A DNA stretch of 64,000 bases. Origin: Phanerochaete sordida (lineage: Eukaryota > Basidiomycota > Agaricomycetes > Polyporales > Phanerochaetaceae). Shown in pieces: positions 1 through 64,000 of the stretch. Numbering within the stretch: the first letter of the stretch is position 1; each line of letters starts with the position of its first letter. Where the stretch lies: the NCBI GenBank assembly GCA_019973155.2, contig BPQB01000046.1, positions 1 through 64,000 on the forward strand, read 5' to 3'. A model generated the notes under the pieces. The model was not told the DNA's origin. It was given only the letters and a program-made list of their open reading frames with translations, and made no database searches. Position numbers and translations under genes: made by a program.

Positions 1-523
1 TACCTGCGGGCATAGCTGGGCGGTTCGGGGCCCGCGGGGCGCTACCATCCGGGCATGGCAAACCCATTTTTCGGGCCCTGCGGGGCGCTACTGGCGGACG
101 TACACCTAGGGGAGCAGCCGGGGTCCTCTCGGAGCTGACGTCGTCGGTAAGCGCCCTCCGCTAGTCTCCTCCGGCCTGCGGTCTTTGAACTCAATTTCAT
201 GCGTATTGCACATGAGCAGTGCGTCGTCGACCAGCACCCCTCCGAGGCCTGTATGCAGTCTTCGAATACATCTCAGGCCTGCCATCTTTTCGTCCTTCGC
301 TGCAGGGTCGTGCCGCACGCGCACAGGGGGCGAACTCTCTCTATTCCGAATTCACGACGACGGATGACGCCAATCTTGGTAATTTTGACCTGAAATCCGA
401 ATGTTCTGAACGCACAAAACCAGCGCCGTCCCTGCGCGCACGACCTGCACCCACCCCTCCACCTGCTGTCGCTGCGGCACCCAGACAGACGTGCACAGCC
501 TCTCTTTGTAGCCCCTAGTCAAC
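1..523. other. upstream region of the SQOR gene, no gene seen
   Basis: No conserved reading frame is visible on either strand. Two imperfect copies of a GC-rich block (around 28-46 and 73-91, sharing GCGGGGCGCTAC) lie at the left edge. The last 150 bases are pyrimidine-rich and probably hold the promoter and 5' leader of the gene starting at 524. Confidence 0.5.
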
Positions 524-2206
524 ATGCTGGCCGCGCGCGCAACGAACGCTCTGCTCAAGTCCAAGGCGGGCCTGTCCAGCCTGCGCTTTGCGAGTACTGC
601 TGCTGAGAAGGACAAGTACAAGATTGTGGTTGTTGGTGCTGGTACGATATAATGTTCAAGGCAGTGTCGCTAACATCGCTGAGCTGATTGTTGCGTTCCA
701 CAGGTGCTGGTGGCCTGACGGTCGCCAACCAGATCTACGACCGCTTCAAGGCCGCTGGGAAGCCCTTGAACGAGGGAGACATTGTCGTGGTCGATGGGGC
801 TGACTACCACTACTATCAGGTACGTAGTAAACATCGTAGAGAACGCGACAGAACACTCACATAGATGTCTCAATAGCCAGGATGGTCAGTACCGTTCTGA
901 AGCTCAGAACTACACCTTCGCCTGACCTGCTATCGCATCGACAGGACCCTCGTCTCCTCTGGTCTCATGCGCAAGGAGGAGACCCGCAAGAACGTCTCCG
1001 ACCTAATTCCCCAGCACCTTGCGCATATCAAGGACAATGTCAAATCGTTTCAGCCAGAAGCCAACTCTATCACCACCACTTCTGGTCGTAAGATCGCATA
1101 CGACTCCCTTGTCGTCTCAGCCGGTCTGCAGATCAACTGGAATGGCATCCAGGGCCTCTCCAAAGCACTTGCCGACTCTTCATCCGGTGTCTCCTCCATC
1201 TACTCGTACGACACGTGTGACAAGGTCTGGAGGGACATCGAGGCGTTGAGGTCAGGCAACGCTATCTTCACCCAGCCAACCGGTGTTATCAAGTGCGGTG
1301 GTGGTGAGTTATGTTCGCATTTTACATCATTGACGTCGACTCAGTCGTTCTCCAGCCCCCCAAAAGATCATGTGGATGGCTTGGGACCGGTTCCAAAAGA
1401 CTGGCCGGGGCGACCAGATCAAGGTTGACTTCTACACCGGCACTCCGTCCATGTTCGCCGTGAAGAAGTACTCCGATGCTCTGAACAAGATGCGCATCGA
1501 GCGCGGTGTTGGCGGATTCTTCCAGCACAACCTGACGAAGGTCGACTCAGAAAACCGCAAAGCCACCTTCAAGAACGCCGCGGACAACTCGGACGTCACC
1601 GTTGACTACACATTCCTTCACGTCACGCCGCCAATGGGTGCCATGGACTTCATCAAGGGCTCACCAATTGCCGACGAGGCTGGCTACGTTGCTGTCGACG
1701 CGGGCACCCTCCAGTCGACGAAGTTCAGCAACGTCTGGTCGCTGGGCGATGCCTCGAGCGCTCCCACGTCCAAAACCGCTGCTGCCATCACCTCGGAGGC
1801 TCCCGTCCTGACTGAGAACTTGTTCTCCTTCATGGACACGGGCAAGGTCAGCAGCGCCAAGTACGATGGCTACACTTCTTGCCCTGTATGTTTTCGTCTT
1901 CAATGGTTTGCTTAATTGCCACTTACACCACCTTCGCAGCTCCTCACTGGTTACGGCGAATTGCTGTTGGCAGAGTTCAAGTACGGCGCCGAGCCGAAAG
2001 AGACCTTTGCTGGTTACCCCTTCATTGGCGACCAGTCCAAGCCGAACAGGCTGTTCTACCACTTCAAGAAGGACCTCTTCCCTTGGGCATACTGGAACGG
2101 CATGGTAGGTCTGGTGCCTGCACATCGCTCGAGCTGCCACTGACATGGTGTCCAGATCAAGGGCAGGTGGTTCGGTCCGTCTGGCTTCATCCGCCCGAAG
2201 TACTAG
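524..2206 (+). CDS. SQOR: mitochondrial sulfide:quinone oxidoreductase
   Basis: Oxidises sulfide at the inner mitochondrial membrane with FAD and passes electrons to ubiquinone (HMT2/SQRDL family). The N-terminus (MLAARATNALLKSKAGLSSL) is basic and hydroxylated like a mitochondrial presequence. The FAD Rossmann motif VVVGAGAGGL follows across the first intron. Both family cysteines are present, in VIKCGGAPQKIMW and in GYTSCPLLTG; the C-terminal FYHFKKDLFPWAYW and WFGPSGF are also typical. About 455 residues, the usual length. Start chosen at the first ATG before the presequence. At least six introns; one exon, 877-884, is only 8 nt and encodes the middle of the conserved YYQPGWTL. Next gene begins 280 bp downstream on the same strand. 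Confidence 0.95.
877..884 (+). other. 8-nt coding microexon in SQOR
   Basis: Intron 820-876 (GTACGT...ATAG) and intron 885-944 (GTCAGT...ACAG) leave only CCAGGATG between them. It supplies Pro, Gly and two bases of Trp, producing PGWT in the conserved segment YYQPGWTLVSSG. Without it the reading frame is lost and a conserved family segment is missing. Confidence 0.8.
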
Positions 2207-2486
2207 GACATGACGCGGTCTCTCTCGTTGGGCTAGAAGGGACGGTCTTAAAATGATACCATGTTCTATGTAATCTATTGGCGGACTTGGATACACTCGC
2301 TTTGAAGCTGAACGTCTCGGTGGCCCAGGCTGGGGTTAGGGCCACACGTGTCACGTGATGTTCCCGTTTACGTGGTTTGTTTGGTGTCTGCGCGTGGGAA
2401 CGCGCACACGTTGTACACGACCCTCCACGATCGCAGACACGAACTCGCGCCCGACGCGTGCGGCAGCGAGCACTGCACCGCACACG

Positions 2487-5468
2487 ATGTCCAGGTCCCT
2501 CACCTCCGCCCAAATCATCGAGCAGGGCGAATACCTCGAGCCCGACTTCGATGCACACTCCCTCACTATCGCCCAGCTACTTGGGATCTTTGGATTCCAT
2601 GGCATCATGTACCCCACACCCTACACCAAGCCCAAGCTCGTCGCGGTCTTCGACGAGGAGATCAAGACCAGAGCCGACCAGTTCAAGCACGAGCGGCTGA
2701 GCAGACAGAACAGCCAGGCCAGCGATGACGGGATTACCGACGGGCTCACCGGCAGGCCCTTGAACGAGGAGCGCAAGGTGAGATTAACGCGTACCGATGT
2801 GCTCGTATTCCCACCGATGATCCTACGTAGCGCACGACAAGGGCAGCGTCTCGCAGGGCTTCTGTCGCCCCGAAGGATCAGAATGAACCTGTCGCGGAGC
2901 CCGCGAAACCAGAACCCGTGAGCTCTCCGCTCTGTCCGCCATAGAATCAATCACTCACTGCATTCCGCCAGGCCAAACGCCGTCGCGCTTCTGCTGAGCC
3001 ATCTGTCGGAAGGGCGACCAGCCGCAGGCGCGCCGCCAAGGCCCCGGAGCCCACGACGGTGGCGGAGGAGAGCGAGCCTGACGAGCCTCCTGTGAAGAAG
3101 GTCAGCAGGAAGAAGACCGTACGTCTGCCACCTACCCTGCACATGTGCCAGCTCATCACAGTCGACTGCAGGCCAACACGGAAGCTGCAACCCAGTCGCG
3201 CGTCGCGGCCGCTCGTCCGCGTGACGATGTAGACTCTGGATGGGAAGACAACAACATCTTCCAGTCTGGTGCGGAATCTGCATCTCCGTCTCCTGTCAAG
3301 CCGCGCACGCGCAAGAGCAGTGCCATCCCTACCCGCTCGAAAAAGTCCATGTCAGTTCCTCCGCAATTTGCCCCTCCACCGTCGCCTCCCAAGGAGTCGC
3401 CGTCCAGGATCCCTAGACGGCGCGCAACAGCCGTCAAGCCCCCAGAGAGCGAGTTCGAACCAGAGCTTCCAGAGACTGTCTTCCAAGATTCCAAAGCCAC
3501 AACCTCCAGAGCCAGACTGGCAACCCCAGAGGTTGTGATCACCAGCCGAAGGGCAGCCGCCACAGACAACTTGGAGGAGGCGAAGGTCGAGGTGCAGACC
3601 GAACAAGCCGTGTTCGGCGGTGCACCGAGTCCACATGCTCTCCCACGCTTCAGTCCTAAAGCTAGCCCCAAGTCCAGTCCGAGGAAGTCTCAGCCACCGA
3701 GCCCGAGAGAACTCGTTGATACAGTCGCCGGCGAGGAGACCGAACAGGCCCTTTCGGTCATCGAGGAGCAAACGGAGAAGTCAGACTCGCAGGCCCTCTC
3801 TCAGGTACAGAGTGACGAGAGCCAGCAGCTCGTATCATCCCAGGATGAGACTAGCCATGAGGTCACCCGGCCGAGACCTAGGGGCAGAGGCTGGGGTCCT
3901 TCGTTCGGCAATTTCATGCTCGCTCTCCTTGGCAGCGGTGCGCTCACCACGGTGTGGATGTACAAGGCCGAGTCTAGCTCCATAGGTTTCTGCGAGACCG
4001 GGAGGAACACGAACGACGTTCTGGAAGGACTGAAGATCCGCCGTGCAGCGGTAGAAGAATGCAACAGGGAGAACAGAACGACCCTGTTCTCGATTAATCC
4101 TGATACCGCGCAGACCGTACCTTCTCCCACTCCGACACAAGTGGTCGGATCCGAGGGATCCGAAGTTGTCCTCAGCGAAGCCTGCCCAGCTCCCCCATTC
4201 GTCCCTCTTCCACAGCCAGAGACATGCCAGCCCTGTCCCGACCATGCTACCTGTACTCCAGCTACCATCACCTGCGAGAACGGATACCTCCTGCGCCCTC
4301 ATCCTCTCCTCGCCTTCCTCTCTATCCCGTCGTCGCTGCGGCCTACCGACAACCAGAATGCATACATCAACCCGTCCTTGGCGGTCGCGCCCACCCTCGG
4401 AAATAGGGGCCCACTCGATTTGGCGTACACTGGCCTTTCGCTTCTGATGGACGGGCTGCCCGGTATGGGGCCCGTCGCCTTTCCGCCGCGCTGCGTCGAG
4501 GACCCCAAGCGCAAGCGTCACATCGGCGCGCTGGGCAAGGCCATCGAATCTATCCTTGCCGCTGAAAGAGGCCGGCGACTGTGCGCGGGTGTGCGCCCCG
4601 CCGATAAGCCGATCAGCTCCTCGGGGGAGGCGAAGAAATGGGGCGTTGAGCTCAACGCACTCAAGGAGGTCCTCAAGAAGGACGCGGCGAAGAAGAAGAA
4701 CTCGGTGTGTAATTTCTTTCTGCGCTGCTGGATAGCCGGAGCTGAAGCGATGTGTCGGTCAGGCGCAGCTGCTGTCCACGCTAGAGGACACCTTCAACGA
4801 GGCAATCCAGCAGCTCGTCGAATGGGGTGGTGTATTCGTCGGCGAAGACGAAAAGTGCGTGTTTCAGACGGATCTGTGCGCAGTATTGACTGACATGAGA
4901 CGGAAGGGGCCACCGTTACATCGCGCACCGTACACCGAAGTTGGATATGCTTTGCACCGTTAAAGTGAAAGCTATGGCGTCTTGGTCCGAGTACTGGAAG
5001 CAGATCATCGGTGCGTACACACGCCGCCCGTCCGACGTTCGCACGCTGACTTCAAATTCAGGCACGCTCGCCGCGATCTTGGCCACACAGATGGCGAAGC
5101 ACCGCCGCCGCCAGCGCCTCGAGGACCGCGAGCGCGTGACGGTGCTCGTCGACACGGTGTACGACATGCTCCGGAACCAGGAGCTCGCGCACCAGACGGA
5201 CCCGCTCTCCGCGCCGCGGCCGTACATCCCGTCGACGCAGCTGCGCGACGCGGTGCTCCAGGGCGAGCACGCGCTCGCGACGCGCCAGCGCCTCTGGACG
5301 GCCGTCGAGCGCGTCGTCGAGGCGAACACGAACGTGCGCACGAACCTCGAGGAGGTCCCCGGCGGCGACGAGATGCGCGTGTGGCGCTGGGTCGGCGCCG
5401 TCGGCCAGACGCTCCCGTACGAGCTGCGCGCGGAGTCGCTGCCCGCGAGTCCCGCGACGCCCGCATGA
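2487..5468 (+). CDS. SRC1: Src1/Heh1/Man1-type inner nuclear membrane protein
   Basis: Probably anchors chromatin and surveys nuclear pore assembly at the inner nuclear membrane. Residues about 15-55 form a HeH/LEM-like helix-extension-helix (SLTIAQLLGIFGFHG). A long Ser/Pro/Arg-rich nucleoplasmic linker follows, with basic AKRRR and SRRRAAK stretches that could be nuclear import signals. A first membrane segment lies near residue 415-440 (FMLALLGSGALTTVWMY), then a lumenal Cys-rich stretch (CQPCPDHATC) and the Man1-Src1 C-terminal (MSC) domain. The second membrane segment is IIGTLAAILATQ, followed by HRRRQRLEDRERV. About 880 residues over seven exons. The order HeH, linker, TM, MSC, TM, tail matches fungal Heh1/Src1 rather than single-TM LEM proteins. 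Exon joins near 4705-4910 are the least certain. Confidence 0.9.
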
Positions 5469-6494
5469 ACGGTCTCGCCGCGTGATGCCCACGCCATGCC
5501 CCGCCACGCGCGGACGAACGAGCTATCTGCTTCTGACGATTCTGACGATTCTGTGATTCCGCCCCTTGTTTATTGATTAATGTCTCGATGCGCATTGGGT
5601 CTCGTTCTGTCTCTCCTGGATACCACCCCCCGCCCCTCGTATGCTCCTGGTCCTGGCCCAGACCGCCGATGACGACTGCTGCCGTACCGTTATGTGATGA
5701 TGCCCCCTCGTTTTGTCTCTCCGCCTTCGCGTGCGCGCTGGTCTGCGCGGTTCGAGACTGCCCGTGTAGCCCTATTGTGCGCTGTAGTCCGTAGTATATC
5801 GATCACCGTCTCGCGTTCGAGAAAGCCGCGGCCGCCTAGCTCCTCTGGGCACGCGCGCGCGCAGCGTGCTCCTCAGTTCAGTAGCGCACCGCGGGCCCAC
5901 ACGCCCCCGCCCGAGATGCGTCGTATGGAAGGCACGCCAGATCCTCAGAACAAGGGCGGCCGCGGGCCCAGGCGGCGCCGCAGGCCAGCGCAGCACGGCC
6001 GCGCTCGCTGTCTCGCTCCCTGCTTCCCCGTACGTATCCCACCCTCAAACCCAATACCGGATCCGGCCCCACGCGCGCGGCAGCGGCGCACGCAACACGA
6101 GACGCACCGCGGGCGAATCGGAGCAGCGCGCGCGCGGCAGCTGACGCCCCGGCGCGGGCGTGCTGGCGCCCCGCAGGCGACGTCGCGCGCGGGTGCCTCG
6201 GCACCAGAACATGTGCGACCGCGGGCGGTGCAGCGCCGGGGCGCGCGCGCGGGTGCGGGCCCCGCGCAACAATAAGGAGCGTGCAGGGCCGCAGCGAGCG
6301 GGGCGCGCGCGTCAGAGCGCACTTTTATCACTTTGCCCTCGGCGCGCCCGCGCGAAAAAGCGCAGGAGCAGCGTTCACGCGCACGGCGGGCCTGGGCACG
6401 CCGGACGGACAGACGGACGGACGGACGGACGGGGGCGCCGGGCGCAGGGGTATATTGCGGTGCGGGCTACGGAGGGGGAGCTAGGAGGGGGCTG
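5469..6494. other. CpG-rich intergenic region between convergent genes
   Basis: About 1 kb between the 3' ends of the Src1 and Vps23 genes. From about 5850 it is extremely GC-rich with many CGCG runs, which opens spurious frames on all strands. No frame shows conserved sequence. It contains a GGAC tandem repeat (6403-6430). Confidence 0.6.
6403..6430. repeat. GGAC tetranucleotide microsatellite
   Basis: Seven consecutive 4-nt units of GGAC, the third being AGAC, followed by a G run. It lies in non-coding DNA and is likely to vary in length between strains. Confidence 0.9.
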
Positions 6495-8732
6495 CTACGA
6501 CCACACGGCGCGCGCGGGCATTGCAAAATCGCCCATCGGGACCCCGGTCAGAATCTTCTCGGTTAACGCCCGCTTCATGAACTGCTCCTCGGCGAGGCTG
6601 CGCGTCGTCTGCAGGGGCGCGCGCGTGAGATAAGCAATAGGCATGCGCGCGGCGCGCGGCCCTGGGGCCCGCGCGCGCGCGCAGGGGCAATGACGTACCC
6701 GCAGGAACCGCTCGAGGTCTATGCGCCCGGCGTTCAGGGCCCTGTGCAGATGGTACATCGTATCTTCGATGGCGTTGTCTTCCGCGACGAGATTGATAAG
6801 CCTGCGGTGGGGACGACGTGCCATATGCGGTCAGCGAAAATGGAGACGGAGAACAGGGCCGGGGACGCCAGCGGCGCGCACACGCACTGGTTGTGGACGA
6901 TCGTGGTCGCGCAGACGAGCTCGTCGACGTCGGGGTCGCCCTTGCGTTTGAGCTCGGCCACGTTGCGCTCCGCGTCTGCGACGACGGCACTGACGCGCGC
7001 GCTGACGCTCGCGCAGACGTCGCGCACCGCCTCGAGGCGCGCCATCTCGTCACGAATCGCCGGTTCTCCCGCGAGGAGGTCGTTCTGGTGCGCGCGCAGG
7101 CGCTCGCCGTCGAGCGCCATCGCCTGCGCCAGCGACGCGAGCTCCGACGCGAGTTTCGCGTGCACCTGGCCGTGCAGGCGCGCCAGTTCCGGATTCGGCG
7201 GGCGCGGTGGGGCAGGGGCCTGAGCTGCGGGCGCGATGGGCGCCGCCGGCTCGTCCTCAGCATCTAGCAGATCAGGCGGAGGTATAGAAGGCGGCGGGCG
7301 CGGTCCGAGCGCGAACGGCGGGCCAGGATTGGCGGGCGGAGGTGGAGGGGCCATCGGAGGCTGGGGCTGCAATTGTCCATGTGCAACATTGACAGGTGTC
7401 GCGCCGGTCGCGTGAGGAGACAAGAACGGCGGAGGTAGCGGCGCAGGGGGCGGCTGAGGCTGGGGCTGTGAAATCCGAGGATGACCGGGCACTGGCGGAG
7501 GTGGATGCGGTGAGCCATACGCTGTTGGCGTCGCGTGTGCAGTCGGACGCGTCGACGCGTGCGGCGTCGTTGGCGGTGAAGCGTAGCGCGGCGCATGACT
7601 TGGATCGATCGGCGGGCTCGGTGCCCACGTAACCTGGCTTGCCAATCCCACCTGGTGCGCCGACACTGGCGTCGGGTTTGAAATCGGACGGTCGGTCGCC
7701 GTGTATCTCGGAGGCCCCTGAATGGTTCTGTACTGGGGAAGCTCGGAGTCATGCGGGGGATGTGGACGCAGTGGAGGCGGCGGGCGCGTCGCTAGGGCGG
7801 GCTATTTTGGCATTGCACGATCGACGGGGAACGGTTAGAAGGCCGTCGCGTGGGCTTAGAGTGTGCTCACCGATGCAATCGCACCTGCTGGCTGCATTCG
7901 GACATCCGCTGGTGGTCCTGCAGCAGCAACGGACGCGACCACGGGGCTCAGTGGCGAGACTATGCTTGGCTTGGAGGGCAACGGCGGCCGATCGCCATTG
8001 TTTGGCATGGTGGCTGGCACGGAGTGTGTCTGAGGCTGACTCGGAGGACGCGTACCTGGCAGGGGCGGTGGGGGACGCGCAGCGTAGTCGGGACCCGTCG
8101 TCTCTGCACGGCGAGGCTCGGTGCGCGGGGCTGGGGACGCCGACGCGGTCCTGGGCTTGGCGTACACCGGCGGCTCGCGCGAGAAGTGGTCCTGCATGGC
8201 TTCGAGCAACGCCACAATGTTGCAGCCCTGCGATCGCGAGCGGCGTCGGGTGAGTGCGCATCGAGCTCCTAAACGCGATCGGAGACGCACCTCGTACTTC
8301 CTGGCCCAGTTCGCAATGTAGTCGATCTCGCATCTGCCGCTGACGTCGACGTGCTTGCTCGGCCTGACGAGCATGTCGCTCGTGGGGACGACGTAGGCGA
8401 TCGGGGGCTGGCGCGGGTAGTCCCTGGTTATCCAGAGGGCGACCGGGATGTTGTACGCGGCGCCGCGGTAGGCGATGGCGAGGAGGCCATGGAGGCAGAG
8501 GAGGAGCTGGGTGCGGCCGTCGTCGTAGGCTGCGTGGACGCTGTGTGAGTGGGTGGGTCACGGGAGGGCGAGCAGGGGCTACTGAACTGTACACGTCGGT
8601 CTTTGGCCTGAGGGCGGGGTAGCGGGCGAGGGCGGTGTCGACGTGGGCAAAGACGGCGTCGGGGTGCGCGTAGGGCTGTATGTTCTGGCGCAGCCACTTG
8701 TGCACGAGCGACTCGGTGGACGCACTCATCAT
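6495..8732 (-). CDS. VPS23: ESCRT-I subunit Vps23/TSG101
   Basis: Recognises ubiquitinated cargo on endosomes and starts multivesicular body sorting. The N-terminal UEV domain is clear: SLVHKWLRQNIQPYAHPD, then YDDGRTQLLLCLHG, YRGAAYNIPVALWI, YPRQPPIAYVVPT, KHVDVSGRCEIDYI and EPPVYAKP. A long Pro-rich linker (about residues 170-400) follows, then a coiled-coil stalk (LARLHGQVHAKLASELASLA) and a steadiness box (EDNAIEDTMYHLHRALNAG, then SLAEEQFMKRALTEKI). Start taken at the Met-Met pair just before the UEV helix, because upstream in-frame sequence is low-complexity. About seven exons; introns in the 3' half are CpG-rich. Shares a 1.1 kb divergent promoter region with the TEA factor gene. Confidence 0.93.
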
Positions 8733-9826
8733 GGGCACACAGGCGCCGGGGCTCGCGTGGCGGCGGGAGGCGAACTGCGGTGATGGCCGATTGGGGCTCC
8801 GACCGGCGGGGGCCGCGGGGGGCGGAGGCTCGGACGGAGGGGCTCGGCACGGGGCTTGGCCGAGGCGGTGGGCAGGGCACCGCACGCGGGCCGGTGCTCG
8901 CGCTGTGGCCGCGCCATGATGGGATAGGCAGGCTGAAAGCACACGGCCTTGTTCTGCGTGCGGACAGGCAGGACAAGTTCTGGGGTCATATGTGCCTGTT
9001 TGGCAAGGATCCTGCGCACTCGTCGGTTAAACGAGATTCTGTTCGACAGATGCTTCCGCGCGCAAGTAAGATTTGCTTCCGCTGCACGCGGCTGGCCTGA
9101 TCTGCATCGGATACCCGAGTTGGGCTCTGTTTGACCATGCGCCCGTTAATTGTCTCTCGCCCCTTCCTTGGGAGCGTTGCCAGGGCGAAGCGGCCAGCCA
9201 GCCCCCGCCATGGCGCTGCGTCCCCGCCACCGGACCACCACCCGGCCGCGCGAGCCCCTCTCTGCCTCTTTTTGTGACCCGTATCTGGCTGCTCGCTTCT
9301 GTCTCGCTTGGGCGAGGGCCTCCCGGTTATGGAAGGCTCAAAGGGCGCGGCGCGTGTCCCATGGCCTGGCGGCGCGGCGACTTGGGTGTGGGTCCCTACA
9401 TGGGCTTATTGTCTGGAGTGACGTCGGCGTGCGCAGGAGGCTGAAAATACGCATAAAAAGGCTGTGAGCTCGCGGCATGCACGCTAGGCCGGAACGGGAC
9501 AGGGCCAGGCGAGGCAGCATGTCCTATGTTTTCGGGGGCACCCACGCCGGAGACCGCGTGGAGGGGCGATGGCAGGCGGGGAGGAGGAGAGGCAGCGCCG
9601 CGCGCGCCGCCGGCCGCTGTGATCCGGCGGCGGCGGCGCGCGCGCCTTGGGCTCGCGCAGGTTGTATTTGTCTGTCTGGAATACGCGTCAGAACAGGGTC
9701 CTCGTCCTCTCTCCCGTATATAACGGCTTTAGCTCGCTTTGCCTCTTCCCTTCTGATCCCTCTTTCGCATTCCCAAATCCTATTCGCGGTCTACACACGC
9801 CCAAACTCTCCTCCGCGTCCTTTTAC
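8733..9826. other. divergent promoter region (VPS23 / TEA factor)
   Basis: Non-coding DNA between two genes pointing apart. It holds a TATA box at 9717 for the rightward gene and a second AT-rich patch (CATAAAAAGG) near 9450. No protein-like frame was recognised. Confidence 0.6.
9717..9723 (+). promoter_or_regulatory. TATA box of the TEA factor gene
   Basis: TATATAA lies 110 bp upstream of the ATG at 9827. The pyrimidine-rich leader between them contains no other ATG, so scanning ribosomes should reach the assigned start directly. Confidence 0.65.
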
Positions 9827-11727
9827 ATGGGGCTCGACCGCTCGTCGCGTCGCGCCCGCGCGCAGCGCACCCCCTCCTCCACCACCCCCTCCCCCGCCAC
9901 CCGCTCAAAGCCTCTCGCCATCGAAAAGTGCATGGCCGACGCGCGCCAGGCAAAGTCCCTCACCCCTCACCGCAAACACCACAAGCTCCTCAAGGACGGC
10001 TCCGAGGTCTGGTCCGAGGATGTCGAGAAGGTCTTCGTCCAAGGTGTGTCCCCCCGTCCGCCCGAAAAATTTTCCTCGCCTGAAAAACCGCGTCATATCG
10101 GCCAGGGCTCAGAGAGTACTGGGAGTCGCCGTGGGCAACCTACTCCCGGGGCCGCAGCCGGTGGAGGAACCAGTTCCTCGTCGAGCACCTCAAGAAGAAC
10201 GGCATCGAGCGGTCCAAGAAGCAGGTGGCGAGCCACATACAGGTGCTGCGCAACATGTGGAGGGGAGAGCCAGGTACGCCCCTGTGTGCAGTCCGTCGCG
10301 TCTGTCCACTTACGAAAATTTTCGCCCAGAGTTCCATCTCGTCGCCGGTGGGGAAGAACTCTTCGCGGAGAACGGGCTCCTGGCGTCTCCGAAGCACAAG
10401 GCGGGCTCCGAGTCCAGAGACAGCCTCCCGTCCCCGGAGGCGATGCCGTCCTCGCCGTCTTCGACCCCGGACTACATGATGCCCGAGTTCATGACCCGCG
10501 CGGCGTCGTCCAGCGGGGCGTACGCGCATGACCGTTCGCCGGCTGCTGCGCTCGGATCCTTGGACGGCGGGCGCGCCTTCGACGGCTACCCTGGCGTCTC
10601 GAGGTCGATCGCAGTCGCACAGGGGACACCGCCGCCGTCCCCGCCTTCGGACGACCGGATCAAGGGCGCTGTCAAGCTCGAGCCACTCCTCATGGGCGGC
10701 GGACCCTACGCGCTGCCGCAGAGCCCCCTCTCGGGGTACATGAACGTCAGCGCCGACGCCTCACCCATCTATCCGATGATGCAGCCGCCGACCCAGTTTC
10801 TCACCCTTGCGCTTTGGGCCGAGGGCATGCCCATGTTTTCCGCCGCCGTCGACCACATCATCCAGGGGATGGCGATACCGCCTGCGACGCTCCACGACAG
10901 CCCATCGACGGTCATGCTCCGCATCAAGATATCCATCCCCTCGGCTGACGACATCTACACCTTTCCTAATCTGCACGGCTTCCACGGTGCCGTGACCTTG
11001 TCGAGCCACTGGCACACGCAAGCGAGGTGCAGCACGACCGTCTACGCGGGCCGCACATGCGTCAGCCAGGAAGTCGGGATACTGGACAGTCTCCCAGCGG
11101 CTCACGTTCACCACGCGCTCGGCCACGCGCCCCCGGCGGTGACGTTCAACCTCCCGGACTCGTCGCTGAGCAGGTGCAAGTGGTTGCGGGACGGTACGTG
11201 TGCGCCCCTTCCTTTTTCCCCCGCCGCGCGGTGCTTCTCGCGCAATGCGGCCGCCTCGTGGCGGGGCTGATCTTCCCGTGGTCACGTGGCGCGCCGGCTC
11301 ACATCCTCACGCAGGGCCCGACCTCATCGTGCAGCAGCTCGCCGTCGACGGCGTCGTGCTCGCCGTGCTCCTCTTCCACCTCGAGCGCACGCCCGCCGGC
11401 ACCGGGCCCGCCGCCGAGCTCATGGGCTTCCAGAAGCGCCGCGCGACGCCCGCAGGCAGGCCGCCGTCGCAGTCGTTCCCCTCGCCGCCCCTCGCGCACG
11501 CCGCGCCGCCGCCCGCGGGCCACCGCGCGCCCGCCGCGGGCTTCCTCGCGGGCAGCCCGTCGTACACCTTCCCGCCCGTGCCCCCGCTGCCGCTGCCGCA
11601 GGGCCCCGGGGACATGGGGGGCCCGCGCGCCGGCGGCAGCGGCGCGCACGGCGGCCTCGACGGCGGCAGTGCAGGGCTCCTTGGCGCGGATTCGTCACCT
11701 GGCAGAATGTATTACCCACAATCATAA
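9827..11727 (+). CDS. TEA/ATTS-domain transcription factor (AbaA/Tec1/TEAD family)
   Basis: A sequence-specific DNA-binding regulator; fungal relatives control development and filamentation. The TEA domain spans about residues 60-130: EVWSEDVEKVFVQGLREYW, SRGRSRWRNQFLVEHLKK, then NGIERSKKQVASHIQVLRNM, the recognition helix. It is split by an intron after FVQ. The rest (to about 555 residues) is Ser/Pro-rich with a structured middle (LTLALWAEGMPMF, HALGHAPPAVTFNLPD, LIVQQLAVDGVVLAVLLFHL) and a Pro/Gly-rich tail. Four exons with canonical borders; the last intron ends CACGCAG before GGCCCGAC. Start is the first ATG after a TATA box. Targets cannot be inferred from the sequence. Confidence 0.93.
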
Positions 11728-12056
11728 CCTATCGCCGGTCCAACCTATTGCAGGCGATCGAACGTGGTCCAGGACCTCTGCTGCCTGTGGAAGGCCTCCT
11801 ATTTTCGACACACATTTCTGATCCCGACCGCAAAACGGACCTTGGCCCGAGAGTTTCGTAGAACAATGTCTGCGTATCTGTCGCTGTAGCATACGCCTAA
11901 TGTACTGATAGCACATCGATTCGCTTTCCGACCCATTGTAGCCGCTATTTATCGACATGTGCCCGAGTCTGTCATTTATTACTTATTTTAACCACGATCC
12001 CTGATGGAAGCGCGTGATGTCGCGTTCGCAGCCGTGCGCAGAGCGTACACCACTAC
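11728..12056. other. convergent intergenic spacer
   Basis: 329 bp between the stop codons of the TEA factor (+) and NOC3 (-). AT-richer than its flanks, consistent with 3' UTRs and polyadenylation signals of both genes. No gene seen. Confidence 0.6.
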
Positions 12057-14986
12057 TTACACGGCGGCTGAGGCATTCAGGAGCGCACCCGCCGCCGCGC
12101 GCACCCGCGGGCTCCAGTGCCGCTCCGCGAGCGCGTGCAGCTCCCAGAAGCTCGTCCCGAACGGGTGGCACAGCTGCGGGTCGTCGACCTCCGCGCGGTA
12201 GACGCCGTCCGCCGCGCGGTCCTCCGTCGCGAGCAGCGCGCCGAGCCGCGGCTCGCGCTCGAGCAGCGCCCCCACGAACCCCACCGCACGCGCCGCCGCG
12301 CCCGCCGGCCACTGCAGCGCCGCGCCGAGCAGCCGCTTCGCGAACGCGGCGGAGCGCCAGGGCGGCGAGGCGCCCGCGGCCGTGCGCCGCGCGAACGCGA
12401 GGTGCAGCGCGCGGAAGAGCGTGTCCGCGACGCCCGTGTTCGCGCCCGAGCTCGCGCCCGCGCTGGGGCCCGCGCGCTGCGGCGCGGGCGGCGCGGCGTC
12501 GACGTCGCCCATGAGCGCGAGCGCGGGCAGCATCGCGTACAGGCGCGCGATGAAGTCGGTGAGATCGATCTCGAGGGCCTCTCCTGTGCGCGCGCGCGCG
12601 TGTCAGCGGGTGTTCGTGCGCGGGCGCGACAGATGGCGGAGCGGGCTCTCACCTTGGCCGGAGAGGAGCTCGAACGCGGTGACGATGCAGAGGAGCTGGT
12701 GCTGCACCTGCCGGACGTGCGGGAGGATCTCGGCGCCGGCGGGCGGCGCGCTGTCGTCATCGGGCGAGGGCGTGTCGCGGGCCATCAGCTCCTTGAGGAC
12801 CTGCATCAGGTCCTTGAAGAAATCGATGTTGACCAAGTGCGCGAACCGGGCGATGCCTCGCAGCGCCGCCGGCAGGAGCGGCGTCGGGTGAGGGTTCTTG
12901 AGGATCCGGAAGTACAGCACGAACAGGAGCTTGAGCGTCTCCGTTTGCTGGGAGTGAGTGCATCAGTGGTCCGGTGGCGGACTGTTACAGGTGTCGCAGG
13001 AGACGTACGTTAGCGGCGCGCTCCTCCTTGTCGACCTCGGCCGCGGCCTCGCTCATCTCCTTCTCGATCTCCTTCTTCTCCTTTTGCGCCTTCTTAGCCT
13101 TTTTGCTCAGATGCGGCAGGCCGGCGCTGTCCTTGCCCTTGGCCCGCCGCGCGGCCGCCCTGGGGTTGCCCATCTTGAGCTCATCAGGCTTGTCGGCTCT
13201 CGTTTCTGATGCACGGACGCCGAGCTCGGTCTTGAGCCGCAGGTGGGCGAGGCACGTCAGAACGTCCGGGTGGACGTTGAACCTCCGCTCCTTAATCATG
13301 CGGTTCAGCAGCCGCACAATCTCCAGAGAGGGGACACCTGTGTGGTCGGCCCGGAAGACGGCGATGAGGGTCTTGAGGCAGAGGTCCGAGGTCTAATTGT
13401 ATCGCGAAACGCATGAGCCGACAGGACGGGAAAGAAAGGCTGAATGGGGAATGCCCTACCTTGTCCCAGGACTTCTTGCTGAGCGCGGCCACGATCGTGC
13501 TCGCAAGGTTCGTTCGGAAATTGAAGTGCGTGACCTCGACCAGCAGCGTGCACATGCACTGGAGCGCGATCTCACTTAGTTCGCCCTTGGCTAATCGGTG
13601 CTAGTGCGTTCAGACACTGTTTCAGGGATTGCGAACGGGGGCGTCGTACCTTTGACTTCTGTTTCCAGGTTCCGAAGATACTGCTGATATACGCCAACGA
13701 GACCCTGCTCCCAGTCACGCGTGCGCTGGACCATCTGGCTGACCTTCTCCGCCTTCTCCTTATCCGTGAGCGCACGGATCCGGTAACCAGGAATGATGTC
13801 CTTGAAAACGGCGAGCTGGGAGAGAAAAGTCAATTTGCGAATCAAAGGGTCGTTCGGGACAGGGTCGGGATGGGTGGGTGTCGAGATCTCGGGCAGGGAA
13901 AACGTGTGAAGGCGGCGAAGGAGACCTAGCTGTTGCGATGGTCAGCTGCGAGCATGTGGACAACGGAGTTCTAGGCCACTTGCACTGTTCTCGGGGTCTG
14001 CGACGATTTCCTGGCAGATGCCCGCCACCTGCTCCTTCGCGGCCTGTATCCGCGCCTTTCGGGATTTCTGGCTGACGACATCTACCACGGCGAGACGTCC
14101 GAAACGCGCGCCGGTAGACACATCGTCGAACTTGGGCTTCTCCTCGGGCGGAGGTGTAACCTCCGACTCGTCCGCACTCTCCTCCTTCTCCTCTTGGGGC
14201 AAGTGCACCTTCTCCTTGCTCTTGAGCACGCGACCGCCCGGAAGCTTGATGGGGAGGCGCTCTATGCCGTCGTTCTTGTCTGCCTCCGGTTCCCAAGACG
14301 GCCTACGCTTCCGCGGCGCTACCTCGTACGGCATCTCCTCGTCGTCCGAGTCGCGGCGTTTTGCCTTGGTGCGCTTTGGCGCGGCGTCTGAACCAGAGGG
14401 CGAGTCCTCGTCTTCATCCGAAGATGGCACGTCGTCTTCGTCGCTGAGTGCCTCGTCCTCGTCCAACGGCCCTGCGTCAGAACTCCACTCTTCCCCGTCG
14501 TCCTCCTCGTCGTCCGAATTCAGAGATGGTAGGTCGTCGTCCTTGGTAGCTGCGCGTGCAGGCTTGTGCATTTGGTGGAGTCTGTCAATCGTCTTCTTGC
14601 TCCTGCAGTGCTTCAGGCATCAGAGGGAGTATGAACCGCAACGCGAGGAGACGCACTTTGATATGCCCTTCTCATCGAGCGTGCTGAGGAAGGAGACGGC
14701 GCCGCCGTACTCGTCCAGCATGTCCATGTCTTCGTCCGAGAGCTCGACTTCGTCATCGTGCACTGGGATGGGGATAGTCTCTCTGTCCGCGGCCTTTTCC
14801 TTGTCCTTGCCCTTGGCTTTGACCTTCTTCTTGCTGCTACCTTCCAAAGTGTCCTTGGTAGGCGCGACCTTGCGCTTCTTCGAGGGCCCCTGGAAGGAGT
14901 GAGCGGCGCTGACACACAGCGATAACACGTGCGAGACTCACAGCAGCAGGCTGAGCAGCCCTTTTCTTGTTATTTTTGACGGCCAT
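12057..14986 (-). CDS. NOC3: nucleolar complex protein 3 (Noc3)
   Basis: Works with Noc2 in late 60S pre-ribosome maturation and nuclear export; in yeast also linked to replication initiation. The N-terminus has basic import signals (KNNKKRAA, SKKRKV) and acidic blocks (DDEVELSDEDMDML, LNSDDEEDDGEEWSSD). The conserved core begins near AKEQVAGICQEIVADPE and runs through FLSQLAVFKDIIPGYRIR and RDWEQGLVGVYQQYLRNLE (NOC3 domain). The C-terminal CBF/Mak21-like part includes LRGIARFAHLVNIDFF, FTAFELLSGQ-like sequence and HPFGTSFWELHALAERHWSP. About 810 residues in roughly ten exons. Start at an ATG followed by the lysine-rich signal. It faces APC5 across 157 bp. Confidence 0.95.
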
Positions 14987-15143
14987 GGGGGCGGGACTGG
15001 CGAGGAGGACGGCAGCGGGTCTGTGGGCGCCTGTGCCGCATCCCAAAAATCCGAGGCGCATCAAATTCGCACGATCATCAAACGCCACGCGAGCGGACGC
15101 GCCTCGATCACCGACGCGTCTCTCCTCATCCCGCCATCCCGCC
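14987..15143. promoter_or_regulatory. 157-bp bidirectional promoter (NOC3 / APC5)
   Basis: The ATGs of two divergently transcribed genes are separated by 157 bp with no TATA box, so both core promoters and both 5' leaders must fit here or overlap. Confidence 0.6.
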
Positions 15144-18072
15144 ATGGCCACCCCACACAACCAGCGCCCACAGCCCCACCCCGCCGCCGCCCCGCCGCCC
15201 ACAACACACGACCTCAAGCCACACCATGTCAACCTCCTCAACATCTTCGCCGTCCTCTTCTGCACGAACCTCGACCTGCCCTCCGCCTTTCTCCTGCACG
15301 CCTACCGCGTCCTCATCGCCGAGGTCGCAGAGGTGCGTCGGGCGAGCACTCATTCAGGTCGCCGAGCGCAGCTGAGGTCCGCATCAGTGCAGGCAACCTG
15401 CTAGCTTTCAGCAGCTGCTGAGTGAACTACGCGAGGGCGGCAAGGGTGGCGATGCAATCGTCGAGCGGGCACTGGGAGATATTGAAGCTTGGGTACTGTG
15501 ACGCGCCACTCGGGAGAGACACTAATGGCTTACTCGCTACTCCGTAGCCCAAGGCTATTGTCTCGCCAGATAGGCTCGTCGTTTTCTTTCAAGGTTTGCC
15601 GTGGTGTCTGCCCGCTCGGACCGCGCTGACACACGTCTCGCTCAAGCACTACCCGCCCTGTTTGTTCCAAGAGAAGAGGACGAGGTGAGCTACCATGCCC
15701 ATATTCCCCTTTCCGTACACGATCTCATGAGACAGGGCGCTCGCTTTGTGAGTTCACAGAACCAGGACCGGGCACCTGCCTACATGCTTTCTAGGCTCGC
15801 CGGTCTCTCTTTGGCTACTTCACGCGAAGATGCTATGTCACCTTCATGAAGCTCTCCTTTGAAGCGATAAGTGCGCTGTGGCACGAGTTTCATCACTGGA
15901 TAGTCGGCGCTCTCGACGAGGCCGCGTACCGCGAGCGGAAAGACCTGCTCAACAACTGTACGCCGCTTGTTCCGTGTCGAACGTCGCAATCACTCACGCG
16001 CCCCAGCATTTCACATCTTCAAGACAGACTCGGAGAAAAAGGAGTACGCCTACGCAGAGGATTACGCGCTGTAAGGCACCCTTCCCACTCCTATAGCCCA
16101 TCACTCACCCCGCTGTTCCGCCTCTCGCCCAGGTGGGAGCTCGGCCTCGCCACGGGCGACGAGATCGTCGCGTCCGAGCACCTCCGCAGATTCTTCGAAC
16201 AACACTTCCACGACCAGAACGACTCGTGCGTGACAAAGTGAGACCGCGGGCCGCGCCCCACTGATGCTCCCGCAGCGGCCTCCGACAGCACGCGCTCCTG
16301 AACATGGCGCGTATGCACTATCTGCGGCACGAGTACCCCGCTTGCCGCAAGGCAGGTTCCTCCCCCCTGGCCTCTCCTGCGACCCGCTGATGGCGCCGCA
16401 GCTTCTCCAGGAGGCGATCACGACTGCGCGGACGTGCAACGACCGGCTGACGTTGCAACATTGTACCGGGTGCGTGGACGTCCAGCGGCTGCGTGGGCAA
16501 AGCATGCTCAGATAATATGCAGGCTCCTGAACCGCCTGCCCACACTCGAACGCGGGCGCCGCCCGCTCGTAAACGAGATCCAGGCGGACCTGCACCCTTG
16601 GGAGGTGCTCTACGATGTGAAGAAGCTCCTCACCGTCGGCTTCGTACGTTTCCCGCCCTTCTCCTTTCGCACCTCGCGCTGGCTGACTCCGTTGTGCGTC
16701 TACGCGGTCGGCGACTGCAGCAACAGCCGCTGAGCGCGGCGTTCGAGCGCATGGCGCGTGCAGACGTCGTCTACGACGCGTGGTGCGACACGCAGACCAT
16801 GCTCGTCGCCGACGCAGAGCAGTGGGGCGTGCACGCCGTGCAGAGCGTCGCGTGGAACATGCTCGGTGCGCCCCTCCCCGCTTGCCCGCGCGCGCCCGCT
16901 GACCGCCGCGCGCCAGGCAACAACGCGCTCGCGGACGTCGAGGACAACATCGTGACCGCGCTCACCGACGCAGGCGGCGCAGACAACACGCGGCTCGTCG
17001 CGCACCTGAACCGCGCGTACCGCGTGCGTGCCCCCCTCTCCTCCACGACGCGCGCAGACGCACTGCTGACGGAACTGCAGCGCGCGCGCCAGGGCGCGTA
17101 CCAGGAGGCGCTCGCGGACCTGCTCGCGCCGCACGTCTGGGCAGGGCTCGCCGCGCCCGACGCGCAGCTGTGGGCGAACGAGGTGTGGCACGTGCTCGTG
17201 CTGCGTGCGAGCCGGCGGTGCGCGCTCCCCCGCCCCTCCCCGTGCTTTCGCTGACGCAGGCCTGTGCGCCGCAGGGGCCAGGAGCGCATGTACCACGAGC
17301 TGCTCCTCCCGAAGCGGCCGCCGGGCGCGTACCACCCGCGCGAGTACTGGCTCGGCGGCGGCGCGGCCGCGCAGCCGCTCGGCTCGCTCATCCGCGACCC
17401 GCTCTTCGACGTGCTCGCCGCCAAGGTGCGTCTCCCCCCCCCCCCCCAAAGCCGGTGGCGTGCGCGCGCTGACACGCGGCGCAGGAGGCGCGGCAGGCGC
17501 CGGGCGCGGTCGCGCCGCTGCTGAACGTGCTCTGGCACGCCGAGTTCCAGCAGCGCTTCGGCAGCTACCGCACCGCGCTCGTGCTCCTCGCCGACGTCGG
17601 GCTCGAGTACGGCATGACGGCGTGGTGCCGGCGGCTGCTCGAGGACGTCATGCCGCAGGTCGTCAACGGCGACGACCGCGAGCAGCGCGCGTTCGCGTGC
17701 TTCACGCTCGCGCGCTGCATCATCGTCGCGGAGGACTCGACGCGTGAGCCGCTTCTCGCGTCCTTCGCTGCCCCCACTGACCGACCTAACGACGTTGCAG
17801 CCGCCGCGCTCCGGGAGAGCCTCCGTTTCCTCACACTCGCCGAGGCGGACTACGCCGCGCTCGAGGCGCTGCGCGCACTCGCGGACGTGCAGTTCCTGCT
17901 CGCCGTCGTGCACCACAACCTCGGGGACCCCGGCGCGCGCGACGCGGCCGCCGCGCGGCACGCCGCGACGGAGCGCCTGCGGCAGGCGGCGGAGAGCGTC
18001 GTCGACGAGCCGTGGGTGTGCGAGGTGCTCGACGTCATGTCCGAGGTCAGCGTCGCGCTCGCTGCGCGGTAG
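15144..18072 (+). CDS. APC5: anaphase-promoting complex subunit 5 (Apc5)
   Basis: Scaffold subunit of the APC/C ubiquitin ligase that joins the TPR lobe to the platform. The N-terminal signature LKPHHVNLLNIFAVLFC...FLLHAYRVLIAEVAE is followed by RSLFGYFTRRCYVTFMKLSF, which is characteristic of Apc5. Further on come TPR-like helical pairs: HALLNMARMHYLRHEYPACR, FERMARADVVYDAW, AYQEALADLLAPHVWAG, RTALVLLADVGLEYGM and QRAFACFTLARCIIVAEDST. About 740 residues; roughly a dozen short introns, one containing a run of 14 C. Coding sequence in the 3' half is very GC-rich, with third positions almost all G/C. Start is the first ATG of the conserved frame. Confidence 0.9.
17434..17447. repeat. C14 homopolymer inside an APC5 intron
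   Basis: Fourteen consecutive C, then AAAG. It sits in an intron between the DVLAAK and EARQAPGAV exons, so length changes would not shift the reading frame, but it is prone to sequencing error and slippage. Confidence 0.9.
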
Positions 18073-18185
18073 TGGGCTGGGTTATGCGATGTGATTAGGA
18101 GCGCGTGTGCTACTCTACTGTCCGGAGTGGTGGTATAATTTACATAAATACTTGAACCAAAACGCGAGGCCCCTCCGCGCCGCCC

Positions 18186-19621
18186 CTACCGCCCCTTGAG
18201 CCCGCTGAGGTCCCACGGCACGACGCGCGCCGTGATGCCCGTGACGCCGAGGACCCACATCCCGAAGTTGCGCACCCTGACCCAGTTCACGGGCACGACG
18301 CCCCAGTACCACACGAGCTCGTCCTTCCAGCTCGAGCGCGCGAGCATCGCCTTCGTCGTGCGGATGACCTTAAGCGCGCGCGCGTGGCGCGCCGCCGCCC
18401 AGTCCGCGAGCCCGCGGTCGAGCTGCGCGCGCGGCACACCCTGCGCGCCGCGCGCTGTCGCCGACGCGCGCACGTGCGCCGCGAGCACGGGCCCGAGGAA
18501 CGCCGCGTCGCGCAGGCCGAGGTTCATGCCCTGGCCGCCGGTGGGCGGGTGCCGGTGCGCGGCGTCGCCGACGAGGAGCAGCACGCCGCCGGCGCCGCGC
18601 AGGCGCGCGAAGGGCGTCGCGGCGGCGGCGCTCGCCATCACGAAGCGCGACGCCCAGAGCGTGTCGGTGATCGCGAGGCGCTGCGTGCTGCCGCGTGCGC
18701 GCGGGGGCAGCGCGCCGGGGCCGTACGCGTCGAGGAGGCCCTGGAGGTACGCGGTTGGGGGCGCGTGCGGCGGGGTCGCGCCGGCGGGCAGGCCTGCGGC
18801 GATGCGCCAGACGGTGCGGCCCGCGTAGGAGGACGCGGGGAGCGGGAGGCAGAGCGAGAAGGCGCCGCTGGCGAGGACCATGAGCGGCTCGGTCGGCGCG
18901 GAGGGCGCGTAGTTGAGCGTGACGTCGGCGACGACGCCGAGCGTGGCGTCTGCGATGTCGTCGCCGTCGGGGTCGAGGTAGGAGATGCCGGCGATGGAGC
19001 GGACCTGTGTGGGGTGAGTGTCTAGTAAGAGACGACATTGCTTGGGAAGACTTACGGTGGACTTGGTGCCGTCTGCGCCGACGATGTAGCGGGCCTGCAC
19101 GACCTGGCCGTCTTCGAAGATCGCGTTCGTCACGTCGGGGTCTTGCTCGTTGGGGACTAGGTCCACGACCTTGGCCGGGCGGACGACCCGGATCCCCTGT
19201 TCCTTCACGACATCACCGAGCACCCGCTCAGTGACGTGCTGGGGAACGAAGAGGATGAACGGGAACTTGGTGTAGCCCTCGAGAGCGCCGAAGTTGGCCC
19301 AGGGCTGGAAGCGGTAGCCGTCCCACATCCTGCCCTCGGTCGCCTTGACTCCTGCGTCAACGATGCGCTGAGCGGGAATAAATTCGTCTATGGCCTGGAT
19401 GGGGTCAGCTTGGGCAGGCGCGGCGCATCATACAAAGCACAAACCTCCAATGTAGCGGCGTGTACCGCTATCGCACGAGATGTATTGTCCCCTGCAGCAT
19501 GGGAGTCCACGACAAGGATGTCGGTGCATCCGTGCTTCTGGAGCGAGAGTGCAGTGGTCAGACCACAGGGTCCGGCGCCTACGATGAGGACGTCTGTTCG
19601 CGACGGTAGCTGAGTAGACAT
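18186..19621 (-). CDS. FAD-dependent aromatic-type monooxygenase (PHBH fold)
   Basis: A class A flavoprotein monooxygenase of the p-hydroxybenzoate hydroxylase fold, expected to hydroxylate an aromatic or polyketide substrate using NAD(P)H and O2. The ADP-binding motif VLIVGAGPCGLTTALSL begins at residue about 10. The central DG motif is YIVGADGTKSTV, and the ribityl-binding GD motif is LLLVGDAAHRHPPTGGQGMN. About 440 residues, two introns. It ends soon after the substrate domain (VPVNWVRVRNFGMW) and lacks the C-terminal thioredoxin-like domain of phenol hydroxylases. The substrate cannot be predicted. The 3' end is 113 bp from APC5 (convergent). No biosynthetic cluster partners lie nearby, so a housekeeping or detoxifying role is as likely as secondary metabolism. 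Confidence 0.9.
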
Positions 19622-20208
19622 CGATGTGAGTACTTGAGAGTCGAGTAGCTGAATGCTTGGTGGGTAAATTGTGCCGTACCTGGCTCTCGGTGCTGTAGCT
19701 TAAATACAGCTATGCTGCCAGGGGGGCTCGGGAGAGGCAGGCAGCAGGCGTCCCTGCACATCCCGAAGGCGGACCTTCGACGGTCAATTCGATGACCTGA
19801 CAATGTGGATTGCACTGTACGATGCCGCAAGGACACCGACGCCGCCACAGCCATTTTTGCCGCCTACGTGAGGGTGGTCGGCCGACGCAGTTGCTCTTGG
19901 AGGGGCAGGCTATGCCGCATTGGGTCAGCTGGGTACTCGTAGCCGGCAATTGGTTGATGGCGTCCTCGAGGCTCGCGTGAGGCTCGCACAGGATGCTCGC
20001 GATGTGCTGGTGGACACGGCTGCGGTGTGCGGCGATGTGACATGAGAGCGGTGACGAGCGGGCGGGGTCCCGCGGAGGATATTGTCCGCCGGCGCTAGTC
20101 TCCACCAGGCCGGCGCTCGAGGCGAGAGGCGCGCGCGAAAAAGGCGGGAGCGGCGGCGGCCAGCGCCGCGCTTACGATCAGTCCTTTGCCTGTCCCTCCG
20201 CCGCCGCG
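19622..20208. other. divergent promoter region (monooxygenase / MAP1)
   Basis: Non-coding stretch of 587 bp between genes pointing apart. A TATA-like element for the leftward gene lies at 19700. No conserved frame was seen. Confidence 0.6.
19700..19706 (-). promoter_or_regulatory. TATA-like box of the monooxygenase gene
   Basis: On the minus strand the sequence reads TATTTAA about 80 bp before the ATG at 19621, a suitable distance for a core promoter element. Confidence 0.45.
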
Positions 20209-22026
20209 ATGAGTGCCACCGCTACCGCACCCGTCGTCACCTGCCAGAGCTCAACCTGCCCCAACGGCCATCCGCCCTCGCGCCTCGAGTGTCCCACGTG
20301 CAACAAGTCCGTGCTTTCTTCCTGCCGTCCATGAGCCTCTGCTCATCCCTCCGCCATCCATCCAGGCTCGGGATCAAGGGCTCCTTCTTCTGCGGCCAAG
20401 AGTGCTTCAAGTCCAACTGTGAGTCTCTGTGTGCATGTGTGTCCTGATGGTGGCTCACCTGATGTGCAGGGGTGAGCACATAGCCAAAGACAAGAAACCA
20501 CCTGACGATTCTGACAGAGGCCGTCCTAGAAAACGCACAAGATCATCCACGACCTCGCTGCGCCCCGCCTCGACGACCCCAACATCAACAAAGGTCGGTG
20601 CCGACGATATGTCCTGCGCCGGGCCCGCTCATGTGACCCCCGCAGATGGCACCTTCAATCCGTTCGGGACCTTCAAATTTACGGGCTCGGTGAAGCCCAA
20701 GTACCCGCTCAGCCCCAAGCGCGAGGTGCCCGCGCACATACAACGGCCAGACTACGCTGACGACGGTACGGTCAAGAGGCTCCTCCGCGGCCTCGCGCGC
20801 TCCCTGTAAGCCCTCTGATCCCTGCCCCGCACAGGCATCCCGACCTCGGAGAACAGGAGGGCCGGCCAGCCCGGCCGCATCCTCTCGCCCGCGGAGCAGG
20901 AGAAGATGCGGACGGTGTGCAGGGTGCGTGCTCCGCCCCGGCCCCCGCGCGGCGCGCGCCGCGCGGGGGCGCCACGCCGCGCGCAGCTCACACGCGCCTT
21001 TTCCCGCAGCTCGCGCGCGAGGTGCTCGACATCGCCGCGGCGCACGTCAAGCCCGGCGTCACGACGGACGCGATCGACGAGGTCGTGCACGCCGCGATCC
21101 TCGAGCGCAACGCGTACCCGTCGCCGCTCAACTACCGCGGCTTCCCGAAGTCCGTCTGCCTGTACGCCCGCCGCGCCCTCATGCGTCGCACGCACGCGCT
21201 CACCGCCCGCACAGCTCCGTCAACGAGGTCATCTGCCACGGCATCCCCGACCAGCGCAAGCTGCAGGAGGGCGACATCGTCAACATCGACGTCACGCTGT
21301 ACTACGACGGTGCGTCCGCGCGTGCGTCGCGCACCCTACCTTACTGAATTACCCGCCCCGTCCCGTGCGCACGCAGGCTTCCATGGCGACCTGAACGAGA
21401 CGTACCCGGTCGGGAAGATCGACGACGAGTCGAAACGGCTGCTCAAGGCGACGCGCCAGAGCCTCGACGCCGCGATCGCGCTCTGCAAGCCGGGCGCGCT
21501 CATCCGCGACCTTGGCAAGGTGATGTGCGTGCCCCCCTCCCGCCCTCCCTTTTTTCATTGTGCGCCGCACCCGTGCTGACGCGCCCGCAGCGAGCCGATC
21601 GCGCGCGCGGCCGGCTGCGCGGTCGTGCGCCAGTACACCGGGCACGGCATCAACGACCTCTTCCACTGCGCGCCGAACGTGCCGCACTACGCGAAGAACC
21701 GCGCGATCGGCACGATGAAGGCGGGCATGGTGCGTTCGCCCCGCTGCGTGTCTGCGCGAGCGCCGAGGCTGACGGTGTGTGCAGTGCTTCACGATCGAGC
21801 CCATGGTCAACGTCGGGCACAACTGGGACGTCGTCCACTGGCCCGACGACTGGACCGCGACGACGGTCGACGGCAAGCGCAGCGCGCAGTTCGAGGACAC
21901 CCTCCTGTGCGTGCGCTCCCGCCCCTCGTCTGCACTTGCCTGCTGACTGCCGATTCTAGTATTACCGAGACCGGCGTCGAGGTCCTCACCGCGGGCGCAC
22001 GGCGAGCAGATCTGTACGACGACTAG
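20209..22026 (+). CDS. MAP1: methionine aminopeptidase 1
   Basis: Removes the initiator Met from nascent chains on cytosolic ribosomes. The N-terminus carries the ribosome-associating zinc finger ([32 protein letters not shown]). A linker ([20 protein letters not shown]) leads into the pita-bread catalytic domain. Metal ligands are visible: Asp pair in [20 protein letters not shown], His in [11 protein letters not shown], Glu in CFTIEPMVN and Glu in [11 protein letters not shown]. The substrate His is in [10 protein letters not shown]. About 390 residues, many introns of about 50 nt. Start is the first ATG and gives a complete zinc finger. Confidence 0.96.
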
Positions 22027-22192
22027 ACAGGGACCAGGCCCACGCGTACCACGCGTTGTACTCATCCGTATTGTAGAGTGTGATAGTTGCTGGGGTAAAA
22101 CACGACGCGTACACGCTTTGAAAACACATACAACGAGAGGGGACGGCCACAGAAAACGAAACCTGCTCGGAGCCCTCTCACCCGCTCAGCTC

Positions 22193-25036
22193 TCAGTCCT
22201 GGTGCGCCTTGCGGTACGAGATCTCGTCGTTGAGGTCGCGCGTCGCCTCCTCGAACGGCTCCTCGCGGTCGAGCGCGCTGATGCGGCCCACGGGCACGCC
22301 GTCCGAGAGGCTCGCCTTGCGCGTGCGCTGCGGGTGGCGCATGTGCAGGCCCTCGTCCGCGCCCTCGCCCTCGCCGGGCTCCGTCGCGGACGTCATGACG
22401 GGGAAGCCCGGCGGCAGCGCGCCGGCGTTCGACGCGCGCCGCAGCTTCTGCAGGTCCGCGTACGAGCTCCGCGCGCTCGCGCTGCGCGCGCGCCCGCCGC
22501 CCGCCGCGGGCCCCTTCGCCTCGAGGAAGCCGAGCACGTGGTCGTAGTCGCCCGACTCCTCCTCGTCCGAGTGCTCGGGCGTCGGGGCGCGGCTGATCTC
22601 GGTGCTGCCCGCCCATGCGCTCGTCCCGCGCGCGGCGCTCTTGCTCCAGCCGAAGAGCCGCTCGTCGAGCCAGGTCTGCGACAGTGTAAGCGCGGTGCTA
22701 GCGTTTGGTATGGATCACGGCGTACCATAGGATGCACCAGGAGGTTGCCCTGCGCGTCGATGGCGCCGCTGCTGGTCTTGCGACGCCAGATTCCGGGCTG
22801 GCCGGATGACGGCGGGGCACTCGCTGAGGGCACGAGGATGCGGAACTACAGACAGCGTTGTGATGAGCGGCCCAGGAGATGCGGCCTAGAGGATCGTACT
22901 CACCTCGTTGAAATCTTCGTACAGTTTAGGGCCAAATTCGTTGATCGTCTCGGCAAGCTCGTTTGCCAGTCTTGCTCGCATATCTCGGACCTTTTCCAGC
23001 GTATGTCCATGTCCAGGGAACAACGCGACAACCAAGGGTCGTAATGACCTGCCAACGCTGTAAGTAGCGTCCCAAGACAAGATAGGCAGTCAATGTACTT
23101 CAATACGTCCATGCCGGCTTCACCAAACTTGAGGGCCGCATATCCAATGAACGGCAGCGAAATGAGGACTAGTATGGGCGTGAGGATCTTCCATTCCAGA
23201 GGCGCGCCGGCCCTGAATGCCACGAATGTCGCGAGGAACGCGTACAAGAGGTAGAGAACGGGTGCGATTCCAAGCGAGATGAGGACCTTCCATGTTGCGA
23301 TGACGTCTTTGCCTGCGACCTTGACTACGGATGCGGCAAGAGCCTCTTTCATGTCCCGCGGCCATCAGTGACAAATTGCACGGAGGGCAGGGCGGAAAGG
23401 CGTACCTTTTGCCTTTTGCCTCGAGATGACCGAAGCAGTTACGAAGATAGGTCCGTTGAGAATCAAGCCAGGTAGAGCCAGAACTGTCCAGATGAATAAC
23501 AGCAGCAGACGATAGAGCAAAAGTCCCAATGTTTTCCAGCTTGCTGGCTCAGCTTTCGGAACCTGAGAATTGCGGCGTGAGACCTCGCTAGACCTGCTGA
23601 ACTGGTTTCGGTACAGACCTGGTGATCGCGCAAACCAAGATCGCGTAGCAGGCGATTGTAGCTCAAGACGTCCGCACGCAGTTTCTGAATCTTGGGCTCG
23701 TCTTTGAAGTGAAGATAGCCCTCGATGAAGCGTTTATTGAGCTCGACGACCTGCCCGAGGGTGAGGTGCTGGCTGGGCGTCTTGTAGAGGCGACGTGCAG
23801 CTTGGATGACCTGATAAGCTTCATTTAGCGTCGTCACGTTCACCAGGCAGTGTGCATACCATCAGCGTCTCGTAGTCGGGTGCGCGTATCGTCACTGTCT
23901 TCAGCCCGTCGTATATAAGATCTAGCAGCTTTCCGACTGCCTCCCGTTTCTGCGGTCCCCCCTGCTTGAACTTCTCCACCAGCTCCTCCGGCACGTCTAG
24001 CGCAGACCCGAACTCGACGACCGCGCGCGACCGGAAGCGGTTCGGGTGGAAGTACGACAGGCCGACAGGCACGATCTTGACCTTTAGCTGGGGGTTGTCC
24101 GCCATCGCACCAAGAGCCATGAGGGAGACTCCGGCCTTGAGGGGGAGCAGGTCCGTGCGGTCATGGCTGCCACCTGTATGAGCATTAGCCGCCACAGACG
24201 CACCGACAGGGGAGATACTCGCCTTCGGGGAAGATTCCAATGCAGCCGCTATGCTTCAGGCATTCGTACACATGGTGGTACATCTCGCTCTGGTCGACGT
24301 GCGGCAGCTTCTTGTATTCGAACCCGACCTGCCCCTCTGCCTCGAACTCCTTCTGCTTCTCGCGGATGCGCGTCGTGCCCTTGCCGCTGTCCCCACCGAA
24401 CTCCTTCTTGACCCGCAGTTCCGTGTCCGAGATGACCTCGAGGACCTCGGCCACACACGAGTTGACGGTCTTGGGCAGCATGATCTGCATCTGGGGCTTG
24501 AAGTCCTCGGTGAACCGCGTGCCGTGGCCGATGACGAGGCACGGGTCGGCATCCGAGAGGGTGACGCGGCCGGGACCAGGCTTCGCGTCGTCCGCGGCGC
24601 GCACCACGGGTACTATGGGGCCATGAGAGGCTGCAAAGCGCACGCGGGAGGGGCACGTACTGCTCGACATCAGTCCCGCGAAGAACCCTACCGCCTTGCG
24701 CTTCATGCTCTTCGCCGCGATGAGGAACTGCACCTTCCGCCGTGTCTCGCGGTGCACCTGCAGTGCGAGCAGCAGCGGATCCAAGAACTGCGCGCACACG
24801 GGAATGTGTGAGCCCTGCTCGCACCGCGCGTGTGTGCGCTTGCGTACTGACCTGGTTGTGGTGCGGCGCGCCCGCGAAGATGACGGGACCGTCGCGCGGG
24901 ATGTTGAACGCCCCGCGGGGTCTTATTTCGCGGAAGAAGATGTTCGTGACGGTCTTCCAGAAGAGAAGGGCGGCCTCGTAGACGAGGTCCGCCTGGGTCG
25001 ACACGGCGGGGTCATTGCTCGGGCTCGGAGGCTGCA
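22193..25036 (-). CDS. SCT1: glycerol-3-phosphate/DHAP sn-1 acyltransferase, copy A
   Basis: First step of phospholipid and triacylglycerol synthesis at the ER (fungal Sct1/Gpt2 family). The PlsC domain has the HX4D block in PHHNQFLDPLLL, the glycerophosphate-binding FPEGGSHDRTDLLPLKAGVS and PVGLSYFHPNRFRSRA. As in yeast Gpt2, the domain is interrupted by an insertion (CLVIGHGTRFTEDF to YHHVYECLKH). The C-terminal half has paired hydrophobic segments (LLLFIWTVLALPGLILNGPI, APVLYLLYAFLATFVAF, ILTPILVLISLPFIGYAALK) and a hydrophilic Ser/Arg-rich tail (ARSASARSSYADLQKLRR) likely to be phosphorylated. About 750 residues. It lies directly downstream of, and on the same strand as, paralogue B with a 294-bp gap. 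Start is the ATG of MQPPSPSNDPAV. Confidence 0.93.
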
Positions 25037-25330
25037 TTAGATTTTGGTAGCGGCACGGAGGGTATGGTATACAAACAAGAGGCGAGGGAGGAGAACTATG
25101 GGAGCGACGACATGCGGAGAGGAGAGTCTGAGACAAGCGAGCGAATCCAGGCGAAGCTGCACGACCTCCAGTCCGACGTCAATCAGCGTCAATCAAGGTC
25201 TGTACTAGGCGCCTGAGGCGAAGTGAATTCGGAGCCCTCACCGCGGTCGAGGCTAGAACGGACTCACGGCCGACACACAGGGCGATAGAGCGACAGGAGG
25301 TACAACGCCCAACGCTTGGGGGAACGTGTC

Positions 25331-27854
25331 TCATAGCTCTGGTGTGATTGGCGCACCGTCAGCGTCGAGAGTGGGATTGGGGACGAGGTGCGCCGGCGTG
25401 TCCGACGGCAGGACGGGTGTCTTGCGAAGACGGATGTCCGCATAGGACGAAGTGCGGGACGACGGCTTCATCTCGAATAACAGGCTGTCGTGGTCCGCGA
25501 CGTCGTCGTCAGACCCGCCTGGGCTCGAAGGCCGGCTCCTCTCAGAGCTCCAGCCAAAGAGGCGTTCGTCGAGCCAGGTCTAGAGCAGAAGCACGGGGTC
25601 AGGGAGTATTGAAACTTCTCGTGAATATGCCACGTACCATCGGATGGTTTAGCAGGCGACCCTGCGCGTCTCTCCCTTTTCGCTGCCAGTCGCCATTATT
25701 GACAGATGGAGGCGCACTGGCCGAAGGCACTAGGATGCGAGTCTAGGGAAGGATTATGAGCTCCGGTCTGCATGCGTATAACAATAACCAAACCTCGTTG
25801 AAGTCCTCGAATACCTTCGGGCCGTACTCGTTGATAACTTCGGACAATTCGTTGGAGAGCCGTATCCGCATGGCCTTGATGTTGTCGAGGTATTTCTGCT
25901 GGCCTGGGGCAAGAGCGAGCACCAGCGGTCGTAGGGACCTGTGGGTAACATGAGTTCGGTGCAGGCCTGGACAGCGTGTGGACCCACTTCAGGACGTCCA
26001 TGCCGGCCTCCCCAAATTTCAACGCGGCGTATGCAATGAAGGGGAGAGCGGCCAGAACTGCCATCGGCGTCCATATGATCCATGACATCGGTGCACCAGC
26101 CCTATACATGACTACTGCCGCGAGGAAGGCGTAGAATCCGTAAACGACAGGAGTCAGTCCGAGCGATATCAGGACTTTCCAAGTCGCGAGAACGTCGCGA
26201 CCCTGGACCTTGACCACGGACGCTGCAAGTGCCTCTGGGAGCTCATCAGAACCTGACCTGGGCGCATATTGAAGAGGAGCCGATGCGTACCTTTCGCCTT
26301 CTTGATGGACACCATTTTTGCAGTCAAGAAGATGGGCCCGTTGAGGACTACGCCTGGCAGCGCAAGGATGGACCAGACCGCCAGCAGGAGCACTCGGTAG
26401 CAAAGGAGACCAAAGGTCCTCCAGCCCGCTTTGCGCGCTCCAGGCACCTGATGGTCACGCAGCCCTAGATCGCGCAAAAGTCGGTTGTACTTCAGCACAT
26501 CCTCACGAAGTTGTTGCACGCGGGGCTCGTCCTTGAACATGACATACGCCTCGAGGAAGCGCTTGTTCAGCTCGACGACTTGGCCAAGGGTGAGGTGCTG
26601 TCCAGGAGTGACATACAGCCTACGGGCAGCTTGAATCATCTGCAACGGAGCCTCGTGTCATCATCTTTTGAGTGAGAGTTTGCGGATATGCACACCATCA
26701 AAGTCTCGTAGTCCGGAGCCCGGATCGTCACCGTCTTGAGTGCGTCGTAGATCTGGTCAAGGAACTTGCCAACCGCCTCACGCTTCTGCGCGCCGCCCTG
26801 CTGGAACTTCTCCACGAGCTCAGGGGGAACGTCCATCGCGTGCCCGAACTCGACGACGACGCGCGATCGGAACTTGTGGGGGTGGAAGTACGAGAGGCCT
26901 ACAGGCACAATCTTGACCTTGAGGTCGGGATTGTGGGCCATGGCGCCCAGGGCCATGAGCGAGACTCCGGCTTTGAGGGGGAGCAAGTCCGTACGATCGT
27001 GACTTCCGCCTAGGGTAGGTGAATTCGGAGCTGCGAAGGCATAATCGTGAATGACTTGCCTTCAGGGAAGATGGCGATACATCCGCCCTCGTCAAGAGCG
27101 TCGTAGACATGTTGGTACGTCTCGCCCTGGTCAACATGCGGGATTTTCTTGAACTCGAGGCCGTCTTTCCCTTCTGAGCTCAGATCCTTGAGCTTCGCGA
27201 GGATATTCTCCGTCGAAGGTCCATTATCATTGGCAAACGGCTTCTTGACCCTGAGCTTGTCGTCCGAGATGACCTCCACAACCTCGGCAGAGGGAGCTCT
27301 GACAGACTTCGGGAGAAGGATCTGCATCCTGGGCTGGAACTCCTCTGTGAAGCGCGTGCCATGTCCTATGACGAGGCAAGGGTCGCTGTCAGAGATCGAG
27401 ACCATCCCGATCCCTGGCTTGGCCAGGTCTTGTGCACGAACGACAGGAACTATTGTACGTTTGTAAAGGTATGGTTACTATGGAAAGAAACCAAGGACCT
27501 ACTACTCCAAAAGAGTCTTGCAAAGAAGCCGATAAATTTTCTCTGCATGCTAGCAGCAGCTACTAAGAACTGGACCCGCCGGCCTGTCTCCCGATAGACC
27601 TGGAGGGCGAGCAGCAAGTCCAAGAACTGTATCTTTTTGTCAGACAGCCGTCGTTCCGAATGCGTGTGCAAACATACCTGGTTGTGATGCGGCGCCGCCA
27701 CGAAGATGACGGGGCCATCGCGGGGAATGTGGAATGCTCCTCTGGGGCGAATCTCGCGGAAGAAAATGTATATGACCAGCTTCCAAAAGAAGAGGGCTGT
27801 GTCGTACACCCACTCGGACTTGTTCGAAGAGCGCCGAACGGTCTCCTTCGCCAT
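25331..27854 (-). CDS. SCT1: glycerol-3-phosphate/DHAP sn-1 acyltransferase, copy B
   Basis: Tandem paralogue of copy A with the same order of elements: FFREIRPRGAFHIPRDGPV, HX4D block in PHHNQFLDLLLALQ, insertion with CLVIGHGTRFTEEF, FPEGGSHDRTDLLPLKAGVS, then LTLGQVVELNKRF and LLRDLGLRDHQVP, and the membrane segments LLLAVWSILALPGVVLNGPI, VYGFYAFLAAVVMYRAG and LAALPFIAYAALKFG. The C-terminal tail is shorter than in A but shares HPMTWLDERLFGWS and the SSYAD motif. About 690 residues. Start is the ATG of MAKETVRRSSNK. Both copies retain all catalytic blocks, so both are probably active; differences concentrate in the tail and the insertion. Confidence 0.93.
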
Positions 27855-28242
27855 GCTGGCACCAAGACAACGGTCCTCAAGGCGAGTTCAGAGCGCGGTG
27901 CCGATGACACGTAGCGTTTTGAAACGGTGTGGTGTCCTGGAAGCAACCAGTCGTCCGACCAGTTCCATGCACACCCAGCCTGTTGGGGAAACCCAATCAT
28001 CTTCGGGCGCGTGTCCCGAGCGAGACCCGCGTAAGCGCCAGAGCACAGTCGCGAGCTGGTCGCGAGCACCCCTTGGCCGACAGCAAGGACAGGGGACTGG
28101 ATCTATGGCATTATATACGAATGCGTGCGAGTATACAAATTATAATTATAGCCAGGGTATACAGTGAGTTCCGCGGTGATGCAGCGTGTAGAAATACACA
28201 GGTCCCTATGACACAAAGCACGAAACAACATGTGTGGCGGTC
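27855..28242. other. intergenic region upstream of acyltransferase B
   Basis: 388 bp between the stop of the XMAP215 gene and the start of acyltransferase B, both on the minus strand. An AT-rich patch near 28127-28165 (ATACAAATTATAATTATAGC) could be the 3' end signal of the XMAP215 gene. No gene seen. Confidence 0.5.
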
Positions 28243-31200
28243 TCAGCTGGGAGGCAGGCGCGTTTCCCGCCCGTGAGAGCTGGAACTTGCGCTGCTTGAT
28301 CTGTACTGGAAGAGGTCGTGTAGTCGTGACAGCTTCTCTTGTTGTGGCGGAGGGAGGTCGGATATGCTGGATCGCTGCGGCGACATCGGGGAGGTTGGGG
28401 TCTTGACCCTCGAGGGTTCGACACCTGTCCGATGTCAGCATATGCGCGGGTTGCCATACAGTGTGCACTCACTGGACGTGGTAGTAATGGGGGCCATCCG
28501 TTCGCGTGAATTTGACTCTAGTTCTTTGGGAGCCAGTCAGCCTTTGGACACGGCGCAGACGTTAGTGCAGACGTACTGGAAAGTGTGTGGGCAACGGCGA
28601 CGTTCCTCTCCTCGTCCTCGGCTGCCCGGCTCGCCAGCGCACGTGTAATGTACTTGCGGAACGCGGGGCCGGTCGAGTCCAACATCTTGTCAACCTTGCC
28701 CTTCTTGTGCGGATACGCCTTGAGGAAGTGGTGCAGCTCCGTGATGCCCTCCTTGTGCATTGCGCCTGTCGTCTCACTCGAGATGTGATTGATGATCTCG
28801 ACGAGCTGTTCATCCAGGTCCGGCTCCTGCGCAGGCAAAGAGGGGCTGCGGCCATGTCCGTTCATGGACGACATGCTCTGGCTGCGACCGTGGCTCGATG
28901 AGTGTCGTGACGAGATCGTGCCTTGCGGCGAAATGGGTCGGCTGATGGCTGGCGACTCTCGGCGGGATATTGGGTCGTGGTCTAAGGCAGAAGAGCGTAC
29001 TGGCACCTCCGCAGCTGTTCGTGTGCTCGAGTTCAGAATGCGGTAGACGTAGGGGTATACAATCGTTGCCGAAGGGTCGTCGAAGGAACCCGACAGCAGG
29101 TCGTAAACATCGTCGCCATGGTGCGCTGCGATACGTGTTAGGCCGATTCGTGACAGAGTCATTGCATAACTACTCACCGACAACGTGCTGGATTATCACC
29201 TTGATGGTTCTCAGAGGCATGTCGCCGCAGGGCACCTTGTTCGTCGCACGTGCTCGCCACTCGTTCGGAGGCACCGACTGCAGGAAGTGCTCGATGGCCG
29301 GGAACAGCTCGACCGGATCAAGCGCCGACTTCTCAAGGTCTTGCGGTATGTTCCGCGCAAGCTTCCAGATACACTTGAGGACGAGCTCGGCCACCTTAGC
29401 TTCTTGGGAGTCGGGAGACGTCCCGTTCGCGGGAAAGGGCTTGACGATCGACAGAAGGAGCTGGAACAGCGCACGGAAGACCGCCATCCTCCGCGCCGTG
29501 GCGAATATCCGCAAGATGATCATGTTGATGAAGCGCGACAGATCCTTGACCTTCGTGTCCGGACTATTGTCGGTTTGCAGGAGGCGAAGCGTCAGCTCTT
29601 CCAGCAGCGAGGTCAGGATGTCGCCCGTCAACGACTCGGCCAGGAAGACGTGATCGCAGAAGGCGTTGAGGGTCTGGATGAGATGCTTAGCCAGCCTGAA
29701 ATTCTCAGGTACAGCAACGTCATCCGGGCGCTCGAAGACATGCGCCATCTGTAGGGTAATTGTCTCGATGAGGCCTTCCGTGTGCTCGGCGAGTTCGCGG
29801 TAGGCAGGGGATGACGGGCCTTCGTCGGGCGAGATCTCCAGGACTTTCTGGATCTTCTTCAGAGCATCGACACTGCGGGCAGGGTCGTTACTGAGGATGC
29901 TCGAGATTGCCACGGTGATATCGTCAGAAGAGCCGGAACGAATGGGCTCGTCGAACTCAGAATGGCGAATGTCTCCGTTCCCGTTTGTATGTGGAGGCTG
30001 TTCAGCGAAAAGGTCGGGGTCCTCATGTTCCGGTTGAGACGCGAGTGCACTGTGGCTCGGAATATGCTGCAGATCATTTGGACGACTGCGCGGAGCACCG
30101 AGGCGGGAGGGAGGAAGACCTTTCGGTTTTCCGATACCGCTAGGGGATGCAGGACCCGGAAGGTGAGAAGACGCGGAGGGAATCTGTTTCGAGGTTCGCA
30201 TGGGCGTGGCAAGCTTGCTGGCAATAGATGGCGCTGGGGATGTTGCGCGCGCACCTCCGTATGCGGGCGAGACAGGACGGGCGAGGCGAGAAGAATGTGC
30301 AGTTGCGGGGCTTGCTGGCCGAGGAATGCCGCCGATGCGAGAAGCAATGCTGGGGGCAGGCGATGAGGATCGCTGTGCGAGAGTGGCAAGACGAGATACT
30401 GGAACAGCAGCGGCTGGCGCAGCTTCGGCTTTCTCCGGGGTGCTAGGACCTGCAACGCGGCGGAGTCGCTCTTCGAGCTGCGTCTTGTCCTTTGGCGATA
30501 ACGATCCGACGAGCTGCCATATCCTCTCACCGACCAACACATACCCCTCGCTGGAGAGGTGGTGAGAACATCACGCGGAATGAAATAGAGGGCGACGAAC
30601 CTGAGAGCAGCGAGTGCTGACTTTCGAACGTTGGGATCCTTGTCAGAGATCGCGGAAGCAATGACAGGGAAGGCTTTCGCAGGCTCGCAGGCGCCGATAC
30701 CAAACCGCTTGAGGATACCAGCCAGCTCGTCTAGTGTTCCTTGGCGTGTCTTCGCGATCTTGGACTTCAAGCCGTGTTCCAGCAGCAGAGAAAACACTCG
30801 GCTGAAAGCATACACTTTGGGAAGCGTCTGGATAACTTGCTGAACCCTCAGTCGCACGGGTTCTCGCGCGTCGCCAAGCTAGCATCCTCTGTAAGTACGA
30901 TTTCTTACTGCCGCTCAGTGGCTTAGGGCTCACCTTGTAGATCATAGTCGGGATGAAGCACAATGCCTCGCCATCCGATACCTGGTAGTCCATAGACTGG
31001 AAAAAGGCAAGCACGGACTCTACCACATCCAAGCACTTCTGCACCAAATTCGACTGCGGCTCATGCGCCTTCATGGAGACGTACTTGAGAGCCAGATCTG
31101 AGTTGGCGATGCAAACCGCCCTGACTTCGTCAATCGGTCCGAACCGCTCGTCGCTGGCCTCGGCTGCAGAGTAGAACTCGTACAGCATGTTCAGACCGAG

Positions 31201-34200
31201 GACGTGGTCGTTCACGGCGTTGTGATCCCGGCTAAAGAGTGCACTGACAAGTTCTTTCGAAGCATGAGGCTCCATCTGGTGCTGCAGTAGCTCGGCAAGG
31301 TCCTTGCGCGTCGGGCCGCTCTCGTTGATCCACCTCTGCGCATCCTTCGCCACGCGCGCCTTCTTCGCGTCGGGGTTGGCACCAAGAAGAGGCATCGACG
31401 AAGCCGCGGCCGGAGGAGGGCTCCTAGCAGCAGCAGGTGCCGCTCCAGGTCGCTTTAGGCCTGTAGCCAGCTTGCTTGGCAGTCGAGACGAAGCTGCGGG
31501 AGCAGCAGCCTCTGTGGGAGTCTCCGCGCGGGACTCTGGGCGAGGGATCGAACCTTGGGGAAGCTTCCGTCGAACGCCGGTGAGCTTGCTCACAGGTGCT
31601 GTCTTCGCAACGGCAGAGGGTGGGGGAGACGGTTCGGTTGGCGATGGCGATTCTGCTGGCGGAGGAGCGGCGACGGCTTTGGCGGCGGGCTTAGCAGCTG
31701 TCTTTGCCGCAGCTGGCGCCTTGGCAGGTGCAGGCGCAGCGGGAGCAGACCCACGGGCAGCCTGAATGAGCGGAACGGCGGTCGACTTTGATGCAGGCTT
31801 GAGCGAGTTGGTTTGGGCCATGACATAGTCAAACCCGGCAGATGCAATGAGGGTAGGAAGCAGTGCCTGAGCCGCCTTCCTGACATCTCCGTTACGGTCG
31901 TCGAGGGACGTGACGATAGGGCCCGCCCAGCCGGTGATGTCGAGACCAGATGCGGGAGGGTTCGCCTTGAACCAGTCGACGAGCCATCCCATCAGCGAGG
32001 AGCGCTGCAGAGGATTCGCACTTTCCAACGCCGTCGCGAGACCAGGGATCATCGGTTCCAGTGTTTCACATGCGTTGGCAATAGCTGTGAGAGTCTGCAG
32101 GGCCGATGCGCGGATGGGGGCTTTCTGATCAGCGAGAACGGTCGACACGGGCAGAACAAAGAAGCGACATTGCTTGTCGAAGGCCTTGCCCATGCCGGTA
32201 GCAATACGTGCGACGATATCGAGCGCAAGACTCTGCACGGCCTTGTTGCTGTCCGTTACCCGCGCCTTGAGTACTTGGCCGATCTCACCTGCGAACGTGG
32301 TTAGCATGGATGCTACGGTCCCTTCGGAGCCGCGGACATACCCATCGTAGGCTTTAGGCGCTTGTTGGCACCTTGGTCCAGTATCGCCTGCAGGGTCTCG
32401 AGTGCCTCCTTCTTCGACTTCCACGCATCACTCTTCGCATCGGCAAGAATAGTGGTGCCTTTCAGGAGACCGTCAATTTCCACGCGCGGGAAGAGGTCAT
32501 CCAAAGGATCGCCTCCTGCAGATGCCTTGCCGGCACCTGCAGTTGACGTAGCCGCCATGCTTGCTACATCGGCTGATGTCCGTACAGGCTCCGGTGCCGG
32601 GTTTCCTTCCACCTTGTCAAACTCAGCAGTGATCGTCTTCAGTAGCTGCGGGTTGAGATCCTCTACGAGATCCTTGACACCTGAAGAAATCACATGTGAC
32701 TAGTGCCCTTTCGGAAAGAATGCTCTAAATGAACTCACTAGGTCCCGCAAAGAGCTTTACGGTCACAAGGGCCTTCGTGGCGCTGGTACGTACAGCCGCG
32801 TTCGAGTTGGCGAGCGCGGTCTTGAGAAACTCTATCAACGCGCGTAGTGAAAGACCGGCGATCCCAAACTCTACGATTGCTTGGTCGATCCATGTTACAG
32901 CATCGGCCAAGACCTTGGGTGCCTTTTGCTTGGATAGAGGTTCGTACGCTGATTCAGATCGTCAGCTGAGGGCTGCGCAGAGGGCGGTAATGCACTGACC
33001 GTGTCCAAGGACAAACTGGAGGGACGTCTTTTCCGCGAAGAGCATCAGGGTTTCACCGGCGGGTTTCTTAAGCTTCATATCACCTAACTTCTCGGTGAGG
33101 TGTGGGATGCAGAGTGCCACCGACGATCTCCCGAAAGACGGACAGCGTTCCGCCAGGGCGTTCAGGATGCCGTACAACTTGGCAGACACCTGGGGGGCAA
33201 GATCGGGCCTTAGTCCGGAATGCGTTCTCAGGCGCGATGAAGACTTACCTGGAAGTTCTTCTCACCCCACCCTTTCTTCCCGAGGAATCTCACAACGACC
33301 TCAGAATCGAGGGAGTCGGCGGTGCTCTCTACCCAGCCGGTCATTTCCTCGAGGGTTGCGAGACGAGTCTTCCAGTTCGAGTCCCCGAGCCCCGCCGCGA
33401 AGTTTTCCGGGATCGTCTCTGCAGCGAGGGCGTCCGCATCTTCAGAAGTGTGCTTGTACTTGAACGTGTCTAATGACCCTGCAGCGGGCGGCGGAGCAGC
33501 TTTTCCTGATTTGGCAGCCGCAGCTGGAGGCACGACCTTCTTCACTGGGGGCGCTGCGGATACGGGCGCAGACGGGGCTGCTGGAGCTGCACCGTCTCCA
33601 GCGTCGGCGCCCGGGGCTTTCTTGGCCTGGAGAGCATTATTGACGCCGACTCATTGACATGCAGCTGAGTATATGCGTACCATAAATCTGGCGGGCGGCT
33701 TCTTCAGCGGCTTGTTCTCGATCGGCTTCAATAGGTCGTCGTCACCTCCGGCAGCGGCGGGCTCGGGCTTCTCTGCAGCAGGGGGCGCCGCGGATTTCGG
33801 AGGTGGTGCCTTCTTCTTCGGTGGCTCCTTCGCAGCAGGGGGAGCAGGCTTCGGCGCGGCGCCCGCCTTGCTCTTCACGGTAGCTTTCTCGTAAGCCTCC
33901 TTCACCTTCGCTTTGCGGACATCGGCGAGACTATCAATGAGAGCGTTGAGCGGTCGCTCGCCGACCATCTTCATCAGAGTACCAAGGCATGTGGCGGCCT
34001 CATTGCGAGCTCCTTCGAACGAGTCCTCGAGCAGCGGGGCCAACGCTTCAGACACCGGCTTGATCTGCGCTGGAGGCACAGGCGTCGTTGACGTCGCGAG
34101 ACAGCGCCCGAGGAACTTCAGTGTGCCTTCCTTGACCTGCGGGTTCTTCGAGCTTAGCGCTGGCAGAATGTCGGGGAGAATATCGGGCAACGAGGTCTGA

Positions 34201-35623
34201 TGATAAGAGTGTTAGGGTCGGGCGGAGCTGGAGGTAGTAAAAGGCTTACCGTAGCAAAGACAGCATCAAGCGCTGCTCCGATAGCGTCCGTAACGTTCGC
34301 CTTGCGCTCCTTCATACGCTCCAACATGGGGCCGACGACGCTTTCGCGAAAGCGCGCGAAAGAGCTCATCATGCCCTTTGCCAAACCTTCGAGGCAATTC
34401 GCAGCGGTCATGACACAATTGATGTTCGCGTCCTTCTGGATACATGTGGCGAGAGACTTCGCGAGGTCCCCAAGCTCTGGCGCATCCTTGATACGCGGCG
34501 TGTTGTTCAGCAAGGTCAAGAGCTCGTCGAGGACTTCCTTGCGCTCCTTCCATTTGGACGACGTGAGCCCCGCCTGCATGTTCGAGGGCAGCTTCGGCAC
34601 GATGTTTGCTTCCTCTGCGAGCATGCGGGGATCCATAGGCGCCTCTGATAGGAAGTCTGAGCCTCCGCAGGACTGACAAAGCGTATGATCGCGCACCTTC
34701 CTCCGGGGGCGCGTCTTCGGTGCCGTCGTCCCCACCAGCCAATTCGCGCGCCTCAGCCTCTCGCGCAGCTGTCCGAGTCATGCGCTCAGGCTTGAGAGTG
34801 CCCTTCCCCTTCCCCTCCTTCTCCATCCCCTCGAAGGCTTCCTTCAGTTCCTTGACCTGCACAGGCTTGAGGTCATTGAGGAACATTTCGAGCCCAGACC
34901 CCAAGTACTGATACAGTGTATGCGTTAGTGTTGTCCCCTCTGCGCGAACAGTCTTGTCCGTGTGCGAGAAGATCTTAGGGAGTGCCTTCAATATTGGGGC
35001 TGGCGGCGTCGCTGTGGTGCCAAAGCATCTGAGATACGAGACAGACTATCAGAAAACATACGCTATACGCGTGCCAAACGGTCGCACCTTACTACTTCCT
35101 TGAGTGCGACCACTGTACCAGCCACAGTCTTGGGCTGTTTCGCGGAAAGGCCGGGCAAGATATCTTCCTACTGAGACGTCATGCGACTGAATATTCCACG
35201 ACGGAGGGCTTGACATACCACTACCCCCGCTCCCCCATTCTCAACCTCCACATACTGTAGCACGAGCTCTACTGCCTGGTTCTTCGTTCCTGCCCTCGCC
35301 GACCCAAAGCACTTGTCCACGAGCGCGGGGACGACTACGGCTCTCGTCTGCGCGGCGTTCTCGCCAGCAAACTTGACGAAGTTGACGACGCATTCAACTC
35401 CCTTCTCTTGCGCGACGGCGTTCGCATCTGTCACAATCTTCTTGAGGGTCTCGGGGTTGCTCGTGTACGGCTTGAACGCCGGGTCGGTGTCGGACGCAGT
35501 GGTCTGGAAGGTCTTGATGAGGGCCTCGTATGCGCTGACGCGGGCCTTCCAATTTTTGTGCGCAAGGCGGTCGGCAATGGACAGTGCTGAGAAGTCCTCT
35601 TCTTGAGGCGGTGGGCCGTCCAT
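28243..35623 (-). CDS. STU2: XMAP215/Stu2/Alp14-family microtubule polymerase
   Basis: Binds tubulin through TOG (HEAT-repeat) domains and speeds microtubule growth at plus ends and spindle poles. About 2200 residues in about 15 exons, much longer than yeast Stu2. Five TOG-like blocks can be traced: about 10-250 (LSIADRLAHKNWKARVSAYE), 290-530 (AGLTSSKWKERKEVLDELL), 640-870 (AGLGDSNWKTRLATLEEM), 890-1120 (DAKSDAWKSKKEALETLQ) and 1250-1510 (MEPHASKELVSALFS, LLLEHGLKSKIAKTRQGTLD). Each begins with the W/K helix typical of TOG. Ser/Pro/Arg/Lys linkers (RRKLPQGSIPRPESR, SSRLARPVSPAYGG) suit lattice binding. A C-terminal helical region (ISSILSNDPARSVDALKKIQ onward) resembles the post-TOG domain of ch-TOG. 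The last two exons, down to LPPPQQEKLSRLHDLFQY and the stop at 28243, were assembled by frame. Confidence 0.93.
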
Positions 35624-36799
35624 GCCCGTTAAATAAAAGAGCGCAGCGGAATGAGTGCAGGTTCAGTTCGAGAGCCGCAACGCTGCACGTGTCACACCTC
35701 TGCCGTGACGCGCACGTGATGCCGCACGCGTGGCGTTACCTCGGCGTCACGCTTTCCCGCCGCTTTCCCGCGAACCTCTCGCTCCAATCTCCCTCAGGGC
35801 GACATCGAGCAATGGCATCCGCAAAAATTGCACAGCTACGAGTGCACCCCGCAGGATGCGGGCAGTGCGCAGCGCACGAGGTACGTAACTCAATTAAAGC
35901 CAGGTTCTCACGCGGACAGTCCAGCAGGCAAGGCACCGCGCGGCTCCGAGACACAGCTGGAGCTCGTCCCGTACATCCCAGCAGCACGACGCCTTCTGCG
36001 ACCCTCGCGGTGCCGTAAAGCGTCGCTCACGAACCCCCTGCCCTGGCCGCGCTCCGCTGCATGCAGATGTGCGGCCGCCCGCACGAGCGATCGCGCGCCG
36101 CGAGGCACGCGTTGGGCACGCCCCCGCACTACGCCACAACGTGCCCGCGAGCCTTCCCGGGGGTCCCACGCGCATGGAACCCTACGTACAATTTCGTCCA
36201 CGGCCCTTGATTTTCGCGCTGGCCCGCGCGCCGGTGCCCCCACACGCTCTGTCTCTCGTTTTACCGTACTGAATGGCTCGCGCGTCGGCCTGCGCGCCGC
36301 CTGTTGCGACCGGTTACGGCGTCGTGCCATGTCCATCTATCTTGCGCCGCTGTCGGCAACTTACTTGGACTTCGCTGCCTCTTCGGATGTTTGCGCGTTA
36401 TGCAAGCATGATCGCTCCCGGAACAGCTGCCGAGCAATAGCAATGTACATATGATTGTACGTGACTCCACGGTAGACGGGACTCCAGGGACATCATTATG
36501 TGAGTACAGACATATGAATACGACGAGAGACGGGGCAAGAAACAGCAGGACAAATGCGAGCGCAGGATAGAGTCCGACTTTACGATAGCAATTACTACGA
36601 CTCTAAGTTCATTAATGCGAATGAGGATAGCCGAGCAGCGAGCAGCGAAGGAAATAGCATAAGTGAGAATGGCAGAGAAGCTTACAAGACAACCCGGAAC
36701 ATGCAGTCACGTCGAAACCCATCTCTGTTGCGCGCAAAACAAACTCCAGGAGCGGCAGGGCCAGCCAACCAGAATTTTTGGGGATGTATGCACCTGGGG
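35624..36799. other. gene-poor intergenic region
   Basis: About 1.2 kb upstream of the XMAP215 gene. The longest frame on the plus strand (35828-36454) is compositionally poor, shows no recognisable motif, and coincides with GC-rich DNA; it is treated as chance. The first 150 bp probably hold the XMAP215 promoter. Confidence 0.5.
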
Positions 36800-37533
36800 T
36801 TAGATGCCGGTTGCGTGCTCCAGCTTGAACGCGAGGCGCTGGTCGTTCGCGGCGCGGAGGAGCTGTTTGTGGTTCGGGGCCCCGAATATGCGCGTGAGCT
36901 CGGGCTCGTGTGCGGCGACCCAGTCCGCGGGCGGGAGACCGCGTATGGTGCGTACGCCGCCCTCCTCCATGACGAGCTGGAACATGCCGGTGAGCAGGCA
37001 CTGCAGAAGGTACAGGAGGTCGCTTATGGGGCGCACGGTGTGCCGCAGGAGGTGGAACGTGCCGCTGTGGAAGACCATCTCCCACTGCACGCGTCGGTCG
37101 GGGTCGAAGAACGTGGTCGCGTGCGCGGGGACGTGGAGGCGCAGGTTGGGGCGGAGCGGGAAGCCGGGGTAGGGAGTCTCGATGTCGAAGAGAAGCTTGG
37201 AATCTGGAGTTTGGAGGTCGCGCCAGCCGTGGTGCGCGACGAGCTCGTCCTTGATTCGGAGCATCCAGTCGCGCGCACGACGGTAATTCATTCCCAGCGC
37301 TTCTGCTGAGGTCAAAGGAATGCCGGTGCGGGTCGCCCACTCGTCAATCTGGGCGACGTTGCAGCAGAAGACCACTTCGAGTGATGATGCCGGCATATCA
37401 GTGAGAACGGTCGAGAGGCACGGGTAGGTGTAAGGAACAGTCTGTTGGAACGTCGAGAGCCTGCAGGCGGACATGTGTAAGTCAGGGCGAACGACACGAA
37501 GCGGAAGGTCGACGGCACAGGTGTGATCGACAT
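36800..37533 (-). CDS. hypothetical protein, basidiomycete orphan
   Basis: I do not recognise this protein. The long exon (from 37474 or just above) encodes about 224 residues with real-protein composition: VFCCNVAQIDEWATRTGIPL, YRRARDWMLRIKDELVAHHG, LLFDIETPYPGFPLRPNLRL, VQWEMVFHSGTFHLLRHTV and ISDLLYLLQCLLTGMFQL. No signal peptide or clear membrane segment. Two starts are possible: the ATG at 37474 in the same exon, or the ATG at 37533 (MSITPVP) joined by a 52-nt intron (GTCGAC...CTGCAG) in frame to LSTFQQTVPYTYP. The second places a clean splice in frame but uses a weak donor. The ending HKQLLRAANDQRLAFKLEH is polar and helical. No functional hint from neighbours. Confidence 0.6.
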
Positions 37534-39156
37534 GCTTTACCTGAGGCGCGAGAGCGTGGGATGATGTGAGTTGGCACGGCGGGTGTGCGTCGCTGCTGGC
37601 CGTCGGGGGTGTGTCGAGAGATGTTCTGCGCGACGTTCAGAGGAGAGTCGGGACGAAGACCATTATTTTGCGGGCTTTTTGGGGAGCGGGAGGTGGTGCC
37701 TGGGACACAAATCGGTCCTGGCGGGTTGCGATGCTTCCGGCGTCGGCCTCATTTGGGTTGGACCGGGTTTGTACGCGGCGCAAACACGGAACGTGTTTCG
37801 ACGCCGAAGGGAGGTATTTTTCGCCATCTAAGTCCATATGCGGCCATTTGTTGATTCCCGGACGGAGGCCTCGAGGCGGAGCACGGACCTCGAGGGTGGC
37901 TCCGACGGCGACGATTGGCTGGCGGTGCGTCGGAGCGCGAAACGAGTTCTTCGCTGAATTACGCGGAGGGAAATCGAGGGCGGCGGGCCGGAGGCGCTCG
38001 GTCCCGAGTCTCGGTTAGTCTTATTCGCACGGGGGCGAGTCCCTGGTCGATGACGTGCAGCTGGGCTGGTTTCAGGCGGGCGACTTGCCCTAGTCTCCTT
38101 GGCGACGATCCCGGCGAGCGACCAACATAGCCTTTCTTGGACAATGCCCCGCCCACTCCCGACGCCGAGACTCTCGGGGCGGTCGAGAAGTCCATGAAAA
38201 CAAGCTCGCCGGCTGCGCGCAGCTGACGACCGTGTCCACAACACGGCAAAAACTGCACGCCCGACGTCGGCGGACGACGGGCCCCGCCGCTGAGCCTGAC
38301 ACTGCCCTGGAAATGTAGCCATGGCGTCTCTACCAAGCTAGTTTAGACTGCGTACGTTACGGCGACGGCAGCACCACGTAACGCATCAAATGGCCTGCCA
38401 GAAGAACGTGCACTAATCCGCCAGAACCCTCAGACAGGGGCGGTGCGAGTGCGACCGGTCGCGTGAGCTCGCGCGGGCTGTTTCGGCCAGCGAAGAGAGC
38501 AGGGCGACGACGTGCTCGGCCGGGTGTTCCTGGGTACATATGGGCCAGTATGTACGCCTGTGTACGATTGCGGGTTTCATTTATCGGATGGATCAATTTC
38601 CCAGCCGGCTGCCTGCAGTGGTCGAACACCAGTGAACGCACGGATGCTTCAACTGATCTGGAAAGACTTCTGCACTGTGGCGCATTAGGCAATCGGCGAT
38701 CTTGTGAATAATAAATCAGAGCGCTTGCAGCGGGAGCAGGCCAGGACGGGCTGCGAGTCGTCGCCCGCGACCAGGACACGGCTCACACGACCGGCTCTAT
38801 ACACAAAACTTTGGCTCGTGGGCGAGGCTCGCTCGCGGTGCGTGCCCTCCGTCTTCGAACGACATCCGTTACCTCTCTGGGAAGGCGGTGCCGCGGCGGC
38901 AAAACGCGCAGATCTCTGATCACCGATGTGACTCCTTTGTCACGCACCGCACCGAGTCACGTACCGCGCCGCGAGCCTCGAGGGATCACTGCTTGCCACG
39001 AGCTACTCGGTGTGGCCACATCCGCGTTCTTCATCCTCGAGGTAAACGTCGCACAACGCTCTCTTGTTTGGACTCGAACGTGCATAGCCTGGTGCTGACG
39101 GCCTAGACAATTCCACAGAATCGCTCTAGACAGAGAAATTTCTACGCTTGCTTGCC
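37534..39156. other. gene-poor intergenic region
   Basis: 1.6 kb between the orphan gene and eIF2B-alpha. The open frames here start at non-ATG codons or are short and overlap each other; none has a recognisable motif. Nothing beyond the presumed promoter of the eIF2B gene near its right edge can be supported. Confidence 0.5.
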
Positions 39157-40667
39157 ATGACTAGCACGCGCGTACTCGACGCTGCCGTGCAGCTGTTCAG
39201 AACAAACCTCAGGGATCCGAACGTGAGTCACTTTCGCTTGATAATGACAGGATCTGACATCTCCGCCGTTGGCCTAGATCTCCATGCACCTTGCAGCTAT
39301 TCGCACCCTGACTGACCTGCTCGACATCTCGGAGGGTCAGTCGCCGTCTAGGCCACCTATCTCGCCCAGGCTCATGATGAACCTACAGCCGAGACTACTG
39401 CTGAACTCGTTCAGGAACTCAGGGATGCTAGCAAAAAGCTGACGCTAAGCGGGCCCAACCGACTCTGCGCGTCCGTAGGATGCGACCTCTTTCTAGCCTT
39501 CATAACACTGTTCCCCCATGAGGCAGATGTAAGCTCTAGCCCGCTCATTTACTGAGTGCAGCCCTGTACTGACGCGGTCCCGCTGCAGACTGTCCCTGCA
39601 CTGAAAAAGGAACTCCAGACGGAAGGCCGCAAGTATGTGGCCGAGGCCATGGGGTACCGTGACAAGATCGCCGAATCCGTATTGGACTTCATAAAAGACG
39701 ACTCGGTGGCAAGTGTTCTCACGGACCCTTGCAGATAGGGCAGTTGACGACATAGGTCTCTCTTATTTTTCTAGATCCTAACACACTCGTACTCGCGCGT
39801 GGTGATGACCGCCCTCCTCCATGCGCACAAAACGAAGCGCATATCTGTCTACGTCACCGAAGCTCGTCCCAACGGCCGCGGGTACGCCTCCGTGTTCATG
39901 ATGCACGGGGTGTCTGACGAATGGGTCGCAGATTGAAGACCTACGCAGAGCTCATCGAGGCCGGCATCCCCTGCACGGTCGTTCTAGATTCCGCCGTCGC
40001 CTATGTCATGGACCGCGTCGACTTCGTCCTAGTGGGATCCGAGGCTGTGGTCGAGAGTGGTGGGCTGATCAACGCCGTGGGCAGCAATCAGATAGCCATC
40101 CTCGCTCACGCCGCGCGGAAACCGTTCTACGCGTTGGCCGAGAGGTACGACTCCTGGGTGCTGCATCTGGGTTTAGCGGGATCTCACCGACTTCTTCCGG
40201 AAGCTTTAAATTTCATCGTCATTTCCCGCTTTCGCAATACGACCTGCCCACCCACACGCCGAACACATTATCTTTCCCTGTGCTCACTCCACTAAACCCG
40301 GAAGCGCACGATCAAGATTCCGGAACTTCTCCCGAAAATCCGCCTTCGTCCGGCGACGGAAAGTATCTTACAGAACAGCTCCTGAGAGCGGCGAAAGAGA
40401 GGGAGATGACCGCCATCCAACTGGAATGCAACCCCAGGGTGGACTATACTCGGTAAGCCCTCGCCCTTTCACGAGGCAGCTGTGCATTGACCAAACTATC
40501 TCTCTGATAGCCCGGATCTGATCTCCCTCGTGTTCTCGGACGTAGGGATCTTGACGCCAGAGGTGAGTGGACTCAGCGGCACAGACTTCCCGTGTTGATT
40601 GCTGACGTCGTTGTGGTCCGTGACGCAGGGAGTGAGTCAGTACTTGGTAGGGATGTTCGCAGCATGA
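39157..40667 (+). CDS. GCN3: translation initiation factor eIF2B subunit alpha (Gcn3)
   Basis: Regulatory subunit of the eIF2B guanine-nucleotide exchange factor; senses phosphorylated eIF2-alpha in the integrated stress response. The N-terminal helical part contains ISMHLAAIRTLTDLLDISE and SGPNRLCASVGCDLFLAFI. The Rossmann-like C-terminal part contains ILTHSYSRVVMTALLHAH, SVYVTEARPNGRG, LKTYAELIEAGIPCTVVLDS and VDFVLVGSEAVVESGGLINA, ending with PDLISLVFSDVGILTPEGVS. About 347 residues, longer than the usual 305, because a polar insert of about 35-40 residues (NPEAHDQDSGTSPENPPSSG) precedes the last conserved block. Eight introns at most; the exon after ALAE begins SFKFHRHFPLSQYDLP. Start is the first ATG. 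Confidence 0.93.
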
Positions 40668-41808
40668 CGGAAGAATCTGCATGATGGGCTGTCTGAAAGA
40701 TCTCGATAGAGTTCGCGATAACCTTCTTGAATTCTGTGCCCTGAGGCAGACCAGTTCACCCACGTGTGCGCGATTTGGCCGCCGTCTAGTGTGCGTCGGC
40801 TCGACTGATCTGCACGAGCGACACCAGCCACGCCCCCGAGGTCGGCTGTGGAAAATAGCTCATGAACCGCCCCACCGATTCGTGCCCGCAACACGCGGCC
40901 GACGACGAGCAGCGATTCGCCTTCGGTCGAGAAGGCACCTTGACGGTCTCCCTGGAGAGTGCCGTATGCCTGTTGATCGATAACATCGTAATCTCGCCGC
41001 GCGCGGACGCGAGGCTCCCGAGAACGACTCCGAAACCGTGAGCCTATCCCCATGCCTCGACGGAGCGGCCAACAACGCATTCCCTTTCGAGGCTATCGAC
41101 GAGGGCCAGGACGCGCTATCGTGACGCTCGATCGAGGAGCTTCACGGCCCTTGTGAAGTGACACACGGCGGCGGCGGGTGGCGGCACCGTTCGCAGACTG
41201 TTGAAGATCCGCAAATCACAAGCGCGTTCCTCCGCTGGAAAACCGTTCAGCCTAAAATTCGCGGATTCGGTGAGTTTTCAAAGCGCGAATTTGACGTCCG
41301 AGGCGTGCACGCTCGTTTCCCTTCGCGAGGAGGTTTCCGTACGCGCTCGGCCGCCATATGCGTCAGTTTCAGCCGCTTAGTGCGCATGTCCGACGCTGCG
41401 TCAGCCTTGGATTTAACGTTTTAGCTTTAAGATCTCGAAGTAAGCGTGATACGACGAAAGTGACCCAGACTGGAGGGTATAAGCCCCGATCATTTCTCGA
41501 TAACACCTTCTACGAGGACGCACAGACTTGCCCCTCCTCGTGTATGCAAAGACCATACTCCGACGCGCCCATCTTGATTTGCTGGAATAAGACATGAACG
41601 TTGCAACGGCCCGATGCGTGATGTTATCGAAAAGCGTTCCGGCTGGCAGACCAGTTTATGTCCCAGAATTTTATAGCGACCGACTCGTTTTGTCGAGCTG
41701 CTCTGAGACCCTATAAAAGCAAGCTGGCGACGGGCTCGGTCGTCAGCCGCACTTTCAGTCCTTCGCTTTCCTGTACATACCTTTCTTCCTTGTACATTTT
41801 TCTTCTTC
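40668..41808. other. gene-poor region upstream of the small Cys/His gene
   Basis: 1.14 kb with no gene that can be supported. A 59-codon frame from an ATG at 40862 ends at 41041 just where a GTGAGC donor-like site occurs, but no partner exon was recognised. A TATA box for the downstream gene lies at 41712. Confidence 0.5.
41712..41719 (+). promoter_or_regulatory. TATA box of small Cys/His gene 1
   Basis: TATAAAAG lies 97 bp before the ATG at 41809, followed by a pyrimidine-rich leader. The paralogue at 50.0 kb has a TATA box at almost the same distance. Confidence 0.7.
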
Positions 41809-42396
41809 ATGTGTCACTGGCGACGGTGAGGCGCTCCCGCCCATTGGCTCCGAGGACGCCACCATTGACTCTTCCCGACTTCTTCTTCCAGCGTCCGAAA
41901 CCACTACAAACGCTGCAATCACTATCTCGACCTCGTACGCGTCCCCCTCTCCACAGTTCGCAGCTTCGCCTGACACAGCTTCCCTGCAGCCCGACGACCT
42001 GGTGAGGCAGCCCCGTACCCGCGCCACCGACGCAGCAGCGCTCATCAGACCGGCTCTTGTTGCAGGTCCAATGTGATGACCGGTACTGCAAGTTCAGCAC
42101 CTGCCACCCGAGCAACTGCGTCCCGCCGCGCTGCACCGAGACATGCTGGCAGTAGTGCGTCCAGGCCCGCCCCTTCCTCTGCACGCCCCCGTCTGACGCG
42201 ATGTGCCCTGCAGTCGACAGTTCCCAGAGTCAATTAGTGAGGGCTCACCTAGACCGCCTCGGCGCGCGGGCCACATGCTGACGTCACGACAGGTCCCGTC
42301 ATAGACGACTACTGCCCGTCCTGCATCGCATCCGGCCGCCAGCCTACCGGCGCCGCTTCCAAGTATGCGAACGTCAAGTTCCCGCCGCCCCCGTAA
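41809..42396 (+). CDS. small Cys/His-rich protein 1 (MCH family, new)
   Basis: A 95-residue protein assembled by hand from six exons: 41809-41825, 41892-41934, 41990-42001 (12 nt), 42066-42154, 42214-42236 and 42293-42396. All introns are GT-AG, 55-66 nt, and the frame stays open to TAA. Cys/His positions: C2, H3, C14, H16, C27, C32, C37, H38, C42, C47, C51, C69, C72. Key segments are MCHWRRVRNHYKRCNH, QCDDRYC, KFSTCHPSNC, CTETCWQY and DDYCPSC. The tail (KYANVKFPPPP) is Pro-rich. No signal peptide, so it is probably intracellular and zinc-binding; this is inference. The gene at 50024-50394 encodes the same framework. The 12-nt exon is supported by restoring the H16-x10-C27 spacing found in that paralogue. 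Function unknown. Confidence 0.75.
41990..42001 (+). other. 12-nt microexon in small Cys/His gene 1
   Basis: Encodes Pro-Asp-Asp-Leu between introns 41935-41989 and 42002-42065. Skipping it would also keep the frame but would shorten the His16 to Cys27 spacing from 10 to 6 residues; the paralogue has 10. Confidence 0.6.
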
Positions 42397-44433
42397 CCTT
42401 CTTCCGTGTGGACTTTGTGCTTCCTCCCCGCCGCCCGTGTTCGTGCCTTGTACACTTGCTGACCCCTGTAGACACTATTGCGAGATGACCCGTGCCGTGT
42501 AACGTTATGTAGAACTCACCCTGTCGTCATATGTATCCGAGCCATCCTTTCGGTATAGTAGACTGTAATGTGATCGTCCTTCCTCAAACTCATGCTGCCT
42601 TGCCACGCCGACTGAATTGGCCGCACCCCTCGGTACGCGCGTGGCCAGCGACGATCTTCGCCCAGAAACTCGCCCGGTCGTCTCGCCCAGACCGCTACCC
42701 GGAGTGAGCCTGCACGGTTACAAAGCTTAAAACTCAGCGATGAGGCTCCGTGGTCGTCATCGGCAGTCGAGACCTGAAATTGAGAGCGATAGCAGGGTCG
42801 CGTTCGCGCGGGCGTGGTGGGTGACGGCGAGGGTGGGCTGTCGTCGTGCTCAGCGGTGGGAGAACCGGGTTGCGGCCGGGTAGATGTCAACGGTGATTAC
42901 AGCCTTCTAGCCCGAAGAAATATATTAATGGCGGCAGCACAGGCCTCGAGATAAGGCGCAGCGGGAGAGGCCATAGAAAGCGCGTGAGCACAGACACGTG
43001 CAGGGCCAGGGAGCCTGAAGAGTGGAGCGAGCCGCAGGCCGTCCTGATTCAAACCTTGTGCCAAGGGGGTTACGAGAAGGGGACGACCAGAGCGGTGTGG
43101 GAGAAGTCCACACCGACCGCGCAGCGGGTGACCGGGACGGAGAGAAGGCGTTCTTTGTTCTCTGGCCAGCACTGGACAGCGTTTCGACGGTCAGCTTCGC
43201 GTCTATCCGGAGATTCGCATAGCTATTTACCGAGACCCGTCGCGCCCAAGGATTGACAGCCACCGCTATATGACCATGCAGCAAGAGGATCCCCGCGTAA
43301 CGGCAGCAGGCGCAGGCGCAGGCGGCATCATTACCCGCGGAGTGCTGGATTCGGGAGCGACATTGCCTTGGTCTAGAGACGGGAGGCGAGGGGCGCAGGA
43401 GCGTTCCGGAAAAGATTTGATCTCCTGGATGGATCTGTAAGGCGATACCGAACGTACGGCCGCACCGTACCGCGATGTCGCCATACCGCGAAGCCGAGCA
43501 GCGACAACTGGCAGGAGGAATATCAGATGACTGGCAGATAAGAGAGTAGCTTTGCGGAGCTCACCAGCGCAGAGAATGGTCGTTCCGAAACACGCCTCGT
43601 TCGTACTGCTTCTCCAGTCATCAGATGATAATTGTGTGGAAGTAGAACGCCAAAAGCAGTACGGCCATCAGTAGTAAATGGATACATTGCAACTGGGTGC
43701 CCTGACCGGAGGAATGGTGGCGGAATGGCCCGCGATGAATATGAGGGACATTAAAGACGAGAAGCGCGACCGAGGCAGCTGGAGGTTGCCAGAAGCAACG
43801 CTCTAGGGGCAGCCCGACCGACCTGAAGGCCAAGGGGCATCGTGCGCGCGTCCCGAGCGTGACACGCCGCCGCGGCGCCCAGTTGGCTGGGACGGTCATG
43901 CCGGCTGTGCACTGGGGAGCGGACTCAAAATTTCCACGGCGAGGCAGCCGCTGTGGACACCGCACGCGATCGCCCACGCGCAGCTGGCGGCGTGCACAAG
44001 GTGAATAAATTTCTTGCGGGCTCGTGGAGTGCAACGAGGCGCGGCTGCTCTTTCAGGTGACAACATACGCTTGCGGGAACGGGAAAACATACGGACCAAG
44101 TAGGAAAGACGACGGCGATGACATCGATGTGCGCTACGCATCGGAAATAGGCTCGCGGGTGTGGTGGTTGCAGGGGGCGAAGCTGGAGCGGCGGGGAGGC
44201 TGGGTGCGATCTTGGATGCCTTGATTTGGGCATGCAGCGGAGGTGGGAGCGGACGTCGAGAGCAGCTGGGAGAAGCCTTACGTTACGACGTCGGCGGCCC
44301 CAGGACTGAATTGGCCCCGCGCCCCCGCATTTCGTGCCTTTCTTCCACGTGAATCAGCCGGCGATCGTCCCTTTCCGTGCACTCTCTCTTCTCCGCAGAC
44401 CACCATCTCGCTCCTCCCGCTCCGGCCAGAAAC
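42397..44433. other. gene-poor intergenic region
   Basis: 2.0 kb with no confidently identified gene. It holds a short ATG frame ending in a CaaX-like motif (43266-43484, minus) and a minus-strand stretch near 42520-42890 with protein-like composition but no ATG start. The right end should contain the POP4 promoter. Confidence 0.5.
43266..43484 (-). CDS. 72-aa ORF ending in a CaaX-like box (uncertain)
   Basis: True ATG to TAG frame without introns. It ends GSSCCMVI, so the last four residues Cys-Met-Val-Ile fit a prenylation CaaX box, preceded by another Cys. Upstream are an Ala/Pro-rich stretch (PPAPAPAAV) and a Glu-Arg pair (FPERSC). Mushroom pheromone precursors are short, end in CaaX and often have a Glu-Arg processing site, but no pheromone receptor gene lies in the window and the N-terminus does not look like a known precursor. 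It could equally be a chance frame. A plus-strand frame of 56 codons (43270-43440) overlaps it. Confidence 0.2.
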   Translation of the reverse strand: MATSRYGAAVRSVSPYRSIQEIKSFPERSCAPRLPSLDQGNVAPESSTPRVMMPPAPAPAAVTRGSSCCMVI

Positions 44434-45578
44434 ATGTACTACGCAGGGTGCGCTCTCACCGCGGTGTGTTTCGAGTACACGGCCGGCCTCATCAGCGTTC
44501 TCCAGGCGCAGTGCAGTGTCCACAGACATCTACACCGCTCCTCCACCCCTTAGCGTGAGCGCCGAGCTCCCCTCGCCTCCGTAAAACCCTGGCTGACCCG
44601 GAACGGAAAGCAACGTGTCAAGCTCAGCAGCGAGACCCCGTTTACCCCAGAGTATGTAAAGAGCAACCTCTCGCGTTCCATAGACGGCGCGCAGGTCTAC
44701 GCGAGCCGCGTCAAGGGCCGTCAAATCCTGCTCGACCAGCCTGTCCGCGAGAACAAGCTGAAAAAAGAGCGCGACGAGAAGAAGGCCAGGCGGGCTGCGA
44801 GCAGAAAAAGATCCGACGCGGATGTTATAGCCAACACCACCGCCCGGCGTAAGGGTCTGCACGCAGGCTCGCCGACAGAAAGAAGGTGTGCACCGCGCTC
44901 GCGTTCTCGCGCCCCGAGGAGCTGATAGGAACCCTGGTGCCCGCAACACCGGTAAGATTCGAGCTCTTCGTGGCCATGCACGACCTCTGGATGGGGTACG
45001 TGTCGGAGTTGCTCGACCTTCCGCCCGCCGAGTCCGGATCGACGAAGCATGCCCAGACGCAGGCAGCGGGCATGCACGCGAAGCTGATCAAGGCTGCCTT
45101 CGAAGGAGCGATGATCACAGGTACGGCGCGAGGCCTCTCAGCTGCCGTATGCTAACTATCTTTGTACGCCTCAGTCAAGCAGAGCAAGAACGCCTCGCTC
45201 GTGGGCCTGACCGGCATCGTCATCCTCGAGACCGAGAACGCGTTCAAAATCGTCACGCCCAAAGATCAGCTCAAGCGTACGTAGCACCTACGTATGCCTC
45301 GGCCTTGCTGACTTGCGTCACCAGTCATTCCGAAGAGGAACTCGGTCTTCGCATTTTCCGTCCCATTGTATCGAACACCCACCCCGGTCTCGAATCCTGC
45401 GGCCTCCACGCCTAGCCCAGTGCCAGTGGAACCTTGCATGACGTCGCAGGGCCCTACACCCCACACCGTTCTAGATCTCCCGCGGATAGAGCTGGAGCTA
45501 TACGGGAACCAGTTCTGTTTTCGCGCTGCAGATCGCGCGTCCCGAAAATTCAAGCACAAGGAAACCATCGAATTGTAA
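44434..45578 (+). CDS. POP4: RNase P/MRP protein subunit Pop4 (Rpp29)
   Basis: Binds the RNA of RNases P and MRP for tRNA 5' processing and pre-rRNA cleavage in nucleus and nucleolus. N-terminal FTPEYVKSNLSRS and a long basic helix (KLKKERDEKKARRAASRKR) precede the Rpp29 fold: RRFELFVAMHDLWMGYVSEL, AKLIKAAFEGAMITV, NASLVGLTGIVILETENAFK, IVTPKDQLKLIPKRNSVFAF and IELELYGNQFCFRAADRASR. The N-terminus was built from frame: ATG at 44434 (MYYAG), a 64-nt intron, then AVSTDIYTAPPPLS, then a 56-nt intron before QRVKLSSE. The join before RRFELF uses an intron GTGTGC...GGTAAG. The first exon is the least certain part. About 255 residues. Confidence 0.85.
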
Positions 45579-45818
45579 GACGTATACAGACTCTCGTCCG
45601 ACTGGACGATACCTCATGATGTGTGGCATACCCCATTACGCACACTCCTCATGTTGCAGATCGTGAGCGGCGCCACACCTCGGGTGATTGATATTTGTTC
45701 CGTAGGGTCATGCGGTCGGGTTTGACAGGAATCCGGGTAGCATTGCAATACAGAGCGACGATTACAGATACACAGCGATAGACAGCAAGCGTGAGGGAGG
45801 ACGTGGCTCGGCAGCTGA

Positions 45819-47245
45819 TTAGCTCTGGCCGAGTCGCTGCGGTGGCTCTTCCGGAGTATCAACTTCCCCGCGGATAGGTATCCAGCCTTTCCCAGCCGAC
45901 TTGGGCGATGTCGATGCTTCGTCCACGGTAGCGACGTCTGGGTGTTCGGCGGAAGGCGTGTCCACAGTTGCTGATTGTGATTGCGCCCTCGGAGCCCCTT
46001 GCGCCATCACAGTAAACGGCTGATAGAGCTTTCCTCGACGGGTAGTTGGTTCCGGCGGCGTGATCTACGGAGGGTCAGAACGTGTCTCGTCGAGCAAAGA
46101 TAACGCACTGACGGATGCGATGGGTGCAACCCATTCCACGGAGCTTCTCGTGTCTTGCGCCGCGTAAAACTCGAGAAGAATCGTCAAAGCCTCTGGGTAC
46201 TGCTTTCAGTCTCAGCGAAGATTAGGGCGCTCCGCATACATACCTGATAGCGACGCTAATTCCATTTCGTTGAACTTGAAGAAATTGACGGCGAAGCGCG
46301 TCGACTCAGGATATGCTGGCTTATGCGAGGGCGGGGTTGGGAGGGAGGCTGAAGGTGCGGGAGACGATATTCTGGCCGCTAGCGACAGGCCCACGGGCGT
46401 GTCCAGATACTGCTGAGCGAGAATGTAGCATGCCGCCGCGATGATTCGCGGGGGATATAGAACGCATAAAGGCGTGCGGTAGCTATAACAAGCTATGTTC
46501 ATGATACAGGACGTCATTGAAGAAGCACGGACTTACGAGTCGTTCGCAATCGACCATGCAAATTCCTCGAGCTGAGCGGCAGCCTCGGGCTGGGCGTCGA
46601 AGAGGTCCACCAGGTCTGAATGTGGAGTCGGGACGATAAAGTCAAAGCATAACGCTTCCAGCAGAACTTCTTCCGTCAATAGAATGGCCGCTTGGCTTTC
46701 GAGGACTTCCTGCACGCCTAGTTGAGTACGTTCCGTGTGCTTAAGCCCATGTGTCTCACCTTGCTATCATCTGGAATCTCATCCACGTTCTTCCTGCCGT
46801 AGACTTTAGCGCAATAGACCTTAGCGACGTCACGGAGTTTGCGGCCACACTCCTCGGTCTTTGTCGCTAGAAAGATGCACGCTGCTGCAACATCCTGCGT
46901 TGACACATGAAGGATCCCGGGAACGCGATGTAACGGTGCAGCGTACCTGTCTGTGGTAGTCCTCCATGGAGTAGCGCATGTAGAACCGGTGGAACCAGGT
47001 CGCCGCGGTGTACATGGCGGATGATGGCCTGTACTTTTCACGTAAAGGATATGGCGCGGGGTACGGGTGGGTTGGTAGAGGACGTACAAGACGAGGGTGA
47101 CCCCCAGGCGAAACAGGAACTCCACGCCTCGCGCGCGATCGTAAAGCTCCTTCTCAACGGAAATTGAAGACGTGGTGCGGCTCGGCGTTGCGTCCACGAT
47201 GGCTGAGACGGGGAAGAGCCACTGTGAGGTGCCCGTAGCGGCCAT
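45819..47245 (-). CDS. pch1: Pch1/cyclin T-K-like transcription cyclin
   Basis: Regulatory subunit expected to activate a Cdk9-type (P-TEFb/CTDK) kinase that phosphorylates the RNA polymerase II tail. The N-terminal TSQWLFPVSAI and KELYDRARGVEFLFRLGVTL precede the first cyclin fold (YTAATWFHRFYMRYSMEDYH, DVAAACIFLATKTEECGRKL). The second fold contains ILLTEEVLLEALCFDFIV, FAWSIANDSYRTPLC and IIAAACYILAQQYLD. The C-terminal tail (QSQSATVDTPSAEHP) is disordered. About 370 residues, about six introns; the intron after VTLVL uses GTACGT. Start is the ATG immediately before AATGTSQW. It converges on POP4 (240-bp gap). The match to fission yeast Pch1 is a family-level judgement; Ctk2 is the main alternative. 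Confidence 0.88.
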
Positions 47246-47687
47246 GGCGATCAGGAGGTCGCGTCCGACGATCGCGGCGGTCTGAACCTCGAGCTTAGCT
47301 TGAAGGCAAAAGGCTCGGAGCGGGGCGTGCGCTGCCAGGCGGTGGTGCCCGACTTGCCAGATGAGCGGGAGCGGGAGGCGGCAGGGGCTGGGAGATGAAC
47401 GATGCGATGAGGCAAGAGCAAACCGCGTCCGAGGTAAACTAGCCGCGAGGCGCCCATCGAGGACGAGCAGCGCGCGCTGCCGCAGAACGGCACGAGCGCA
47501 CCGGGGACCCTGGCCCTGCCCGCGTTCGTCCTGGCGCGGTACGGAGGCTCTACCATCGTGGAAAGCTGCGCACTCGGCGCACGGCATTATGTACATCGTA
47601 CGTCAAATATATGATACATCTCTGGGTCCGCCTCACGTCCTGACGTTATGCTGCAGATCTAAGCAGCACATGCGCACCGCCGTGCCC
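47246..47687. other. promoter region of the cyclin gene
   Basis: 442 bp between the start of the cyclin gene and the stop of the upstream orphan on the same strand. Minus-strand frames through it lack a conserved motif. No gene seen. Confidence 0.5.
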
Positions 47688-49610
47688 CTAGTAGGATGCC
47701 ATTCTCATCACGTTTTGCGAGAGCGGGGCCGTAACCCAATTCCCTGGGACCAACGGGTAGAGTTGCTCGAGGTCGTCGGAACGCATAGAGGTAGCGGCGG
47801 AAGATACCGTATGCGCTGAGAAGGCTGCTTCAGACATCGCGTCGCAAGGTCGAGGGAGATGTTCTTGCCATGCCAACACCCGCTCTGCGAGTGTCTGAGC
47901 CGGTACTGTGTCCGGTAGAGGTGGCGGCACTGCCTCTTCTTCAACACCGCTGGCCGAAATCGCCATGCCGAGTACCGTCGAGACCTCAGCCTCTTCTATC
48001 TCTTCATCGACGTCGTCGTCTACGTGGATAATCAGTGAATCGATGAATCGACGAAGCGCTGTCGCGATCGACTTACTGACGGACCAGTCTGACTCCGATC
48101 GAGGCGGCGGCGGGAAACGATCATGGGGGAATGGGGGAATTTCAAGGTCTCGCGAGACTTCCGACACCAACTCCACTACCTGCACGAGTTGTATCATCTG
48201 CAGGAACCCTCGTGCAACATAACCGCTCACCGTGGGTAATGTAAATCCGCCGGGCAGACCCATAGACGAAGCAGTCCAGTAGGCCAGCGTCTCTAAGACA
48301 TTGGGCTCGCGCTGGATGAATGACTTCGGTTCGGAGATGAAGCCTCTGGTACGACCTAGGCGAAACTAATAAGCACGCGCTCATGGCGAGGAGTTAGTGA
48401 CAAACCCGCTGAGAAAGCTCCGAAGACCCAAGTATTATATGATGTTATCACGAACCAGTGGCATTTTCGACGCGTGCAAAGATCCCATATCTGACCGCTC
48501 GTGAAGTGAGACAGATGTACACAACGAACAAAGGCAAGTGCAAACCTTGGCCCAGAGCCGTTCACATGCTGTCCATTGAGGATCGGGATCTTCAGGGAAC
48601 CGACGACGACGAAGCTGATAAACATTTTTTCTCAGTGCGCTCTCAGATTGAGGTCGAGAGCGTAAAACATACCTTGCGACATTTAGTCATGGCGACAAGG
48701 TCTGCTGGAGACAATACCCACGGCGGAAGTACCATGAGCACGAGTGTGGTATTCAGAATCTGACATTTGCGATTCCTGGCTTCCCATGCGTAGGATGCAA
48801 CGATCTCATCGTCCGGGTCGAAGGATGATTCACGGTGGAAGCCCCAGGGCCTGCTTTCCGGGAAGACAAGGTGTAGAAGCCTTTGGACCGTAGCAAGAGG
48901 GTACTCAGAAACCCAACGGCGCATACTGGATCGTATGATGCGTGAGCGAACTCTCAAACCGACCGATACGAGGGAGTACCTCTCGCAGTCCCCAACCTGG
49001 GTAAGGCGTACTGGCATGGTTTCATAGGTCTGGCAGGGAACCGAGAGCCATTCACCCGTGACGTAGTCCGGTTCAGACGTATTGCAAGGACTTGTGGGCA
49101 TGAAGGTTTTCGTGACTGCATCGCATGAAGGACGCGTCGTTTCTCAAGTCGTGGCAGAAGGGCTCAAAACGTCACGTACAGGATAGAACGTCCTCGTTAA
49201 GTTCCTCGGTATACAGGGGCTCCATATACTGCAGTACGCGCCATAGGGAGAACCCGACGGACAGATGGACGACATGGCTTCTGCGATCCGCTGGTGGTAG
49301 GTTGACGGCGAGAGGGTTCACGACCATCCCGGGTAACACAGCACGTCGGATGTAATCTCGCAGGTTATCTATCGGTCGAGTGCGGCCGACAAGATGAAGA
49401 ATTTTTGTGCTGCCGACGTTCAAGGCTCTCTTTTCTTCGCGGTAGCGACCTGCAGCGGGGTCAACGCCGCTGAACTGCATCCCGTGGGTGGCTGGCCGGC
49501 AGACCGAGTGTGAAGGTGTCGAACAGCGAGGGGGTAGAGAGGGTTATTGCAAGCTGCATCGTTGAGCTATATCGCTGCAGAGTACAAGGCAGGTCGACGA
49601 GGAAGGACAT
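47688..49610 (-). CDS. hypothetical protein, five-exon fungal orphan
   Basis: I do not recognise a named family. Assembled from five exons whose GT-AG borders all keep the frame: start MSFLVDLPCTLQRYSS; FDTFTLG joined to RYREEKRALNVGS; LHLVGRTRPIDNLRDYIRR; FTKTFMPTSPC; VGDCERYSLVSVGLRVRSRI; MTKCRK joined to IPILNGQHVNGSG; FALAFVRCVHLSHFTSGQIW; HWFVITSYNTWVFGAFSAG; then GFISEPKSFIQREPNVLETL and a Glu/Asp-rich region (HVDDDVDEEIEEAEVSTV). About 550 residues. The WFVITSYNTWVFG segment resembles strand-loop signatures seen in Agaricomycete proteins of unknown function. Start at 49610 because an in-frame stop lies a few codons above it. No catalytic motif was found. Confidence 0.75.
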
Positions 49611-50023
49611 GCCGGGAACAACGACTTCACCGTTGCCACCGAGGATGGACGCGGCGGTTGAACTCAAGGATTACCAGAAACGGCATACACACCGAGGCTT
49701 ATGTAATTAGCGCGCCCATGGCCGACCACGAGAAAGCAGCGAGGGAATGAATTCATGGGTAAGTACATAATTACATGGGTGACATGGTAGGTGCATAGTA
49801 CAGTAGTGTGGAACGCAAAGTCCAGGTGCAATATAGAATATAAGTTATTACCCGATACATAGCAAGTTGGACTCGTGTTCGACGGGAGGAAAGCGCCAGC
49901 GCTGCGCGGTACAAAGCAGAGATATCGGGTTACTGGACAATTAGGTTCAATGGTCGCCAGGAACTAGGTTATGAGGGGCCGGGACATATGCAGACCTGCA
50001 AAATGGGCATGATGTGGTCCAGC
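49611..50023. other. intergenic region between two minus-strand genes
   Basis: 413 bp. AT-richer than average near 49760-49860, which suits a 3' end region for the small Cys/His gene 2. No frame of interest. Confidence 0.5.
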
Positions 50024-50394
50024 TTAGACGAAGCCGACCATACCGCCGCTCTCGCGCTCGCGCATAAGGCAGTCTGCGCATTTCGTTTCGCTGATCCTGA
50101 TGGGATTCCGCTGCGGCACAGTCATCAGCCGCTGGCAGGACGCAGACTTGCAACCTAGATCGCCGCGGTGTTAGCAATCCAGCCAGCGGATTAACCGAAC
50201 GGCGCAGTGCGTACCTGTCGGGTGTGCGTGGCGCTGACTGAACAGGCAGTCAGGCCGCATGCAGTCCTGCATGCGAGTGGACATCGCGATGAAGTGGCCG
50301 CACACAGTGTGGTAGCGACCGTCTTGAATCTGTGGGACAGAGGGCTGAGCCAGCGGTCCACAGCATATTGCGCGAAACTTACGTTGTGGCACAT
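50024..50394 (-). CDS. small Cys/His-rich protein 2 (MCH family, new)
   Basis: An 85-residue protein built from three exons: 50383-50394 (12 nt, MCHN), 50215-50329 and 50024-50154. The first intron has a consensus donor (GTAAGT) and CACAG acceptor; the second is GTACGC...CTAG. Key segments are MCHNIQDGRYHTVCGH, QDCMRPDCLFSQRH, GCKSASCQR and TKCADC. Metal-ligand positions C2, H3, C14, H16, C27, C32, F34, S35 and H38 are identical to those of gene 1, and later pairs fall at C44/C49 and C68/C71 versus C42/C47 and C69/C72. The C-terminus (MRERESGGMVGFV) is unlike gene 1. No signal peptide. Probably zinc-binding; partner and role unknown. Single-exon readings of this locus hide the family resemblance. 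Confidence 0.75.
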
Positions 50395-51293
50395 ATTACC
50401 GAGGGTAGGAGTGGTAGGAATAGATATAGATATGGAAGTAGGGTAGGTATGGTACAGATGGTGGTTGGGACGAACTGAAGAGCAGGGCCGACCTGTTTAT
50501 ATAAGACCAGGAATGCGCATCAGGAGAAGGACGTGAGGCACACAGCGTTTGGGCAACAGCGATTGCATGTTGACCTCATTCAAGTCCAAAATTTCGGCGG
50601 ACCTAGGCAGCGCGGTGTGGGGCCCCTCGCTACACCCATACCGCATCCAGGGAAAGCCAACAAATCCGAGTAGCCTCGCGTGAAACCATGAATCTCCTTC
50701 CAGGCGATCGGTGGGTTCGGTGATGGGGCGGTAATGGGTGCGTCTGCCCGCCCCAAACTGGGCGAGTCGGGACGTTCTAAACTTGCCGTCTGGCCAAGAG
50801 AGGGCGCATGGGTTCGGAAAGGCAATGACCTGCCCGCCGCGATCACGAAGAGGGTAAAATGGTAACGGCCATTGTCCCTCTGAGGTATCGAAGCGCTTAG
50901 TTCGAGGGCGAAATATCAATCAAAATTCCCTCTGGCCCTCGCGCTGAGCGCACGAGGCAAGGGGCGTGGTGAGGGCGTGCACAGTCCGTAGCCGTTTGTG
51001 GTTGACATGTCTTGCGCGAAGCCGAGCGGGGACCTGCAAGCAAGCGACACACGGGGCATGATGAGCGTTTACAGGAGCTTAAAGGAAGACGTTACTGCAT
51101 GTTGTCCTCCGAATCTTACGGTCCCTCCGCTATGAAGCAGCAGGCCCTGGCTGCGAATGCATCTACTGCGATCTAGGCGTGCACAACAATGCGGGGTAGT
51201 CTCTTGGCGGACCTGTTACGGAACTCAGGCAAGACCAGCATGCGTGCGGAAGGAAGTAGATAGTGCAACAAGTGCCGTAAGGGAAGACTCTAC
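50395..51293. other. upstream region of small Cys/His gene 2
   Basis: 899 bp. It contains the TATA box of the small gene at 50496-50503. A 140-codon minus-strand frame (50497-50919) begins at TTG, not ATG, and overlaps the TATA box; it is not accepted as a gene. Confidence 0.5.
50496..50503 (-). promoter_or_regulatory. TATA box of small Cys/His gene 2
   Basis: Reads TATATAAA on the minus strand about 102 bp upstream of the ATG at 50394. The leader between them contains CT-rich direct runs and no earlier ATG. Confidence 0.7.
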
Positions 51294-52033
51294 TCATGCG
51301 CCGCGGGCACGGATCTCCTTCACAATCTGGATTTTCATCCTCACCTGTCATATTGTCAGTAGGCTGTTTATGTTCAGAGCGGCACGGAACACACCTCATG
51401 CGCGAACCTCCTCCTCCATCGCTCACTTTCGAGTCGTCGCCGCTTGTAGCCCTTCTTCTCGTGTCGAGCTTGAAGCTTGACCTCTCGAAAGAGATTATTG
51501 GACCTGATGGTGTTCCGGAGCTTGGTATACGCCTGGCCTAAGCTTGTCTGCGGGTTGATGTACGCGCTTCGGCCTATGTATGCCACACGCGGTCAGCATA
51601 GTATACACACGGGTTTCAGTCCGGCTAGACACTAACCAATGAAAGGGCCGTTTGGGCGATTGAGGTTGTTCACTGTTGGTTCGCGGCTGGCCCAGATTTC
51701 TTCAGGTGATCTGGCATTCGTATTCACCGCGTCGCGCACGGCTCGCCAGCCCTCATCTGTTGGCGCGGCCGGATTCGGGATATTACGAAGGTTGAGGAGC
51801 GAGAATCTAGGGTCAATTGCATAGGCCCGCACGGCTGCTAGCACTCGGGGTGGAGACGGATGGAGACGGCGGAGCGTGGCTTGCGAGGACCGAGAGAGCG
51901 CGGCCAACATCGTGTTTGCGGCCGCGGCGAGTTTTGAGGGAGTAGCCGACGGAGCGTCGGTGAAGGTGGTGGTCGGGCGCTGGAAAGCGTGAACGCGCCG
52001 GGGCGCCAAAGATTCAGATGGGACCCCGGACAT
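51294..52033 (-). CDS. MRP21: mitochondrial ribosomal protein bS21m
   Basis: Small-subunit protein of the mitochondrial ribosome. The C-terminal bS21 domain is split over three exons: SAYINPQTSLGQAYTKLRNT, IRSNNLFREVKLQARHEKKG, YKRRRLESERWRRRFAHE and VRMKIQIVKEIRARGA. The N-terminal 100 or so residues are Arg/Ser/Ala-rich (LSRSSQATLRRLHPSPPR) and act as a plausible mitochondrial targeting sequence, followed by GWRAVRDAVNTNARSPEEIW. About 206 residues. Start is the first ATG of the frame (MSGVPSES); a later Met (MLAALSRSSQ) would also give a presequence. Its ATG is only 31 bp from the divergent RWD-protein ATG. Confidence 0.92.
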
Positions 52034-52064
52034 CGTTCCTCATCCTCTTGCACTCTCATCTTCC
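52034..52064. promoter_or_regulatory. 31-bp gap between divergent start codons (MRP21 / RWD)
   Basis: Only 31 bp separate two divergently oriented ATGs. Each transcript must therefore start inside the neighbouring gene's transcribed region, or have an almost absent leader, unless one of the ATGs is not the true start. Confidence 0.55.
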
Positions 52065-53046
52065 ATGGCCTCGGAAGCACTAGTCGAAGAGTTCGAGGTA
52101 CAGTAATTGCTGCGCCTTCACATATCGATCTATCGACACGCTCGTGCAGGTTCTCGAATCGATATACCCCACAGAACTCTCCAGTTCGTTCCCGCCCACC
52201 TCTGCAATGCCAACATAGCTGAGCGCATGCAAAGAGATTTCCGATAATGAGGTTCACATCGAGGTCGAGCCAGAGGAGATTGCGGATGGGATAGAACCAG
52301 GTGCGATGTATGCTTGCTGAATCCTCCGCTAACATCACTAACAGTGTACAGTGAAACTGACACTCGAAGTGCGGTACCCTGATGGCTACCCAGATGTCCT
52401 GCCAGACCTTACTCTGGAGCCCCTAGAGGGCGAAGTCGACGATAGCGAGATCCAGAATCTCGTCGAGGAGCTTCACAGAATAGTGAGTTACATGAAGAAG
52501 CTTCTCCGCACGGAACCTCATGCACGCGCCTCAAGGGAGAGGAGAACCTCGGCATGGCTATGACATTCACGCTGGTGTCGCACCTACGCGAACGCCTGGT
52601 CTCCTTGGTTCTTGATAGAGCGGAGAGGCGAAGGAAAGAGGAAGAGGAAAGAGAACGACTCGTACTTGAGGTACGCCTGTCCCCAACGCGCTTTGACTAG
52701 AACTCACCATCTGTAGGCTGAAGAAGCGAAGACCCGTGGCACACCTGTCACCCGCGAGTCGTTCCTCGCCTGGAAGGCGAAGTTCGACAAGGAGATGGCC
52801 GAGAAGAAAGCGCGTGAGGACGAGGAGAAAATGAAAGGGATGACTCCGAAGGAGCGAGAAGAGTACAAGAAGCTCGGTTTCAGGCCTACTGGCCGTCAAC
52901 TCTTCGAACGTAACCGCGACCTTGCCGCCTCCGATGACAACCTTGTGGAGGAAGGGACCGTTTCGATCGACATAAGTCAGTACGAAAGAGAGCTCAGCGA
53001 GGAGGAGGACGAAGAGAACCAGGTTACCTTCAGCGATAGCGAATAA
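52065..53046 (+). CDS. GIR2: RWD-domain protein Gir2/RWDD1
   Basis: Yeast Gir2 binds Gcn1 and the GTPase Rbg2 on ribosomes. The RWD domain is complete: MASEALVEEFEVLESIYPTE, then LSKISDNEVHIEVEPEE, then KLTLEVRYPDGYPDVLPDLT (the YPxxxP signature) and IQNLVEELHR, GMAMTFTLVSHLRERL. A charged helical region (RRRKEEEERERLVLEAEE, FDKEMAEKKAREDEEKMKG) leads to the DFRP-binding-like KKLGFRPTGRQLFERNRDLA and an acidic C-terminus (ELSEEEDEENQVTFSDSE). About 240 residues in six exons. The GCN pathway partner eIF2B-alpha is also in this window, which is probably chance. Confidence 0.92.
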
Positions 53047-53182
53047 TCTCAAACGTGTAATCAAGCATGTAGCCCTGGAGCATGGCACTGTATTTCTATC
53101 GTATACGATCGGGGACGAGACTGATTAACTAGCGATACAGTGTATTCTAGATATCCCTCGCTTCTACGCATGGAGATTAGCA

Positions 53183-55132
53183 TTACAACCCAGAGAGCAG
53201 ACCTTCGCCTTCGACTCCGATGACCTTTCCGCCTTCCGAGTCCACACGGCAGCCGATATCATCTCTCCCCTCCTCCATGATCCAGCCGTCTTTCTCGCGC
53301 AGGGATTTCGGGTGGCGTTCGGGCAGGACGACATCCTCACCCATCGCTTTCAGCCACTCGAGAACGGGTTTGCGGTACCATCTCCGCGGCTGCGACGGCC
53401 TGGATCCTTCTTCGAACCAGCCGAGGTGTCCGCCGCCCTTCGTGACCCCAAATACGATCCAAGGGCTCAGCTTCTCTGGCTCCTCATACACGGGCAAGAC
53501 GGTCACAATCGGATCGTCGTCCGCGTTCAAGGCCAAGAAGGGTACCCGCACGTCGCGTAGAGCATGGTGGCTGGACGCCCAAATGTAGTAGTCGTCCGCA
53601 GTGGGGAAGGGGAACGGCGGGGACGATCCTCCGGCGACGCGGGTGATGGTGTCGTCGAATTGGTACAGCCTGATGCTGGACTGCTGCAGCACTTCCGGGA
53701 CGTTCTTCGATACCTCGGCCTCAGGGTGTGCCTCGAACGTGGCGACATGTCGTCGGAGCAGCGCCTTGAGGTTGGACCCCATCCCCTTCGAGTAGAGCTC
53801 GCGCCCCCACCAGGTCGAACCCAGCCTGCAGATCTCTGGTTACTGCCCGAGGGCGCGCCGCGTTCTGAGGGGCTCACCTTCTGCTGTTTGCAAGTAGGTC
53901 CCACGGCTGCGGAAATCACTCAGTAAGAGGCGTTAACGCCGTCGGGAAAACGCACGTACACATCCGAGAATACACGCTGCCGAAAGTCTGCTCTTGTCAC
54001 CCTCTTGCGCGAGGTAGCGTGTAAGGACGTTCGCTCCAAGGGAGAACCCTATGCCTAATAATGGCGCATTGGGGTACATCGATGCGATGTAAAGTAGAGC
54101 GGTCCGAATGTCGTCAGTATGGCCTGCCGAGTATAGTTGCGCGGTAGTGAGGGGAACGCCTGCACCTGTTGATATGAAAGCATATGAGCACTTAGCACGA
54201 CATACGGAAGCCACGCAGGGGCGGCGAGACGGCGCTGTGCCTTGTTCGATAGGGCAAGCCGATGTGATAGTTTGCACTGAAGTGAACTGGTCGTGCAACA
54301 CACGCGCCGAGCCGCTCAAACATTAAGGGAGGCGTTGTGGCGTGTTGATCACTGGTGCCGCTTGAGGACGGATAAGCCCCACCACATGGCCTTTAGGTAC
54401 TCACAGCCTCGAAAGTTGACCACTACAGCGCGATAGCCCAGACCGCCTTGCTCTGGAGGTGCGCAGGCGGGGGATAATATCGCACGCACGTAGGACTCGT
54501 GCGAACCTGCATGCGCAGCGGAAGTCAGCGACCATGCATCCTGCAAGGGCAGTGCCCTAGGGGCAAATACCTCCTGTCAAGCCATGCAGGACGACAACGA
54601 CGGGCGTGTTCTGCTTGATATGTGGCTGTGACCCGTTCGGAGTGAAGTCCAATCCTCTATTGCGCCACGAGTCAACGGGGCTCTCTGTCCAGGTGATCTT
54701 CGCACAGGGTGCTCACATTGTGCCACCATCTACGGTCCGCAATAGTTTCCTGCAAACACGCCAGCCAGCGGCCGTGAGTCCGCGCTGAGCCAGCGTGTGA
54801 AACCGCACTCACCGTTCATATTCGACCTCGTCCACCCTGGAGAAATCTCCGATGACGCAGTACAACGTCTGCAGATGCCCACTAGCGCATCCAGCTTCGG
54901 ACTCAGCATACATGAGCAGACATACTTTGGGCACTCACGTCGGCAGCCACCACGCAGGACGGAAGACATCGTGCAGACTAGGGCACCGCCGCTCCACAAC
55001 TTCCCTCAGGCTGAGCTTCTCGGTGTCGTCCGGGCGGGTCGACTTGCGCAAGGCAACGGTCGCGACAGTGGGCCCGAAGTAGAGCCTGGGTACCTGGTCG
55101 AGGCCGAAGACCCAGCGGACGAGAGAGCTCAT
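53183..55132 (-). CDS. alpha/beta-hydrolase, ABHD1/3 - Eht1/YMR210W family
   Basis: A lipid-directed hydrolase or acyltransferase; the yeast relatives make or cleave medium-chain esters. The oxyanion region VVVVLHGLTGGSHESYVRA, YRAVVVNFRGC, the nucleophile elbow LLGIGFSLGANVLTRYLAQE (Ser in GFSLG), the acid in FLALNADDDPIV and the His in GVTKGGGHLGWFE make a full catalytic triad. Family segments PWDLLANSRR and TWWGRELYSKGMGSNL are present. About 470 residues in about nine exons. The N-terminus (MSSLVRWVFGLDQVPRLYFG) could be a signal anchor. Start is the ATG at 55132, since the frame above it has no ATG. It converges on the RWD gene (136-bp gap). Confidence 0.9.
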
Positions 55133-55559
55133 GGTGTGAAGCACGAAGTGCACGAGAGCGCGTGCGTTGATGGGCGTGCTCTGGGGGAACTCGGCGTGCG
55201 GTGCTGGGCGCGGCGTGACTAACGACTCATGAGCAATCCAACAAGTCGGCGGGACTATCTGCGTGAAAAAGACGACAAAATTGCATCGTGAAATCGAGCC
55301 CGGCTACTGCAGTAGTCGTCGACCCGAGGTGAGAACATCAAGGTCGCGGGAAAGCATGTGCGAGCGCCGGCCCAACGACGTGCGCGCACGATGTGTGATG
55401 ACAATCGAGTGGTCTACGACGTACTGTATGACGAGCAGACGACTAAAGCCTACTCAAAAATAGGTTGATCAGGGATACGATGCAATCGGTACACGACTAA
55501 CTGGATAATTACATTGATACATCCGAGAACTACATATGATACAGCACCACAAAAACAAA
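55133..55559. other. intergenic region between two minus-strand genes
   Basis: 427 bp, AT-rich from about 55450 (TTACATTGATACATCCG), consistent with the 3' region of the zinc-cluster gene. No gene seen. Confidence 0.5.
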
Positions 55560-57892
55560 TCAGAGAAAAAGACGTGTTAAATTAGTGGAGCATGGCTGCG
55601 CTGGTCGATGCCATCTCGCATAACGCTTGCAATGAATATTCTGCAAGCCAGCACCAAGGATCAGCGGACAAGAATGCTGAGGATCAGACGAGTACCGACC
55701 GACGTATGGCAGCTTCGTAGAGAGCTGTTGCGCGGAATTAATGAGCACGTTGAATGCTTCCTGTTCATTTGGATCGACCTCTTGACGCTCAGCCACACCG
55801 ATGAGCAGCTCCCTGTCGTTTCGAATGGCGTTAGCTACGATGGTGTAGCAGAGCTGGATCGCGGGTATCAGAAACGCATCCAGTGGCACGCAGCGGGATA
55901 CGTACCCCGAGCACAGGATCAAGTAGCGCGTAGTCCTCGTCCTTAAGGCCTTTTGCCAAGCCGATGACATCTAAAATGACACACAGGGCCTTTTGGCGTG
56001 ACTCGGAATGGTGCGTGCCGGGCAGGCGATGCAGCTCAACCTCAGCCGCAAGCACGATGAGGAGGCCGACTTTGAGGCCGAGGGCGTGCTGGGGATCGAG
56101 ACACAAGCTCGCCTGGAGCATCTGTGGATACAGAAGCGCGGCGTGCGACGTAACCTCCTCGAGTGTCTCCCAGTACTGCGTGTACCACCCTGCGGGAAGC
56201 GGGATGTCCTCGATGGCACGGCCAGCCGGCAAGGCAACGGCAGCTGCCGCCGCGCGGAGCTGAGATAGTCGCAAAGCCTCGACGAGCAGCATCATGCTCT
56301 TACTGCGCATCAAGACGACGGAATGCTTCGCGAGCCAAGGTTGCATAAACTGCAGTGCTTTGTGAGCATATAATGTCGTGAAACATGCCCAATCGCACTC
56401 ACAGTTAGTGATTTGACCTGCTGATCATATTCCTCATCGAGATGTGAGGGCAATCCGAGGACCATATGCGCGACCTTGTTCTTGTAAACATACTGGCCTA
56501 CAACGGTGACGTATTCCTTGACGTCGTCGTCAGGTTCCTCGATGGCCAGCACGTCGTTCATCCAGGGCGGTATAACCATCATATTTCTCGAGACGATAAC
56601 TTGGGCAGCCTTAGCCAGATAGTCACGGCCCAGGTCCACTTGTCGAAGGTAGAGGTTGTACCAAGCAAGTAGGCCGTAGACAATGACCAGCGTTATTGGG
56701 TCCGGAGGGTTGCCAAGCGAGTTCAGTACTGCCCCGATTTCGACGTCTTCATTGATGACCGTAACAGGAGTTTTGGTGTGGACCCGCCAAAGAAGGCTTC
56801 CGAGAAGCTGGGCAGCATGAACCAGAGCGGGATGGATAACCCTTCCAGAGAAGTCTCCACTTCGGATGGCGTTCAACTTGGACTCTCGCAGGTAGAAACC
56901 AAATTGAATCTGGTGTTTAAGGAAAAGCGCGCGTCTGTATCAAAATCAGAACGACGTGGCTGTCTCAACTGATATAGGTGAAGACCTACAGTTGATATGT
57001 GCTCTCGCACACAAGTCCTGAACGTTCATTAGGCTGAGGGACGATGTCCTGAAACAGCGCGTAGTTTAGGCTCTCAAGTATGCGCTGCTCGCCAGGAGAA
57101 GATGACCGGTCCGATCCTGACGATGTGTCCGAACCGGAGGCAGCTGGTGGTATGGCGTCGTCTGGAAACACGCCTACGCAAAGGGGTCAGCGGGTGGCAC
57201 TTTGTGGCAACGCACTACCGACCAAGGGTGAACGTTGAGGCCAACGGCGTTGGCTGCCAAGAAGAAAGGAAAGGTAGCTCCGGCACCGCTGCAGGGTCGA
57301 AGTCGACGCCGGGCACCTGGGCGGATGGCTGATCCTGAGCTTCGTAATGGGCGAGGCGCTGCTCCAATTCACGAGTTCGTACGAGGAGTGCTGCTGCGAG
57401 AGTCTGTTGCATCTCTTCGTCGTATTCGCACTCATGCTCCTTGCCTGCCGCATGACAAGTGTTGCAATACGGCCGCTTTGCGTCACATTTCTGTGTCAAA
57501 CATGAGTAAGGCTGATAAAGCCCAGCGTCACGCTACGAACTTTCTTCTTACGCCTAATACCAATAGTGTCAGCAGATTCATCGCGTAGAAAGCGAGTGAG
57601 CAGTGTACCGGCAGGGCTGGCATGCTGCGCCTTTCTGCAGAAGGGCATTTCTACGTGCCGAGGAAGAGGAGGTACTGTACGCGCATTCTACTGGTTTCCG
57701 TGCGCGCGAACACGGTCCGCATGTTGGAGTTTCGCCATCGCAGCGCTGAAGAGCTATCAGATGGATCCTCATTGTCAAAGCCAGAGCGAATTACCATCTT
57801 CCTTGCTCTGTCACGAGGCCAAACGGTAAGTTTATAGGACACCATGGACTGAAGAAGCGGCCTGACCTGCACGCTAGGCATGTTCGGCTCAT
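55560..57892 (-). CDS. transcription factor with two tandem Zn2Cys6 clusters
   Basis: A fungal binuclear-cluster regulator with two complete DNA-binding clusters. Cluster 1 starts at residue 5: CLACRARKMRC, then DGETPTCGPC and SRARKPVEC. Cluster 2 starts about 26 residues later: ACQPCRRKKKKC, then DAKRPYCNTC and HAAGKEHEC. Both fit C-x2-C-x6-C-x6-C-x2-C-x8-C. A short coiled coil follows (LAAALLVRTRELEQRLAHYE), then the fungal transcription-factor middle region (FLKHQIQFGFYLRESKLN, AAQLLGSLLWRVHTKTPV, VIYGLLAWYNLYLRQVDLGR, FMQPWLAKHSVVLMRSKSM, GWYTQYWETLEEVTSHAALL). About 620 residues in about 11 exons. Each cluster is cut by two introns at the same positions around a 13-nt microexon (57795-57807 and 57541-57553). 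Start at 57892 lies a few residues before the first Cys. The last exon down to 55560 is less certain. Targets unknown. Confidence 0.88.
57541..57553 (-). other. 13-nt microexon in zinc cluster 2
   Basis: Encodes the end of an Arg codon plus Arg-Lys-Lys-Lys in the basic loop between Cys2 and Cys3. Flanked by introns 57491-57540 and 57554-57608. Same length and phase as the microexon in cluster 1. Confidence 0.8.
57795..57807 (-). other. 13-nt microexon in zinc cluster 1
   Basis: Encodes the end of an Arg codon plus Ala-Arg-Lys-Met in the basic loop between Cys2 and Cys3. Flanked by introns 57746-57794 and 57808-57866, all with GT-AG ends. Confidence 0.8.
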
Positions 57893-58430
57893 GGTGAAAG
57901 TGAAATGTGGGAGGATATGAGGAACCGCTCAGTACGCTGCGTGCCTTCTTTTAAGCTGCGAGGTAGGCGACCTGAAACGAGGCAAAGTTGCAGGGCGTTG
58001 CGGCGGTAATCATCAATGTTGTCGGCGGATCTCTAGCGCAGATGGAACCTAGTCCGTGGGTAGACAGGCAGCATCTTTGGAACGCTTAGCGCGGTATCAA
58101 TGGGAAATGAGCGCGTTTGGCCTACATAGCTACAGTTGCAGGGCCTCGTGCAGCGATATGGTTGGCCTGAGGACGAGGAGAGAATAGGGACGAAACCGAG
58201 GGCACGCAGTGCAGCTCACCGAATGTGTCGGATTGGGCGTCTGCCGACGCGCTGGGCGTCGGAAGCAGAAAGACGCCGGGAACCAGGGTCCAGACAGGCG
58301 CCCATACCACGTGGGTGGCCGAACCGCGTTGGGCACGCGAGGGCCGTTGAACGCTGCGTTCGCTCCAAACCCTGGCCATCCTCCTCCCCGCCTCGTTCTC
58401 CACCCCTCTTTCGCCGTCGCCGCGGCCACC
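57893..58430. other. divergent promoter region
   Basis: 538 bp between the zinc-cluster factor (leftward) and the disordered nuclear protein (rightward). No TATA box was identified with confidence. The rightward ATG sits in a near-ideal context, GCCACCATGG. Confidence 0.55.
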
Positions 58431-61400
58431 ATGGCTAGCGACGTTGCTGTGGACGCGTACGATAACGAGCATCAGTCCAGCTCTCCCACTCCTTCATCTG
58501 ACAGCGACTCCGCAAACACGTCGACTTCAAGAGTGTACTTCGGCCCCGTCCAGTCGGCAGAGAAGAGACGTTTCCGCCAGCGCGACTCGGGCCACCAGAC
58601 TCCACTCAGACGTTCAGCTAGGCGCTCTGGCGGATTGTCTCTGCTCGCCTTTCGTAACTCAGCAGGCGGCGAAGACGAAAACAATGCTGCCTCTTCGAAT
58701 GAGATCGTGGCGTCCGACCAATCTCGGCCAGATACGCCTACACCAGCCGACGACGCATTTGAAGGTACGTCACAAAGTAGCAAGAGCGCTCTGCCGTGTA
58801 ATCTGAAACGCATAACGTAGAGCCATCGTCCGCTTTGGCTACCAGGGTGCTCAGCGCATGCGGCAATCCCTCTCCGCCACCTAGCCCTCTACTATCACCG
58901 CAAAAGATCTCAAAACGCGAGCAAGCCACGCTCAGTGATGAAGACAACGCAGTGCCTTTGCTATCGCTAGAAGAAGGGGCTGATACTTCGCCAATTGCGC
59001 CAGAAACCGCGAACCTGATCCCAGAGAGCGCGCGCGCCCATACAGACACGCAGACTGACCACACGGTCGAGGCACAAGCTGATGAAGTAGATCTCATCAA
59101 TTTCGACTCATTCATTGCACCACCTGTGCCCGCTGTGAACCTGTTGCCTGCGACTCCTCCCAGGTCTTTGCCCAGCGCTCCGTATAGCGTCGATGACCTG
59201 CTAGCCCCAACTCCCATACGCCCCCCACCCGGTGAGACATCATCTCCGGAACAACGTGTGCAGGGTTCTCCGCTCAGCCAGGAGCATTCCTCATCGGGCG
59301 AGAAGACCGGAGCTATTGGCACATTGTCTTCAAGGCAGACGCCTCCCGCGCCTCCCGCGCCAGTCGTATCCGTTTTGGCGGAGCTCGTAGAGGCAGAGCC
59401 GTCGCTCGAGCCGAAACTGAAGACACCGCTTCGACGTTCCACGCGTCCACGTCGCAGCGTATCTCCCTATTCCTCGGCAACACCCTCCAGGGCTTCCCCG
59501 AGCCCTAATGTCGAAGCTGGGTCTGCAAGAAGGAAACAGCACGAAACCAAAGAACAAGATGTCATTTCCGGTCTGTTTGCAGGGTGGGGCGCCGCCACTA
59601 CCGCTCTTGATGTCCCTCTACTGGACATACCTCGGGAACTAGAGAGCATCTCCCCGAACACTGATATTCAACACAAGAGCGACGACAACGGGTTCTCGAC
59701 CGCGCTGGTCGCCGATACTGGGAAAGGAAAGCACAAGGAATCGCCTGGTCATCACCATCTCCGCTCATTATCGCCCGCCTCCACAAGGTTGCTCATGCAA
59801 CTGCTACCGTCATCAAACTCCGACCTTGACGCGACCACAGCAGAAGCCCCGTTGAAGAACAGTCCGCCCAACCAGAACGCCTCGAACTCGACGCTCCCAT
59901 CGGACAACGACACGTCCACATTGCCTCCATTCTGTCTCGATGATCAAGCTCCAGAACCTCCATCGACGCCCAAGAAGGATGTTTTGGCGTTCACCCAGGT
60001 CACTCGGACGCCTGCGCGTCGTATCCCCATCTCTCAAGCTATCGCTCAGGGCACTGTCTCGCCAGCCAAGGCGCCTGTCTTCGCCCCGCCTCACTCGTCT
60101 GGCAGCAATGCTGTTCACGGCATCTTCAACGCTCGCCTCGGTGGTGATGTTCCGCGGACACCAGCCAAACGTGTACCCATCGCGGAAGCGGTGCCCTTCC
60201 TCCCGTCTCCATCTAAACCTGCTGTCCGGCCGGCGTCGCCTACGAAGTCCTCGCATGTACGGAGTATGTCTGAGGATCGAATACAGCCCGTTGTGCCGAA
60301 GTTCCAGCGTAGCACGTCGGCAGAGCCTGTACAACGCGGCCTGTCTATGTCTCGGCCTGGTGAATTGCCTAAGCGGTCGGCGTCAGCGCAGAGCACCTCT
60401 CAAGACGGCTCGCAGAAAGGCTCTGAACTCCCTTCGCTGATTACCCCGCTCAACATACCGCCGTCCATCCAAGAGACGGATGAGGCAGGGCCACATCAGC
60501 AGTCTCGACCGACTTCGAAAATCCCATCGGGTCTACGCCAACCGTCATTACGTGCAGAGAGCAAGATTCCTCGTCCGGGTGCTAAGCCGTATGCCAGGCC
60601 TCCCACAACCAACTCGAGCCTACCGACGGCGCGAGTGGTCCCCTCGCTGCCGAAGAAGACGCTACCCGCAACGTCTGCGAGTAATGCCACTGGCGCCGCT
60701 GTCCCTCCCGCCGTGAGTTCGACGAGACCAGTGGCAGTGATCTTTCCGTTTATGACCGTTACCAGGTTCGCCCGATGCGCATCCGCAAGGTAGTGTCGAA
60801 TAAGCCTCCAGTGGAGGTGAGCAGCGGCTCCGACGACATGCCCCAGCCCGTGGCTGGTCCAGGGCCGCGGACGGCTTCAAGCCGACTTGTAAGACATCCT
60901 GTGAAGCACACATCGGCAGCTCCCGACAGCACACCACCATTACTGAAGCGGAAGCGAGAGCACGACGAGCCTGGCACGTCGCGGGCATCGCCATCCGGCG
61001 TGAAGCCTGTCGTCCTCATTCGCAAAGTTCCGCCCGCTCCTCCACGGTTCAATAAGCCTGCGGCTACCGCGATCGTCGGGCGACAAGCATCGGGGAAGCC
61101 TAGTCCTCCGAAGAGCCCGGGGCCGCTCGTCGTGAACGGTGGATTGAAGCTGCGCAAAGCGGTTGGCAAGAAGAAGCCTGAGAGTCCGGCACCATCACCT
61201 CCGCTTCCCAAGCCTGATTCGCCCATGGATGTTGTCCCACCGTCGCCTCCTGCGCAAGCGCAGACGATCGATCACGCGGTCTCACCGGCCAACCACGCAG
61301 CCAACGAGGCACAGGTCGACATTGTTGTTGACCTTGCCGCCGATACCGCTGCACAGCAAGGGCCGCAGTCGACTAATACACAAGAGCCGCGAACCGTGGC

Positions 61401-62377
61401 AGACGCCGCCGCCGCCCAGCCAAGCACTGATGTCCCATCCGAATCAGAGGCTGACGCAGCGTCCTACGGCCTCCGGCGCGGTACGCGCGCGCGCAAAGCA
61501 CCGACAACTGACGTCTTCGGCGTTGTCGCGCCCACGCGCACAGCGGGCGGTCGACGGCGGCCTCTCCTACTCGCGGACAACAGCGTGTTCTCGGGCATGA
61601 CCGCGCTCGCGCTCAAGTCGCTCACGAGCACGAACACGCAGCGGAACCAGCGGCAGGTCGCGGAGATCCAGATGGAGGTCGTCATGAAGGACGGCCGGCG
61701 CCCCGACAGCCCGACGACGAAGGTGCGCACGAACCTCGACCGCCAGCGGGAGGAGCGCATCCAGCAGCGCAAGGAGCGCGCAGCGCGCCGCGCGCGGCGA
61801 TCCGACGGTGGGGATGACGGCGTGCCCGACGACTCGGCGGACATAAGCCTCGCCGAGAGTGATTTCGTCGTGGACCTCCCGCAGGGCCACCCCCGGGCCC
61901 CGGGCGACGAAGAGGAATACACGACCCCCGAGCGCCCCGAGCGCCCGGCGAAACGGACACGCCTGGACGACGACGCGGACGAGGCCGAGGCCGAGGCGAA
62001 GAACGAGCGGCGCGTCAAGTGGAACCGTGGGCTGGCTACCACGGTCTTCCTCGACGACGCGTTGCCACAACCGAAGCGGGCTCCGAATGACGCGCCTGTC
62101 AAGAAGGGCTGCCTCGCACCATCAGCCAAGGTACGTATCTCTCTCCTATTGCCCTAGCTGCGCACAATACTTACGTCAATGTGTCCGCTAGGCGCGGCAG
62201 CTGGATACGATGGGCAACGTGCTCAATGCTGAGACCCCGTTGCCCGAGGTACAGCCGGAGAACGTTGTCGTCAAGAAGTTTGTGTATGAGGACGACGAGG
62301 TACCCGCTCCCGAGCCCGCCCCGACACCTGCGCCGGCAAAATCGACGCGTAGCAAGAGTAAGAAGTCACGAACCTAA
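58431..62377 (+). CDS. large disordered, probably nuclear protein
   Basis: I do not recognise a named family. 1258 residues from four exons (introns near 58765, 60712 and 62131). It is almost entirely Ser/Pro/Thr-rich disorder with many SP/TP sites that proline-directed kinases could use. A motif occurs twice 150 bp apart: RTPARRIPISQAI (60005-60043) and RTPAKRVPIAEAV (60155-60193). Basic stretches LKTPLRRSTRPRRS and LLKRKREHDE look like nuclear import signals. The C-terminal third seems the most constrained: YGLRRGTRARKAPTTDVFGV, QRNQRQVAEIQMEVVMKDG, a charged helix (REERIQQRKERAARRARR), RRVKWNRGLATTVFLDDALP with a PP1-docking-like RVKW, and KKGCLAPSAKARQLDTMGNV near the end. The middle intron (GTGAGT...TTACCAG) joins VPPA to VRPMRIRKVV. 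Possibly a cell-cycle or chromosome regulator; this is a guess from composition. Confidence 0.8.
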
Positions 62378-62602
62378 CGACCCTGCATTCCCCGCTGCTT
62401 TCTGTGCGAGCAGACATCCCTACATTTCGCGATGTCTTTGCGACATTTCATACGCTATGTATCTCACTGTATCGACCTGTAATGTCAAAGCAATTGTTTC
62501 TTGGTTTCACAGACGGGAATGAGGCACACTTAGCAAGTTGTACAACCATCCGACCGTTCGTTTATTAGTACATATACTGATGTTTATATACAACGGCGAT
62601 AT

Positions 62603-63726
62603 TTACTTTCCACCACGGTAGTTGATGGTGGCCGACGCCTGGTGCACCGGGAGCACGAAAAGCTCTGCGACATTGACGTGTGGAGGGCGCGACGCCGCCC
62701 ACACAATCTCTTCGGCGATGTCCTCGGCGACCACTGAAGCTAGATGAGCGAGTGTCCGAGAACAAGTGCCTGAGACTCACAAGGCTGGATGCCCTCGTAA
62801 ACCTTATCCGCGGCGGACTTGTCCCCGCGGAAGCGCACGACGGAGAACTCAGTTTCGACCATTCCTGTCACAACGTCAGAATCAGCGGGCCAACAGGGTT
62901 CAGAGCGTGCGCCTGAAGCATACCGGGCTGGATCTCCGTGACACGGATGCCGGTGTTCACGAGCTCACGCAGCAGCGTGCCGGTGAACGAGCGCACGGCA
63001 TGCTTCGTCGCGCAGTAGATGCCGCCGCCAGCGTAGGGCTCGCGCCCGGCGATGGAGCCGAGGTTGATGATGTGCCCTGTGTTGCGCGCCTTGAAGTCTG
63101 TAGCGGCTCAGCGAATGGTCCACGAGGAAAGGGGAAAATGCACGGCAGCGGACCTTTGATGAGGAGCTGCGTGACCGCGATCAGGCCGAAGACGTTCACT
63201 TGGAACATGGCCTCGTAGTCCGCGTCCGCAATCTCGCCCACGCGCTCGACGCCGAGCACGAAGCCCGCGTTGTTCACTGCACGGCGCGTAAGCCGGGCGG
63301 CGCGGGCCGAGGAGCGGCGCACGCACCGAGGACGTCGACCGCCTTGAGGTCCGCGGGCACGCGGTCGAAGAGCGAGTTCACCTGCGCCTTGTCCGCGACG
63401 TCGAGCTGCACCGAGGCGAAGCGGCCGCCGGCCTGCACGCCGGCCGCCTTGTGCGCGGCGACGCACTCCTGCTCGATCTTCTGGAGCTGCTCGACCCGCC
63501 GCGCGGCGAGGATCACGTTCGAGCCGGCCTGCGCACGCGTGTGAGTGCCTGCACGCCGCTGCGGCTCTCAGCGCACCTTGGCAAACAGGACGGCGGTCGC
63601 CTGCGCGCGCGTCAGCGTGGGGCACGACGGGACCACGAGGGGGGCACTCACCGCGCCGATACCGGCACTCGCGCCGGTAATGAGGACGGTCTTGCCCTGG
63701 AGGCGAGACGAGTTGAAGACGGACAT
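62603..63726 (-). CDS. NADP-dependent short-chain dehydrogenase (serine dehydrogenase-like)
   Basis: Classical SDR related to fungal YMR226C-type 3-hydroxy acid/serine dehydrogenases. The coenzyme motif [14 protein letters not shown] starts near residue 12, ILAARR carries the basic residues expected for NADP preference, DVADKAQV is the adenine-binding region, NNAGFVLG is the structural motif, INLGSIAG holds the catalytic Ser and [11 protein letters not shown] the catalytic Tyr and Lys. The end ([11 protein letters not shown]) is conserved in this subgroup. About 290 residues in six exons, one of only 24 nt (63577-63600, ATAVLFAK). Start is the first ATG of the frame; sequence above it has no ATG and includes a TATA box. 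Confidence 0.93.
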
Positions 63727-63845
63727 GCTGCGGCGAGGGGTATTCGCGAGGAGTGGGCCTGGTCGTGCACGCAGAAAGCTGCTGGTGGCGGATGTGAAGG
63801 CGGGTGCGGTGCGCTGGAGGGAGCGGAACGCCGCGAAGATCACTG

Positions 63846-63851
63846 TATATA
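63846..63851 (-). promoter_or_regulatory. TATA box of the dehydrogenase gene
   Basis: TATATA (minus-strand context CTTATATACAG) lies about 120 bp upstream of the ATG at 63726. Beyond it, to 64000, nothing else was identified. Confidence 0.6.
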
Positions 63852-64000
63852 AGGGCTCCGAGTCAGTGCCATCTGATAGGCCGGCGCGACCAGAGGAGAC
63901 ACGCTTGGGCACACCCTGCAGATCGTTCGCAGATAGGTTGTCGTCGGCCGCGTTCGCGAATGCGTGCGCTCTGAGTGGGCAGGCGCGGGGACGCAGGGGG

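What the first reader, a model, noticed from the sequence alone, without database searches (positions are those of the whole stretch)
41809..50394. Two paralogous small Cys/His-rich genes define an apparently undescribed zinc-binding family
Splicing by hand gives a 95-aa protein (41809-42396, +) and an 85-aa protein (50024-50394, -). Ligand-type residues coincide exactly through the first half: M1 C2 H3, C14-x-H16, C27-x4-C32, F34 S35, H38. The second halves keep a C-x4-C pair and a final C-x2-C. Outside these positions the sequences are very divergent, so the agreement is unlikely to be chance. Both start Met-Cys-His, both have a TATA box about 100 bp upstream, neither has a signal peptide, and the single-exon frames hide both genes. 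A cysteine framework kept while the rest drifts suggests zinc binding and fast evolution.
Basis: partly seen in the sequence, partly recalled or inferred. Interest (0 to 1): 0.85.

Follow-up and report, generated by a model that had tools for sequence, protein, structure and literature searches.

The report
Undescribed mushroom-fungus zinc-finger-like protein family
Two tiny genes hidden by introns in a wood-decay fungus belong to an unnamed family of small proteins, found across mushroom-forming fungi, that keep a fixed set of cysteines and histidines expected to hold zinc.

Summary
Gene A (41809-42396, +) splices to 95 aa over six exons, one a 12-nt microexon; gene B (50394-50024, -) to 85 aa over three. 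Near-identical uninterrupted database proteins back both models. Their seven in-register Cys/His are not chance (0 of 200,000 shuffles).
They are not just a pair. Three searches returned 60 relatives; the 49 with an organism name are Agaricomycetes (7 names checked, the rest recalled).
Framework: C2, C14-x-[H/D]16, C27-x4-C32-x2-S35-x2-H38, a later Cys, a final [C/H]-x2-C. Cys-to-His and His-to-Asp swaps there favour metal over disulphides. No shared Pfam or NCBIfam family and no convincing PDB sequence or fold match was found.
"Fast evolution" is not supported: relatives in other genera are mostly 57-83% identical; the paralogues are what drifted.
Best reading: cytosolic or nuclear structural-zinc modules acting as adaptors. 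Family: very likely real. Zinc: likely. Adaptor role: inferred.

The parts
41712..41718 (+). TATA box of gene A (TATAAAA), 97 bp upstream of the ATG
41809..41825 (+). gene A exon 1 (17 nt, ends in phase 2)
   Evidence: the same 17-nt first exon in 7 of 9 family members
41892..41934 (+). gene A exon 2 (43 nt; holds C14-x-H16)
41990..42001 (+). gene A exon 3: 12-nt microexon encoding PDDL, frame-preserving (phase 0-0)
   Evidence: PDDL present in P0013; 12-nt counterparts in paralogues E and F
42066..42154 (+). gene A exon 4 (89 nt; C27, C32, S35, H38, C42, C47, C51)
42214..42236 (+). gene A exon 5 (23 nt)
42293..42396 (+). gene A exon 6 (104 nt with stop; final C69-x2-C72)
50497..50503 (-). TATA box of gene B (TATATAA), 109 bp upstream of the ATG
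50383..50394 (-). gene B exon 1 (12 nt, phase 0)
50215..50329 (-). gene B exon 2 (115 nt; C14-x-H16, C27-x4-C32, S35, H38)
   Evidence: genome search match 50201-50332
50024..50154 (-). gene B exon 3 (131 nt with stop; C44-x4-C49, C68-x2-C71)
   Evidence: genome search match 50027-50173

Best explanation
Genes A and B are two members of one Agaricomycete family of small (about 72-95 aa), leaderless Cys/His proteins. Shown: both spliced frames, homology, at least nine members in this genome, and a fixed framework M-C2-x11 (longer in few)-C14-x-[H/D]16-x10 or x12-C27-x4-C32-x2-S-x2-H38-...-C-...-[C/H]-x2-C. Predicted: an N-terminal beta-hairpin with C14-x-H16 at its turn, a long Cys/His loop, a strand, and a helix that starts just after the first Cys of the last C-x2-C. 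Inferred: about ten ligands hold two structural zinc ions that pin an otherwise loop-rich protein. The subtype-specific stretches (for example CWQYRQFPEQY in A's type, PQRNPIRISETKC in B's type) then form the surface that binds a partner, most likely a protein, less likely RNA or DNA. The paralogues would be parallel adaptors under TATA promoters. The 12-nt microexon in A's type sets the length of the H16-C27 loop.
For: Splice models. My models of D, G and H match GenBank proteins PsYK624_042290, _128050 and _091820 letter for letter and were made before those were seen (against 37, 40). Uninterrupted relatives: P0013 and P0001, near-identical to A and B, and P0032 and P0033, close to C and E. 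Cross-detection of subtypes against 20,000 decoys and of member J. Exons 17/43/12/89/23 nt in A and E, the same with one extra intron in F and one fewer in D. Framework columns not used for choosing the 54 rows (50 distinct): C47 54 of 54, C69 48 Cys + 4 His, C72 53. His at C69 (H = P0034, P0049, P0052) and Asp at H16 (J) fit metal ligands. Two AlphaFold models agree on hairpin, strand and last helix (mean pLDDT 76 and 81). No hydrophobic N-terminus in A or B. TATAWA 60-160 bp upstream in 6 of 8 members (J untested) against 1.2% of random 100-bp stretches of the window.
Against: No metal measurement and no model coordinates, so ligand grouping is unknown; ten candidate ligands do not divide simply into two four-ligand sites. 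pTM is only 0.53-0.54. No partner, phenotype or expression data: the adaptor role is the default for small structural-zinc proteins, not shown. Cross-detection is uneven: the B-type profile finds 7 of 15 A-type sequences, the subtype IV profile 0 of 15 A-type and 2 of 8 B-type, and the IV profile misses J (262 of 20,000 decoys score higher). B and J lack the 17-nt first exon.
Confidence: 0.6

Rival explanations
1. Metallothionein-like metal buffers: the Cys/His bind surplus zinc, copper or cadmium rather than holding a fold.
For: Small, Cys/His-rich, multigene; TATA promoters, which are often those of inducible genes (recalled). A metal-response-like word, TGCRCNC, occurs 1-5 times in the 500 bp upstream of 7 of 8 members, but no background was computed.
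Against: Only 7-10 Cys in 75-95 aa for the nine own-genome members; non-Cys segments are conserved among relatives; predicted hairpin and helix.
Confidence: 0.12
2. Sequence-specific nucleic-acid-binding zinc proteins (small transcription or RNA regulators).
For: pI 8.1-8.7 for 6 of 9 members; no leader sequence in A or B.
Against: F, G and H have pI 6.2-7.6; no zinc-finger family matches A or B or more than 2 of 47 relatives.
Confidence: 0.2
3. Disulphide-rich small secreted proteins or effectors released by an unconventional route.
For: Small Cys-rich fungal proteins without known domains are often secreted (recalled).
Against: No hydrophobic leader; His replaces Cys and Asp replaces His at framework sites; named hosts of the family include wood decayers and, from recall, mycorrhizal fungi such as Suillus and Tricholoma.
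Confidence: 0.05
4. Chance: two unrelated hand-spliced reading frames that happen to share a Cys/His pattern.
For: Free choice of introns makes many frames: 29,702 gene A models of at least 60 aa with up to four introns.
Against: 0 of 200,000 shuffles; close full-length relatives of both in other species; decoy-controlled cross-detection.
Confidence: 0.01

Closest known systems
Unnamed 'hypothetical protein' records of Agaricomycetes (e.g. P0014 Panus rudis K474DRAFT_1584993; P0002 Cytidiella melzeri BC835DRAFT_1406069; P0029 PsYK624_042290)
   Same: Relatives of A, B and D: same framework, similar length and start.
   Different: No family name, domain or function assigned; three gene models (P0014, P0015, P0018) lack or change the microexon residues.
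Treble-clef and RING/PHD-like structural zinc fingers (recalled)
   Same: Several spaced Cys/His ligands; a last C-x2-C at the start of a helix in the predicted models.
   Different: No Pfam family matched more than 2 of 47 relatives; no usable fold match; C14-x-H16 sits at a hairpin near the N-terminus.
CHY zinc finger (PF05495, recalled)
   Same: A C-x-H-Y string occurs in A.
   Different: The residue after H16 varies, and the CHY profile was not among the 21 families listed for 47 relatives.
Microexons of Phanerochaete chrysosporium P450 genes (PMC1184071, passages read) and Trichoderma Xlr2 (PMC11121469, passages read)
   Same: Very short exons in filamentous fungi; the P450 paper reports exons of 2-10 aa.
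   Different: Here a 12-nt exon recurs at one site of a Cys/His family; no switch in its use has been shown.

Membership tests
This Agaricomycete Cys/His family | MC start, C14-x-[H/D], C-x4-C-x2-S-x2-H in order | tested here: met
   A, B and the seven other own-genome members; 54 of 69 sequences examined. By my reading the 15 misses are partial, read-through or mis-spliced records
This Agaricomycete Cys/His family | Later conserved Cys and final [C/H]-x2-C (columns not used for selection) | tested here: met
   Of 54 rows (50 distinct): C47 54; C69 48 Cys + 4 His; C72 53
This Agaricomycete Cys/His family | Profile similarity above composition-matched decoys | tested here: met
   33 of 60 database proteins plus A and B, in four subtypes: profile I finds III 8 of 8, II 9 of 9, IV 2 of 3; II finds I 12 of 15, III 8 of 8; III finds I 7 of 15, II 9 of 9. 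Profile IV finds I 0 of 15. J exceeds all 20,000 shuffles with I, II, III and the joint profile, not with IV
This Agaricomycete Cys/His family | 17-nt first exon ending in phase 2 | tested here: inconclusive
   7 of 9 own-genome members (A, C-H); B has 12 nt phase 0 and J has 173 nt
Structural zinc protein | Bound zinc through the Cys/His | not testable with these tools
   Ligand swaps are suggestive only
Known Pfam zinc-finger family | Family profile match shared by members | tested here: not met
   0 families for B and the 87-aa first model of A at E<=1; 0 for C and J at E<=0.01; among 47 relatives no family matched more than 2
Known solved fold | Structural match to a PDB chain | tested here: inconclusive
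Secreted small Cys-rich protein | N-terminal signal peptide | tested here: not met
   Highest 11-residue hydropathy in the first 35 aa is 0.11 (A) and 1.08 (B), no leader-like stretch; no dedicated predictor was on hand and the paralogues were not scanned
Metallothionein | Very high Cys content, little other conservation (recalled) | tested here: not met
   10 Cys in 95 aa and 8 in 85 aa; conserved non-Cys segments

The most novel reading that the evidence does not exclude
A class-wide family of two-zinc adaptor proteins with a fold not yet solved, nine or more paralogues in one genome, in which a conserved 12-nt, frame-preserving microexon lets splicing lengthen or shorten the loop between two zinc ligands, so that one gene yields two metal-site geometries and two partner specificities.
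Probability: 0.15. Interest if true: 0.75.

Novelty: new variant of a known kind. Interest (0 to 1): 0.5.

Why it matters
A small, conserved, multi-member protein family present across mushroom-forming fungi has no name, domain entry or function that I could find, and its exons (17, 12 and 23 nt) are of a size that gene finders easily miss; three relatives retrieved appear to have gene models damaged at the microexon. A profile of the family would let annotators recover it, and zinc binding and knock-out are directly testable in cultivable fungi.

Tried and rejected
My first model of gene A (87 aa: no microexon and a different last acceptor) was the query; P0013 and the aligned relatives showed the 95-aa model to be right. 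A first model of F with a wrong exon 2 was replaced after the GenBank protein P0030 was seen; the wrong one stands in alignments A3 and A4, and A4 was the query.

Candidate places not counted as members after reading their frames: L010, L015, L029, L053 and L043 (E 0.198), which has C-x-H but a stop inside and no second Cys of the C-x4-C pair, so it is either a decayed copy or chance. A six-frame profile scan of the window found no third member inside it: best other stretch E 0.14 (lists cut at 3000 characters each). Very short exons could escape it.

A shared upstream word was sought in 8 promoters: one 8-mer (with its reverse complement) was common to four; stress and metal words vary in number and the heat-shock pattern used was absent (no background computed for these).

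Literature: searches listed no paper on the family (10 of 28 papers listed; one hit was an unrelated match of a sequence word). sought microexons and the genome (15 of 1,781 and 15 of 46 listed). Seen as listings only, except passages of PMC10949477, PMC1184071 and PMC11121469. Most subscription papers are not held.
Full report
THE OBSERVATION. Both hand-spliced genes give good reading frames. Gene A has six exons: 41809-41825, 41892-41934, 41990-42001, 42066-42154, 42214-42236, 42293-42396; five GT..AG introns of 55-66 nt; 95 aa. Gene B has exons 50394-50383, 50329-50215 and 50154-50024 and 85 aa.

INDEPENDENT SUPPORT FOR SPLICING. Database protein P0013 is 95 aa and differs from A at two residues by my reading, microexon included; P0001 is 84 aa and 98-99% identical to B. 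Other records read straight through introns (P0009, P0010, P0011, P0059), so an uninterrupted P0013 or P0001 most likely comes from spliced RNA. That is an inference: the source label 'lgn' is not explained by the tool. P0032 and P0033, close relatives of paralogues C and E, are likewise uninterrupted.

NOT CHANCE. A and B share seven Cys/His in register within residues 1-40; shuffling B residues 2-40 gave at most six in 200,000 trials, also when the best of eleven offsets was taken. I then sorted 33 of the 60 database proteins plus A and B into four subtypes (I: A, D, E, F; II: C, G; III: B; IV: H). The subtype I profile scored 8 of 8 subtype III sequences above the best of 20,000 composition-matched decoys, and 9 of 9 of II and 2 of 3 of IV. 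The III profile scored 7 of 15 of I above its best decoy, and 9 of 9 of II. The IV profile scored 0 of 15 of I and 2 of 8 of III. So the link between A and B stands, mostly through subtype II, while subtype IV is tied firmly to II only.

THE FAMILY IN THIS GENOME. The window lies in a 40.8-Mb assembly. Four retrieved proteins named PsYK624 (Phanerochaete sordida) sit on contigs of exactly the lengths of C1, C8, C29 and C61, so the genome is P. sordida YK-624. Genome searches with single proteins gave seven further members: C (C42, near 50.8-51.1 kb, L004), D (C8, near 547.3-547.8 kb, L007), E (C30, near 240.2-240.7 kb, L008), F (C1, near 803.4-803.9 kb, L018), G (C61, near 182.6-183.0 kb, L013), H (C29, near 402.7-403.1 kb, L033) and J (C46, near 103.1-103.4 kb, L048, on the window's own contig). 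The count is a lower bound. Query C finds B at E 0.0016 and query E, with one residue mistyped, at 0.0083, so intermediates bridge A and B. J exceeds all 20,000 of its own shuffles with profiles I, II, III and the joint one, not with IV. My models of D, G and H equal GenBank proteins that I saw only later; F was corrected to its GenBank model.

GENE ARCHITECTURE. The first exon is 17 nt, ending in phase 2, in A, C, D, E, F, G and H (7 of 9); B has 12 nt and J 173 nt. Exons run 17/43/12/89/23 nt in A and E; F splits the 43 into 18+25; D has 101 in place of 12+89. Among 29 subtype I rows (27 distinct), 26 carry a [PAS][DE]xx segment at the microexon site; P0014, P0015 and P0018 do not, and look like gene-model errors there, or skipped forms (my count on the printed alignment). 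TATAWA lies 60-160 bp upstream of the ATG in 6 of 8 members (not in G and H; J not tested), against 1.2% of random 100-bp stretches of the window; promoters of other genes were not used as control.

DISTRIBUTION. Three protein searches gave 12, 16 and 32 relatives, 60 in all, four of them this genome's own D, F, G and H. The 49 that carry an organism name are all Agaricomycetes; seven names were checked in the taxonomy (Polyporales, Agaricales, Amylocorticiales, Boletales), the rest is recall. In Sparassis latifolia and in Panus rudis an A-type and a B-type protein sit on contigs of equal length (776,917 and 710,607), and the Sparassis record numbers are three apart (814916, 814919): the A-B linkage may be old. 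No other fungal genome was on hand to test this.

FRAMEWORK AND METAL. In 54 rows (50 distinct) chosen for the first half of the pattern, columns not used for choosing are as firm: C47 54; C69 48 Cys and 4 His; C72 53; by contrast C42 38 and H3 only 20. Subtype IV has His in place of C69, and J has Asp in place of H16. Such swaps are usual among metal ligands and not among disulphides (recalled). With no leader in A or B the proteins should be in the reducing cytosol or nucleus. This is the case for zinc; it is not a measurement.

FOLD. AlphaFold gave mean pLDDT 76 (P0013, 47 of the 60 relatives aligned) and 81 (P0001, 34 aligned), pTM 0.53 and 0.54. Both show a hairpin with C14-x-H16 at its turn (strands 3-11 and 16-19 in A's relative, 2-11 and 16-25 in B's), a long loop with the middle ligands, a strand (59-61 and 57-64), and a helix beginning within the final C-x2-C (70-74 and 69-78). 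A's model has two further short helices (46-49, 81-86) that B's lacks. The tool gives no coordinates, so ligand clusters could not be checked. No PDB match stands out. This does not show that the fold is new.

EVOLUTION. Named relatives of B in seven other genera are 69-83% identical to it (unnamed P0009-P0012 are garbled and left out) and relatives of A mostly 57-81% (against the 87-aa model; garbled P0027 37%); A and B are 24% identical. The family diversified before these genera parted and its branches are now conserved. The search method favours conserved relatives, so faster-evolving members may be missed.

SURROUNDINGS. Between A and B lie an RNase P/MRP subunit p29 gene (about 44.6-45.6 kb, +, Pfam E 8e-27) and a cyclin gene (about 45.8-47.1 kb, -, Pfam E 4e-9), both read from hand-joined exons, and further minus-strand frames up to 49.5 kb that were not identified (191 aa at 47688-48263: no Pfam match). 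Nothing there hints at function.

VERDICT. A genuine family of small Cys/His proteins, apparently undescribed and much wider than the pair reported. Zinc is likely, the adaptor role is a guess guided by size, conservation and paralogy, and the microexon is an added feature worth testing. Interest is moderate, since function is unknown and unnamed fungal families are common.

Noticed in passing
L048 (G000:C46, about 103.06-103.43 kb, minus strand): A ninth family member (J) on the window's own contig with Asp at the H16 site and without the short first exon.
   Followed up: yes
window 41990-42001; paralogues E (L008) and F (L018): A 12-nt frame-preserving microexon recurs at one site; records P0014, P0015 and P0018 lack or change the matching residues, so some public gene models of this family look damaged.
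   Followed up: partly
window genes A and B; paralogues C, E, J: The searches returned PsYK624 records for D, F, G and H only; A, B, C, E and J may be missing from the public annotation, or were not shown by the tool.
   Followed up: no
L043 (G000:C86, about 127.5 kb, plus strand): A weak family-like stretch (E 0.198) with C-x-H, a stop inside and one framework Cys missing: a decayed copy or chance.
   Followed up: partly
window 44600-45580, +: RNase P/MRP subunit p29 gene (PF01868, E 8e-27).
   Followed up: partly
window about 45800-47100, -: Cyclin gene (PF00134 E 4e-9), split by short introns.
   Followed up: partly
window 18186-19328, -: FAD-binding monooxygenase-type frame (PF01494, E 1.2e-22).
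   Followed up: no
window 3145-4893, +: Man1-Src1p-C-terminal domain frame, an inner nuclear membrane protein type (PF09402, E 1.8e-31).
   Followed up: no
window 30643-32424, -: CLASP/TOG-like frame, a microtubule-associated protein type (PF12348, E 3.1e-7).
   Followed up: no
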